Shown here in pieces: positions 1 through 64,000 of a stretch of 64,000 nt of DNA. The translations under genes and the position numbers were made by a program. Where the stretch lies: assembly GCF_020382885.2 (NCBI RefSeq), contig NC_058512.1, positions 12,488,802-12,552,801 of the forward strand, given 5' to 3'. Positions within the stretch are counted from its first letter, which is position 1. Each line of letters begins with the position of its first letter. The stretch is from Scatophagus argus. Its lineage: Eukaryota > Chordata > Actinopteri > Scatophagidae. The notes beneath the pieces were generated by a model. It was given only the letters and a program-made list of their open reading frames with translations, did no database searches and was not told the origin of the DNA.

Positions 1-577
1 TCATTTGGTTTAACTAAAATGTACCATAAAGAATTATGTTTACCAAATGTTTTACATCATCCAGATGAACGTGGGCTTGTACTGGTATAAGCAATATTAA
101 ACAGAATTAAATGTATATTTGAAAATATGTTGCAAGCCATGTTTGAAATTATACTTAAAACTAAGGTTGTATTCATTACTTGACTGAGAAAAACATAGTG
201 TAGCAAAATGTTTAACAGAAACAATAATGGTATAAATGCATTAAAGGATTAGCCATTTAACAATGCCCTTACACAAAGTCAAACTAAATAATATTTTCAG
301 TAAGAGTAAATATATGTTTGGCTCAAGATACAACAATGTGCTCATATTTTATCCTGTTCCCTAAAAGTATATTCAAGAAAGAGCAAGACAATGCACGTAC
401 ATAGGGAATATAAATGCACTATATATCTATATCTATTATATGTATTATAGATATCTGTCTATTCCATATCTCGGCGTTAAGTGTTTCACACCACAGGTTT
501 TTGGTGTATTTCGTGTTCACTAGCAGAAGCTTAATGATCCGTCGGTGACCGCAGGCGCACCTGCGGCGTTGGACGCT
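1..577. other. 5' flank of the LRP-like gene, AT-rich
   Basis: No coding region is supported here. The sequence is AT-rich, with an AT-repetitive patch around 416-470. It becomes GC-richer from about 530 towards the first exon, as expected for a proximal promoter. Confidence 0.6.
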
Positions 578-585
578 GATAAAAG
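578..585 (+). promoter_or_regulatory. TATA-like box of the LRP-like gene
   Basis: The sequence GATAAAAG lies about 52 bp upstream of the chosen ATG at 637. A start site 25-30 bp downstream would leave a very short 5' UTR of about 25-30 nt. The match is TATA-like rather than canonical, and transcription from here is inferred. Confidence 0.35.
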
Positions 586-636
586 CAACTTCCTCTCAGG
601 TGACGCTGTTTGTCCCGATGAGCCGCGGCGGCCGAT

Positions 637-694
637 ATGGACTTAAGCCAGTTCATTTATTCGATTTTTCTGGCAAGTCAGATTATTTCCCGAG
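637..694 (+). CDS. lrp13: LRP-like exon 1: signal peptide
   Basis: The ATG at 637 opens a 19-codon exon with a hydrophobic core ([12 protein letters not shown]). It ends at a GT donor in phase 1, which joins exon 2 at 1809. This exon is too short for an ORF scan and was found by looking upstream of the first LDLa exon for a phase-1 donor preceded by a signal sequence. Cleavage near SRG is likely. The next exon starts the first LDLa repeat a few residues later, as in other LDL-receptor family genes. Confidence 0.75.
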
Positions 695-3600
695 GTAAAA
701 TCGCTTTTATAACCTTTAATGAACTTGTGCAACTTCGATCCGAGTGTGTATATACCAAATAACGCGAGGAGCGTGCTGACGTTTTGAACGAGGCATTGTG
801 GCCTTCGTTCCCGGACTCTGGGTCACATGTTATATTGGAATTTTACTGCACGTTAGTCAGATTTAACTAGATAAGCTTCAGTAAGCAAAACAACCACTTA
901 AACTAACTACATACATAAACCCCAGGCATTTCAAAGGCAAGTTCAGCACCTGCAAACTTCTCCTTCTGTGCCTGCATGACCCGTGTGGGTAAAATCTATT
1001 TTGAAGTGAGTGAAAGGATGCGGTTGTGTTTTCGGCCTCATCCAGGCCAGATAAAAATAGACCCATGCTGTCTTGGTGTTTCAGCTAACTTCGACAATCA
1101 TTTCACCACGTGCAAATGCATATCATAGCAGTGCTTCTGAGGCCCAGTGTGACCTTTTGTTTTGGCTTCTACAACTTTCACACATCCCTGCTCTGTCTCG
1201 TATTGCAATTCAATTCAATTTTATTTATATAGCACCTTATACAGTCAAAATTGTCTCTAGGTGCTTTACAGAAACCCAGAGCCTGAACCCCCGAGCTAGC
1301 AGACAGTGGCAAGGAAAAACTTTTTAACAGAAAGAAAACTTGAGCAGGACCCGGCTCACAAGGGAGAACTATCCTGCTGATAGTCTGCTGTGTGAAGGCG
1401 GGGAGGAAGAGGTAGACAGGACAGAGACGATGAGAGAGAGAGAGAAACATACATGCAGTAAACATCATATATTACAAAGGCAAACATGACAGGTTGTTAT
1501 AATTGAAATTCCGAAACACTATGTATTGTATGTATTTGTTTTTTAGCTGATATGTTGTTGTTGTTTTCATACTTCAACAGCAGTTTGTTCGTTGATGTCG
1601 ATGTGCATCAGATCCTTACAGCAGATAGAATTGCGGTGACAATTCACTCAATTCATGTCTGCAGAAACGCACTTCTTTGATCGTTCTACGCTTCCTTGAG
1701 TCTGGGAAATGGACTGCTACTCTTACGGGCAGTCTTTTAACTTGTTTTTTAAACCATCCTCTGTCTTTGCGCTTTGCCCTACTGTCTCTCTCTTTTTGTG
1801 TGTTGTAGGTCAGATTCTCGGATGCAATCAAGGCCAGTGGCAGTGTGACGATGGAAACTGTATCCCTGACGTCTGGATTTGTGATGGAGCTGGAGACTGT
1901 CTGGACGGGTCTGATGAAATGGATTGCACTGGTAGGTTAACTTCAGTCTCTCTGTAAAAGTAGTGTTCTTGACAGTAAGGGACCTTTAAGGGTTGTCATG
2001 GTTCCAATGTTTTGTTGTGGTGTTTCAAAAGTCAGTCACACAAAATTGTTTTATGGAGTGTTTATGTATGTAAAGAGGAAATGTTGGTGGGATGAAAGTG
2101 TAAATGAGGACAGTCCGTCTTCCCATTTTATGCACGATATCTGATTTTCTTCCCTGCAGTGCTCCCAGGCTCTTCTGAATGTCCACAGGGTCAGTTTCCC
2201 TGTGTGGACACTGTCGGCTGCGTCGAGGCATCGGCACGCTGCGATGGACAAATCCAGTGTCCCACCGGCTCAGATGAGGAGAACTGCACCGCTACTGGGG
2301 GCTGCCTGAAGTCTGACTGGACTTGTCGAAACCACATCTGTATCCCCAGAGAGCTGCGCTGCAACGGACTGAATGACTGCTTGGACAACTCTGACGAAGA
2401 GGACTGTGGTGAGGGAGATGGAATGTTTAATGCTGTGCCACAGGAAACTAAATGTCAGTCTGTTTGACTGCATTGCTCTATAGACAGAAGTTTAAAGGGT
2501 TACTTCACCCAAATTGCATATGGATGTATTTTATCATTTTTCTCCAGTTGCTTTTGTTGTAGCACGGCAGGTAATGTAGGCTTTATATTTTAAGTTCACC
2601 AGTTTTGTCTACAACAATAGATGTTTATCCTCTTCACTAACTGGCTTTGCCATATAGATTTAGGAGGGAAACAAATTGTTAATATCAACTTTCCTGAAAA
2701 AAAAAATTACAGGTGAGAAAGAAAATATTTTTGTAATCTAGGCCAATCAGTCTTTTTAGTTTAGGGTTTTAAACACAAAGCTGCTAACTTTGTCTTTTTC
2801 AGAGATAATGAAGTGCTTTTATTTGGGTTTTTCTGCCCAATTCTGAAGAAACTAAATTTTATTGTAGTTGTATTTAGCCGTATTTGAGATTACTAGGAAA
2901 AATCTGTCCAGACAGAGACAGAGCGAACATGGTGGTCTCATTACTCTCTAAACATATCAAACACAACTGTGTGCCCCCCTTAGACAGGGTAGGTATGAGA
3001 ACCAGTTAAATCTTCCTGATGTTCTCTCCTCTTGCAGTTCAGTGTGGTGAGAATGGCATACGTTGTCCAGAGGGGACATGTCTGTCTGCTGAAGAGAGGT
3101 GTGATGGACAGGTACACTGCTCAGATGGCAGCGATGAGCCCATAACCTGCGGTGGGTTTGATGGAAACTGCTACTACAAACTACCAAACGCTTCGCCGCA
3201 ACTGATATTGATCAATCTCTAAGCAATGCGATTCAGTGAAATGCTTCTGGCACATGTACTGCTGTGATGCTGAGCCATATTGCATGTCCTGCAGGTCGTA
3301 TTTGCTCCATGAACAACGGTGGCTGTAGCCATGTGTGTGTCGATGAGGCCTGGGGAGCTCTGTGTTCCTGTCCTGATGGATATAAGCTCTCTCCCAATGG
3401 AGCAGTCTGCGAAGGTGTGTGTAGCATGACGCACTATTCACTTTCAGCCGCATTGAATAGTAACTTCCCTTTCCAGTTCCAACCTGGACCCCTTATCCCT
3501 CTCTTCTTCCAGCTAAGGGAAAAGATCAAAGAACATGTTGAGAGTGGAAGAAACTCAACTTTTCAGGTGTGGGGTCATCTGCTGTTGATGCACAGCTCAT

Positions 3601-6600
3601 GCTTATGAAGCTAAAACACACTCTCTCTCCTCAGATTTGGATGAATGTGCTCCACCCTTTGCTCCCTGTATGCATCACTGCACTAACACGGTCGGATCCT
3701 ACTATTGCCACTGCAGAGACGGATATAAACTGGATGGAAACTCCACATGTGTGGCTATAGGTAATCATAATCAGGCATGGTTAACAATTGAATAAGTTAC
3801 ATCACAAGTTTTTTACTTGAAATGTTGGTAATGTAAAGTAACAAATACTAAATGACATACACAAAGTTTGCAAAACCTATTGCAGTTTAAATATATGAGC
3901 ACTAACTGCAGCCCTCTCTCTGAATCCATAACTGTGTCCAGGTGATACTATCAGATTGCTTACAGTGCAGAGGAAATCCATTGGGCTGTTGAGTGTGAAA
4001 TCTCAACAGTTTGAAGTTATCCACACTCCAGTGTTTGACCCAGTGGCTTTGACCTTTGATTTTGCACGAGGCTGGTACTACTGGGCTGACAACCAGGGCA
4101 GCATTTACAGAAGTGATGGACAGCACAGCTCGACATTCTATACTGGTTAGTTGACCCAAGATGAGGTGTGTGTTTTTTTTTCAAAGATATTATGCAGTAG
4201 ATAGTATAAAGTATTTACACTGTGTATGACAATGGTGACGAGTTTAACACACACATGAATATAGAAGACTCTGACAGATGGTTAAGTATTAGCAAGCAGA
4301 CTGCAAGCCTTTTCTTTGGCTTGTGGTCCCTTAAAACAAATCACTTTCTACTGTTGATCACTGGTCCCCAGTTGCATTCATCTACCAGCTGTAAAAGGTT
4401 CAACCATGTTGTCTTTTTTTGTCTTTATTCTGTTTGTATAATTTGAACCTGAAACAGTTCTTCAGCTGGCTGCTTAATAACATTTCTGAGCCTTGGGACA
4501 AAACATTTGTGCTTCTTTCACACAAATATTCAGTCTTGTATTGATTAATGAACAGTCATTTTTGCAGTTCTGTTATTTGGATGTCACACTTGAGGATTTG
4601 TATGTTATATATATAGTGTTAATAAGTTTAAATCACATAGAGCTATAACATATTCGGGTCACTTCTCTACCTGCAGAAAGTGAGTGATCAAAAATTAATA
4701 GAGAAACATAAGATTAAACAAACACAAAATAAAAGTAATGAAATAATGTAATTAAATCCTTGTTAGACCTTCCTCTTGTTTCATCTCCAAGCTGACCTCA
4801 TGGAAATTCACAGTACCTACTGCACTCAGTATTTCAGCTGTCGTCTCATGTTTTTTGCATATATTTTTTACACAAATATTAAAAACCTGAGACGGTGTGA
4901 CCCATTACAGAATCCATTTGGTTCACATTCAAATTAAAAGTGCAGAAAAAAAGAGACCACAATTTCTGTGATGTTTTAACAGGGGAACCTGGAATCAAGG
5001 GTCTAGCCTGCGATTGGCTGAATGGAAACGTGTTTTGGACAAATCAGAAGACGGAATCAATCTACATGCAGACACCTGATGGGAAAAGTTACACTACAGT
5101 GCTGAGCAAAAACATCAGTCCATCAGAGCTGGTGCTTATACCTGTGGAGAGGTATGCCTGACTTTTATTCTGCCTGTCTGCTACACAGGAAATAATCCAC
5201 TTTTTGTTATTCTCCATGAAAAAGAAATGAGCATTTATATATGGGAAAAGTGACAAAAATGTTGTCCTTGTATTTAGAAGAGCGGTTTAAATTTCAATGT
5301 ATTTGCCATCATAAATGCACACTTGGAAAGTGATTATTTCAATTCTCTGGCTCCTAGCTTGATGTTCTGGATCAATGCCGGCCACGGGGACAGAGTGACG
5401 ATAGAGAAGTCGTGGATGGACGGGTCGGAAAGAAGCTCTCTGACTGCGCTCACGGCTCAGTCCGCCCACAGTCTCACTGCTGACGTGGCAGCCAGGAGGC
5501 TCTACTGGATCAGCGACTTCAAGAAGGTGAGTTTAAGGAAAGAAACGCAGGCAGGAGAAGTGCGTCAAACACACTGGAGTATATGAGTTAGATGCATTAA
5601 GGTGTTGTGAATATACAGATTTATGCTAAATAATAAACGTTTTCTCAACAAATAATAACAGACATCAGTTTTTAGAGGTTAACCAAAACTCTCTGGAAGT
5701 TGAAAGCAAAAGCTCAATATGCAGAAGGTGCTAAGCTATCAAGGATGTCCAATTTGGCCGCTGTATAATTCTAGTTGGCCCAGATAATTCTCCAAATTTT
5801 AGTCTTGCTATAATAACCATATTCCAGTATTTTATATTCTTAATATGTTTAAATATTTAGATCTCTGCGAGGTATAAGAAAGCACATTTATTTTAGTATG
5901 ACTTCTCCCTTTTTTTTCCCTGGCTGTGCAGAAATTTGTTTCTCGTCATGAACGTGATGATCATGTTGTGAAGTGATCTATACAGACAAGAGCATTAAAC
6001 GGTACAATTAGTGAATAAAATGTGAAAAACAAATGAACACACTGCTGCCATCTCAACAGGGAGTTTAGCAGAATATAACAATCCATTCAACTGTTGGATA
6101 AGAAGAGGAAATATTACCATAACCTAAACACTGATAAAGTTGTTAAAGTTTGATTGTCAGTCTGGATGAATTTTGTAGTACGTTTGTTTGCTGTCCTTCA
6201 TGCAATAAATGTGAACTTATTTCATGAAGTCTATAGAGACGGTGAAGATGGATGGGACTGGCCGTTTCTCCATCACAGGACTGTTCAACAGGAGACCAGC
6301 TCTAAGTCTGGCTGTGTTTGAAAGTTCTTTCTACTGGGTGGATGATAAAGGACTGTGGCAGGTTCCACAGAACCAACCAGACCAAAAGAAATTCATCTCG
6401 AAGGCCCCTCTGCCAATATTAGCTGTCTACCACAAGCTACAGCAGCCTCAAGGTACTCAGATGTAATGGTAGTGCAACATAACAGTATTTCTTCCTGACA
6501 TTTTTATAGGTAGTTTAATGCATTTGAAGTATTTCCACTGATGTTTGAAGTTATAGTGCTGTTTATATGCAAAGTACCCAGTTTCATTCAGTTTTAATAG

Positions 6601-9600
6601 AATCTTAATTTACAATGCTAAAGTGTACTTTCTGCTTAAGGTTTATTGTGTTGGCCAGTGTAAAGACTATATTTCATCTGTTTTTAAAAACATAAACTGC
6701 AGATAACATATTTGAATACTACCACAAACATCTCACAGTGTAAGTACATCTTCTTTAGTCATCATGGTAGTTGATGACTAAACAGTTAATAATAGTAATC
6801 ACATTTTCATATATCTTGTTGTCATCCATCAGGTTCTTCTGCATGTGCAAATACCCCATGTCACCTCTGCCAGCTGACTAAAGGCAACCCCCTCGGTTTC
6901 ACCTGCACCTGTCCAAACTCCAAAGTACTGCTGCCTGATGGGACATGTGAATGTAAATGAAATTTCCCATTTCATAAAGTAACATCTATCTGAATTGCTT
7001 TTTTCTTATCAAAGGCCCAGACGACCAAAGGCAACTCTTATTTTTGCCTGTAAGAATAGTTGTCACACAGTTGTTTCTTGTCACTGAGTTAAGCAGATAT
7101 TTTCTCTGGTTTTACAACTTGCTAAACATCGTTAATGAATCTACTTTTTCGTCCCACAGATCCAAGGTTTATATACGCTACCATTTCCACCATCAGCGTG
7201 TTGGAGTTTAGAGACAGTGAGTTCACTAAAATCCAGCTGTTCACCACTGATGAAGGCATCCTGTCATTTGATCTGGACTGGTACAGAAACTGGCTATACT
7301 GGGCTAACCAAACTGGCCATATCCAACGCACCAGTCTAACCCAGGTCAAGACTGAGGTCGTACCAACACCTTTGCCAGGTTAATGCTTTGAGTTTTCTTT
7401 GGTTTGTGCAGAAGGTGGGTTGCTGTCATGGTGGGACTGAGAAAACATTATTATTATGATTGTTGTTACTATAGTTGATTGACAGAACATTAAATAACTA
7501 TTATTCAAATATATTTTGTTTAGGTCATCATTTTAGTTATTTATTGAACAAGAACAGCATACATTTGCAGCATACAATTAATGGAATAATAAATGAAATA
7601 ATTGCTAATGAAAATAATTGTTTCAGCTCCACCTGTTCAGATGAGTAGAAACCCTGAACCAACTGGCTGTTTGGACCTGTCACAGCTGTCAGCACACTTT
7701 CAATCGACTCTCACTAATTTTTTCCCTTTATGTAGTTTGTCTGATAAAAGTAGACCAAAGAAGAGGGAGCCTTTATTGGGTGTCATGTGATCAAAACATC
7801 ATTGGTACATCCATGGCTGACGGTCAATACCCACAGCATCTGTACCGTACAACAAAGGAGATTCGAGATCTGTACCTGGACTGGTTGAAGGGTGGTATCG
7901 TGTGGCTTGAGGAAGAGCGAATCCTCACCATGAGCATGATGGGAGGCAAAGCCAAAGAGCTGCTACAGCTAGCAGGAGGAGTCAGAGGGAGCATCGCATT
8001 CGACCTCAGGGCGAGCAGTCTCCTCTGGAACTCAAAATGGGCAGGTGTGTCACTTCTTTAGATCAGGGGGATACAAACTACGAAACAAGATTTCTGTATG
8101 TCTTTTAGAGAGATTAGAGATTAGTTTTAACTTCTCCAAGAACTAGGCAGTGTTCATTTCAAAGTCTGTTTTTGCATTATAGTGTGTGCACCTTCTACGT
8201 CTAATGAACTGGACTGCAGTTCATTTTTTTTTTCAGAAAGAAAACCTTAAGAATACTGGCAGATTTTAATCCTGTCTTTCTGCTGTTATTCTGCATTGAT
8301 AAGAGATGTTAATGTGTTCTGAATCTTACTATCTTTGTAGTCAGTGTACTTTGGCGGTCCATATTCCCCAATACAGACCCCATGGTTTTTTGTCTTGTAC
8401 CTTGTAAAACTTCTTAAATTTATTATTATTTTTTTTACAGGTTTGATAACAATGAGTTTGCTGCAGGCAAGAAGCCACCAAGCTGGAAGGAGATGGAACA
8501 TTTCAGGCTCGATCATCGCTGCCTTCGAGCCCTATCTGTTATCCATGTCTGATGATGTCATGACTCTGTGGGACCGACGTGACGGGAACGCCATCCAGGA
8601 TGTGTCAGTGAGAGGTCATGTGTTGAGTGTAGTCACTGCACTCGGTGACATTCATACAGGTCAGACCATGTCAGCCTGTTACAGAGGAAATAAATTCATT
8701 TATGCAGATACATGCTCTCAGGCTTATTTTAAATTCAGCATTATTGTACTTTTGCCTGAAATATTTCCTGACATGCCTCTTCATTTTCTCAATGCCATTA
8801 TTATAATTTTCCATAGTGCCCAATACTCCAGTCTGCAGTGAACCCTATGTGCTGTGCCGACACACATCGGTCTGCCTCTCACAAGCCCAGCTGTGTGATG
8901 GGAAAAAGGACTGCCCTGGTGGAGATGATGAGGAGTCTTGTGTAAGCACATGTCCATCCGAAGGTAAGATCAATATCAGTATTTTATACATTTACTGTAG
9001 GGCAGTGTAGCTCTAAAATCACACGATTAATAAAAATATTCACCACTGATTGATAACTGTTTCCCAGCTTTATGAATTTGTTGTAATTTTTTTTCTTTGT
9101 AAACTTCCACTCTTAGACGATTTCAAGTGCAAGGACCTTAGGAGCTGCATCTCCAAGGATCTCATCTGTGACGGCCGCTCTCATTGTCACGACGGCTCAG
9201 ATGAGGTCAACTGTCCAACCGTAGCTTCACCTGCAGCTCAGGCAAACATCCTGAAGTGTCGCGTGGGTTCTAAGCCTTGTGAAGACAGCACAGAGTGTGT
9301 TTTATACAGCCACGTGTGTGATGGGGAGGAAGATTGTCAGGATGGATCAGATGAACTGGGATGTGGTGAGCTTTCCTGAGCAATAATCTCACTATTTTGA
9401 CAAATATCAGTTCAACTCTCCTCTTTGTTTTAACTTTACATTGTAATTACTCCTGTATCTTCAAGATGCCACAGAACAGACCATGACTCCAAAAAAACTA
9501 AATATGGATCCAAACGAAGTGCCACTTGCTACCAAACTTCCTGCTTCGACTGTGCCGGCCTGCAGCAGGCCCTCTGTGCTCTGTCCTCGTTCTTCTGTCC

Positions 9601-12600
9601 ACATCTGCATTTCTCCGAGCCAGTTTTGCAACGGGCGAAAAGACTGTCCTGATGGCTTTGATGAACAGAACTGTGTGACAAGATGTTCCTCAAAAAGTAA
9701 GCCTTGAGTCTGAGGTTTGTGTGTTCTCCTAGTTATTCCCCTGTTCTCAAATGTTATTTTGAGAAGCGCTCGCAGCATATAATTTAAAAAGTTCCCTGAA
9801 ACTTTAATTCATTTTCTTTAATTCCTGTCAAGATGACTTCCGCTGCAAAGACCGTAGGAGCTGCATCTCCAAGAGTCTGGTTTGTGACGGCCGCTCTCAT
9901 TGTCAAGATGGGTCAGATGAAGTCAACTGCCCGAGTGTCGCTCCTCCTGCAGCTCGAACAATCGCCCTGAAGTGTCGTGTGGGTTCCAGACTGTGTCGAG
10001 ATGGGACAGAATGTGTCCTCTTCAGTCATGTTTGTGATGGAGAGCGAGACTGCCGAGACGGATCAGACGAAGAAGAATGTGGTGAGTTTCTGTGGAAATG
10101 TCGCTTTTGCAAAGTGGCCTAAACGTGATAATGTTTTGTTAGCACAGTCTGCTGTGGTGAATGCAGCAGGTAAGTTTTCCGTTTTGTGCAACACTTAGCA
10201 TTTTATTGTAGCAGTAAGTTATGTTATTTTCCTGACAATATTCTTTGGAATTTAAGATGTATTAAAGGAAATATTGTTGTTTTGTTTTTTTTTCATTTTG
10301 AAAGGTTAATATCAATTAAGCAGAAAGGCTATGAATCAAAGTTAGAAAATGGCAATGATACCAGTGGATACCATTTGTAATGGAGACTACTAGAATCCTT
10401 TGACCTTAGACTTATATTTATGGTGTCTGCTACTAATTTAATTATCAGAACAATGATGTTTAAACTTCAAGCTATTGTGTTATTTATCAGTGCTTTTTTT
10501 TTTTTATATAAAAGATGCTACAGAGATTGTCCCTACCACAGCTACAGAAAACTTACCTGTCGAACCCCTTACCGAGCCGTCCTGCACCAGTCCTTCAGTT
10601 CTGTGTCCGGGTTCATCTTTATGCATCAACCCATCTCAGTTTTGTGATGGAAAGAAAGACTGCTCTGATGGATCTGATGAGGACTGTGTGAAAAGATGCC
10701 CTGACAAGAGTGAGTAGTCAGACGATGGCCTGATGGTGACATTTTCACTCTGCTCTCAACCACACTGGAAATGTGAACCATTCTGTTTTTTGTTAACTTG
10801 TTGCTTTTGTATTATGTTTGAGATATTTGATATCCTCCTCCTCAGCTGATTTTCTCTGCAAGGACCGCAGGAGCTGCATCTCCAAGAGTCTGGTGTGCGA
10901 TGGCCGCTCTCATTGCCTTGATGGCTCAGACGAGGTCAACTGTCCCAATGTAACTCGTCCTGCAGCTCAAACAAACTTCCCAAAGTGTCGTACGGGCTCA
11001 AAGCTGTGTAAAGATGGCACAGAGTGCGTTTTATACAGCCATGTATGTGATGGAGAGAATGACTGTATGGATGGATCGGATGAACAGGGATGCTCAGAAA
11101 CCTGCAAACAAGGTTCACTGTTAAATCACTGTTAAACTCGACTATCAAAGCAAAGTTATTTTAACCCATTATGTAAACATTTATATTTTTTGATGTACAC
11201 TGAGGGAAAAAAGTAATCTTGTCAAGTCAGCAATGTTTGATCACTGAACCAATCAATAAAATGAAAGAACACAAGAAATTAAAGTGGACCACATACACAA
11301 ACTGAAAATTATACTGTAAATTAGTACTTTAAAGATTAGCTATAATGTTTCATTGATAAAATATTCCTGTATTTGTACTCCACCTCAGGTGAGTTTCAGT
11401 GCTCTCATGGGAAGATGTGCATCCCTAAGGCTCAGGTCTGTGATGGAAAGCCACAGTGTCGGGACCAGTCTGATGAACTTGACTGCGGGGAGCGAACCAA
11501 GAGCTGCGAGCATCAGTGCGCTGATGGCAATCGCTGCATCCCAAACAAATTCCTGTGCGATGGAGAGAAAGACTGCCTGGATGGCACAGATGAGGTTGGC
11601 TGTGGTAAGTCCTCAGATCCAGTTTGGCAATATTCATTTACTGCTGATAGACTAATGTGGCTGCATAATAACATTTGACTGTAACACTTGTTTTCTTCCT
11701 TTCCAGACCCTGTTATTGCCACAACATCAGAATCTCCTGTCCTCACTTCCACATCAGCTTGCATCACTCCGTCAGTTCTTTGTCCAGGTTCATCAAAGTG
11801 TATCTCTCAAAAGCAGCTGTGTGATGGACAGCAAGACTGTCCTGATGGGTTCGATGAAGAGAACTGCGTGGTCCAGTGCAAAAACCCAGGTGTGTCTGAG
11901 ACACAAGGCAAAGGTGTCAGTGTTATATGCTAGCTAATGATAGCACACACTCACTGTGGAAAAGTTTCTAATGCTGTTCTAGTTTGAATACTTTTCCCAG
12001 TGAAGGAGTAGATATTTTTGCAATACCTCCATTAATATATTTACCCCTCTCTGCTCCTCAAACTAACACCTTTTGTTCTGCACATCAGATGACTTCTTGT
12101 GCAGCGACCGGAGGGCATGTGTCCCAAGAGTGCAAGTGTGCGACGGTCGTGCCCACTGTCCTGACGGCTCAGATGAGAAGCAGTGTCAATCAGCTGATCC
12201 TACCGGTCCCCGTGAGTCAATAATGAAAAATACAACACAACAACAGCAATGTGGTTCAGCAGTGTCTTCATATTGAATAGATGAATGCACAATTTTCTCT
12301 TTCAAGCCTCCCTCAATATGCTCGATGTCAGATCAGCCCCACTGAGGTGCCGCAACGGATTCAGGCCATGTAAAGATGGCCTGGAGTGTGTTATGCACAG
12401 CCACGTGTGTGACGGAGAGAGGGACTGCCAGGATGGATCAGACGAAGAAGAATGTGCCTCTCAGTGCAAAGCAGGTTTGTTTTGTACACAGAGTGATCAA
12501 GTAATGTCTCAGTTGACAATTTCAGTTGTATGGGAAGTGCCTACATAGTCAGTCAAAACTTAGAGGGAATTTTGTGTGTGAATCGTGTATTTGCATTATT

Positions 12601-15600
12601 GCCGAAGCATCACTCTGAACAAATTTTCTTTGGCTTTATAAGAACAAAAAGCTTTGGTCTCTATTGAAGTTTTCAGTTTCTCGGGTAGCTCTCAGGATAT
12701 GTTGAAATGGATCATTAAATTTTCTTCCAGAGCAAACTTAGTCCAGAGCTAGGTTTGATCACATGCCAGAAAACCAGCTGTATCCAGCTGTAGAAAATGA
12801 TTGAATTGTATAGTTTTTAGTGTTCGATCAGTCAGTGATGCATTTGGAAAATAAAAGCTCCTCATGGAGTGTATTATCTTTCGAGTCTTTTTCCTCTTTC
12901 CCAGCTGAGTTCCAGTGTGCTCATGGAAACAGATGCATCCCACCAGAGCAGGTGTGTGACGGGAAGAACGACTGTCAAGACCGATCTGATGAAATGGACT
13001 GTTCAGGTATGACTGAGGGATGCCATCGGCGCTGTGATAACAATACTCGCTGTATACCAGAGACCTTCCTGTGTGACGGCGAGAGAGACTGCGCCGATGG
13101 GTCAGATGAGGAAAAATGTGGTAGGTGATGCCAGTATTTACTTGCATACCAACTGAACCAACAGTCTTATTTTAAATGTTTGTAAGGTGATTATGAGATG
13201 TGTACAAACACTGGAGAGATTTTAAGTTTTTGTTTTCTTCTCCTCAGGTTTGGTGGCCTGTGCGACTAACCAGTATCGCTGTGCTAGTGGTCAGTGTGTG
13301 TCAGAAGGCCTGAGATGTGATGGATATGCAGACTGCAGTGATCACTCAGACGAGGTGGATTGCAAAAGACCCCCACGCTGCCCGGCACAGCTCCGATGCC
13401 CAAATAGCCATGAGTGCCTGCAGAGAGAGTGGCTCTGTGATGGCGAGGATGACTGCAAAGATGGGTCAGATGAGAAGGTAAAGATTGGAGTGAGTGTAAG
13501 AAAATCTGTATTGAGCAAAGGTTGAGGGAGATTTTTCTTGCATCATGAACATTTATCATTTTGTGATAATGCATACCGGAGCTTCAATCATCAAAAGGGA
13601 AAGATTTGTTTTTTGGTTGGGAAGGTTGGGGAATAGCTTGAAACTTGAAACTGGCTTGAAACTTGGTCTCATTTCTATGCAGAACTGTGTGTCACCACCG
13701 GCAAAGTGCAGGGAATATCAGTGGCAGTGTGGAGAAAGCAGTCAGTGCATCCCTCCATCCTGGAGGTGTGATGGGAGGAAGGACTGTCACAACGGCATAG
13801 ATGAGGACAAATGTGAGCATGCTTTATCATGGTCTGTTGCTGTATTTCTGGTGCTGTTCATTGAGAGTTTCTTTTCCATTTCATTTTGTTTGATAGCGCT
13901 TCATGTAGCATAACTTCCTTTATTGTTTTATTTTTTTGGCTTATTTTTGAATGTTGAAAGAAACTATGTCTATGCAGAAATGCAGCCCAACACAGGAATG
14001 TAATCACCAAAATGTCAAAATGAATCTGCATTTACTTTCACAGGCACTCAGAGAAAATGCCCCTTTCATCTTTACCAGTGTGGCAGTGGTGAGTGTTTGG
14101 ACCCCAGTCTGGTGTGTAACGGCTTTACCAACTGTGCCGACAGTTCAGATGAGGGCGCAGGATGTGTTCAACGCAACTGCTCCAGCCCATCAGCTCCTCA
14201 GTGTGACCGCTGTGTCAGCACCCCAAATGGCCCGGTTAGTATGGAACATATACACTTATGTGTATGTGTCCCTGCCTATTCAGAGCTGTTTTGGTTGTAC
14301 AAAATGGAGCCACACAGTACGTCTGATCAGTGTATCTTAACATTTTTGACGCTATGCACATTTGAATGAGCAGCTCATCATTACTTGGTTTGAAAATGCC
14401 TGGGGGGTTTTTTTCCCCCCAATTTTTGCAGAGGTGCTACTGTGCTGCAGGTTTCAAAGTGCACCCCAGTACAGCATCCTGTGTGGACGTTGATGAGTGC
14501 AATGCAGTGCTTCATGCTGCATGTAAACACATCTGCCTGAACACTATTGGCTCCTACATCTGCCATTGTCACCCTGGTTTCTACCTAGAGCCTGACAACA
14601 AAAGCTGCAAGACAAAAGGTACTGTCTGTCTCTTCTTGAGTTCTACATGTCATTCGCATGCAATGCTTTTTAGAATCAGACTGCAAAGATCTTAGTTGTC
14701 GGAGCACTTTTCAGTGTTCAGAAATTTCACCAAGAGGCTCCTGTGCTTAATTGCAACATTGTCTGTATAGCTTTACACAACAAGTGTGCAGTATGACATA
14801 CTACCAATATCAAGCAAGTTCCTGAGGAAAACTGAATTAAATGGACTTACAGGTCATCTTTGTATCTCCAGACGAACCTTTGCTTCTGGCGTCTGTGCAG
14901 TCTGAGCTGTTACTACTAGGAGTCCACAGTGGCACCTTGCGTCTTTTGTCTTCTGCCAGTCGCCCAGTCTTCTCACTGGATTATCACTGGACTCAGCATA
15001 GAGTTTACTGGCTAAGCCCTGACTACCAGAGCATCCGCTGGGCTGACATGAAAAACTCAAACAACAAAGGGACACTTATCAAAGGTATGGTCTCAGGAAC
15101 TCTACAGTTGTTTGTTGAGTTGATGTCTGTGTGGTTTACTAAATTAACAAGATCTGAAAAAAAAAGATGACAAAGATGATAAACTATGACCCTGATTACT
15201 ACCATTCAAAGGAAATCTTGTTACAGGGGTGAAGTCGGATTTCATCGCTGTGGACTGGGTTGGTAAGAACCTGTACTGGGTGGATGGACTAGTGGGCCAG
15301 ATTCTGGCTGTGAAGCTCAGCAGTACCACACTGAGATCTCAGGACTACACTGTGGTCCTGGGTGAAGATCTAGAGCAGCCGAGCTCATTGGTCTTGCTTC
15401 CGCATAGAGGGTAAGAGTCTCAAACTGAAAAATCGTGTGTACTCCTGAAGTCAGTCCCGAATCTTGTATCATTATATTGTGTATTGCCTAATCAATATTT
15501 TCAGGTTGATGCTTTGGTCTGAGATTGGCAGCACCCCTCAAATTGAACGTTCTTGGATGGATGGTTCGAAAAGGAAGGTGGTGGTGAGTCGAGACTTGAG

Positions 15601-18600
15601 CTGGCCAGTCAGTCTGGCCTATGACCTTCTGGACAACAGGGTGTATTGGGCTGATGAGAAACTGCGCTGCATCGGCTCGGCTTCTCTGGATGGAGATAAC
15701 GTCAAGGTAAACGCTATCAGTCTATGAAAAGACCCACAATGTTTTAGCATCATTTAAGGAAAACTTCATCATGCAGACTGTTCCCCTTCTCCCAATAGAT
15801 CCTCCAGTTAGTCGAAACACCGAATCCTTTCTCTGTGGCGGTCTTCAATGACAGAGTCTTCTGGTCTGACACAAAAAGAAGAACAATCCGCTCTGCTGAC
15901 AAGAACACTGGCAAAGATCAAAAAGTTCTTCTCAAGAGACCAGGGCAACCATTTGGACTAAAAGTGATTCTTTGTCTTCTTAGCTTAATTAATTTAACAT
16001 TTTCATTTTCATTGAATTCATGAATATCTAAGAACTCACACTTAAATGAGTAGCATTTGGAAAGAGACTACAGTGTTAAATCACAGCTATGGGCCCTGAA
16101 TTGCATATTTCCTCTCTCCTCAGCTGATGCATGCCCTCTCCCAACCCATCATATCCAACCCTTGTGACCAGCTACACTGCTCCCACCTCTGCCTCCTGGT
16201 CCCGGCGGTGAGAGCCAGGTCTGGAACACCAGGGTTGCAGGGAGCTCCAGCAGTGAGTGAGCCTATGGCAGTTTGTCGATGCCCAAAGGGGATGCTACTT
16301 TCTAAGGACAAGATCACCTGCTCTCTGCCCATGGAGTCAACTTTCATCCTGCTTTTGTCTCGTATGACAGTCTACCAGGTGAATGGACACATTGTGGTGG
16401 CAGGACCAGAGAACCTGTTGGCCTTTATTCCTAAACATTTAAAAAAAAAAGTGAAATCTTTTGTAGCTGATTAATTAATATACTTTCTTGCTTTACTTCT
16501 CCTGCTCACTCTTGCTTATTTCCTCCTTATCTGACCCTCCCATCACTCGTAGATTTACTTGCACTCCATGCATCGTGATGGCGTTGCTCTGAAAAAAATG
16601 CCCCCCAGCAGAGTTTTAACCCTTCCTGGGGTAACTGAGGCTGCAGGACTGGATGTGTCCATCAAGGAACTTTCTCTGTATGTAGCTGATTCACAAAAAG
16701 GATCTGTGGATGTGTTGAAACTGAACAGCTCTAAGTCGAGACAGGAACTGAAACCCTCTGGACAGATCTTAAAGCTGAGGGTAAGCGCAATCATCTTTTC
16801 AGGGAAAATTCCCAAGCAGAACATAAATAAAATGCTTTATTATCTTTTGAAGAGTAAGTCTTTGACTTCAGGTAAGTAAGAGAGGCAATTGAAAAGGCAG
16901 AACTTAATAATCTGTCACTGTTAAGCATCTCAGACAAGATAATTTTCCGGTGGTTCTGAGTGACACTTACTCACCGTCACCCTGATCCTCCCAGGATGGC
17001 TCAGTCACGGCTCTGGCAGTGGACTGGGTGACTTCCAACCTCTACTGGAGCAGCACAGAGAGGCCTGATCTCCAAGTGACCTCCCGCCATAACGGCTACA
17101 CCACCTCTCTTCTGCAGGGGTCACTGAAGGTGAAGGAGGATTGGCTTAACTGTTCACATTTGTTTTTTTCTGATCATTTGTCTCCTTTTACGCTGACATT
17201 TGCATGATCCTTCAATGTCCATTTCAGGGCACCACATCCATTGCACTGCATCCTGTCTCGGGACGACTTTGCTACACAGCAATCGTTGTAGCAGGTGGGA
17301 AGAGTCAGACAGAAGTGAGCTGCGCTTGGATGGACGGCCGTAACAAAGTAGTGCTGTGGAGGAAGTCGAGCATCCCCACCTCACTGGTCTTTTCCAATCA
17401 AGGATCTGTGATCTACTGGGCTGACACAGGTGAAGAGTGGAAAACCTCATGTACTTGATGCTTTTTGCTGGCTTGCCTCTGCCTGCCTGCGTGTACCTGT
17501 CTGATTACTCCTTTGCTCCAGGTGAGGGTGTAATCAGCTCTATTGGAGTAGATGGGTCAGGATATAAACAGTACAAAACAGGGCCAGGTCTCCTCATCTC
17601 CTTCACGCGTACCAATAACATCCTCCTCTGGGTCACCCTGGACAAAGGTAAGGATGGAAGTACTCTCTTTTGAAGATTCAGACTGCCACAGTTGTTTGGG
17701 GAAAGTCTTAGGCTAGATTCAGACAAAGCCAGTTGTTGCAGGGATTAGCACAGGATTGTGTGGGAGGACACAAGTGGCACCTTGCTTGGGTTTACAGCTC
17801 TAGTTTGGGATCAACAACTGTTTTAGAGAGGCTTCCTCCATCCGCAATAAGTTTGCAGGGTGTTTCTTTTCCCCTGCCGATGCAGCTTCCTGCCACTTAA
17901 AATGCAAGGACTCGTGTTTAAGCTGTAATGCTGATTTATTCTGAATGTGGCCTCAGGAGTTAGTGTATTTTTTTTCTATTCCACTCCAATAATCTGTTCA
18001 GTCCTGCTTGTGTAATTTATTTTCTCATTAGCCCTGCCTGTCACCTTCGTTTCATTTGTCTTTCTCACCTTCAGGCAGCAGATGGCATCACAGACTAATG
18101 TATCAATGAATAATTCAGTCAACATCCTTGCAGCAATCTGCACTGGCAGACCTGTTAAAAGATCCACTTGTATTTGCTGGCACTGTTTCTCTTCTCTATC
18201 CGGCCCATTATTGTTTCTTTCAAATCTTAATATTTACTATGACGAATGAAGACAGTGTTTCCTAATCAAACCTCTTCCCTGTTGCTCCTAGTTTCTGTAC
18301 TGTAGAAACTTCAGTAGTTGTTGAGTTTTTTTTGTGTGTGTGTGTGTGTTATCTGTGTGTGTGTATTTGATTCCAAACTGTGTAGATGTGACCAAACTGT
18401 GGTTCAGTGATGGTCTCCAACCTAACCAGCTGTGGTTTGAGACAAAGACCACCCTGATGGAAGTCAGAGCCTACAGTGTAGACAGTCAGTCAGGTAGGTA
18501 TCTAATCTGTCTTTAACACAGCAGCTTGAGTTAAAAACAGTTGACTTTATCAGTTGTAAGGCTGCACTCTGCAACTGGGAGGCATGTAGTTAGTAGTAGT

Positions 18601-21600
18601 TAGTCAGGAAAACAGATTTTGGGGCAGTAAAGCTGTACTGTAAGCTATCACTGTATACTGAGATCGAGGTGTAACACCAGTGATGAAGCACTAGATGGCA
18701 GTTGAGACTTGACAGGATATGGAAAATTCCAGAAGGCCCTGTGAATGCAAAGAGTGTGAATAATGAGACAGAGCGGGTGTCAGGAGCAGGTAGCACTGTG
18801 ACATAAATAAAGCATTGAGACCTCAAGAACTGAATAAATAACATGAAGCAAAACAAAACCCCTCAAATCACAATGTCCCAAAACACATTAAAGGCAGCGT
18901 GACGCTGGCTTTAAAAAGTTGTGTAACATCCAGTTTTGTAGGTCGTTTGGAGTGAAGTCGTACTTGTACTAAATGATTGGTACAGTTGGTTACAATTTGT
19001 TTAAAGGGGTTTTTTTTGTTTTGTTTTTTTAATATGCTGTGCATAATAGCACAGAGCATCATGGACTGCTGAACAAGCAGGCCAAGGCTAGCCCTGTCTA
19101 CAAAATAACGAACCAGTTTTGAACTTCTCCAGAGATGTTGTTCCATCATTCCAGGGATCACCACATGCATGTAATACATTAAAGTTTCATCCAGCTGACT
19201 TAGCAGGAGCTGTTTGGAGTCAGTTTCACAACCACTTGAACCTGTAGTCACAGCATGCATTGCATGGAGATTATATTGGATAACATTGTGAAAGTGGGTG
19301 GAATCCTTTTTACCTAATGCTACATAATGTGTTAATTCCTGTCTGGGTTTGTGATGCTAATCAGCAGGCTTGTAGCACCACCGTCAGCTTCATTTGTAAA
19401 ATGAAAGTATGTCCAATCAGTTTGATACTCACAAATTGGGAATTACACTGTCTGCACATTTATATTTCTATATTTCTACATCAACTTTGCCTTCTGTTTC
19501 TGAATGCAGAGAGCAGAAAAAAAAAATTAAAATTAAACCCAAATTTATGCATATTTTATTTGCTCATGCTTTAATTGTGAAAAGCTGTCAGTTTAATTTC
19601 TTCTCAGAAACGATTAAGGATTTGTGTTGTTGCTAATCCTCTTTTGCCCATTTCCTCCAGGGACTAATAGCTGCTCCAACAACAACGGAGGATGTTTCCA
19701 ACTGTGCTTGGCGTATCCCGGAGGTCGGACGTGTAAATGCGGCCACGGCTTCTCCTATGTCAATGCCACTTCCTGTGCTGTGCCCCTTGACTGTCCGTTT
19801 GGGCAAGAGTCTTGCTTTGATGGAAGCAAGTGTATTGACAGCAGCGGGTTCTGTGACGGACATGTGGACTGTCCAGACCGGTCAGATGAGCAGGACTGTG
19901 AGTTTGGAGAGCAAACTGAAAAGGGCTTCTTTTAAATCATTTCAGATTTATTGTGACCTGAATTAAAGAATCAGAAATTTACAGGTCTGAAGTAACAGGT
20001 TCATTGGTACAGAGCAACACCACACAGGTCTTTAATCTTATTTCCTCTTGAAATTTATCTTTCATTAGCCAACTCATTAAAGGAACTATAACTGGGATAG
20101 ATGAGATAATATGATCCCATTTGAATCAGTCTTATAGCTACAGCATTTCCAGCACTGTCCAAAATAGTGCATAAATTGAAGATTGCTAATATTGGTTATT
20201 ATACATTGTATGCAGGGATGCACATCATTGGATTTCTGCCAATTTCCCGCTATTACACATGTGTGTACTTTTTTTTTCCCCTCCACTGAACTGAGTGAAC
20301 TGGTTGCACAGCAAACATTTGGTCATGTTTGAGCAGGAAGTTCACAGGTGGATTGACTGCTGCATTTGACTTAGAGGAGGTGCTGCTGTTTTGCGTGCTG
20401 GTTCACTGTTATTGTTACATTTAGTGGAACTAAGCTGTTCTTGTTAACGCCACCTGTTTTCTTCCTGTTGTGCAGAGAGCATTAAATATTTCCCGTAGTG
20501 GAATGTTATTAAACTTTGTAGTTACAAAGTTTAATAACATTCACTGTCAAAATAAGAAGACTGCTTAGTCAGTGGTTTGTTTCTTGCACAAAATGAGGGC
20601 ATCATCTTATCAGCCTGACATATCAGAAATGTTTATTTTGAGCAATTGGCACATATTTCATGTGAAGGTATCCCTAACTATACTGTAAAGGTTAAAGGAG
20701 AGGACAAAGGTGCAAGTTGGAGGGGAAAAGAGCTCTCAATGGATGCTTAATTTCATACTGGGCCACTGAATTTAGAACCGTGCAATATATGGGAAGAAAC
20801 AAATGTTAATATAAAGAACTTACATCTTCTGAATGGCAACAAACTTATAATAAGTCATGGATGCTTAAAATACTTGAGATACATTTTACTTTTTTAAGAA
20901 AAGCATTTTTCTTGGCTATGAGATAAGATTAAAGGAACAGTACGCTTATTTTCTATCATGCTGAGGTTTAGATTAGAACCTTGAGACCACTCATATCTGT
21001 ATGGCAGATATGAAGCTAATGATTGGTAGTCTGTTAGCTTAGCAGAGCAAAAAGATTGGAAACTGGGAACGCAGCTAGTCTGGCTTTGACCATAGTAGCA
21101 AAACCTCACACCACCTCTAACACCATGTTATATCTTATTTGTTTAATCAGTACAAAAATCAGAGTGGTTTTACGGGATGTTACATCCTGAATTATTTCCA
21201 GGATGAGGTGTGTGTGTGGGGCAATAATTTAAGTGCACTGTAGGAAAATGTTTATCAAAGTTGATTTAAAAAAGTTAAGAGCATTATATTTTGATTAGTA
21301 ATAGTGTAATCACTAACTCTGACTTTGTCTTCAGGTCCAAACACAAACTCTGCCACCTTCGGGGCCAAAGCCGGTGATGTTCGCCCTCCCCAGTTTACGT
21401 CCCCGAGTCACCCCAATTCCCAGAAGAACTCTGTTGTTTCAGTTAAAAAACACCCCACTTCCTGTGAGCTCCTAAATTGCCACGGTCACGGCAGCTGCAT
21501 CACAGAAGCCAAAGTCACTCGCTGCCAGTGTATGGCTGGTTACAAAGGAGAGTTCTGTGAAGATACAGAGACTGGAAGAAACCACGTGGCTGTGATCTTG

Positions 21601-22349
21601 GGTGTCTTCTGTCTCATTGCAGGATTGATGGCTGCTGCTTTTATTTTTGCTAAAAGGTACTGAGCATGAGGAAATGACCAAAGGCATTTAATGCTTTGAA
21701 ACCCTGTGAGAACAGACTAAACATCAGTCTACCTAACATTATTCCATGAACTATTTAGTAAATTAAAACATGTTTTTTATGAATCTGGTTTCAACAGGAG
21801 AGCCTGGGCATCCATCAGAAGCAGATCCATGGAGAAAGAAACTCTGATGGCCAATATGGGCTTGCCTTTTGAACACTGCGATTCAGACTCTGAGGTATAA
21901 TGATAGGCAACTCTTGATTTGACTGTGAAAGCTCATTATTGATCCTGGGAGTATAGTTTTACAAATGAATGAATTTCATTTTTTAATTTACTTGGACTGG
22001 TGAAGTTCTTGTGTCTCAAGTAGTTATTTGAAAAACAGAAAAGATTAATAGGATATAATTTTTACTAATGACAGCAGGTCAGTTACATTTAAGTTATAAC
22101 CTTGAATAAACATTCTGGAGTAATAAGTTTTATGAGCTTAATTGTTATTTCTCATGTTTCAGGCCATTGTTTCTTTTAATTTTTTTTAAATTGTGTACAT
22201 TTCTAACATATGTTATGCCTTCATTAGATAGATTTCAGATTTATAAATTGAGGAAACTGATGTATGGTCTTTGTTCTCCCCAGGAGCTCGATTCCCCAGT
22301 AGACATGAAGAACCCACCACTAGAGTTACAGTCACTGCAGCTCAAATAA
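637..22349 (+). CDS. lrp13: Giant LDL-receptor-related protein, lrp13-like, complete (43 coding exons)
   Basis: A type I membrane endocytic receptor of the LDL-receptor superfamily. My exon model is 637-694, then 42 further exons (listed in the block entries) to the stop at 22347-22349. All exons have GT-AG borders and matching phases, and they total 7,944 nt or 2,647 residues. Domains in order: signal peptide; 4 LDLa; 2 EGF; YWTD propeller; EGF; propeller; 20 LDLa; 2 EGF; propeller; EGF-like; propeller; EGF; LDLa; EGF; membrane helix; short tail. The LDLa repeats bind calcium and lipoprotein ligands, and the propellers release ligand at low pH. The size is about half that of LRP1 or LRP2. 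From memory, fish lrp13 is an ovarian vitellogenin receptor with this kind of make-up. Another LRP family member is possible, so the symbol is tentative, but the family assignment is firm. Confidence 0.85.
695..1808. other. Intron 1 of the LRP-like gene
   Basis: A 1.1 kb intron. It holds a dispersed repeat at about 1200-1470 (listed separately). No exon or conserved element was recognised in the rest. Confidence 0.7.
1200..1470 (+). repeat. Dispersed percomorph interspersed repeat
   Basis: The segment opens with tandem CAATT units followed by TTTTATTTATATAGCACC. It continues through a tract ending GGCAAGGAAAAACTTTTTAACAG and a GAGAGA-rich end. This matches a very common repeat I know from percomorph genomes, whose consensus also carries the tattTATATAGC start and the 'ggaaaaact...ttttaacag' core. 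The family name is uncertain. It lies wholly within intron 1. Confidence 0.6.
1809..3151 (+). CDS. lrp13: LRP-like exons 2-4: first LDLa cluster (4 repeats)
   Basis: The exons are 1809-1931, 2160-2408 and 3038-3151, all phase 1 to phase 1. Exon 2 carries one six-cysteine LDLa repeat, exon 3 two, and exon 4 one. Each has the acidic calcium-binding end (DGSDE, TGSDE, DNSDE, DGSDE). Four N-terminal repeats followed by an EGF pair and a propeller is the LRP-style layout. One repeat per phase-1 exon is typical of the family and allows repeats to be duplicated without a frame change. Confidence 0.85.
3295..3760 (+). CDS. lrp13: LRP-like exons 5-6: EGF plus calcium-type EGF
   Basis: The exons are 3295-3414 and 3635-3760. 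Exon 5 encodes an EGF domain starting [12 protein letters not shown]. Exon 6 starts DLDEC and contains [12 protein letters not shown], the calcium-binding EGF signature. This pair links the first ligand-binding cluster to the first propeller, as in LDLR, VLDLR and LRP1. Confidence 0.85.
3942..6452 (+). CDS. lrp13: LRP-like exons 7-10: YWTD propeller 1
   Basis: The exons are 3942-4145, 4983-5151, 5358-5526 and 6230-6452. Degenerate YWTD blades are visible: WYYWAD, NVFWTN, LMFWIN, RLYWIS and SFYWVD. Blade-end motifs of the type SWMDGSER and VKMDGTGR are also present. The exon 10 acceptor (ATTTCATGAAG) is pyrimidine-poor, but it is the only one that keeps the reading frame and the [13 protein letters not shown] blade junction. 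Confidence 0.8.
6833..6952 (+). CDS. lrp13: LRP-like exon 11: EGF after propeller 1
   Basis: This is a 120-nt phase 1-1 exon. It encodes a short EGF-like domain with six cysteines, starting [16 protein letters not shown]. It closes propeller 1, as the C-terminal EGF does in other LRP propeller units. It lies between the donor of exon 10 and the acceptor of exon 12 and was found by matching phase and cysteine pattern. Confidence 0.75.
7160..8659 (+). CDS. lrp13: LRP-like exons 12-14: YWTD propeller 2
   Basis: The exons are 7160-7378, 7736-8044 and 8441-8659, about 249 residues, the size of one six-bladed propeller. Blade motifs include WLYWAN, SLYWVS, GIVWLE and SLLWNS. The motifs are more degenerate than in propeller 1. 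No EGF domain follows: exon 15 goes straight into LDLa repeats, which departs from the usual propeller-EGF unit. Confidence 0.75.
8817..9365 (+). CDS. lrp13: LRP-like exons 15-16: LDLa triad 1 of the second cluster
   Basis: The exons are 8817-8963 and 9117-9365, encoding LDLa repeats 5-7. Exon 15 carries one full repeat and then the first cysteine of the next (STCPSE). Exon 16 supplies the remainder ([13 protein letters not shown]) plus a third repeat with the [11 protein letters not shown] motif. One repeat is therefore split by an intron. The same three-repeat arrangement recurs three more times downstream. Confidence 0.85.
9466..10081 (+). CDS. lrp13: LRP-like exons 17-18: LDLa triad 2
   Basis: The exons are 9466-9696 and 9833-10081, LDLa repeats 8-10. 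Exon 17 begins with a linker of about 30 residues rich in Thr and Pro, then CSRPSVLCP. It ends after the first cysteine of the next repeat. Exon 18 has no in-frame ATG near its start, but its frame is open and clearly homologous to exons 16 and 20 ([18 protein letters not shown]). The triad is very similar to triads 1 and 3 in both protein and DNA. Confidence 0.85.
10515..11604 (+). CDS. lrp13: LRP-like exons 19-21: LDLa triad 3 plus two repeats
   Basis: The exons are 10515-10709, 10846-11112 and 11389-11604, LDLa repeats 11-15. Exon 19 starts with a Thr/Pro/Glu linker ([15 protein letters not shown]). Exons 19-20 repeat the triad, and exon 20 continues into the first cysteine of repeat 14. 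Exon 21 completes repeat 14 ([10 protein letters not shown]) and adds repeat 15. The five-repeat block is paralogous to exons 22-25. Confidence 0.85.
11707..13120 (+). CDS. lrp13: LRP-like exons 22-25: LDLa triad 4 plus two repeats
   Basis: The exons are 11707-11889, 12089-12211, 12307-12474 and 12905-13120, LDLa repeats 16-20. The order matches exons 19-21: Thr/Ser linker, [14 protein letters not shown] repeat, [11 protein letters not shown] repeat, [11 protein letters not shown] repeat, then [10 protein letters not shown] and a final repeat. In this copy the second and third repeats are in separate exons (23 and 24), whereas the other three triads have them fused in one exon. Confidence 0.85.
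13248..14234 (+). CDS. lrp13: LRP-like exons 26-28: last four LDLa repeats of cluster 2, start of EGF
   Basis: The exons are 13248-13477, 13683-13812 and 14044-14234. Exon 26 holds two LDLa repeats; the last cysteine of the second is supplied by exon 27 (EK-NC). Exon 27 holds one, closed by the TGC codon split with exon 28. Exon 28 holds the last ([10 protein letters not shown]), then the first half of an EGF domain. Phases run 1-0, 0-1 and 1-0, unlike the uniform 1-1 exons before, so these repeats were probably not part of the recent duplications. Confidence 0.8.
14432..14618 (+). CDS. lrp13: LRP-like exon 29: EGF end and calcium-type EGF
   Basis: The exon starts RCYCAAGF, completing the EGF domain begun in exon 28. 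It then encodes a calcium-binding EGF starting DVDECNAV, with [15 protein letters not shown]. It introduces propeller 3. The acceptor is TTTTTGCAG, and the exon is phase 0 in and phase 1 out. Confidence 0.8.
14872..15963 (+). CDS. lrp13: LRP-like exons 30-33: YWTD propeller 3
   Basis: The exons are 14872-15084, 15227-15410, 15505-15706 and 15799-15963. Blades are clear: RVYWLS, NLYWVD, LMLWSE, RVYWAD and RVFWSD, with SWMDGSKR at a blade end. An upstream AG (CTTACAG at 14846-14852) gives the wrong frame, so the acceptor TCTCCAG ending at 14871 was chosen. This is the best-preserved of the four propellers. Confidence 0.8.
16124..16378 (+). CDS. lrp13: LRP-like exon 34: EGF-like domain with an insertion
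   Basis: This phase 0-0 exon of 255 nt encodes [15 protein letters not shown], then a spacer rich in Ala, Gly and Pro between cysteines 3 and 4, then AVCRCPKGM and a final cysteine. It closes propeller 3. The remaining residues ([15 protein letters not shown]) start the first strand of propeller 4. Confidence 0.7.
16553..18493 (+). CDS. lrp13: LRP-like exons 35-39: YWTD propeller 4
   Basis: The exons are 16553-16780, 16995-17129, 17228-17429, 17522-17647 and 18386-18493. Blade motifs are degenerate: LSLYVAD, NLYWSS, RLCYTA, VIYWAD and ILLWVT. Exon 39 is a short phase 1-1 exon (VTKLWFSDG to DSQSG). All five have canonical borders and keep the frame. Confidence 0.75.
18494..19660. other. Intron 39 of the LRP-like gene
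   Basis: A 1.2 kb intron with no supported exon. It contains a CTCF-like match, GCACTAGATGGCAG, at 18688-18701, and poly-T runs. A (GT)n repeat lies in the preceding intron at 18332-18364. Confidence 0.6.
19661..19897 (+). CDS. lrp13: LRP-like exon 40: EGF and LDLa repeat
   Basis: The exon encodes an EGF domain ([14 protein letters not shown]), then LDLa repeat 25 ([22 protein letters not shown]). The final LDLa cysteine is the TGT codon split across the intron to exon 41. That split makes exon 41 at 21335 the correct partner for this exon. It is a lone LDLa repeat near the membrane, after the last propeller unit. Confidence 0.8.
19898..21334. other. Intron 40 of the LRP-like gene
   Basis: A 1.4 kb AT-rich intron with no exon recognised. 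It contains a perfect long inverted repeat at 20501-20542 (listed separately). Confidence 0.6.
20501..20542. repeat. Perfect 20-bp inverted repeat, 2-bp spacer
   Basis: The left arm is GAATGTTATTAAACTTTGTA. The right arm at 20523-20542 is its exact reverse complement, with only GT between them. It lies in an intron and would form a cruciform in DNA or a 20-bp hairpin in RNA. No small-RNA gene is claimed. Confidence 0.85.
21335..22349 (+). CDS. lrp13: LRP-like exons 41-43: EGF, membrane span, cytoplasmic tail
   Basis: The exons are 21335-21656, 21798-21894 and 22284-22349. Exon 41 encodes a Ser/Pro-rich linker, an EGF domain ([12 protein letters not shown] to FCED), and a membrane helix ([20 protein letters not shown]) followed by AKR. 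Exons 42-43 encode a tail of about 54 residues ending LQSLQLK. The tail has no tyrosine and no NPxY; the nearest thing is NPPL. A possible dileucine-type signal, EKETLM, and an acidic serine stretch (DSDSEELDS) are present. Confidence 0.8.
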
Positions 22350-22514
22350 AGTTCTGAAATAAGGCATCCAGTGAACACCTGGTGGCTGATTACTGTGGGA
22401 TCTTGTACTATATTTGCAGTGTTGGTTTCATAACAAACCTGAAGGCTGCAGATACCACGAGGGTGTGTTTTTGTGTTGCTGAATTTAACTTTGGTGTAAT
22501 AAGATGAAAAAAGA

Positions 22515-22520
22515 AATAAA
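22515..22520 (+). terminator. Polyadenylation signal of the LRP-like gene
   Basis: AATAAA lies 166 bp past the stop codon. A second AATAAA overlaps the stop itself at 22345-22350 and is too early for a normal 3' UTR, though it could be used. The resulting 3' UTR would be short. Confidence 0.5.
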
Positions 22521-22539
22521 CCAAAACCATGAACTTGTG

Positions 22540-25500
22540 CAACCATGACTTTTTTTTCTAACTCTTACATTAGTAAGTAACCATAATAATGCTCTTTTCG
22601 GCAAACAATCTTAATTTTGACATTTGATTTACACATGTAGATTTTAAGAGGGTATGTTTTACCAGCATTACGTGATGCTTAAAATTCAGTTTATCCAGGT
22701 GACTGCTCAGTTTAACACATCCAGTGATAATGTAAGGCCATTTTCCCAGACTTAAAGTCAGACAGATTTGTCACCGTGTTTAATCTCTTTATGTCTGACT
22801 TTGTCTCTGTTGGGAGCTTCTGATTGTTTTCTTCCGCCTTTTATATTTGTGTGTTTATTGTGTATCTTGCTAATGCTTCTGTGCTGACAATGGTTCACCC
22901 TTGTCAAAACTGCTTGTCCGCTAATGCCTGTGTTGTCTCCACCTGTAGTAGTTTAGCTCAGCTGATAGACAACTGAACATACAGCGGCTCTTCTCAAAAT
23001 CACAATGATGGTTTACATCATCCAAAGCTCAGAGTTTAATACTTTGTCCTTGTTAGCCTTGAATAAATGTTTTCACCTATCATATCCTACACCACAGATT
23101 AGCCTGACATCACAGAAGTGCTCCTTTCAGTTTGTGTTCCAGCTTACCATGTTAGTCTGTAGCTGTTTTGTAATCAGATACCAGTTTTGATATAATGCTT
23201 CCGTGTGACATTTTGATTCAACAGAAAAAGATTGCTTTGTTTGCTTCCACCTGACAGTCAAGCTCGATTCAGATGGTCAGGACATTTTTTTTTTTTTATA
23301 TGTGTGTGTTAATTGTACAGCAGAAGTCATGCAAGCTTCTCTAGACTCCGCCTCACAGCAGAGCCTGAGAAAACAAACATGGGCCGTATCGTTGCATATC
23401 ATCATATTACGCTGCTTTAGCTTTGAGCAAACTCACAGTCTGTTGACTCAGACTCTCATGAAAAGTCTGAGAGTACAATAATATGTAATACAGTATAAGT
23501 AGTGTTGTGGAAAGCTATACATACGTGCCTATCCCAGCTGACTACGAGCGAGAGGCGGGGTACACCCTGGACTGGTCGCCAGTCAATCGCAGGGCCAACA
23601 AACAAAGACAGACAACCACACACTCTTACACTCACACCTAGGGGCAATGTAGAGTAGCCAATTAACCTAATGTGCATGTTTTTGGTATTGTGGGAGGAAG
23701 CCGGAGTACCCGGAGAAAACCCACGAACCTGGAACCCTCTTGGTAACAGTGCTAACCACTGCACCACCGTGCCGCCCATGCTGGAAATCAGTAAATAAAA
23801 CTTTAAGCCTTTGTGGTAGTTACGCTGTCATTTTTAAAAACTATAAATAACCAAACAGAAAGCATACCAAGCAAACTGCACACATATTAGTTTAAGAGGT
23901 GTAACCGGTTGCATACTGTTTTTGCTTACTGCCTCACCCAAGACTGCTGCAATTAAATGTTTGATTATGGGTAGGGCGGGGTGTCAAAACTAAGTGCCAC
24001 CAGTCCATTTAGTGACTGCAACAAGCTTTACTCAAATAATGATCTCCATCCTCATCCAGGTCTTTCTTAGAGACCCCAAGGCACTCCCAGACTGGATATG
24101 CAATCCCTCCAGCATCTTCTGGTCTGCTTTGTGGAGTCATCCCCCTCCCCCCTCCAAGCACATTTGAGGCTGCTGGGAATGTCAAGTGTTGGAGTTAGTT
24201 TTGGGGTATCAGGTCATTGATTCTGCTCAAAGTCTTGAACAGAATCTGAAACTGAAATTGAAAAGTCTGATCTAGGGATCACCAGTGTCAGTGGGATCTG
24301 TCCTTTCCTTACAATCAAGGCACTGACACTACTTTTTTATTTTTTTTCCTTAGGCTACACAACAGATGTTTGAACTGTCGCATGTTACACAGACATGTCC
24401 ATCGAGTCAGGCGACCAGCTGAGTCTTGTTCTAACTTGCCTCCTACTCCTTCTCCTCTTCCCATCCCCCCACTACTCTGGTAGACACACCTACTCTATAT
24501 TAGTATAATCCTGAGGGTAAAAATGCGTGAACATGTGTATGTTTAAGTGTAAGTTATATCGTCGTTAGGAAAAGTGAGGGTCCAATTCATGGGTATTTAA
24601 TATTTTTGCACCATTTCTTTGCCTGTGTCATTACTGCATGCTTATTTCATGGGACATTGTCTGAAAGGTGCCGCACAAATTAAGCTCATTTTCCCAGGAA
24701 TGCCAGAGCAATGAGTTTTGTGAGTCAGTATGAGTCAGCAATTAACTGAAGCCATACATTAGTCTGCACTGTCCTAGTAAAATGTAAAGTTGCTACATCA
24801 GTGACAGCTATATGGTGAGTAAGAGTGTTTATACATGACTCAGTAAGAGATAATGCAGAGGGAGGAGGAGGTGATTTCGTGTGAGTGTGTATTTATGGGA
24901 ACAAAACAGGCAGGTATTCACAGGTCTCGGTTTTCTTTCGCTTCCTTCCTTATTGTTGCAGATTCCCTTAGTGCAAGAGGAACTTCAAATTCCTGTAGGA
25001 CCTTTAACACAAACAGTCACAGACACCTGGACGATCCTACTACAAAGAATAAAAAGTGAGTAGATGTTTTTCATTTGTACTTTGTTGCTGTACTCTTTGC
25101 TATCCTATATGCCTGTCCTGTCTTGAAACCAGTGTTGAGCACAACCATATTGTATTGGTAGGAAACCTGAACAACCAGATACTTGAGAAGTAAGATAACT
25201 TTCTACTGTCACCAGCAGCACTTATTTATCGGTTATCAGGCTCCTGTCTCACGTGTCATTGAATTTTCCTAAGAAATATATTCATGGTAAGTTCCGATGA
25301 ATGGTCCTGCATCTTCTAACATGCATTTATTTTGCTAGTATATCCTAAATCAGTCTCTGTATACCTAACTTTGTAGATTATTTTTAAAAATAGTTTCTCA
25401 TATAGAAAAAAATAAAAAAAATCTGATTTTATCTTCAAACAAGATGTGTAATCTTTCAAGTTGTTTCTCACACTGCTGTGTACCTGCAGTTAGGTTGTTA

Positions 25501-26413
25501 CTCACTTTTGGTCATTTGTATATGAAAATTTAAAAGTAAAATATGTTTGAAGGTGAGATGCAACACAGCCCAGCAGCTGACAGCTCCATATTGTATGTTG
25601 GCAGTGGAAATTGTCTGCAAAACTACACAGTCAAGCATTACTATTTACATACAATATCTTGTTTTCTTTCTTTCTTTCTTCCTTTAATTAATGTATACTG
25701 ATAGAAATCTATAAACAGCACTATGTGGTATTAAATATGCATGTTTGGGAATATTAAGATAGACAATCCTCAAATCCCATCAGGTTGGGATGATGTAAAA
25801 TTCAGGCATCCTGTCTTAAATGTTAACTACAATCTTTAAAGCTTGCGATTCTAGCATTTCAATCAGGAACATGAAGGCAGCACAGTCTTTGAGCACAGCA
25901 TGCAATCACTACAGGCAACAAAATGTATGAAAGTTGAAATGCACCAAATAAATTTAAAAAAAAAATCCCATGTGGAAGAATATAGCAATAAAATGTGATG
26001 AATTCCCCATGAGGTAAAAGAGCTTATAAAGTACTGTCCACCAGAAAAATATTTTCCATCAAAAATTGTCCTTGAAATCAGTTTACACAAGTTCAGTCAA
26101 ATCAAGATTGGACAACATAACAAAGGTTCAGCCACTAACACAGATTGAGGGCTCACAGTGTTAGGTCTGACATTAGAGGCTTTTTGCAGCATGTTTGCAA
26201 TGCTTGTTTTTTTTCTCCATGTTGGGTTAAAGGAGGGCAGCTAATACATGCTTCCAGACATGTTTGACTGAGCCACACTTCAACACGTACATTTGAGCTC
26301 TGTGATTGTTTGTCATCTTCCTTCTTGTGTTTCAGGGTGTGGCTTCTTTCCATTCATCTCATCTCTTCTCCATTTGCTCCCTTAATAGCTTGCTTTGTCC
26401 TTTCTTCCTTCAG
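22540..26413. other. Region between the receptor's stop and its second C-terminal cassette
   Basis: About 3.9 kb, AT-rich, holding one dispersed repeat on the - strand (about 23525-23780) and a weak candidate exon at 24962-25055 (see findings). No gene is otherwise supported. Confidence 0.55.
23525..23780 (-). repeat. Dispersed retroposon common in teleosts
   Basis: On the - strand it starts GGGCGGCACGGTGGTGCAG (complement of 23762-23780). It contains the stretches for the cell-header sequence ending GGAGGAAGCCGG and for GACTGGCGACCAGTCCAG. It runs to CAGCTGGGATAGGC. These are hallmarks of a very abundant teleost short element, from memory; the family name is not certain. The TGGATGG tail is missing from this copy. 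Confidence 0.7.
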
Positions 26414-27511
26414 CTCCCTCCTCTGTGATGTCAACCCCTGTCCCTTCTCCTCAACCAAGAGGCATCGACTACAGCCTTCCCACCTGTGGAGAGACTAAGT
26501 GCAATAGCCACGGGGTCTGCGTGGCACCTCCTGGTGGTGGCACTGATTTGGTGTGTGACTGTGTCCTTGGCTACCGGGGACAACACTGTGAGGACACTGT
26601 CAACGGGGCCCTAAGCCTGCCACTGACCCTGAGTGTGTTGGCCGTCATCTTCGGCCTGCTGATTATGGCTTTCATCTTTGCCAAATTGAGGCAGAAACAA
26701 AAGAAGAGCCAGAGGTACTGAAGAACTCAGTGGTGTCCTTCTTGAACAACAATTGCTTTCAACAGAAAAGCTTTTCCATGCTTTGCTTTCTGTTCAAGAG
26801 TGCGATGAGAAGAATGACATCAATCTCATCTGTGCATTAAAAAACAGAGCTGGATATGGTTAACTTAGCTTAGCATAATGACTAAAAGTAGAGGGAAACT
26901 GTTAGATGAACTGAAATTTTGCTAAGAAATAAGTGCACTATATAGTGTATAGTACTGGGGCAACTAACTATTACGCCAACAAGGAATGACATCACATTCT
27001 GAATACATAGATAGCTTTGCAGCAATAGCAAATTCCACTCTACTGGTAGGGATTTCCATGAGATTTTTAAATATTTCTGTAGGAATATTTGCACATTCAG
27101 GCAGTAGAGCAGTTCATCCCAAAGGTGTTTGCAAGCATAGCATTGTCCAAAATGTCTTGGTATGCTGAAACATTAGATTTCCCTTCACTGGAGTAAGTAA
27201 GACACCTAGCCCATCTCCTGAAAAACAGTCCCGTAAAAAGATGTGTCTGGATACTTTTGTCTGTATAGTGTATATATGTTGTATTTGTTTTGAATTGTTC
27301 ACTTATTTGGTCAAAATTGTAACTGAAAATTCTGAACAAAACTGCCTGAAGTGGATGCTTATAGTTTTAGATTGTGCATTTGCCTGTTTGGCAGAACACC
27401 AGTTATATCAACATGAGATCAGAGTATGTTAACAAATTATTTGTGTGTGTTTTGTTTGTTGTCAACAGGAGACAGCAAACTGAAAAAAATGGCTGCAATA
27501 TTGCGGTGTAA
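26414..27511 (+). CDS. Second copy of the receptor C-terminus: EGF, membrane span, tail
   Basis: Exon A at 26414-26714 encodes a Ser/Pro linker, an intact six-cysteine EGF domain (CGETKCNSHGVC to HCED), a membrane helix (LTLSVLAVIFGLLIMAFIFAK) and a basic stretch. It is homologous to exon 41: same phases (1 in, 2 out), same FIFAK end, same AG|GTACTG donor. Exon B from 27469 follows an acceptor like that of exon 42 (TCAACAG|GAGA). It reads 14 codons to a stop at 27509-27511, giving a basic tail ending NGCNIAV. The frame is intact throughout. It may be an alternative 3' end reached from exon 39 or 40, or a partial tandem duplicate; no complete second gene lies upstream. Function is inferred only from homology to the first cassette. 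Confidence 0.6.
26935..27277. mobile_element. Tc1/mariner-like DNA transposon remnant
   Basis: The segment includes GCAGTTCATCCCAAAGGTGT, ATTGTCCAAAATGTCTTGGT and CCCATCTCCTGAAAAACAG. These resemble internal parts of a fish Tc1/mariner-type element I recall. The ends carry CACTATATAGTGTATAG and TCTGTATAGTGTATATAT. It is too short to code for a transposase, so it is a deleted, non-autonomous copy. It sits in the intron between exons A and B of the second C-terminal cassette. Confidence 0.55.
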
Positions 27512-27539
27512 TGAGGATAAATCTCCATTATATCAGAGG

Positions 27540-30500
27540 TAGGCATCTGGCCATTTGATATTTATTGGGAAATGCTTTCAATTTTGAGAAAGTGTGTTAC
27601 CTGAGAATCAAGTTTGACAAAATAAAACATATGTAAAGGTATTAGAATTTAATATTGATACTAAACCATTTGATGTAAAAATGACTACACTCACAATGAA
27701 GTATGTACTCATGGCAAAAGTGTACCATACTTGAAGGTACCCTGTGAAGTTTTTATTACCTAAAAAGTTTTTCACTAAAATGTATTGTGTGTAATCTTCA
27801 GATCTAAACATGTTGAACTGCATTTCCATCATCAATCGACATCTATTTTTTATATATATTTTAATTCCTCCACATCCATGTTTGATTGCTAACAGTCTTC
27901 ACTACCTTTGTTTATACATGACTAGATTTGTTGGTGCGTTACTGCCACCAACTGTGTAGAGGCAGGATGTGAAATGTACACAAGTAATCATAACACAAAA
28001 AAGGGAAAAAACAAACAAAACAGGACTCCATAAGTGCTCCATAGCACTACTAGTGGCCAAAAGCGCCATAGGATACCTTTAACACACCAACAACATGTTA
28101 CATGTGTCTTCATGTGGATGCCAGAAACTTTTCTGCCACTATAACTGAGATCCCAAAAATAATAAATAATCACTTTCTTCCCCTCCTTCAGGTCAACCAT
28201 GACACTGTGACCAGTGGCAATATTGTGCTTCCGTCAGCATCCTTCTGCAGCAGCCTTACAATTACACATTTTCTTTAATTTGTGCGTGTGTGTGTATTTT
28301 AAAGTATATCTCCAAACACGTGACTCATTAAAAGCAAATATTATGCAAGGAGATCACAGATGAGATCGAGACAAGTAAGGGATGTTTACAGGCATGAGTG
28401 TAACACTGGCCTTTCATTGAGCCGTGTTTGAAGCATTGAGGTTTTACGTGAAGAACACAGCAGGAAGCTGTTGACTTGTTTCAAGCTGTTGACATAATGC
28501 ATTATTGCTGTTCAGCAACTCTACATCAGCATCCATTTAGGTAGAAAGTTTATGAAATATGTATTTTTCATAGAAAATATAAAATAATTGAAAAACATCA
28601 GTTTGAGAAAGAAATTTTGTCACTAACATAATTTACATGTAGCACAATCAAAACCCTGTGGATAATGTGCACTATCATTATCCATGAACAGCCACACATT
28701 CTGAACATGATGTAATCCAACTCCAATTCACAGATGTTTTCTGTTTGTTTGCTTTTAGATTGATTGTTTTATTTATAGAATTATATAGAAAAATATTGTG
28801 GCTGAAAGAAAATTAACACCATTGCTTTTTAAAGCTGGTGCAACCACTTTTATGTTGTGGGCATTTTGACTGTCCGCACATTGACTGACTTTTTAATAGT
28901 AATTACTGTCTTTGGTGGACCAGTGGCTTCCTTTAAATACATAGAAAGCCGAGCTGACTGTTATAGTGATAGTGAAAAACTGTGAGTGCTGTGATTATAT
29001 GCGTAACACTGAGGGAGCAAGAGGAAGAACTTCAGGTTTTTCCTCATAGTAATCCATGTCATACAGGGTAAACCAGGAACCAGACTTGATTGGTTATGAA
29101 GAAATGCATGCTTTTAATCAGTTGTGGTCACTGAGATTTTTGTACTTTGTGTACTGCATTATCATACCATCACTTTTGCATTTTTTGCTTTCAGCCTCTT
29201 GCGAGATGCCTGTTGCGTTTATTTGTTTCGGAAGACTCAGGTTTGCTCCCAGCTGAAAAAAAAAAAAGGAAAAAGGGGTCTTCAGTTTGTTGAGTAACCT
29301 GCAAACTGAGATTTGAGATCTGTTTCCCTGAGCATTGAGAATAAGCAAGGTCAGAAGCTTTGCAAAGTCAGTTGTGTCTGCAGATTTCCTCTCACTTTAT
29401 CTCAGTGTCCACTTTGTTTCATGCTTGCTGTGTCTATGTGCTTTCACAGTAAATCATGTGCTGCCTAATTGTCAACTTGCAGACTGCCGTCTTAGTGGTC
29501 CTCCTACATGATGTGCTCTTACTGATGAATCAAGTCTTAGGAGCATTGCCAGTGTTAAGTGCTTTTTTTGTGCTCTTTTTTAAATGTCTGTTTCTTTAGT
29601 ACATTGACTGAATAACTACGCTTTATATGTTTTGTTGTAATTCATGATTCTCAAAAGCATTAGCAAGATGCATAAAAGTTTCTATAATCTCATCTTCCTC
29701 TCTGTTTTTGTCTTTCCACAGTAATTCATTTATCATGTGTTGAATCACTGAGTGTGTCGGGGTTAATGAGTTTTGGAAATATACAGCTGTTTTTTTTTTA
29801 GATAGTGAGAAAAGTATTGCTCACCGTCAAGAGAGCTCTTCAAGGCCTGTTCTGCATTTGCAAAGCAAGTTTGGTTATAAAGGTAATACTTAAAAAGAAA
29901 AGAAATAATAAAGTACATAGCAGTGGTTGCTAGTAAATAGCATGCAGCAGCAATCTTATTAACAAAGGTGACTAAATAAACACTACAAGCTATCAGGCTG
30001 ACAGTTACATCAGCCTGGCTTACAGCTTAAACAATACCGTGCCAAACATGGATGACAGAAAAGGAATTTAAAAATGAAGCAAAACAGGATCTGGAAAGGC
30101 GTGCACATATATTTTAGTTTTGGGTGCTTGAAATAGCTCGTTCTGAGGGGATAAAAAAGACTTACACATTTTTCTCTCAAGACTAGTGATGGTCATTAGT
30201 GGGAAAAATAAAAAACCTTTACTGGAATTAAAAAACACTGTTTAAAATGAGAAATGCCTTTACTTCACCTTTTATATTATAAGACAACAACTTTACTGCA
30301 CTTACGCTTTTTTGTTTTCACCAGCTTTCAAATAAAAAGTACAGACACTCATTGACTCGAAGCTTTGTTTCTTATGGTCTACATGACAGGAAAGATTTTA
30401 AAGGCTGTCACTAGAAAAGTAAAGATTTTCCCCTTTTGTTCTAGCATGAATTATTTGCAGCTCTTTTGGATGTTACATGAGAGACAAGGCTCTTTCCCTT

Positions 30501-31980
30501 TAAACACAATGCCAAACCATTAAGTTGTTCTTACAAGCTGCTTTAAGGTGTCAGTGTGTATTAACACTTAAAACAGGCAGCTGTCTGTGTGTGATGTGTG
30601 TAAACTAAAACATGTATCGTTGTCTGTGTAACTTGTGGGATTAAGTTACACGGACAGCATCGGCTTCAGTGTTAACTAAGCTCAACAGGAACTGAAAGGC
30701 TTATCTGCAGTAGTACAGGCTAACTAGTCTTTTTAATGCTGGCAAATAAATGAAAAAGCTTACTTTACAAACAGAGAAATGGGCACTTAGAGGGTAAAAC
30801 GATAATGGTTGCATTATGGGAAATGTAGGAGCCAGCACTTCAGGAGCTTGAAACAACACAGAAACTAAAGGTCAGCTTATGTCAGCCCTCATTCGCACAT
30901 TGTTTTAAATTCATCTTTTGTAAGTCTACCAACTTTTCAGTGTAATACTAAATTCAAGCATCACGCCCGAATATATTATGTTTTCCAGTGCTGGTAACAT
31001 TTATCATTACATTTATCATTCCAAACCACTCATTGTGCCACACTCATCTATCGTCACCCAATCTGTCTTGTATAGTCATTGTTTGAGTCAGCTTATTATA
31101 ATAAAAGAAAACATTGCACTTGTCTCAAAGTAAATCTCAGAACCAACTACAGAACCACTATCGCTCTCAAACATGCTCCTGTATTTACCTGTAGAGGTGG
31201 TAACACACTGTTGTCACAATCGACTGTCATTATTGTTGTGTTGTCATAATGTTAAGTGAACTATTTCTTGAGTTGTTTCAACACAAGTACAGTAACGCTA
31301 TGTCTACTTGAAGAGTAGACGTATAAAAGCACAAAAACTGCTAACGTTTGCTTTAACTCAGTTGTTGTTGGCTGCAGAATTCAACAGGTCCTGCTGCTTT
31401 GTGGCAGGCCAGTTTAACTACAGAGGGCTTACCAGGAGCCATAGAGGGACAATTGTTCACTACAGTGCAGCCTTGTTTGTGATGTTAGGCCACTTTGAAC
31501 AGAGGAGGTAATGTTGTCAGACAAGATACGTAAAGAAACCAACCTCTCAGACTGGTCAGGCTACATTTTCTGTATACTTATGACTGAGCGGGCAGGGTGG
31601 CAAAGAAAGAAAAATAACTCTAAAACATAGTCTGTCAGTATGTGTTTAGTGTCCATAACAACTTCTGTCCTTTTCTGTCTGTCTGTGACACAGCTGAAAG
31701 CCATCACTATGAATAGCTGATGGAATATGCATTACTTTGCTTCTGTAAAATGTTAGATTCACTTTTCTGATGCATTACACACACATGACATTTTTTAGGT
31801 GTTGCACAAGATTCATCAGACACATTTGATAATATCAGAATATGGTTGTGAGCTGACTTTCCCTGCCGCACAGCCGAATAAGCCTCCATCAGTCTGCAGT
31901 CTTTTTTTTTTGTTTTTTTGCTTCACTCCTGCTCTTCACAAACATGTCGAACTTATGACAACACATTTAACCCCACTGCG
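27540..31980. other. Intergenic region, no gene supported
   Basis: About 4.4 kb of AT-rich sequence. Only short open frames are present and none has recognisable homology. A possible third exon of the second C-terminal cassette starts at 28192, after CCCCTCCTTCAG, but it is weak. No RNA gene was recognised. Confidence 0.55.
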
Positions 31981-32988
31981 CTGACATGATTTTTACACCA
32001 GCCAAGCAAAACAAAAAGAGTAAAGATGAAGAAAGGAACTCGACCATCTGTTTTTAGAAAACACAATGCACATTTAATACACAGCACTTGTATCACAGAG
32101 CATTTAGAACAACGTTGATCCTCAGGATGCTTTTTTTTTTTCAACAGGTGGCCCATTGTCTTACAGGGTTGGTTATAATCGTAAAGTGCATAAAAATACA
32201 GTATTCGCACAAAAATGGAGGAAAAAAAATTGGGCAGTTTACACAGAAAAAAAAAATGCAAATGCTTCCTTAAACATGACTATTTACAAATGGAGTTCAG
32301 CATCAGCAGAATGTGAAAGACAGCCACTTTAAATTTCAACTCGGTATCAATTTTCTTCAAAACAAAGTAGGTTTTCTCTCTATCTTTCACTGTTACAATA
32401 ATACAGAATGCCTTCACCTTCCATAACTGCTTCATGTATAGGCATCTGGTGTATTATCATAATGTCAGCGTTAATAATAACCCAACTGAGCCCATAAGAA
32501 GTCTCATTTACAGTCACATCAAACTTCAGCCATGGATCTGTCACTTTTTTCACACTATCATAGATGTCTGAAGAATCACTTCACTAATGATGAAACACTC
32601 TCTTACTCAATTGGCCTTTAAAGCTGCTTCACTTAACTGTGAATTTGCAGTAATTTCCCAATTTTTAAGTCAGCCTGTTTGTTCTCTGAGTACGACTGAA
32701 ATATTTCCACAGTGTTACTTTATGGCCTCATAATAATTCTACATCACTCAGCAATTAGTGTGTGGTCACTTTAAAGTACTCATGTTAAGTTCTCCAGAAT
32801 ATTACATATGGGTACACTTTGACTGACAGTGGACTAGATTTGTGATGTTATGAAGTCACTGTCTAATTACCATGGGTTCTTCTTAGAATATTTTCCACCC
32901 TCAGCCCCTTTTACAAATGTCCATCTTGAAGTTGTTTCCCTCTCCTTTGGGGTGTTTAGTGCGTCTCCAGATGTGGGTTACCTGCGCC
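31981..32988 (-). other. cldn23: Probable 3' UTR of cldn23
   Basis: About 1 kb downstream of the claudin stop on the - strand, with no coding frame. A minus-strand ATTAAA (plus-strand TTTAAT near 32073) is a plausible polyadenylation signal, which would give a UTR of about 0.9 kb. The extent is inferred, not seen. Confidence 0.35.
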
Positions 32989-33816
32989 TCATAAGTCGGC
33001 ATCGTAGGGTCTGCCGCTGTAGGAGGTGTTGACTGACCGGGCGGGGCTCTTTGCCCTGGGGAAGGACACATCTTCATCCATGGAGTCCTTGGAGTACGGC
33101 ACGCTGCTGCTGGCGCTGCTCCTGGAACGGTTCAGGTTTGGGACTTCAACTCGTCTCGGCGGCGGCTTCTGGTGGCTGAACCGGGTGCCCATGACCTCCT
33201 CAACCCGTCTCTCCCCTCTGTTCTTACCTCCGCAGCAACGGCAGATCCCGATGAACATCACGAAGCCGCCCAGGACTTCGAATATCCCTCCGATGTAGCC
33301 CAGAACGATGCTGTAGCCGACTTCCACATCTGCGAGCGGGCTCACCGAGGAGATTTCTCGGTGGATGTGGGTGTACCAGGCGATGGGTATGATGGTCATG
33401 ACGCCCGAGAGGAAGATCAGCAGTCCGCCCAGGCCGGCCACTGTCCAGTTAGGCCTATCTTTCCAGCAGCGAACACCCGGGATGGCCACGGCCAGCCCGA
33501 GAAGAGTCACGATTAGGGAGGCCACCATCAACCCCTGGGCGACCCTGATGATCTGGTTGCTGAAATACGTGGTGTCCTCGAGGTTGCACTCATCTCTCGA
33601 GCTGGTTGAAGTGGCCCTGCAGATGTCCCATATGCCTTGCTGGATGAACTGGTCGGACGGAGTGTTGGGGATGTTGTGGATGGTCCTCCAGTTTGGGGCC
33701 ACGGTGGCGGTCAGGTCCAGGATCCAGCCACAGGGAGCCAAAACCATCCCGAAGATCAGGATGCCCGGTGTGCGGAGGGACAACCGGATCCACTCGTCCG
33801 CTGATCGCCCCGGCAT
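32989..33816 (-). CDS. cldn23: Claudin-23, intronless, complete
   Basis: A four-span tight-junction protein of 275 residues. I chose the ATG at 33816. The open frame extends 49 codons upstream, but that part has no claudin homology, whereas MPGRSADEW runs directly into the first membrane helix. The first extracellular loop has the claudin signature: W43, G61-I-W63, C66 and C77. Helices lie roughly at residues 18-38, 92-112, 126-146 and 171-193. The stretch RTPGILIFGMVLAPCGW and the end in DADL (a PDZ-type C-terminus) match claudin-23, as I recall human CLDN23 ending in DSDL. The single exon also fits this claudin. The long C-terminal tail is Ser/Arg-rich. In tight junctions claudins set paracellular permeability; which ions claudin-23 affects cannot be read here. 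Fish can have two cldn23 paralogues, and I cannot tell which this is. Confidence 0.9.
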   Translation of the reverse strand: MPGRSADEWIRLSLRTPGILIFGMVLAPCGWILDLTATVAPNWRTIHNIPNTPSDQFIQQGIWDICRATSTSSRDECNLEDTTYFSNQIIRVAQGLMVASLIVTLLGLAVAIPGVRCWKDRPNWTVAGLGGLLIFLSGVMTIIPIAWYTHIHREISSVSPLADVEVGYSIVLGYIGGIFEVLGGFVMFIGICRCCGGKNRGERRVEEVMGTRFSHQKPPPRRVEVPNLNRSRSSASSSVPYSKDSMDEDVSFPRAKSPARSVNTSYSGRPYDADL

Positions 33817-34157
33817 GGTGCTGCTGTTGTTGATGTGTATGCTGCTTACTTCCAAACTCGCTAGTGAGTTTTGACAGCAACAGCTGGTCTTAAAAAACAA
33901 GTCTGACTGAAACCTGGCGGTGGGCGGAGCTTTAGCCTCACCTGTCTGCCTCACAGTCCCCAAATAGGACAGGTGTGGCGCGCCGTGCGCAGCCAGACGC
34001 GCAGCTCGATATCGTCTTCTGAAGCAGCAAAAACGAGGAGATGAGAGTTTCGGCGAAGGTTTTTATCATGCAAATATGTGTGATAAAGAACAAGAAAAAG
34101 ATCTGCATGTTTAGTCCCAGGAGAGGGACGCGCCTTGTCTGCGGGCTCACGTTTCTG

Positions 34158-34167
34158 TATTTATACC
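34158..34167 (-). promoter_or_regulatory. cldn23: TATA box candidate of cldn23
   Basis: On the - strand the sequence reads GGTATAAATA, about 340 bp upstream of the claudin ATG. A start site about 30 bp downstream would give an unspliced 5' UTR of about 310 nt. The GC-rich sequence between 33960 and 34020 fits a promoter-proximal region. Use is inferred. Confidence 0.4.
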
Positions 34168-34539
34168 CATTTGTCACTTCACCCAAATTGTCGTGGTTCC
34201 TTGAACTTGATGTCTACAATGAAAGATTTTAATAGCCAAATACCGTTTTAATAACTTAGTTAAAAAGGATAAAGGATAAAAGACTTCAGTGAAACGAACT
34301 CTGTGTGCATGGACTAGCATGTAATCAAACAAAATACATGATTAGTAGTAGCAGTTTTCCCACTGATGAGCCGTGGCGTGTGGGACTATTAACAATGTGG
34401 TGAGGGGTGGGGTGCAATTAATAAAACAGCAATGGGACTTTTTAGAAATATCACACTTGAAGGCATGTGTGTGATTCCCTTTACAGTGTATTAAATATGA
34501 CTTAATAGTAATACACCTACAAGTGCAATACGGACTTCT

Positions 34540-34765
34540 CTCCTGGACTACCTCACACTAGCACACACTTGCACATGCATATTTATGCTGCACATGCTAA
34601 AACTGGCTTCTTTATTTATTTATTTCTTTTCTCAGAATGTTTTTTTTTCTTTTTATATATATATATATATTCTACCTATTGCTCCTGGGACCTGAGTCCT
34701 AATTTCATACCATAAGCGTGTAAATGTGAGCTGGTATGACAATAAAAGTTCCTTGATCCTTGATA
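34540..34765 (+). repeat. Probable retroposon 3' end
   Basis: The sequence has a TTTATTTATTTATTT run, then TATATATATATATAT. It ends ATGACAATAAAAGTTCCTTG followed by ATCCTTGAT. The form 'gacaataaaGTTCCTTGAtccttgat' with a short repeated end is typical of fish LINE 3' ends as I recall them. The 5' limit is uncertain and no reverse transcriptase is present. Confidence 0.45.
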
Positions 34766-35439
34766 TTAAATATGACATTTAACAGTGTGGGACTTGGGCC
34801 TCGGCTGAGGAAAACATACAGAAGTCTACATTTAGCATAGCACAGTCAGAGTCAGAGATGATGTTGATGGCTTTGGTTGGAAGATGTCACCGTGACTCTG
34901 TGGGAAACATTTTTGGTAGGAATGTGGTTCTGCAGGAATTCGCTCCTGATAATAACTCAAATACCTTTGTGCCTCTTTGTATTCACAACCTCTCGCCTTC
35001 AATCAATTTTCTATTTGTGTGTACGTCTGTTTCTTTTGGTTTATCTTGCTTTCTCTCTCTCTCTCTGACTATCCCTGCTCTTTTGGAGGTTTACCCTCCC
35101 AAACCAGTCTGGTAATCCAATGAAAGTGGATTATTCAAAAAATGCTAATCAAGTCTCTTCAGGAGGTGAGGTTCACGGGTACATGTTAATCATGCTCAAA
35201 GCCCCAAACATGAACAACTCTCACTGCATTAATGTACACATGGAGAGTGAGACTCGCGCCCTGTTTTCACAAGCTATCAACTTTTTCACATGAAAGTGAT
35301 TCAGTTTCTAAGAGCCTGAACTACCTGAGAAAAACTGATGATACCCCCAGAGAGCGCATTGTTGCATTGGTTGCGTTACCATTAGTGCAGCAGTTCCTGT
35401 GTCTTTTTTAATGTGTGAAATGTACATAAGACTTTATAT

Positions 35440-35670
35440 CTCATCTACCTCTGAATCTACCTCTCACCTTTTTGCACTCTGAAAAAATGTTATATTCTGA
35501 TACTGTTTTTATTATTATTTATTTTCATACAAGTGCCCTTCAGTGTATTTTATTCGATTTTTATACCCAGTATTTTGTGTCATTGTGTGTTTTACTGTAT
35601 TTAAGTATACAGGACTGCTATGACAACCTAATTTCCCCTCATGGATGAATACAGTCATCTATCTATAAGC
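35440..35670 (+). repeat. Possible second retroposon 3' end
   Basis: This stretch resembles the previous one. It has a CTTTTTGCACTCTG segment, a T-rich middle (TATTATTATTTATTTTC) and CAACCTAATTTCCCCTCATG, and it ends with short ATCT repeats (TCATCTATCTATAAG). The likeness to LINE tails is suggestive only. Confidence 0.35.
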
Positions 35671-37186
35671 ACATCATTGCCGTTGACTGTACAAATTCAA
35701 ACAGTCGCATGTTCTTGAAGCCATTGGGTTTTATTTTGTTTTCGTTGTTTTTCAGGCCGAGTGTGAGCTTTGACACACAAAGGACAATTAAAAGAAGCAT
35801 GCGAGGTATGTGAACCTACCAAAAGGAGAGAACTCGGCATTCTTATCTAATGAAGCCATCTTCTGCTGAATCATTGTTGTATCAACTGTCACATGTGATC
35901 AGCTGCCACCTTACTTTACACGTGACACAAATCAGAGAATCTTTTGTGAAACACAGCAGTACATTTCCATATCTAATGGACTACCACAAGCGGTACGACT
36001 ACCAGTACAACACAGGTGTATGTATTTTAAGGTGCGAAAATTTCACATTAACAATCCAGCAAGACCTCAAATGAACATAATGTGTCTGTGGTAATTTACT
36101 GGCTCAGTGATGACTTCCACTGGCTGTAAGGTTGGCTTTTTAAACACACCTTTAAGTCTGGACTGGAAACAAAACTTGAACAGCCTGAATGTCACAATGA
36201 TGCTGCATGCTTTTTATGCAATCTACATCTACAGTTAAATTCATCATGACACTTCTATTCACATCCCATTTCATTGCACAATGCTTTTACAAGGCTATAA
36301 CTGATGGATATGACTCACGGAAACAAAGTAGCCTGTTGTTACTTACATACAGTACCATTCATTCAGTGTGATAGGTGACTCCGGGTTGTCATTTTCCATA
36401 TCCGGGGCCATCATTATCAATGATTTGTATGAGCATACAGGTAATTTGTACCCCATGTATGTCAGTGTAGAATCCCCCCTCCTTTTTTTACTTGAGAAAT
36501 TGTTTTTTGTGTAAGCACAGCACAAACATGCTTATGCACAGAAATGGTGGTTGTAGAGAAAGATCAGAGTTGCATATCTGGAGTTTTCATCATGTTTGTG
36601 CAGGTTTTCATCTGGGATCTCAGGTTTCTTTCTGCGGGGTGTAGAAGTGCAGCTCAGATCAAGAAAACTACACATTCAATAATATGCAGGAACTGGGGTT
36701 TTGGTGAGTAAAACAAGCCTGTTTCTACACACAGATATAGATATAACCTTGAGATTTCTGAATATAAATTTATAGCTTAATTTGATTTAGCTTGAGTGGA
36801 GATCAGGCAAACAAAGCTAAACTAAACTTTGTGGTAACCTGTCAATGAGTCAAGACAGTTTATCTAAGTTTTACAGTAAAATAATATTTCTTTGCAAATA
36901 CATACATTACGCAAATTAAAAAAACAGTGAAATTAGCTGCTGATCATTGTAAAATGTTTTTAAAAAAATGTTTAAAAATGTGTAAAATTTCTGTAACTGC
37001 ATGAAGACAACCAGAAAGTTTAACTTGCTTATGTATTTTTAATATGATTGTATAATATATGCTAGTTTTATACTAGTTTATACATACTATATACCAGTTT
37101 AGTGCCACATACTGTTCTGTACATCATTGTACAGTTTGTCTGTCCTATACCTTTTGTTTCATGTTGTATCTTTACTAAAATATCCT

Positions 37187-37225
37187 GACCCACTGTTAAC
37201 GAGTGATGATCGTTAACAGTGGGTC
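37187..37225. repeat. Perfect 16-bp inverted repeat, 7-nt loop
   Basis: The left arm is GACCCACTGTTAACGA at 37187-37202. The right arm TCGTTAACAGTGGGTC at 37210-37225 is its exact reverse complement, with GTGATGA between. It lies intergenically, about 40 bp from the CTCF-like match. Its role is unknown. Confidence 0.85.
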
Positions 37226-37265
37226 TTGTGTGGCTTCTGCGTTCTGGAGCTATTACCAATGCTCT

Positions 37266-37280
37266 CCACCAGATGGCGAC
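37266..37280 (+). promoter_or_regulatory. CTCF-like binding motif
   Basis: CCACCAGATGGCGAC fits the vertebrate CTCF core (CCAC(C/T)AG followed by (G/A)(T/G)GGC) closely. It lies between the divergent cldn23 and tnks genes, about 700 bp upstream of the tnks ATG, a sensible place for an insulator. Binding is inferred. Confidence 0.45.
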
Positions 37281-37445
37281 ATTGTATTCAATCAGGACGG
37301 CTTATATTACACAACAGCTCCACTACATCACATTGTACCAAAACAGATATTTTCGATGTATTTTGTGATATTGTTAGTCTGTACCTAAAGGTTGAAAAAA
37401 AAAAGCAAACAAATTTACTCAGCAAAGTCGAATGACAAATTTTTA

Positions 37446-37479
37446 TTATGTCTGCCAATTTTGTTGTTGGCAGACATAA
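37446..37479. repeat. Perfect 13-bp inverted repeat
   Basis: The left arm TTATGTCTGCCAA (37446-37458) and right arm TTGGCAGACATAA (37467-37479) are exact reverse complements around an 8-nt loop. This is the second such hairpin within 300 bp. Confidence 0.8.
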
Positions 37480-37767
37480 GTTGTTACAAAAAAACCATAA
37501 ACTTGGCAGCATCATCAGACACTCTGTGCCATCGAGCAGGTGCAGCCTGCATAACCACAAATGACACTCATAAATAGGAGCAAATTTAAGATGCGAAATA
37601 TACACATTTTATTTTAAAAGTTAAACATAACCCTAATCTTACTAGGCTCAGTGGGCTCCCCCTCAGAAAAAACAAGAGGCCACATTGTATAGGATATGAA
37701 ATCTGTAATTTTAAATAAATGTCGATAATTATATGCCTGTCATATCTCAGTAAAGCTTTATTAAACA

Positions 37768-37847
37768 TATTTGAGGATACATCCATCCATCCATTTTCTA
37801 TACCGCTTATCCGTCAGGGTCGCGGGGGAGCTGGTATTTGAGGATAC
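37768..37847 (-). mobile_element. 5'-truncated retroposon with 13-bp target duplication
   Basis: The direct repeat TATTTGAGGATAC occurs at 37768-37780 and again at 37835-37847. Between them are 54 bp beginning with ATCCATCCATCCATTTTC and running to GCGGGGGAGCTGG. On the - strand this is the GATAAGCGG...ATGGATGGAT 3' end of the same abundant teleost retroposon family as at about 23525-23780. A perfect target duplication and short insert indicate a recent 5'-truncated insertion. It ends 125 bp before the tnks start codon, so it is in the proximal promoter or 5' UTR. Confidence 0.8.
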
Positions 37848-37972
37848 AGTCCAAGGAAAATGCAAATTAATCCAGTAGCTCAGGCTGAGCGGAAGTTTGA
37901 CTTTCCTGTGCAGGAAATTGTCAGCAGTGTTTTTGTTGCTAGTGGGGACCTGGGGACTGTTGTGTTGTGAAA

Positions 37973-38465
37973 ATGGCGACGCCTCGTCGCTCCTCTCAGC
38001 AGCAGCAGCCAAACTCCCTGCTGTCCTCCCCGCCCCGTGGCTCCTCTCTCCCCGGCACCCCGTCTAGCTCTCCGCTGGCACCCGCCGACGATGTCGCCTC
38101 GTTTCCCCACAGAGGCGCGATGGAGAACGCGGCTGACGGTGAGGTAACCCCTGCCTCTCCCACCACTACCTCCCCAGCTATGGCCCTCGCCGCCAGCAGC
38201 AGCAGCAGCAGTACTAGCAGCAGCGCTAGCTCCCCGACCACTACCGAGGGTAGCGGGACCAGCACCGGCTCTACGCCCGACTCGGCTAGCGGTAACCTGA
38301 GCAGCAGCGGTAGCAGCAGTAGCGGTGCAAACGGGGCTTTCAGGGAGCTGTTTGAAGCCTGTCGAAACGGGGATGTGTCGAGAGTGAAGAAACTCGTGGA
38401 TGCGGTGAATGTGAACGCTAAAGACATGGCAGGACGCAAATCGACACCCCTGCATTTCGCTGCAG
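37973..38465 (+). CDS. tnks: tnks exon 1: Ser-rich N-terminus and first ankyrin repeat
   Basis: The ATG at 37973 (context GAAAATGGCG) starts [14 protein letters not shown]. About 120 residues rich in Ser, Thr, Pro, Ala and Gly follow, including a run of six serines near [11 protein letters not shown]. This corresponds to the poorly conserved HPS region of tankyrase-1. The ankyrin part begins near [13 protein letters not shown]. The exon ends in HFAAG at a GTAACC donor in phase 1. It is GC-rich with many CpGs, typical of a promoter-associated first exon. Confidence 0.9.
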
Positions 38466-41400
38466 GTAACCATAACGAAAATTACCGCTGAAGGTCTTGG
38501 CAGAGTCCTGCTGGGCAGCCGCTTGTAGGGGGTTGGACTGAGTAGCTAATAAACACACAGCCGAACGGGGCCGTTAGCTTGTGTTTTACCACAACAGTTT
38601 TCAGGATGATTTTAGCAGAGAAGTTTTGAAAATGCACCAACAAAGCAAAACAAAAAATCTCAGTTAATTTTCAAAAGCATTTAATGTATATCAGTCACCC
38701 CGTCATGGAGCTATTGACCATTGGTCAGATGTTTACTTCCGCTGTCAAATGTAATTCCCCCAATTCTTGCTTCTGGAGAACAAGGAAGCCTTGTTAATAA
38801 TAACAAGATAATAATAATAATACAGGGAGGCTTTGTCCTGCTTTGAGGATATTGAGGATACCTGCTTTGCCTTGTAGTTTTGTAATTTCCAACAGTGCAG
38901 AAACAGCACCTTTTGTATTGCTGCCATCCAATGTTACAGGCCTCTTTTGCAGAAATCCCAAATAACAGACCATAACAACACCACAGTTCCCCTGTTTGAG
39001 TTCCTGGTGAAGTTGCATTTCTACAATACTACTAGAAAGAAAGATGACTTGCATTTTCAAGTTTGGAAATTGTCTTAAAGTTATGGATAGAAACACATAA
39101 AAGCAAAAATAAATCAGGGAAGGGCTGATGTTTTAGTTGTAGCTGCTCTGTATTTGGACAGTTACGTTATGTGCCAGTAGATGGGTGCAGTGTCTGCAGT
39201 AGCACACAATACAGCACTGACAAATCCCTGTATACACAAGAAAATCACATCAAGAATTAAAAACAGTGGCCTTTATTAACAAATATTAAAGTCTATGGTA
39301 TTCCTTTTCTAATTATTTATCTGGCAACCCCTCAGCCAAATTGCAAAATGCCCAAGTAATGTTCAGATTATGCAAAAAAAAACCTCCAAAAAACAGACAT
39401 ATGTAGAGTATATATTAAGTGAGATCTACATTTGGGTTGTCATATGTCATGTAGTGACAGGTCTGTGGCAGGTTATCATTACCATAAAAAGCCCCTCTTG
39501 GTTACCTCAGCAGGAGGGAGAAGTCGGAGAGAAACTCAGAATTAGTTAACAGCGTGTTGACAGACTTAAAGTTAGTTCTCTTTATGGAATGGAAAAGCCA
39601 GAGTTTCCCTTCATCTCTAGCTTGACAAACTCTTTCTGAAATAGGGCTCAGATTATCTCAAATGTCACTGCATGTTTCTCGTGAAGACACAACACGCTTC
39701 ACTTGTGCATTACTTTCCTAAGCAGCTGCTCTGACTGCTTCTTTAAACAAATGAACAAAATGTGCTAACTGAAAACAGAATTGAGTGTTAATTAACATGA
39801 AGTAGGAGTGGGACTGAAAACTGATGCAGCTTAAGTGAAATTGCACATAAATTGAACAGCATAAATGTACCTTTAACTACAGACTTCCCTGCTCACTCCG
39901 CTTTCTGCTCTGTCTGATCTTCACTCAGGTTTTGGACGGAAAGATGTGGTGGATCACTTGCTTCAGACGGGGGCTAACGTGCACGCGCGGGACGACGGGG
40001 GTCTGATCCCGCTTCACAACGCCTGCTCATTCGGTCACTCTGAGGTGAGACTCCACACAGCAACATTTTGATGTACAAGTATGTTGATTTTTGTGTTGGG
40101 GGAGGGGGCGGGTAGCTTATCTTGCCATTGTTTTGCACCCTTTTGGGTGACACAAAGATGAAAAAGTGTTGTCCACTATCCTGCCTGAAATAAAATATCA
40201 GCTGGAGAGAATTTAAATGATTGCTGCTGTTAAAAAAAGTTGGGGAGACAGTTTTGTGGACAAGAACTGGTGTGGTGGTAAAGCCCAGACTGGATAAAGG
40301 AGTAAACTGCATCCAGTGTTATGAGAACAAAAGCTGATTCTGTCCAAACTGCAAATCGGCTCTGTTTGCCTTTAAACTAAAATGTGCACAGTCAGCTTGA
40401 AAGATCACACTGAGGCAACCTGAGCTCGGTTCTACTTCCAAATTCTGGTCATGCCTATGCATGATGATGATGCTGTGGAATATCTGTAACAGATGTTTCA
40501 GATGCTTTTGTCCTAAAGGCCATTAACCACAGTGATCAATCTTCTGTTTACAGTTTTGGATGTTTTAGAGGTTCTTAGAGCTTTCTAGGAGAGCGCTTTG
40601 TCTCCTTGTCAGAAATGTGCAGCGGCAATGCTACCGCATGGCTGCAATTGTGATGAGAGCAAGCACTGCGCAGAGTGAAAACAATCACACAGCCGCTACA
40701 TGACTGAAGATGTGAAAGAGGTCATTTGCTTGTGCCAGGCTGTTGACTGCTTACACCAAACCACCAAAGAGGCTTCACAACATCACTGTTTGATTGAGGT
40801 TTACCAGCTTGAGAAGGGAGAAAAATCACCAAATTAAAGTGTAAATGCAGATGTTCTTTGGTTTGTTTTCAGGTGGTGTCCTTGCTCCTGTGTCAGGGGG
40901 CCGACCCTAACGCTCGAGACAACTGGAACTACACGCCGCTCCACGAAGCGGCCATCAAGGGCAAGATAGACGTCTGCATAGGTAGGTGCAAAAACACACG
41001 CAGCAAATATAGCAGGTTAAATAAAGACAAGAATGTGTATCGTATGTGTAAAATGTTTTGCAGGATGTTTGCTGATATAGTGAGTCAGTATGTTTATGAG
41101 AAATTATCTGGTGGCATTTTGAGTTTTAATTTTGTCAAATATGTTTGCAGAGATAATGCTGTGGCAAAGTTTTAGATTTTGTGTTGGTTTTGAAGTATAG
41201 TGTTTGTTCTCCTCCAAAGTCACAACCTGGAGTTCAGTATAATGGCACAGTAATTTTAGAAACTATAATAAACCACCCACAGCCTGTATGCTATTATTTT
41301 CCATAAAGCAGCAAATAACCTGTAAATTGCAATTACTGGGTTACTGCTTATTCTTAAGCCCACACAGGGGACATAAGAGCATTGATTTATTTCTGTCTTA

Positions 41401-44400
41401 CAATATATGAGCTCTAACCAACGCAGTTTTCATTTTAAGAGTAGAACAGCACCACAGGCTCAGTTCAGGAAGGACATCCGCAGCAGCAGTTGATCTTTAA
41501 AGGTGAAGTGAATAATAGACAGGCTGTATTACTGATCCCTCAGGAAAATCGAAAGTAGACAAGATACGCCCCAGCACGAAAAGTGTCTGAGCAGTAACCC
41601 CGTAGGATAATTTTTATGATCTCAATGGAAAAGCATCGCTCAGTCTGAGTGGTAATAACACAAATGACTGTGATGATGGTTGGCGTTCACCTTGCTGCCA
41701 GCGTCAGTCTGGAGTGCTGAGAGCAACAAGGAGGGAAAGTTGCTCCAGTCATGTTGATTTGTCCAGTAGTTGCTGCAGAACCACTTTGGCTTGACTGACT
41801 GCATAGCAGCAGAGGGCTCTGGTCTCCGTGCACAAACCTCACCTTGTTTTCAGGCCAGAGACTATTTATTGATTTATCAATAATTGTGAATGGCACTGAA
41901 ATTGAGGTAAAATAATTTATCATTGTTTTCTGGCTTCATTCATCTTGGTCTCCTGCTGTTTTTCTGTCTGTGCAGTGCTTGACATTAAAAACAGTCAGCA
42001 CTTAAGAAAGATGGGAAAGCTAGATATCAGAGAAACTTCACTTTTAACTTAAAACTTTACATTTAGACACACCAGAATATGAAGGAAGGATGTAATTCAG
42101 TGTGATGTCATGCTGTGTTATTCTATGACCAGCTCAATTTTTTGTTTCGTAAATTCACTCAGGATGTCTGATTTAACAGCCTGACTGCTGTGTGCAAAAG
42201 AGAATGTCTCACTTGATTTATTTTTAGCTTCCTACCAGCTTGTTGTCATCCCTCAATGGGCAAGAATGACTCCTACGAAGAGATTAGAGAATTTATATTT
42301 GTCTCCTACTTAGAGTTTTCTCTTAGGTATGAAAGAAGAGAGTAAATATGATAGCAAAATGAACTCAAATTAAGACATTTAACAAAAATAAATGTGATGC
42401 AAAGTGAAACGCTTAAGCTTACTATAAAAAAGCTTACTATATAATTTTGTCAATCCGTGCCTGCTCATTTTAATGCCTTCCAATCTAAGTTATCAGCAGC
42501 TTGCTATAGCAAGATCTCTTTTAACGACATGTCTCTAATGGCATCCTGTTGACAGCTGTATAAATAAATGTATTCTCATTGTTTTGGGTCCTCTAATATG
42601 ACTGCTAACACTGCTTTTGACTTTGTCATGGTTTCATCTGGGGAATTTTGACAGCAGGACTTGAAGCTTTGCGGAGTAAAGCTCTTCTTTTTATTCATTT
42701 TTATGAATTAAACCTACTCTGATGTATTGTCACGCACGGGTGGCGGTTGTCACATTGAAACCTGCAAGTCTGTGGAGTTAAGAGAGCTTGTTGAATCCCA
42801 CTTGGAAGGGAAAACGTCTGAGGGAGTTTGTTGAAACAATGCTTCATTGTTCTTACATGATGCCCGTCTTCTTGGAGCTACAATCAGGAGGCTTTGGAGG
42901 GAACGGGTCGTGAAGAGGATGTTGGGCCCACAGTTTAGTTGCACTCTACTAAAAGGTCCTTGTGACACAGCCTGTCATCATGCACTGCTCTGGTTATCCC
43001 AATAGAAAGCATGATTCAGCTGTGTCATGTCTTAGCACTTCCACCTTCTCCAGCTATAGTTGGACAAGCAGATGGTTGATAACATTATTTGGTACCACTT
43101 CAAAAGGCAAATATTTTCAGGTCACATCAAGAATTCATGAGATCATTTAAATAGCTGACACCTTCGCTCACGTAAGAGATTTGGCTCCTCTCTGGCACAA
43201 AGCATCACTTTTCTCACATCCTGGATGTGAGCATCCTTAAGGGGACGTTTTTCTGCATTACAACAGGAAGAAATCTGACAAGATGCAAAGAGGACTAAAT
43301 GCCTCCCTTGACAGGGTCAGTTTTGTGCGTCTCATGGTGAACTGAAACCAGTGGATGTAAGTAAAAACACCACTTGCAGTGGAAAGAAATGTTAGTTGTT
43401 GTCTTTTTTGTACTCATCTGTTTTGAACCGGGTCTTCACAGATCAGATGATGAGGCTCATTTGCTTTGAGAGCTGAAAATGAGTGCTCAGCTAGTCTACA
43501 GGTGTAGGTGTGCATATTCAGTCCATAAAGCTTTTAAACAGCTGCCTGACGGTTGCAGTGCCCGAGCATTTTTGGTGAGGTTAAACCATTAAGACAGACC
43601 TCTGCAATCACAGAATTCCTGTTATGCTTTCATCCTACCAGAGTTTAAATTTAAAGGTTTGTTTTAGAAGCTGATTTGCTGTCCTAACTGCATGGTTACA
43701 AGCAACCCAAGGCATGTAAACAAAAACCACATGACCTCTAGCAGCTTTTTTATTGGACAGGGTTTTGGTCACCTTGCCAGGTTAGAGATTTGGCAGGAGA
43801 ATGAGTCAAATCAACCCTGATTTGACTCTTACTTCAGCACAGCATGATGGATGCTCGATCCTCTTCTGTGGTGGGCAGACAAGTTGAGTAAGATATTAAT
43901 CTTTCATTACCAGACGCGCATGCCTTAAAGCTCAAGGTCTAGAGAAAATCTCATCAGCAACCTCTGCATAAGAAGATCTTGGAAATCCTAAGGCAACCAT
44001 ATGATTGGCCCCGAGTCTAAAAATGATGTGTCCATAAATGACAGTTCGGTACACAATTTAACTGTGTCCTCGCGTCTCCTCAGTGTCAGTTTACTTGTCA
44101 TTGTTCATATGAGACTCCACCCTTTTCCTGGCTCACATTTGTTTTTGCAGTTCTCCAGGTGTGAGCAAGGTTGATGAGATAGCTGGATGCTGTTTGGTTT
44201 GTAAAGCACTTTTAATTGCTGATTTTTACATGTGCTGTAGAAATAGACTTTTAGAAATTCTGCCTCCCTCTTCTCAGTCCTCTGCTGTTCAAACGATTTG
44301 TATGTATTTTTGCATTGCTTCTGTTTGTTTGAAAGTTTCGCTGTAAAAGAAAGATTACGTGTTTATTACAAGAAGTGACAGAAAATAATGAAAATTGCTC

Positions 44401-45228
44401 ATCGTGCTTTAGGTGATGACTTTAAATTGCTTGTTTTGTATAAGTAGCAGGCGAGAATCCAAAGATGTTGAATTTGCAATGATGTCAAACAGAGACAAGT
44501 GGTGTAATTGTCACATTCAAATGGTTTAAAGCGATAAATGTTATACATTTTTCCTGGATGAATGTTTATTATCAAAATACTTTTTTTTTTTAATTTAAAT
44601 TTCTGAACTAAAGCATTCTGTACACTCATGCAAAACACACCGTGTGCACACTTTTGCATTGTAATCCGCATCTCGATGTTTGTTGCAGTAACACTCCGAA
44701 ATCGCGGGGGGTGAACGACCAAATCATTCTGTGAGGGAGAAAGAAGTTAATGTATGTTTACCGTGAAGACATGGCTACGTGTGCAGCCCCCCACCTCCTC
44801 AATTCTGCATTCATTAAAAAGACACAAGCAACGTTAGTGATGTGCCAGAACCAGAATCTGTTCATTTTGACCTAGACGTGGCAGGCAGTCATAACCACTG
44901 CAAATCTGACATTGTCCTAAAATATAATCCTATCCAAAAAAGGGATTTAGGTTGTTCAGGGCTTTTACAGGTATTATAGGCAAGCTATGCCCACTAGAGA
45001 CAAAACTGAAAGCACAAAATTCGAGATGTGTGAACTGTTCGAACCTGCACAAGTGCTGCTGTGTGGCTGTGTATCATTTCTCTGTCTGCCTCATTATGTG
45101 CACCTTCTTTATTCCCTCTATCAGTATCATTGTGTGTGTGGGACTGGTGCAGAGCTAAATCATAGTTTTTGTTGAGGGGTGAGTGGGTGACTAAGGTCTG
45201 CGTCAGTGCTGTGGCAGAAGCACACACA

Positions 45229-45261
<33 letters not shown>

Positions 45262-48200
45262 TGTGCATGCACATGCATACACACAAGCCTCTTCTACCCT
45301 CTTACTGTTGCTGGGGTTGAGCAGGGTAGTTAGAAATGTACACAAGTCAAAGGGCATGTGCACCGGGGACTGCTTGGCAATCACAATAGTGGGAAGTGAG
45401 ATAGAGAGGAAGGCAGTGAGAATATTGACATTAGCCCCCTCAAAGAGCTTATTTACAAAATGAAAAAACTGAGAGCAGCCACAGTTTGTTATTCAGCTCA
45501 TACCTGTTTGGAAGTCGCATGCCTCTCCTCTCCTCTCCTCTCCTCTCCTCTCCTCTCCTCTCCTCTCCTCTCCTCTCCTCTCCTCTCCTCGGTCTTTACT
45601 ACTCCCTGCACTCTCTCTCCCCCACTCTGTCACACAAACACTCTTGTTTTCCTCTCCCTCCCCTCTTTTCGTCCTCTACCTCTCCGATCCTCCCTGACTC
45701 TCAGCCCTTCCCCCTCCCTCCCTCCCCCGCTCCTCCTCCTCCTCCCATCTCCCCTCTCCCCTCTCATCTTGCTCTCCGCTGCATCGCTCAGTCAGTCGGA
45801 GAGGCGAGAGTCTCTCCACTCGCACCGCCTGCCCGCCTCGTCGCCTCTGCTCCTGCTCCCGCCTCGATTAGCTGTAGCTTCCCCTCTCTCCCTTCTTCAC
45901 TCAGTTTTATTTATTTTCTCAGCTTAACCATAGCCCCCCCCACCCCCCGCGCCTCCTCTGTGGAAGTGTGATGTGTTTTGTAGCTGGTCACATAGGCGCT
46001 TTGTAAGGTCCGCTCTTTCTCTGGCGGGGTGCTGTAGCGTAGCTTTCGCTGCTCTTGTTGTGGCATGTCTGTTTACATCAGCAGCATGGCTCGCAGGGCA
46101 GGGGCAGCCAGGGGCAGCCAAGGGAGCAGCGCTAGCAACAGAGGAGGAGCAGCTGGAGGAGGAGAGAAATGTGAAGCAGGACGTGTAGAAGGGTTGCCCG
46201 GAGAGCCAGGAGACACAGCCAGAGGAGGGATAGCAGAGGAGCAAGGGGGAGAGAAGGGAGGAGGTTCAGGGAGAGCAGTTTATGTAGCAGGATGTGGCTC
46301 AGCAGCAGCAGGAGGAGGAGGAGGAGGAGGAGGAGGAGGAAGAGGAGGAGGAGGAGGAGGAGGAGGACTAGGAGGAGGTGTGTGTCGGGGAGTTTGCATG
46401 TCAGTCCAGGAGCTCAGCTACTGTCTCTGTCTGCCCTGTTGTTGTACAGTGTTACTGCAGCATGGAGCCGACCCCAACATCCGCAACACCGACGGCAAGT
46501 CCGCCCTGGACCTGGCTGAACCCTCCGCCAAGGCCGTGCTCACAGGTCAGCTCCTGTCTGTCTGTATATGTTGCTTGTCGTAGGTCTGTCACTGTCTGTA
46601 TTTCTGTCTGCCTGACTCGCTATGGCTCGTATTCTGTTGCAGATTGCTTATGTTTGTTTATATCTTTCCTGTGGGCTCTCTCTGTTTCCTTGCTTTTCAA
46701 GGATCCAGTTCTACCTTAATGTTAACATTTTGTTCACAACTTTCAAGCATCATTCATTTTCTCAATTTATCCAAGGCAGCAGGCAGTATCGCATTTTTCC
46801 TCCTGTCAGTCTATCGACCCCTCTTATTTTGCAAGGCCGTCCCTCTCATGCAGTCACTACGCTTGATATTCAGTCTTTGTGTCCAAGGCTGTACACACGT
46901 TGGTTACTTCATCACATTTTCTTTATTTTTCTCTCAGTCTCCATTCTGCTTTCTTTTCAGTTCCCATTTAATTTTGCTTTGTCTTTTTGTGTGGCACAGG
47001 CTTCACTCATTGATCAGCTACTCAACAACAACTCACTCTGCGTTGGACTTTGGATTTGCTTGTCATTCTTTTCCTTGCTCTTTCCTCCCTTCCTCTCCTT
47101 CACGTCTTGCTGAAAAATAGAAAAATAACCAATACAGTGACATGGTAGACCTTCGCAGAGCATTTTTTGAATAATACAGCAAAAGTACAGTACATGAATG
47201 TTGTTATCATCATCATCGTTTAGGTTTACACCAGTTTTCACACCAAAATATTCAGTGTTTTCCCTTTAATATAACTGCACAAAGAAGCTTTTACACCCTT
47301 GAAAGCATCGATAAACTAACTGGACAGCTTTAGTGGCCGACACGGGACACTGAAACTTTGCATGGAAACTCAGACTAATTACTGGTTCTTTCATTGTTAC
47401 AAGTCCTTGAAGGCAGCAGGACTCATTACACTTGTTCAGTTGTAGAGGAGCCACTGGGACACAGTTACAGCTTTTAAACGAGGAACTAATTAAAAATATA
47501 AGTCTTTTAAATAAATTATATCAATTTTCTTTTCAATTTTTCCTCCTTTCTCCGGCTGAAAAACACACACACACTGGAAAACTTTTTGCATGTTTTCAGG
47601 CTTGAATTTTGTCTTCCTTGTGGAATAAGCAGCCTTTTGTGCCATATTTCATGTGCATGTGTTGATGACTCCTTTTTTTCTCACTTCAGACAAGGTCGAA
47701 TACATTAGTTTCTTTTTTTTATATATTGGTGTTCACCGCCTCTCTGTGTAGATATTCACATAGGCTCCTAATCAGTTTTCGCAGCATCACTTCTGTGTTT
47801 ACATCACAAATTTCTCTTGTTAGGCTCTGTGGTGAATGAGATACACCTTGCGCTACCACAGCGAAGGTTCACTGCATCCTCCCTGTGAAAAACTACCAGG
47901 TAAAATTGAAATGAGGTAGTTCAGTGCCAGGCTTATTGAAGACGGCTGCGTGTATCACAGTCAGCCCCCTTCATCCCATCTCGCTATCCCTCATGATACA
48001 AGCTTTTACACTGGAGCTGTCGTGAAAATGCGTTTCACGAGCAGTGAAACTGGAAGATTTAGCAGAGGACTAATTCAATTGATTTCAGTCTCTATGTGAC
48101 AGAAAATCTTACACACTCATTTAAATGTGTGGTCTCCCTGCCAGTGGCTTGTAAACTGGAAAAATTTACCAGTCAAAAAAAAACAAAAAACGAAAAAAAA

Positions 48201-51200
48201 AAAACATTTAAATCTTTTCAGTAAAAGATTCATTTGTTCTTTTAAAGTTTGAACTGTTGTGTGGACAAAACAAACATTTTGAAGGTGTCACTTTGGGCTC
48301 TGTGTAAATATGATGGCATTTGTCACCATTTCCGAATTTTTACACACCAGTGCCAGTACCCAGTACACTTAATCTTATGCCTGTACTTCATGTGATATCT
48401 CGGCACTCTGAACTTGGCCAAATACACCTCGCCCAAGTTTGGGTTGTACCTGCTGTGGCAGTGGGCTAATCACAAATGACAAGTCCTGTTAGAACCATGC
48501 AAGCAGTAAATTTTTTCTTACATCTCGGTACAGAAAGAATTCAGTGTGCTTACTGTTTGATTGGGGACGTTTCGATAATATTCTGTGCTGGGTTATTTCG
48601 GTCAATACCGAAATGATATTGAGTACTGATACTCAGCCCATCTGTTCATGCAACTTTATTAGGGCTCTCTGCATTCTTCACAGCAGAACTGTGTGACATG
48701 CTACTTACCATGTATAAATATTACCAGCAGAAACACTGAGCTGGCTAGATAACTGTGGCGACAATGGACACGAGGAATGTAAAATTAAATCCGATATTTT
48801 CAGACTTTGAGGCGTGGAGGGAGAGATGTGAGGCGAAGATACTACATGAGGTGAAAGGGACAGGTGAACAGGTGCTCTGAAAACAACAAGAATTGATTCA
48901 TTGTTGATTTGGCTTGCTTCCCAACAGCCCGCACTTGAAGCAGCAGCAGCAGCAGCAGCGAGACACGACTCTGCTCATATCTTTGTCACAACCCAGTCAA
49001 ATCTGACTGCATGGACATGATAGACACATTTCTAGAGTCAGTGTGGCTTAGACTTTTTGAGGATATTATTCTGTTATCTCAAAATGTCCATCTATAGTTA
49101 AACATCTGCTCAGAACCCCTGGAAAGATGTGCTAATGTTTAACTAGATGTGCTTTTAATGATGCCAGTTTTTGCCCAAATGTGAACAAATATAGATTGAA
49201 AACATGTAGCCCAGTTGTTTCTGGTTTTGTGGGCCCACAGTTTAAAGATTAATGTGTACCTTCAGTTTTAGCCATCATCTAGGAACACACGATGCAGATC
49301 CAAATCTCATTTGTGTCGTTTAACCTGAGAGAATAAAGATATCAGCCTCATTGTGCGGCACCTGCTTTCACACGTCACATTCATTTGTGAGTTTTTTTTC
49401 CTGCTCAGTGAGTGAGGCAGAGGTCCTACCTCACTGGTGACCTACTGAACCCTGATTTATTTTTAAAATTAAAGTACATTTTAGGCAGATGGATGATGCC
49501 CCATCTGCTTCCCCTGAGAGTCTTAAACCTCTATAATGGAAAAAAAGTGATTTGGTATTAAAACGTGTTAATTTACATAAAATAGAGCCTCTAACAAGTT
49601 AACTTGTCATAGCAGGGAGCGCACAGATGTAATCATTAACATTAACGTTGGTTGTGTTCCATTCTGGTGATTCATTGAGCCAGGTCAGTGAGCTGGCATG
49701 TGCAATACCCGGACGCTGGCACTGGATAACCTAACTGGAATGCAGTCTTAATTAAGGTTATTAATTAGACCTGTGCCTTCCTACGACATGTCAAAATGTC
49801 TTCTGTGAAGAAGGACCAGTAGAAGGTCGCCAAGTGAGAAATCCAGATGGGAGTGTAGTGCTCAGAAAATAAAAAGAAATGTGACTGACTGCTGATCGCG
49901 TCTCTCAAGTCTGGGCCTCCAAAAGTAGCAGATGGGTGCGTTTTGAAGTTTTAGTCAAAAACACAACAACTATACATTCACAAGGGCAGCTAATTGCTGT
50001 CTTCCATTTTCAACATCTGCTATTTCCACTCGCATCCACCAGTGCATTCAGGTGAAAATCAACAGCTAACACAGAAACTAGTTGATCTCTTTGCACGCTT
50101 TGCTCCTCCTGCGATGGTTGTTCTGTGTTCTATCTGTGCTTTAGATCAGACAAATTTACTGCATCTTGTTAATTAGGTGAATTATGCTTTTAATGGTCAT
50201 CGCTAATTACGTAAACTATCATCCTGTTACATTGTCTTTTCACCCAGTTCCATCCTGGAGTGATTCCACTGTTGTAATTGCTGCTGGCAACAATGCATTT
50301 ATCATTAACTCTTAAAGTCTGTTTTATTATTGCTGGCTGGTTTTAGTGAAAGGCCTTCAGATTTTCCTTCCAGGAAAAACTCTCCAAGAGTGTAAATATG
50401 GACCTATCTGGCTGTGTTTGTATATTTGTAGCCTCTGTATAAATGTCTACAGGGACACCCAGTAGCAGCTTTTTCCCTCCCTGTCCTATATGTTCTGCAT
50501 GTGTGATGGAGAGGTTCTGCTGTATTCTTCATCTCTGCCGCAGGCCAGCACAGCTCTCAGTTTCAGTCTGCGGTGATGGAAGTTTATATTGACCCATAAA
50601 TTAGCTCTTACTACCCTGCCACATCCAGCCGACTACTCTCAGAAATGATAGACCGTTCCCTGTTCGTGGAGATGTGAAAGCGGAAAACATAGAAAATCAG
50701 TTATTTTAAAGCAGCTTCAAACACCCCTCTCTCACTACATTTCTAATTAACTTCTTGCAACGCAGTTTGTTTCCCTGGTCAGGTTGAGCATGTCCGAACA
50801 GGGACATGTTCAGTTCAGTTTGCTCAGTCTGTCAGCAGCTCCTCAGATATGCCTTTTTCTGCAGATTAATATGAGACACCACTATTTAAACCACATCAGG
50901 GAGGAGGCTCCCATGCTCAACTGCTCTTCAAACATACAGAATTTGATGACAAAGACCTAGCCAGTGTACATCACAACATAATTTGCAGAGGTACAAAGCG
51001 CTACTAAAGACAGGTTCCTCTAAATGTCACAATCTGCCCTTACGATTTCAGCAGCACAGTAAATAAGCAATTAAGTCTGATTGAAAACGTAAGTTCTTCA
51101 AAGCCGAATACAACCTGGAGGTAAAACTCTCCTCATTACTTTATTGTGCTTTTGTCGTGTAAAAGCTGAGAGAATTTCAAGTTAATTACATTGTTCCTTA

Positions 51201-53977
51201 TCAGGTTACAAAGGAGGGCACGCACAGATTTGTGAGGAGATAAGCTTATCGCTAAATGGTCACCGGCTCCTAGAACTAAATTCAGACGTCCCGCGGTATA
51301 CAGCATTTATCAGATACTGGAGCGAAGCACTTCTGTTTCTACCTGATTTATAGCCCCGCGTCTGTGTGGAGCATTTGCATTTTGTGATCAAGCCAAGTCG
51401 TTTCCTTTTAAAACCAGAATGCTGTGGGCTTGAATCAAAACTATTTGAACTTTGCTGAACCGTCACCACGTGTGATAAAAAACAGGATAATTGTGAACAT
51501 TAAAAGTGAGTGGAAGGGTCTGGTTTTTCTAAGGTTCCTACCCCAATATGAGGGTTTTACCAGAAGTCTTCTAGATATACAGAATCAGACTGCTGATAGG
51601 GAATTGAGAGAAGCACACAGTAATGATGTGAAAAGTCCCCGAAGAGATAACTTCGAAAACAAAAAGGCTCACCAGGAGCATTCTTCTTTCCATCCGTCTT
51701 TCCTGTTGTTGGTGATTGATCTTCCTCTGGCCGATGAGCAGCGATTAGGACACTTTCATCAAGTTGTTTCTGCCCTTGACGGTTCTCTCTCTTCTCCCCT
51801 CATCTTTCCGTGTCTTTCTTTCTTGCACTCATCAATTACGGAGTTGTTTAATGAGCTTGCAAGTACAGCATGTACTTCTTCCACCCCTCATCCTTAACAT
51901 CCGCCTCTGTGTCACTCTCTTTCCTCCTGACTCGTCATTTGTACTCTTTGTCCTCCTGCCTCCTGCTGTCTCTCACCCGCCTCAAGCTCTATGCCAATCT
52001 GCCTCTACATCTTTCCCCTCTGACATTTGTCTTTTTTTCTGCACTTGGCTTGAAATGTCGCACTTTGCCTCTTTAAGTCTTCGGCAATAACGTGACTCCA
52101 GTGTTGTATCAGTTTATAATGTACATATAGATAAGCTTTTGGCACATCAAATACGTCAGCTAAACCTGAAAAGGTGGAGGTTGGTGACTAAGTCTACTAA
52201 CAAACTGCCCAGACATAAGCTCCATGGAACTTCACGGGTAGAGATAATTTATATGGTAATCTCTCTTTGCTTTTCTCAGGTATTAATCACCCTTTGTTGA
52301 TTTTGTCTGCATTTTTGGTATGAAGCGCCTGAAGCTTTGTTTGTTTTTGTCTCAAATAGGAAACAAACTGTGTTAAGACTTGGCTCTGTAAAGAAAAGAA
52401 GTAGATTTTTTTTTTTTTTTAAAGACCAACACTTGTAGAAGAGGAAGAGTAAACCTCATAGATGCAGTCACTTCACCCTGAGGCTAGATGACAGAAAGAG
52501 TGGCAGGTGTGTGGGTTTAACTTTGAGCCACTGAGGGGGAGGAGGGCGTGACTAACCATACACTTACTGCACAGAGGCGAAAACTTAGTGTGTTGTGAGT
52601 ATGCACTATTTTATTCTGAGAAACATTGATAAGTAGAAGCAGATAAATGCTTTGTTTATTTTCTGTTAACTAATCCATTAATGGACTAAATACAGTGTTG
52701 TAACAATATCTGTTTACAAGCATACGCCAACAGTTGATCTTGGTATACTGACCCACGGATGATACTTTTTTTTTTTTTTTGCAGAATGAAGCTGCATTGC
52801 TCTGCTGCTTTTGTCTGGGTTGTTGGAGTGCAAAAACATTGTTCACTGGTTTTGATTTGGTCTTGAGATCTTCGGAGAAGACTTGACCCTTCTGTGGTGA
52901 ATTTAAATAATTCACAGATTTTTAAAGAGACACCATCAAAGCTTTTTCCATTTGTATTCAGCCCAAACAGGCTGTATGAAAGATGTGTATATTAGGAGCC
53001 AGTGTTTATGATTCTGTCTGTACATGTTTTCTCCCTCGACAGCAAAGAGATTTTGGACGTTTTAGTGCTGAATTTAAATGAAGTAGAAAGCCTCGCCTAC
53101 CTGACTCAATTGGCACTGTGCCGAACACCCACCAATAGGAGAGGGTCAAATTAAGACTTTCCTTTAGATATGGACATTTGGAATGTCTGTCTGGAAGCTT
53201 AGGTCAGTAACTAAAGAGGGAAAGAAAAGAGTGATTATTCATTGCTGTATTCATCATTGCCACATTATAAAAAGGAGAGAAAAACTCTGGAGGGGATAAA
53301 TAGAGACGGGAACAGAGACAGAGAGTGAGAAACAGAGTCCATTAGTTGCTATTAATTACCTCTGATTGGTATTCACAGAGTAGCTGCTTCTGAGCCTCAG
53401 AGAGATCAATTCTCCGCTCTGGACCTCAGTCAACACACACACACACACACTTGCTTTTTCTGGCCTCCCGTGTTTTAACTGTTACTCAGGCAAATTATCT
53501 CTCTGATTTCATTTTCTTTACTAAAATATTTTTTTTCTATGTGAGTTTTAACCTTTGCTCCACCATAAAGGCTGGAATATTTGATAGCAACATGGCACGA
53601 GCATAGTAACGTTAGGATGATCATCGCTTTCATCGCAGGAAATTACTGCAGGTAGTCTGACCTGTGCCTGAGCTTTTGATGTCGTGTCTCCTTGTCGTTC
53701 ATGCTAAAGCTGCTCATTCAAGAACAACAAAAAACAACATAACAGATGTCTTGCTTGTTGTCGTACCAGTGCGGGTAAAATCAAGAGTGAGCATCAGTAT
53801 GAGTCCCATGTACAGCATGCTGTGGGAGTCTCAGGTTGTGGCCTCTAGTGTGTGTTGCTGTTTGAATTGCACTGCTATGAGAGAACAGACTTAAAGTTAG
53901 GACACTTCCAGATAGAGATAGACTTTGATTTTTCGTTCTTTTTTTTTTATTTAAATTATTATTCCTTTTGACACACC

Positions 53978-54015
<38 letters not shown>

Positions 54016-57000
54016 CACACTCACAGTACTCCTCAGTAGGTATCATGAAGTGCAAGGCAGTATCTGTACAACCTTTTACCAGACTGCTGCTGATAGACGT
54101 GCGAGTACAGGTCTAGGATTCCCCTCTTGGTCAGAGCAATGGATCATGGCATATATGCTGTCTGAGCCGTGATAGGGTCTTTGGATTAGTCGGCCAAAGC
54201 TTTTTTTAATGAAAAATGTGGTCACATTCATATCTTAAAGCAGCTGAGAATTGAAGCAGAAACTTCTCTGGCTGTGGCTCTTATGTGTTTTCTTTCCCCA
54301 TTATCTTACTTTGATGAATCCTATTACTTTTACTAAAGCAATGACATAGTTGCCCAATGAAAATCAATTGGGTCATTGTGTCTCATCTTATTAATTCGGT
54401 AAAGCGCGATTGAACATTTTCAGCCTTAGAGGTTAATCAATTCCCTGAACTGAATAAACAAAGCATTAGTCTCACTTAAACAACCTGAGTAGTCAAAATT
54501 GGCCTCACACTTGGATTTAAAACTTCAGACTTGAACACCACTTCACTTTAGAGACTTCCAAGACTGTGTTTTATTGTCATATTCCTTCCTTATTTGTTAT
54601 TTTAATCAAAAAGAACTCAGTCACTCAGGCTCGACTCAGACATGACAGGTACAGTATGTCTTCCCCATATGGTGTAGGTTTTCAGCTTCATGTCTAGCTG
54701 TAACTTGGATATTGCTTTATCTCCTGTCTATCACAAAGGCAGAAAGTGGAGAACTTGAAGAAGCTGAGTGAATGCAGAATGCAAAATTAAACAGCTTTGA
54801 ACAAGGTTTTTGTCGAGAATGTCCCATCTTCTTGTCATAGTTAGCTTTTCATCCTCAGGAATGAGTTGCAGACGGCAGTAATAGGCTCTCAGCGACAAAG
54901 AAACTGCGCCTGCAAGGATATGCTGATATGAGAGTGACAGGGAAAAAGTGGAGAAAAAAGGAAGATGTAGTAAAGAAATGGCATAATGTAGGGCTGATCT
55001 GAATGCTTCTGCCATTGCCATGGTGATCCAGTCCAGGAGTGGAGGAAATGCCAAACCAAAGTTTAGGCTTAGCTGCTACAGTACACATTTAAATCGCATA
55101 TTGATGTCATTTGTGAGGAGATATGTCTTCATCGTCAAATGTTGTCTGATGAAAAACACCAGGAAAATTCATTGTTGGAACATCCCTACTGGGAGCATAG
55201 GCCTCGACCCTCCATACACACGTGCGACAGCTCAACACCCACTCGCCCATCATGTTGATTTGTGAGACTCTGGAGGCAGGGATGGAATAGACATTAAGCA
55301 GGCCCCAGCCCCACCTCACCACCCCCTGCTTTTCAGAGCAGATCGCCTCCACCCAAGAAGATCCGGAGTAACGATGGCCATTTTTGGACTGAAACGCTCA
55401 TCAGCCTAGCCTAAGATATTGCACCCTGACATACAGCAGCAGCCAACACCAGTTTCAGTGTCAACTTGATGACAGCCAGCTCATGGATCAGCCTTTCAAA
55501 TCCTGCACTCTTCACTCTCCTTCTCCTTTGCCTCACCCAAAAAAGCAGAGGTGTTTTTATTTTGTGTGTGTGTGTGTTTTCAAGTGTGAAACACTTTGAA
55601 TATGCATTATTCAAATACATCATTTTTTTCCCCTGCTGCTAGACACTTTTTCAACTCTGCAGTTTGAAGTGTTGGGCACTTTAACAGAACTTTTGCGTGT
55701 GTCTTCCTGTTTCCATTACTACCATATTCCCACTATACTGGGTGTTAAGGACATGCTGACTCTATTGTAAATAAAGAGAAAATAAAAAAAAATGTTGCTT
55801 TGAAGAGAGGTAGGCAGGCAGCTTTAACATAGCAGAAAATTAGCCAGAATTCTCTCTCACAAGGGCTGGCAGAAAATAATGATAGATTTAAGGGAGTGAA
55901 AAGGGGGGGGGGGCAGAAAAAGAGTGAGTCAGAAAAGGAAGGAAATGGATTCATTTAAAAGAAGGGAACTGATTCAGGAAATGCAAGGAACAACAAATGA
56001 GGGAGGAAAGACGATGATGCTAAGTGGTTCGAGTGATGGAAGAACAGAGAGATGAACTGATGCGACATCCAGTGAATGCAAAGAAAGAGGAAGAGGGGGC
56101 AGCTCTGTGTGGTGTGTAGGTTAGCAGCCTAATCATGAAGACAAAGAACCGCTGTAGCTGCTCTGAAGGCTTCGTCTTCCTAATGCAGCATGGGCACCTT
56201 AGAGTGTGTGTGTGTGTGTGTGCATGTGTGTGTGTGTGTGAGAGAGAGCGAGCAAAAGTATGAAATCCTGTGGCTGCAAGGCCAAGTGTGTAGCTTTCTT
56301 CCTCTTATCAGTGACATGCTCATTGATTACTGTGATGACTGCTGTTCGATTGGTCCCCAGTGATGAATGAGTCCCAGCCCCATTTCCAAAATGACCTAGC
56401 AAGAGACGCACAAACAAGTGACTGTTTTTCAATGTGTGTGTGTGTGTGTGGGTGTCTTTATGTCTTTGTGTGATGCACTTCCATTTGAGCCATTTTCCTG
56501 CAGCCAAAATTGCCTAGTTTTCCACACGGTCGCACAGCAGCACAACACTGAGTCAGTTGGCGCCGGCAGTCGGCCACTCTGCAAGAGTAGACTGACAGAA
56601 TTTGGTTAATGAACTCAGCAGAAGTAAAGGAAAGGAAGTACATACTAATCTCCTGGATGTGGAAATTTTCTGGAAAAGTGAAAGGTTTGGATGAATTTAA
56701 TACATATGTAAAGACAAGGCACTTGCTTAAATTTGCATACGCATATTAAATGTGCGTTGGTTGTCCCAAAATGCTTAAAAAAATTCTGAAAGGTTTTTTA
56801 AAAATCATCTTTGAAATCAAACAGATTATAGCCTGGTTTGGTTTGTAAAATTGAGTTGTAAAATGTTTTTCACTTTCACAAGTGATTCTCTTTTATTCCC
56901 GAAGGAATTCAAGATGACTAAATTAAGCTCTCTATTCTTAAGAAACAACCAATTTTACACCTAAGAAAGTATTGGAGTGTACATTCGAACATCAGAATAA

Positions 57001-58510
57001 TCAGTTTTCATGAGTCACTGCGTGCAGCAGCCTGCGAGCTTGGCGGACGACGGAGCATCAGATGTAGAGGAATGACCCGTCTGCGGTCTGTTGTGTTTCT
57101 CCTTGGTTGTTGCGTGACTCCTGTTTGTGTGCCACGCTCAGGATGGCTGTAATATGATCTAATCTTATCCATATTCATTTGCCACGGAGAACTTTGTTGT
57201 TTGTTGTTTATAGCTTTGCTCGTGAGAGGCAGAGTGGGTGCTTCGACGTCCTTCCTGTCCTTTTGTATCCGTTTAACGAACAGCAAATCTATGCTGATGT
57301 ATTGTTGGGGTACCATTACAAATTAACATTTTTTTTTCATCGTTATTCAGGAAAGATTTTCACTGTTCCGTTAAAGGAAATCTGCTTTATAATCTCATAG
57401 GATTCTAGGATTTCTGCTTCCTGTTGCTAGAGAGGGGCCCTTAATGCAAGATACTGAACACACAGCATTTTTAGATATTTAGTAACATGGAAGTCTGAGT
57501 TGCAGAAGGATTTTGTCTGAAAGAAACCATCTTTCAGCAAAGCAAGATCCCGAATTCTCAATGCTGGACTGTCTAACTAACAAGATTGCTATCTATATAA
57601 AACGTTCTGGCGGGTCAGCATGTTTACCACACGGGATCAAACATATTGAAAACTGAAGAAAACCTTCATTCAGAAGAATGATAAAAACCCATCTGAACAC
57701 ACCCCTGCTCACCTCTGGCTACACCCACAGTAAATTAGAATTGTAACTGTTGAGAGGAAAGTCATTTGGCTGTGCCAACACAAGGTCACAGGCAGAAACA
57801 CACTGATATTGTAGCACGATAAATTCCAAGCAGTCCGGCCTTTTTATTTAGAGAGTTATACACTGACATGCACAGCTGTAGATTTATAAAACTCTGTAAA
57901 GTGAAAGGAAAAAAAATGCAGCTAATCCAGAGTGGTTCTCTCTTTGTGAAGCAATTAATCACACAGTGTAAGCAGTGAGGGTGTGCAAAGTAAGCTGAAC
58001 CAGCCAGCAAAGGGCCCAAAGCACCATCTTTTATAATTTCCGTTCACCTCTCTTTTATTTATTTATTTATTTACTTTCCCCCTTTTGATTGGTCTCACTG
58101 TGCACGGATTCACTTAGAACTTCTGCAGTTGCGACCTTGCTGAGGTTATAAGGGGATCACTCAACTCCTGACTTGAAGCCAGTTGTTGTATAACAGCGGA
58201 TAAACCGCTTCTGCAATAAATGATATTTGATTCAAGTGCACCGAAACACACACGCGCACATGCACACACACGAGTGGACAGCTGGGCACTGAGGCGACTC
58301 ATGGTGCAGTCAGCATCAGTCAGAATCATCTGTGCTTGTACAACCACTTGGTAAATGTACACACATAAACACATACACAGAGGAAGCTCGGTCCCTGCTG
58401 TATGGTCAAGATATATATATATATATACTGTATATATAAAATACTTGCATACAACAATTGGAATTCAAGTAGCGATCCTCGTTGCTGGCTGCAACCAGAC
58501 CCCCCCCCCC

Positions 58511-58549
<39 letters not shown>

Positions 58550-61392
58550 TATATCATCATTCAGGAGGCAGCTAGCCTGTCCTGAGTTTTAACCTGTCCT
58601 TGTCTCTTCTGTTTGGAGTCAGCAGGATTGTCGACATTGCGCGCTCGTGCATACACACACACACATACAAAGTCAGACTCAGATGTGTTCATACATACAT
58701 AAATATGTCCTCCTGTGTCTTCAATCCCAAGACTGCCAGAATTTTTCCACTTTCTAGCCAAACACGGGTATTGAAGAGAATATTTATTAGATTAATATGA
58801 CAATTGAAGTGTTTTGCTGACTTTGTGACCCAGCGTCACTTACTATGAGCGAGCAGTCCTGTTCTGACTCCTTCTCACTTGAAAGAAGCTGTTGGGATGA
58901 AGCCAGTTCCTCCCTTTCACATCCTTTGTTCTGATCTCTTCATCACCAGCACTTTAACAATCCAGACACAGCCTGGGATGTGTTAACACAATATTTAATG
59001 CTGGCACCACAGGTCCAGTAATGTGATACTTTACGTGCAGTCACAAGGAAACGATGAATGAGTTGTCAGCTTGTTTACTGTTTTCTATCCATTAAAGAAC
59101 CTCCTGGATTGCATTTTGCAGCATGTGTGTCTTTGGTGACTCCTGGTGTAAAAAGTGTAGTCAAACGTAAGACAGATATAAATGTAATTTTAGTTTCACC
59201 ACTTGCAACAAGCTGTATTTCAGAAGATGCTTGGTCTCTCTTATAAAGTTCAGTGTGTGTGTTAGAGACTAAATAAGACTGTGGAGTCGCAATCACTTTG
59301 GCTCTGGTATTGTAAATAATATTAGAGGCAATTTCTGGCTGAGCAAAAAGTATGCCTTATGTTGCACACAATTCATCTGTACACATTAATTTGCACACTG
59401 TCTGCGATGGCAGACTCGGCTACACACGGTGATACAGAAAATGTTTTCATTCAGGTGTTACACTCAGTCACTCCCTTCCCATCATTAGTCAAAGCTTTCC
59501 TCTTTAGATTCTTAGACATGAAGTGGAAGCAGGTCTAGCTAAACATTTTGATGTAAAATGCGTGTTTGAAGGGTGAACACTGTGGGAGTGAAATCACTTA
59601 AAATGTTTTTTTGTTGTTGTTTTGAAACCGACTGCTGCACAGAGAGGCTGATGACTTCACCCGCTCTAGCTCTAAGAGCTATCAGATAGCTCAAAAGCTT
59701 GATTTTGGAACCAATAAAGTTCAAAGCGTTGACCGGTTTACAGTTTGCATGAAGGCTGTAGTGTGATGAATTCATAAGACTTCAAACAGAAGTGGGTTTG
59801 AGCATTCCTCCCTACGCTTTCCCATTTTTTCTGGGAGGAAAAACAATCTCATATTCATTTGACCTCCACACACTTGTTCACTACCGAAAGATGTAAACAA
59901 GATGCAGTCCAATGAAAATTAGCAAAAGAACCAGTATTAAATATGAAATGGTCATGTGTGATACACCTCAGTCGTGATGATAATAATGATTATGATAATA
60001 TAATCGGGGCACTTGTAAGGACTATGACTATCAGGTGTGTAATGCAAAATGATTCATTCTCACTACATGAATTAGTGAGAATGAATCTACAGCATCTAAT
60101 TTAGTGTCTTGATTGCTCTCTGTTCATTTCTATTTTCTGTCTTTGTGTTCATATTTTTTCTATCTCGCTGCCCCTCTCCGTCTCCCCCTTTCTTCTTCCC
60201 CTGACTGTTCCGCCTTTCCGCCTTAGCCTCCCTAACACCAATTATACTGTGTCAAATCCATGCATGTCAGTTTCCAGATCCCTAATCATCCCTTCTCTCT
60301 TTCATCTGCAAATCCTTTGTTCCTCCCTCCTCCCCCTTTTTCCCTTCTCCGTAACCTTTCTTCTTCGCTCCTCACCCTACCCCACCCCTCGGTCTGCGTC
60401 GTGCACACACAGCCTATCATCCTCCTGCTCTTTCCCTTTATCTGTATCACATTTACCTCTCCATCATACTTACTCACTACTTTTTTTTTTTTTGATTTCA
60501 GTTTTTCTCTTTTTCACTCCAGTCCCTTTCAGAATTGAACTTTGTTGCGTAAATGTCCTGGCAATTTTTCATATTGATTTTTAAGTGTGACTAAGCCCTG
60601 AAGTCACTTTTCAGTAATAGTTGCAAAGGTAATTGTAGTAGGTCGGGCCTTGTTGTTGTTTTCTGTGCAGTACATTGTTCACATTTGCGTTTGGAGCTCT
60701 ACATCCAATATCTGCCTGTGGCTTTGTTTTTTTGTATCTTCTGATTCTCATTTCAGTATTTAAGAGTGATCAAATGCCATTGAAATACAACCATATTTTG
60801 TAGGCCACTTGCCATTATTATTGAGAAATAACACTGGTTACAGTGATGCATTTATTTACTATAGTTGTTAAATATTTTAAAATCAGAATTTAAGCATCTT
60901 TAAAGATACACCGTACAAGACTTACCTTAAAAACAATGTATTGACTGAAATAATCCCTCTTATTCATCTCCTATGACCCACAAAGTGGCCATATGGGACG
61001 GAGGGAGGGTCTAATGGAAGATGCTACTGAGTCAAAAACTTTTCAGGCTTCTCAGGCTGTTTCTAATTTTAATTCTCTTATAAACATGGAATAGTATTAA
61101 GAAATTACCATCAGGATTACAGATTCCATGTCTGTGAAGAGCATGCGTCTCTCCCACCCTCTTCTGTTTCCCAGGCAGAAGAGGCACATATGGGAAGGTG
61201 TGTGTATGTTGTGACTGTAGTAGCAGGGGGGCAGGGCCAAGAGAGAGAGAGAGAGAGAGAGAGGGGAAGAGAGAGAGAGGAAGGGGTAAGAAGAGAGAGA
61301 GAGAGAGGAAGGGGGAGGGGTTTGTTTATTTCTGTTGTTTCTTTTTTTTTCATGGAAACTGCACCTCCTGAGCCCACTGGGGGAAGAAAAGC

Positions 61393-61433
<41 letters not shown>

Positions 61434-61928
61434 GATGATGATGATGATGGAGAACAAGGGAAGATGGTTAGCAAAATGAGCGGCGGCCGAGAGACGGGAG
61501 ACAAACGCGGCAAAGGAGGGAGGGATGGATGGACACACGGACGGATAGAGGCAGAGCGCGTCTCAGTCTGCCGCTCATCGGCCAAACAATGAATGTGCTG
61601 TGGTCGCTGCCGGCAACGCATCGTCACTGCAACCGGAGCCAGAGGGGTGCGCGCTGAGCGAGAATGGCAGAGAAAAGAGAGGAGGACGAGGAGGAGGCGG
61701 GGGGGGTGGGGGTGGGGGGAGGAAGGAGAGATAGAAAGAGAGATGGAGTATTGTCCATGATAGATTCCTCTGTGTGTCTTTATGTTTGTGTGTGTAATTG
61801 TTCTCTCTCTGCTTGATCATGTGTGTGTGTGTTTGGTCGGTGTGTGTTAGTGGCCACTTGTCTGACTCCATGATCTTCTGTAACCATCTAGGTGAATACA
61901 AGAAGGATGAGCTGCTGGAGGCGGCGAG
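37973..61928 (+). CDS. tnks: Tankyrase-1, 5' part (exons 1-5; gene continues past the window)
   Basis: A poly-ADP-ribosyltransferase that PARylates AXIN, TRF1 and other partners bound through its ankyrin-repeat clusters. It acts in Wnt signalling, telomere and spindle biology. Only the N-terminal 283 or so residues lie here, over exons 37973-38465, 39929-40044, 40873-40981, 46450-46545 and 61892-61928 (851 nt, phases consistent). The low-complexity Ser-rich N-terminus marks tankyrase-1 rather than tankyrase-2. It is followed by the first ankyrin cluster ([67 protein letters not shown]). The later ankyrin clusters, SAM domain and catalytic domain must lie beyond 64000. Human TNKS and CLDN23 are also close neighbours. 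Confidence 0.92.
38466..39928. other. tnks: tnks intron 1
   Basis: A 1.5 kb AT-rich intron with no exon or repeat recognised. A weak CTCF-like match (CCAGTAGATGGGTGCAG) is near 39174-39190. Confidence 0.6.
39929..40044 (+). CDS. tnks: tnks exon 2: ankyrin repeat
   Basis: This exon encodes [20 protein letters not shown] and then [16 protein letters not shown]. It is near identical to vertebrate tankyrase at this position. It enters in phase 1 and leaves in phase 0. Confidence 0.92.
40045..40872. other. tnks: tnks intron 2
   Basis: An 0.8 kb intron. No exon or repeat was recognised. Confidence 0.6.
40873..40981 (+). CDS. tnks: tnks exon 3: ankyrin repeat
   Basis: The exon encodes [20 protein letters not shown], then [16 protein letters not shown]. 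It ends in phase 1 at GTAGGT and must join exon 4 ([10 protein letters not shown]). The sequence is essentially that of vertebrate tankyrase. Confidence 0.92.
45221..45280. repeat. CA microsatellite
   Basis: An (AC)n run of about 40 bp followed by an impure CATGCA/CATACA stretch, in tnks intron 3. Confidence 0.9.
45522..45590. repeat. TCTCC pentanucleotide tandem array
   Basis: About 14 near-perfect copies of a 5-bp unit (CTCCT/TCTCC), followed by 350 bp of general pyrimidine-rich sequence. The LSSPLLSS open frames over it are by-products of the repeat. Confidence 0.95.
46065..46545 (+). CDS. Possible alternative 5' exon of tnks fused to exon 4
   Basis: From an ATG at 46065 the frame is open for 128 codons up to the exon 4 acceptor. 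It continues in the correct tankyrase frame through exon 4 to its donor at 46545. The upstream part begins [17 protein letters not shown] and contains a poly-Gly/Arg tract from a GGA repeat. If transcribed from the GC-rich region just upstream, it would give tankyrase lacking exons 1-3. Alternatively it is simply the GC-rich 3' end of intron 3 that happens to be open. No homologue of the extension was recognised. Confidence 0.25.
46310..46378. repeat. GGA trinucleotide repeat
   Basis: About 23 units of GGA with a few interruptions, ending 71 bp before tnks exon 4. Translated in the open frame it gives a glycine-arginine run. Confidence 0.95.
46450..46545 (+). CDS. tnks: tnks exon 4: ankyrin repeat end
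   Basis: The exon encodes [20 protein letters not shown] and then [12 protein letters not shown]. The acceptor is GTTGTACAG and the donor GTCAGC. It is phase 1 to phase 1. The match to tankyrase is unmistakable. Confidence 0.92.
48941..48959. repeat. CAG trinucleotide repeat
   Basis: Six CAG units (GCAGCAG...) in tnks intron 4. Short and non-coding. Confidence 0.8.
53432..53450. repeat. CA microsatellite
   Basis: About nine AC units in tnks intron 4. Confidence 0.85.
53980..54024. repeat. CA/CACT microsatellite
   Basis: An (AC)n run followed by CACACT-type units, in tnks intron 4. Confidence 0.9.
56204..56248. repeat. GT microsatellite with GA end
   Basis: (GT)n interrupted by GCAT, ending in AGAGAGAG. 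A second short (GT)9 lies at 56433-56450. Confidence 0.9.
58410..58438. repeat. AT microsatellite
   Basis: An (AT)n run with one CTG interruption, in tnks intron 4. Confidence 0.85.
58501..58548. repeat. Poly-C and CA compound microsatellite
   Basis: Ten C residues followed by about 18 AC units. Confidence 0.95.
60051..60087. repeat. Perfect 15-bp inverted repeat, 7-nt loop
   Basis: The left arm is GATTCATTCTCACTA at 60051-60065. The right arm TAGTGAGAATGAATC at 60073-60087 is its exact reverse complement. It lies in tnks intron 4. Confidence 0.85.
61239..61449. repeat. GA-rich microsatellites and GAT repeat
   Basis: There are (GA)n runs at 61239-61262 and 61395-61429 and an impure GA/GGA stretch to 61320. 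They are followed by (GAT)n at 61431-61449. Together they make a strongly purine-rich region 450-650 bp upstream of tnks exon 5. Confidence 0.9.
61892..61928 (+). CDS. tnks: tnks exon 5: 37-nt mini-exon
   Basis: The exon encodes [13 protein letters not shown], the start of the next ankyrin stretch of tankyrase, between acceptor CCATCTAG and donor GTGAGT. It is only 37 nt (phase 1 in, 2 out). Its protein match to vertebrate tankyrase after VLTG is exact in my recollection. It is too short for an ORF scan to pick out. Confidence 0.9.
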
Positions 61929-63095
61929 GTGAGTACCAGACTGTCAGCATGCTCTTTGTGTTTATTTGTTTCTTTTTTTTCCATATTTTTGTGGGTTTTT
62001 TTCCCTACTGTGTGACATCCTTTCACGTTTTTCCCTCCCCTCGCTCGCTTTTTCCTCTTCCTTGTTCACCTGCTCAGGTCTGTGCCTGCCTCTCATCTCT
62101 TGTTTCCATGCTTACTTTATTCTTCAGGTCCTCTCTCGTTCATGTTCCCTTTCCCTTCCTCTTTTGTTCCCTCTCTTTTTGTCTTCTCTCCTGTTTTTTT
62201 TTTTTTTGCTTCTTCTCATTTCCTCCTCATTTTTCTATCCTTGTTTCCATGTTTGTCCCTCTTCACTTTTCTCTCTCTCTTCTTTGCTAACTCCCCTCTC
62301 CTCACTGATCCACTTCTGTGTTTCTTGTCTGTGTTTCTTGTATTTCTGTTGTACTCCTTTCTTGTTTTCTTGTTTCCTCTGCTCCTCTGTTTAAGCTCCT
62401 TTCTTGTTCCTCATTTCTTGTCTTTCCTCCCTCATCTTTTTCTCTTGTTTCCTCTTCTGAACTTCCTCCTCTTCTCTCTCATTTCCTGACTTTTCTCTCC
62501 TTCCTGTTTTGTTTCATTTCCTCTCTCATTTCCTTTTCCTTCTCCCCTCTTCTCCTTGCCTCCTATGCCTCCTGATTCATTTTCTCTCTTTTCCATCTGT
62601 TTCTCTTACTGTCATCTTGTTCTTCTTTTACTTCATCTCTCATTTGTTAATTTTCTCCTTGCTTTTGTATTAGATTTCATCATTTGCTGCTTTCTCTCTA
62701 ATTTTCTGTTCCTCTGTGCCAAACTGTTTATCATTTCTTCTTTCTTTACCTCCATCATAGCCACATAGCCACATAGCCACACACACACACACATAGCCAC
62801 ACACACACACACACACACACACACAGCCTCAACACTAGAGAGCTCAGTACATGTGGGCCAGGGACACTTGTGCATTATGGAGGCATGTTATGTTTGCAGG
62901 CAGCACATGTGGACTGTGTGTGTGTGTGTGTGTGTTTGTGCATGCGTGCATGCTTTTCTGTGTGCATGTCTGTGTGTGTTTTCAGCTCTTGCATGTGGAA
63001 ATGGCATAGCTTTCGTTTGGGATTGTGTGTGGGTGGCTGAGCGCTCAGTGCCTCAACAGCCTTCCTCCTGCTCGCCCTCTCTTTTTCTTTCCCAG

Positions 63096-63130
<35 letters not shown>

Positions 63131-64000
63131 TACAAGGAAGCAGCTGGCCCAGCATAGCAGTACCCCAGTGTATTATGGGGTCAGCAGGCTGTTTAAGTGT
63201 GAACTGTGAACTCAGTGTGCCTCTATCACAGCTGAGCCACTGACTGGCTGATCACCAATGTCATTTTACAAAAGAATGTCTTTTTCTCTCCTTTATTTTA
63301 GTATTGTGTTTAGTCAAATAACTCCCACACAAGGCTTATGGGATATTGTTGTTTCTCTGCTTTATTTTTTGATCTTGTTATTTGTGGCCCAGATAGCATC
63401 CAGGCACAGTGTTGTAGAAGAATAATAAGCAGAGCTGGAAAAATGGTTCCACATGGTCTGAGAGTAATTCAGTGACACGATGCATTGACTGACAAAACAT
63501 AACCGCTAATGTTCATGACAGCGGATGTAGCGCTCCGCCTCTCCAGCCAACCAGATCTGTCCCTTATTTCTTTACTGATCTGAGTCCTCTCTTATGACTT
63601 AATGTCTGTAAATACTGGGAAATGGTGTATTTCAACTGCTTAAATCTTCATGATGAAAAATGTTCAGTTGAATAGAGGTTCTGTAGATGAACACAGACGT
63701 GAGGCTACTTCCCCCCACAGCTTATTTTTTTCATGTTTGATCTGCACTTTGGCAGCATTCTGTAAACACAACAGACACATTTATCATCTTATTAAGCTCA
63801 CATTGCTAAAACGTTAGCCAGCAGTTGCTTATTTAAGACATTCAGCAGACGCAGAGGAACATTACTATTCATTTGGAGTCACGTCTCTGTTCCCCAGAAA
63901 CATATTCAGTCTATTGTAGGCTCTGAGTTTGGTCTCTATCAACACCTTAGCTGATAAATGCTTTGGTCATACCACCGACATGCAGCTTAAATGATTTGAA
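61929..64000. other. tnks: tnks intron 5, partial
   Basis: The intron runs off the window. Its first 800 bp (to about 62760) is a pyrimidine tract. CA/GT microsatellites follow at 62778-62824, 62916-62935 and 63096-63132. No further tnks exon was found before 64000. Confidence 0.7.
61961..62760. repeat. Long polypyrimidine tract
   Basis: About 800 bp in which T and C strongly dominate the + strand, made of imperfect TTTCTTC, CTCCTC and TCTTGTTTC units. The many overlapping Phe/Ser/Leu-rich open frames here are composition artefacts. Confidence 0.85.

Follow-up and report, generated by a model that had tools for sequence, protein, structure and literature searches.

A second copy of membrane-anchor exons, probably under selection, downstream of an LDL-receptor-family gene in Scatophagus argus

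A 64,000-nucleotide stretch of Scatophagus argus DNA (the window) raises the question of what a second set of membrane-anchor exons might serve for when it lies behind the last exon of a complete receptor tail. The window carries much of a large LDL-receptor-family gene, which is on the + strand and ends at 22349. Some 10.7 kb separates it from a minus-strand claudin gene (Pfam PMP22_Claudin, E 2.4e-18), past which a tankyrase gene starts within the window (PDB tankyrase-1 match, E 3.7e-129). Exons A and B, which form the second set, sit between the receptor and the claudin gene, 3' of the receptor gene. The features are listed in Table 1; a splice-site percentile ranks the site among every AG or GT of the + strand.

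Table 1. Features of the receptor 3' end and of the downstream exons (positions in the window)
Feature	Position	Strand	Remarks
Receptor exon 39	18386..18493	+	donor in phase 1; joins exon A in frame
Receptor exon 40 (EGF and LDLa)	19661..19897	+	phase 1 donor; joining to exon A changes last LDLa Cys to Ser
Receptor exon 41 (EGF and transmembrane)	21335..21656	+	paralogue of exon A
AGGTACTGA across exon 41 donor	21655..21663	+	Arg-Tyr-stop if intron retained
Receptor exon 42 (tail)	21798..21894	+	likely paralogue of exon B at acceptor and first codons
Receptor last exon	22284..22349	+	tail end LQSLQLK-stop; AATAAA at 22345 and 22515
Candidate exon X	24962..25055	+	acceptor percentile 0.994, donor 0.986; no ATG; AATAAA at 25048
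Exon A	26414..26714	+	stalk rich in Pro and Ser, one EGF module, a transmembrane helix with FIFAK at its end, then a basic juxtamembrane part; entered in phase 1, left in phase 2
First ATG of an X-A-B message	26428..26430	+	in frame with EGF; product 109 aa
AGGTACTGA across exon A donor	26713..26721	+	in-frame Arg-Tyr-stop if intron retained
Exon B, coding part (RRQQTEKNGCNIAV-stop)	27469..27511	+	exon A supplies part of its first Arg codon; entered in phase 2
Exon B as internal exon	27469..27538	+	strong donor, percentile 0.989, 27 nt past stop
AATAAA	27621..27626	+	110 nt past exon B stop; may serve as poly(A) signal (hexamer frequent in window)
Possible 3'UTR exon C	28192..28350	+	acceptor percentile 0.999; ATTAAA at 28327; 3' end guessed

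The receptor was compared with solved structures in a PDB search, in which its best relative was LRP2 (E 0); its predicted exons from 6833 on alone amount to 2092 residues. Judged by eye, the exon chain gives LDLa clusters, EGF modules, apparently four propeller blocks, and then EGF, LDLa, EGF, helix and tail. The LDLa module of exon 40 (Pfam 26.5 bits, cut-off 24.1) is an extra one near the receptor C-terminus, and in this the receptor is like Lrp13, for which the available part of PMC9935665 gives an extra LDLa repeat close to the C-terminus, a size of 1234 aa in eel and rchy1 as the upstream gene in teleosts. Size and neighbours give no clear answer: at least 2092 residues are predicted here against 1234 in eel, and the genes seen next to the receptor are claudin and tankyrase, the upstream side lying beyond the window. 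As the eel protein is the shorter one and different flanking genes are given for Lrp13, the receptor gene was left unnamed. Further upstream, three LDLa-pair exons (9117-9365, 9833-10081 and 10846-11098) have a pairwise DNA identity of 75.5-77.9 percent over 249 nt, and their likeness is read as a sign of internal duplication of the ligand-binding repeats.

Exons A and B were found at their previously described coordinates with the phases, EGF pattern, helix end, donor and acceptor that had been ascribed to them, and A-B resembles the receptor anchor (nearest solved relative LRP2, Lrp13-like extra C-terminal LDLa) in the EGF module, the FIFAK end of the helix, entry in phase 1 and exit in phase 2, the donor GTACTG within AGGTACTGA and the acceptor TCAACAG/GAGA. 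In exon A the six EGF cysteines are intact (spacing 4,5,11,1,8; ending GQHC) and the module stands directly before one transmembrane helix, which was assigned by eye; the Pfam EGF score is under the curated cut-off of 21.5 in both exon A (19) and exon 41 (21.3). When A+B was aligned with the receptor C-terminus, 30/91 residues were identical (E 7e-16 in a single comparison), and exon 41 matched A by tblastn with E 2e-13. The alignment score of 135 was reached in 0/2000 shuffles in each of three schemes, the maximum in the strictest of them (cysteines fixed, the other residues permuted only inside the stalk, EGF, helix and tail blocks) being 91. Since the best PDB match of A+B reached only E 0.083, exon 41 is the nearest relative found. 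Searches for relatives gave 4 pattern matches in virus contigs and 96 in prokaryote contigs, 0 of either confirmed, in collections that are uninformative on fish. With these alignments the homology of exon A to exon 41, already claimed in the preliminary description, is confirmed: exon A is a clear and ancient homologue of that exon.

Coding potential was scored with a simple exon model that used generic splice weight matrices and a generic initial codon table, the latter then refitted on exons predicted in this window, possibly exon A among them; the scores are relative. Exon A scored 29.5 and exon 41 scored 18.4, and the best control candidates reached 10.1 (12,181 nt of + strand intergenic sequence), 17.5 (34,530 nt of minus strand) and 10.5 (20 dinucleotide shuffles). 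Third-position GC of exon A is 0.63 (range in 20 receptor exons 0.44-0.79), and the acceptors of A and B rank at percentiles 0.996 and 0.977.

For exon B the homology to exon 42 is weaker and rests on phase 2 and on the 11-mer TCAACAGGAGA, which is found at both acceptors. Three copies of this 11-mer are present in the window (6285, 21791 and 27462), the one at 6285 lying inside another receptor exon; the mean in 100 shuffles was 0.09, and three copies were seen in 0/100. The exon B tail has little in common with exon 42, and MAFFT lined up neither the junctions in the two acceptor regions (exons B and 42) nor the shared donor in the two donor regions (exons A and 41). Of the proposed descent of exon B from a copy of exon 42, the phase and the acceptor thus hold, and the tail and the MAFFT alignment of the junctions do not bear it out. 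The A-B intron had also been described as containing a transposon remnant, and we presume that it resembles a common fish element; its terminal inverted repeat (13-nt arms, 77 percent) is no better than chance, the score being reached in 113/1000 shuffles, and the remnant was dropped. Two further candidates were rejected: TTTCAACAG at 26757, an acceptor-like sequence ~50 nt past exon A, scored poorly at the base tried, and a longer exon B tail that assumes one A missing from a run of seven was supported by nothing but the longer frame.

The age of the copy was estimated from 65 aligned codons, which gave pS 0.72 and pN 0.40, with pN < pS in 1999/2000 codon bootstraps, a difference that averages both copies; at four-fold sites of identical residues, 7/9 differ. 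Silent sites are saturated, yet the frame is unbroken, neither the helix nor any of the six EGF cysteines has been lost, and no pseudogene marks (stops, frameshifts, lost key residues) were found in exons A and B despite the high divergence. By this measure the copy is old. Neutral decay was simulated from exons A+B in 3000 runs with unconstrained mutation and indels assumed at 0.07 per substitution. At 0.2 substitutions per site the frame was still open in 17.8 percent of runs (open without an indel in 2/3000), at 0.6 in 2.9 percent (0/3000) and at 1.0 in 1.4 percent (0/3000).

These values bear on the explanation that A and B are the tail end of a lost full-length tandem copy of the receptor, a relic still open by chance or expressed without function. 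Had the whole gene been copied in tandem and the ectodomain of the copy then been lost, its last exons would remain in this place, and exon B, which is unlike exon 42 past the junction and soon stops, would suit such a relic; survival of the frame, cysteines and helix through saturated silent change is, however, very unlikely in the neutral simulation. Moreover, when 41 predicted receptor exons were searched against 22350-33000 by tblastn, only exon 41 gave a significant match, to A (next best 0.014, among many weak matches), which leaves no trace of any other exon of such a copy. A relic is accordingly considered unlikely. Exon A is probably selected coding sequence, and the earlier suggestion that the copy is under selection is supported, within this single genome, by the intact frame at saturated divergence, the exon score and pN < pS.

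It is known that alternative last exons can arise by duplication of terminal exons, and A and B are like such exons in being tandem homologous terminal exons of equal phase, 3' of the first set (clearly so for A, less clearly for B). The joins to the receptor were translated. The join of exon 40 to A gives DEQDS, so that, as predicted, the last LDLa cysteine is replaced by serine; exon 41 completes that cysteine by starting with GT. As A has no GT start, it is no clean substitute for exon 41, in which it differs from known alternative last exons, and mutual exclusion of the two is weakened while other routes remain. The join of exon 39 to A and B had been expected to do no damage, and it is indeed in frame, but it omits exon 40 and with it one EGF and one LDLa module. 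A third route, exon 41 to B, which was absent from the earlier list, is in frame and would be a pure tail swap.

Through the routes 39-A-B or 41-B, a receptor transcript running past 22.5 kb could acquire an alternative C-terminus with another anchor or tail and no endocytic signal. We regard this as a serious though not a probable explanation. The two routes are in frame, the acceptors of A and B are good, the phases of exons 41 and 42 are kept in the copies, and it is the anchor exons only that have a recognisable copy; set against this are the cysteine lost on joining exon 40 and the modules removed on joining exon 39, segment X, which would be left without explanation, and the AATAAA motifs after the receptor stop (22345 and 22515), which precede A. 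The last point is weak, as AATAAA is too common to mark gene ends (47 on the + strand of the window, 7 in 22350-26413, 1 inside segment X). The preliminary description had gone further and proposed two mutually exclusive receptor C-termini. The homology of exon A and its retention by selection are supported; the broken cysteine, the dropped modules and the position of X before A speak against the two C-termini, which are possible but not favoured. Nothing on a further anchor or a different C-terminus of a receptor of this kind was found in the available parts of PMC9935665, PMC4651544, PMC11772764, PMC4581250 and PMC10961373, nor among the matches listed; alternative splicing is reported for lr8 and not for lrp13 in the part of PMC9935665 available.

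Segment X may offer a different entry into A. With cut-offs taken from X's own scores, it is the only acceptor/donor pair of 50-200 nt that is as strong and open in some frame in the 12,181 nt of + strand intergenic sequence, and the 34,530 nt of minus strand yielded 0 such pairs. Two phases of X are open: 0 to 1, in which it could code into A, and 1 to 2, in which the exon chain prediction read it and which does not feed A. Upstream of X, 24354-24479 is exon-like with a score of 8.6, which is within the range of chance candidates, and may belong to the same unit as X, A and B or be nothing.

From the letters of the DNA, A and B are best read as an ancient tandem copy of the receptor's membrane-anchor exons, kept by purifying selection, and tentatively, as the likeliest of the explanations weighed but short of an even chance, as the coding portion of a separate small transcription unit, X-A-B-(C). 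We lean slightly to such a separate small gene over the receptor ending. It draws on the homology and on the frame that is intact at saturated silent divergence and in excess of the neutral simulation, on the score of exon A above every candidate in three controls, on the rarity of pairs like X in the + strand intergenic sequence, on the first ATG after the ATG-less X opening the EGF frame, and on the receptor side, where exon 40 joins A only by breaking a cysteine and exon 41 alone of 41 predicted exons was copied recognisably in 22350-33000. The DNA sequence analysis found no transcript, promoter or signal peptide for it, and an ATG-to-donor scan of 22400-26350 gave no convincing exon, signal-peptide exons included, that reads in frame into A. 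Also unfavourable are the self-derived cut-offs for X, the AATAAA (25048) beside its donor, its phase in the exon chain, the uselessness of so common a motif for marking gene ends, and the phase 1 entry of A, which matches exons 39 and 40 and is expected of an alternative receptor exon too. The same phase 1 entry, with X open from phase 0 to 1, would allow upstream coding and hence a longer unrecognised gene whose upstream exons, including a signal peptide, were missed by the exon scan; in view of the ATG-to-donor result, this is thought quite improbable.

If the small gene is real, the unit X-A-B-(C), lying between receptor and claudin, would be translated from the ATG at 26428 into a 109-residue protein that crosses the membrane once. 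Its one EGF module would face outward, its helix would act as a reverse signal anchor, and its tail would be short and basic; the receptor's anchor exons would have been turned into a small membrane protein of their own. Relative to the receptor anchor, the stalk of A-B is shorter, FIFAK is followed by 9 extra residues before the splice, and the tail, short and basic, lacks EKETLM and has the C-terminus NIAV, which presumably would suit a class II PDZ ligand, a weak indication. In the receptor tail EKETLM is encoded within 21798-21894, and we take it to fit the acidic di-leucine pattern. The NPxY endocytic motif, which the available part of PMC11772764 gives for the tail of eight LDL-receptor family members, is absent from the receptor tail and from the A-B tail alike. 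With neither NPxY nor the di-leucine-like signal, the A-B tail would suit a tethered EGF module or a non-internalised receptor form; the small-gene product, at the cell surface, would be the former and would not drive uptake.

An EGF-family growth factor was also considered for exon A. ErbB-ligand precursors are alike in that one EGF module adjoins a lone transmembrane helix, and their consensus has a C1-C2 spacing of 7 (C-x7-C) and Arg before the sixth Cys. Exon A has a C1-C2 spacing of 4 and His before C6, and by this consensus it was rejected as such a factor.

The donors of exons 41 and A share the 9-mer AGGTACTGA, which occurs in the window at 21655 and 26713 only; as two or more copies anywhere were seen in 13/100 shuffles, the evidence lies in the matching position and not in the count. 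The codons across the donor are AGG TAC TGA in both exons, so that with the intron kept the receptor protein would end KRY and the copy SQRY, and neither exon has a strong donor (percentiles 0.913 and 0.903). That the letters after the GT are unchanged while silent sites are saturated may point to a retained-intron ending that is in use, to a constraint on the donor, or to chance at this short length. In a speculative extension, which we hold to be rather unlikely, the receptor would use the spare cassette as a tail switch, through 39 to A-B, 41 to B or the retained intron (Arg-Tyr-stop), each producing a surface form without an endocytic signal, and AGG-TAC-TGA would be a conserved third ending. 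Were the cassette used by the receptor, it would be a controllable way to change the internalisation of a large lipoprotein-type receptor; were the tail switch true, a single gene would make two receptor forms, one for uptake and one that would bind ligand but not internalise it.

The analysis also covered other features. No tRNA genes were found and Rfam gave 0 matches at the gathering threshold. The segment 23540-23790 resembles a dispersed fish repeat and may be one; blastn of 22350-33000 against the window gave no second copy at E 1e-3. Directly before a tankyrase ankyrin exon, 45550-46370 holds long CT-rich tracts and a Gly/Arg-coding low-complexity run.
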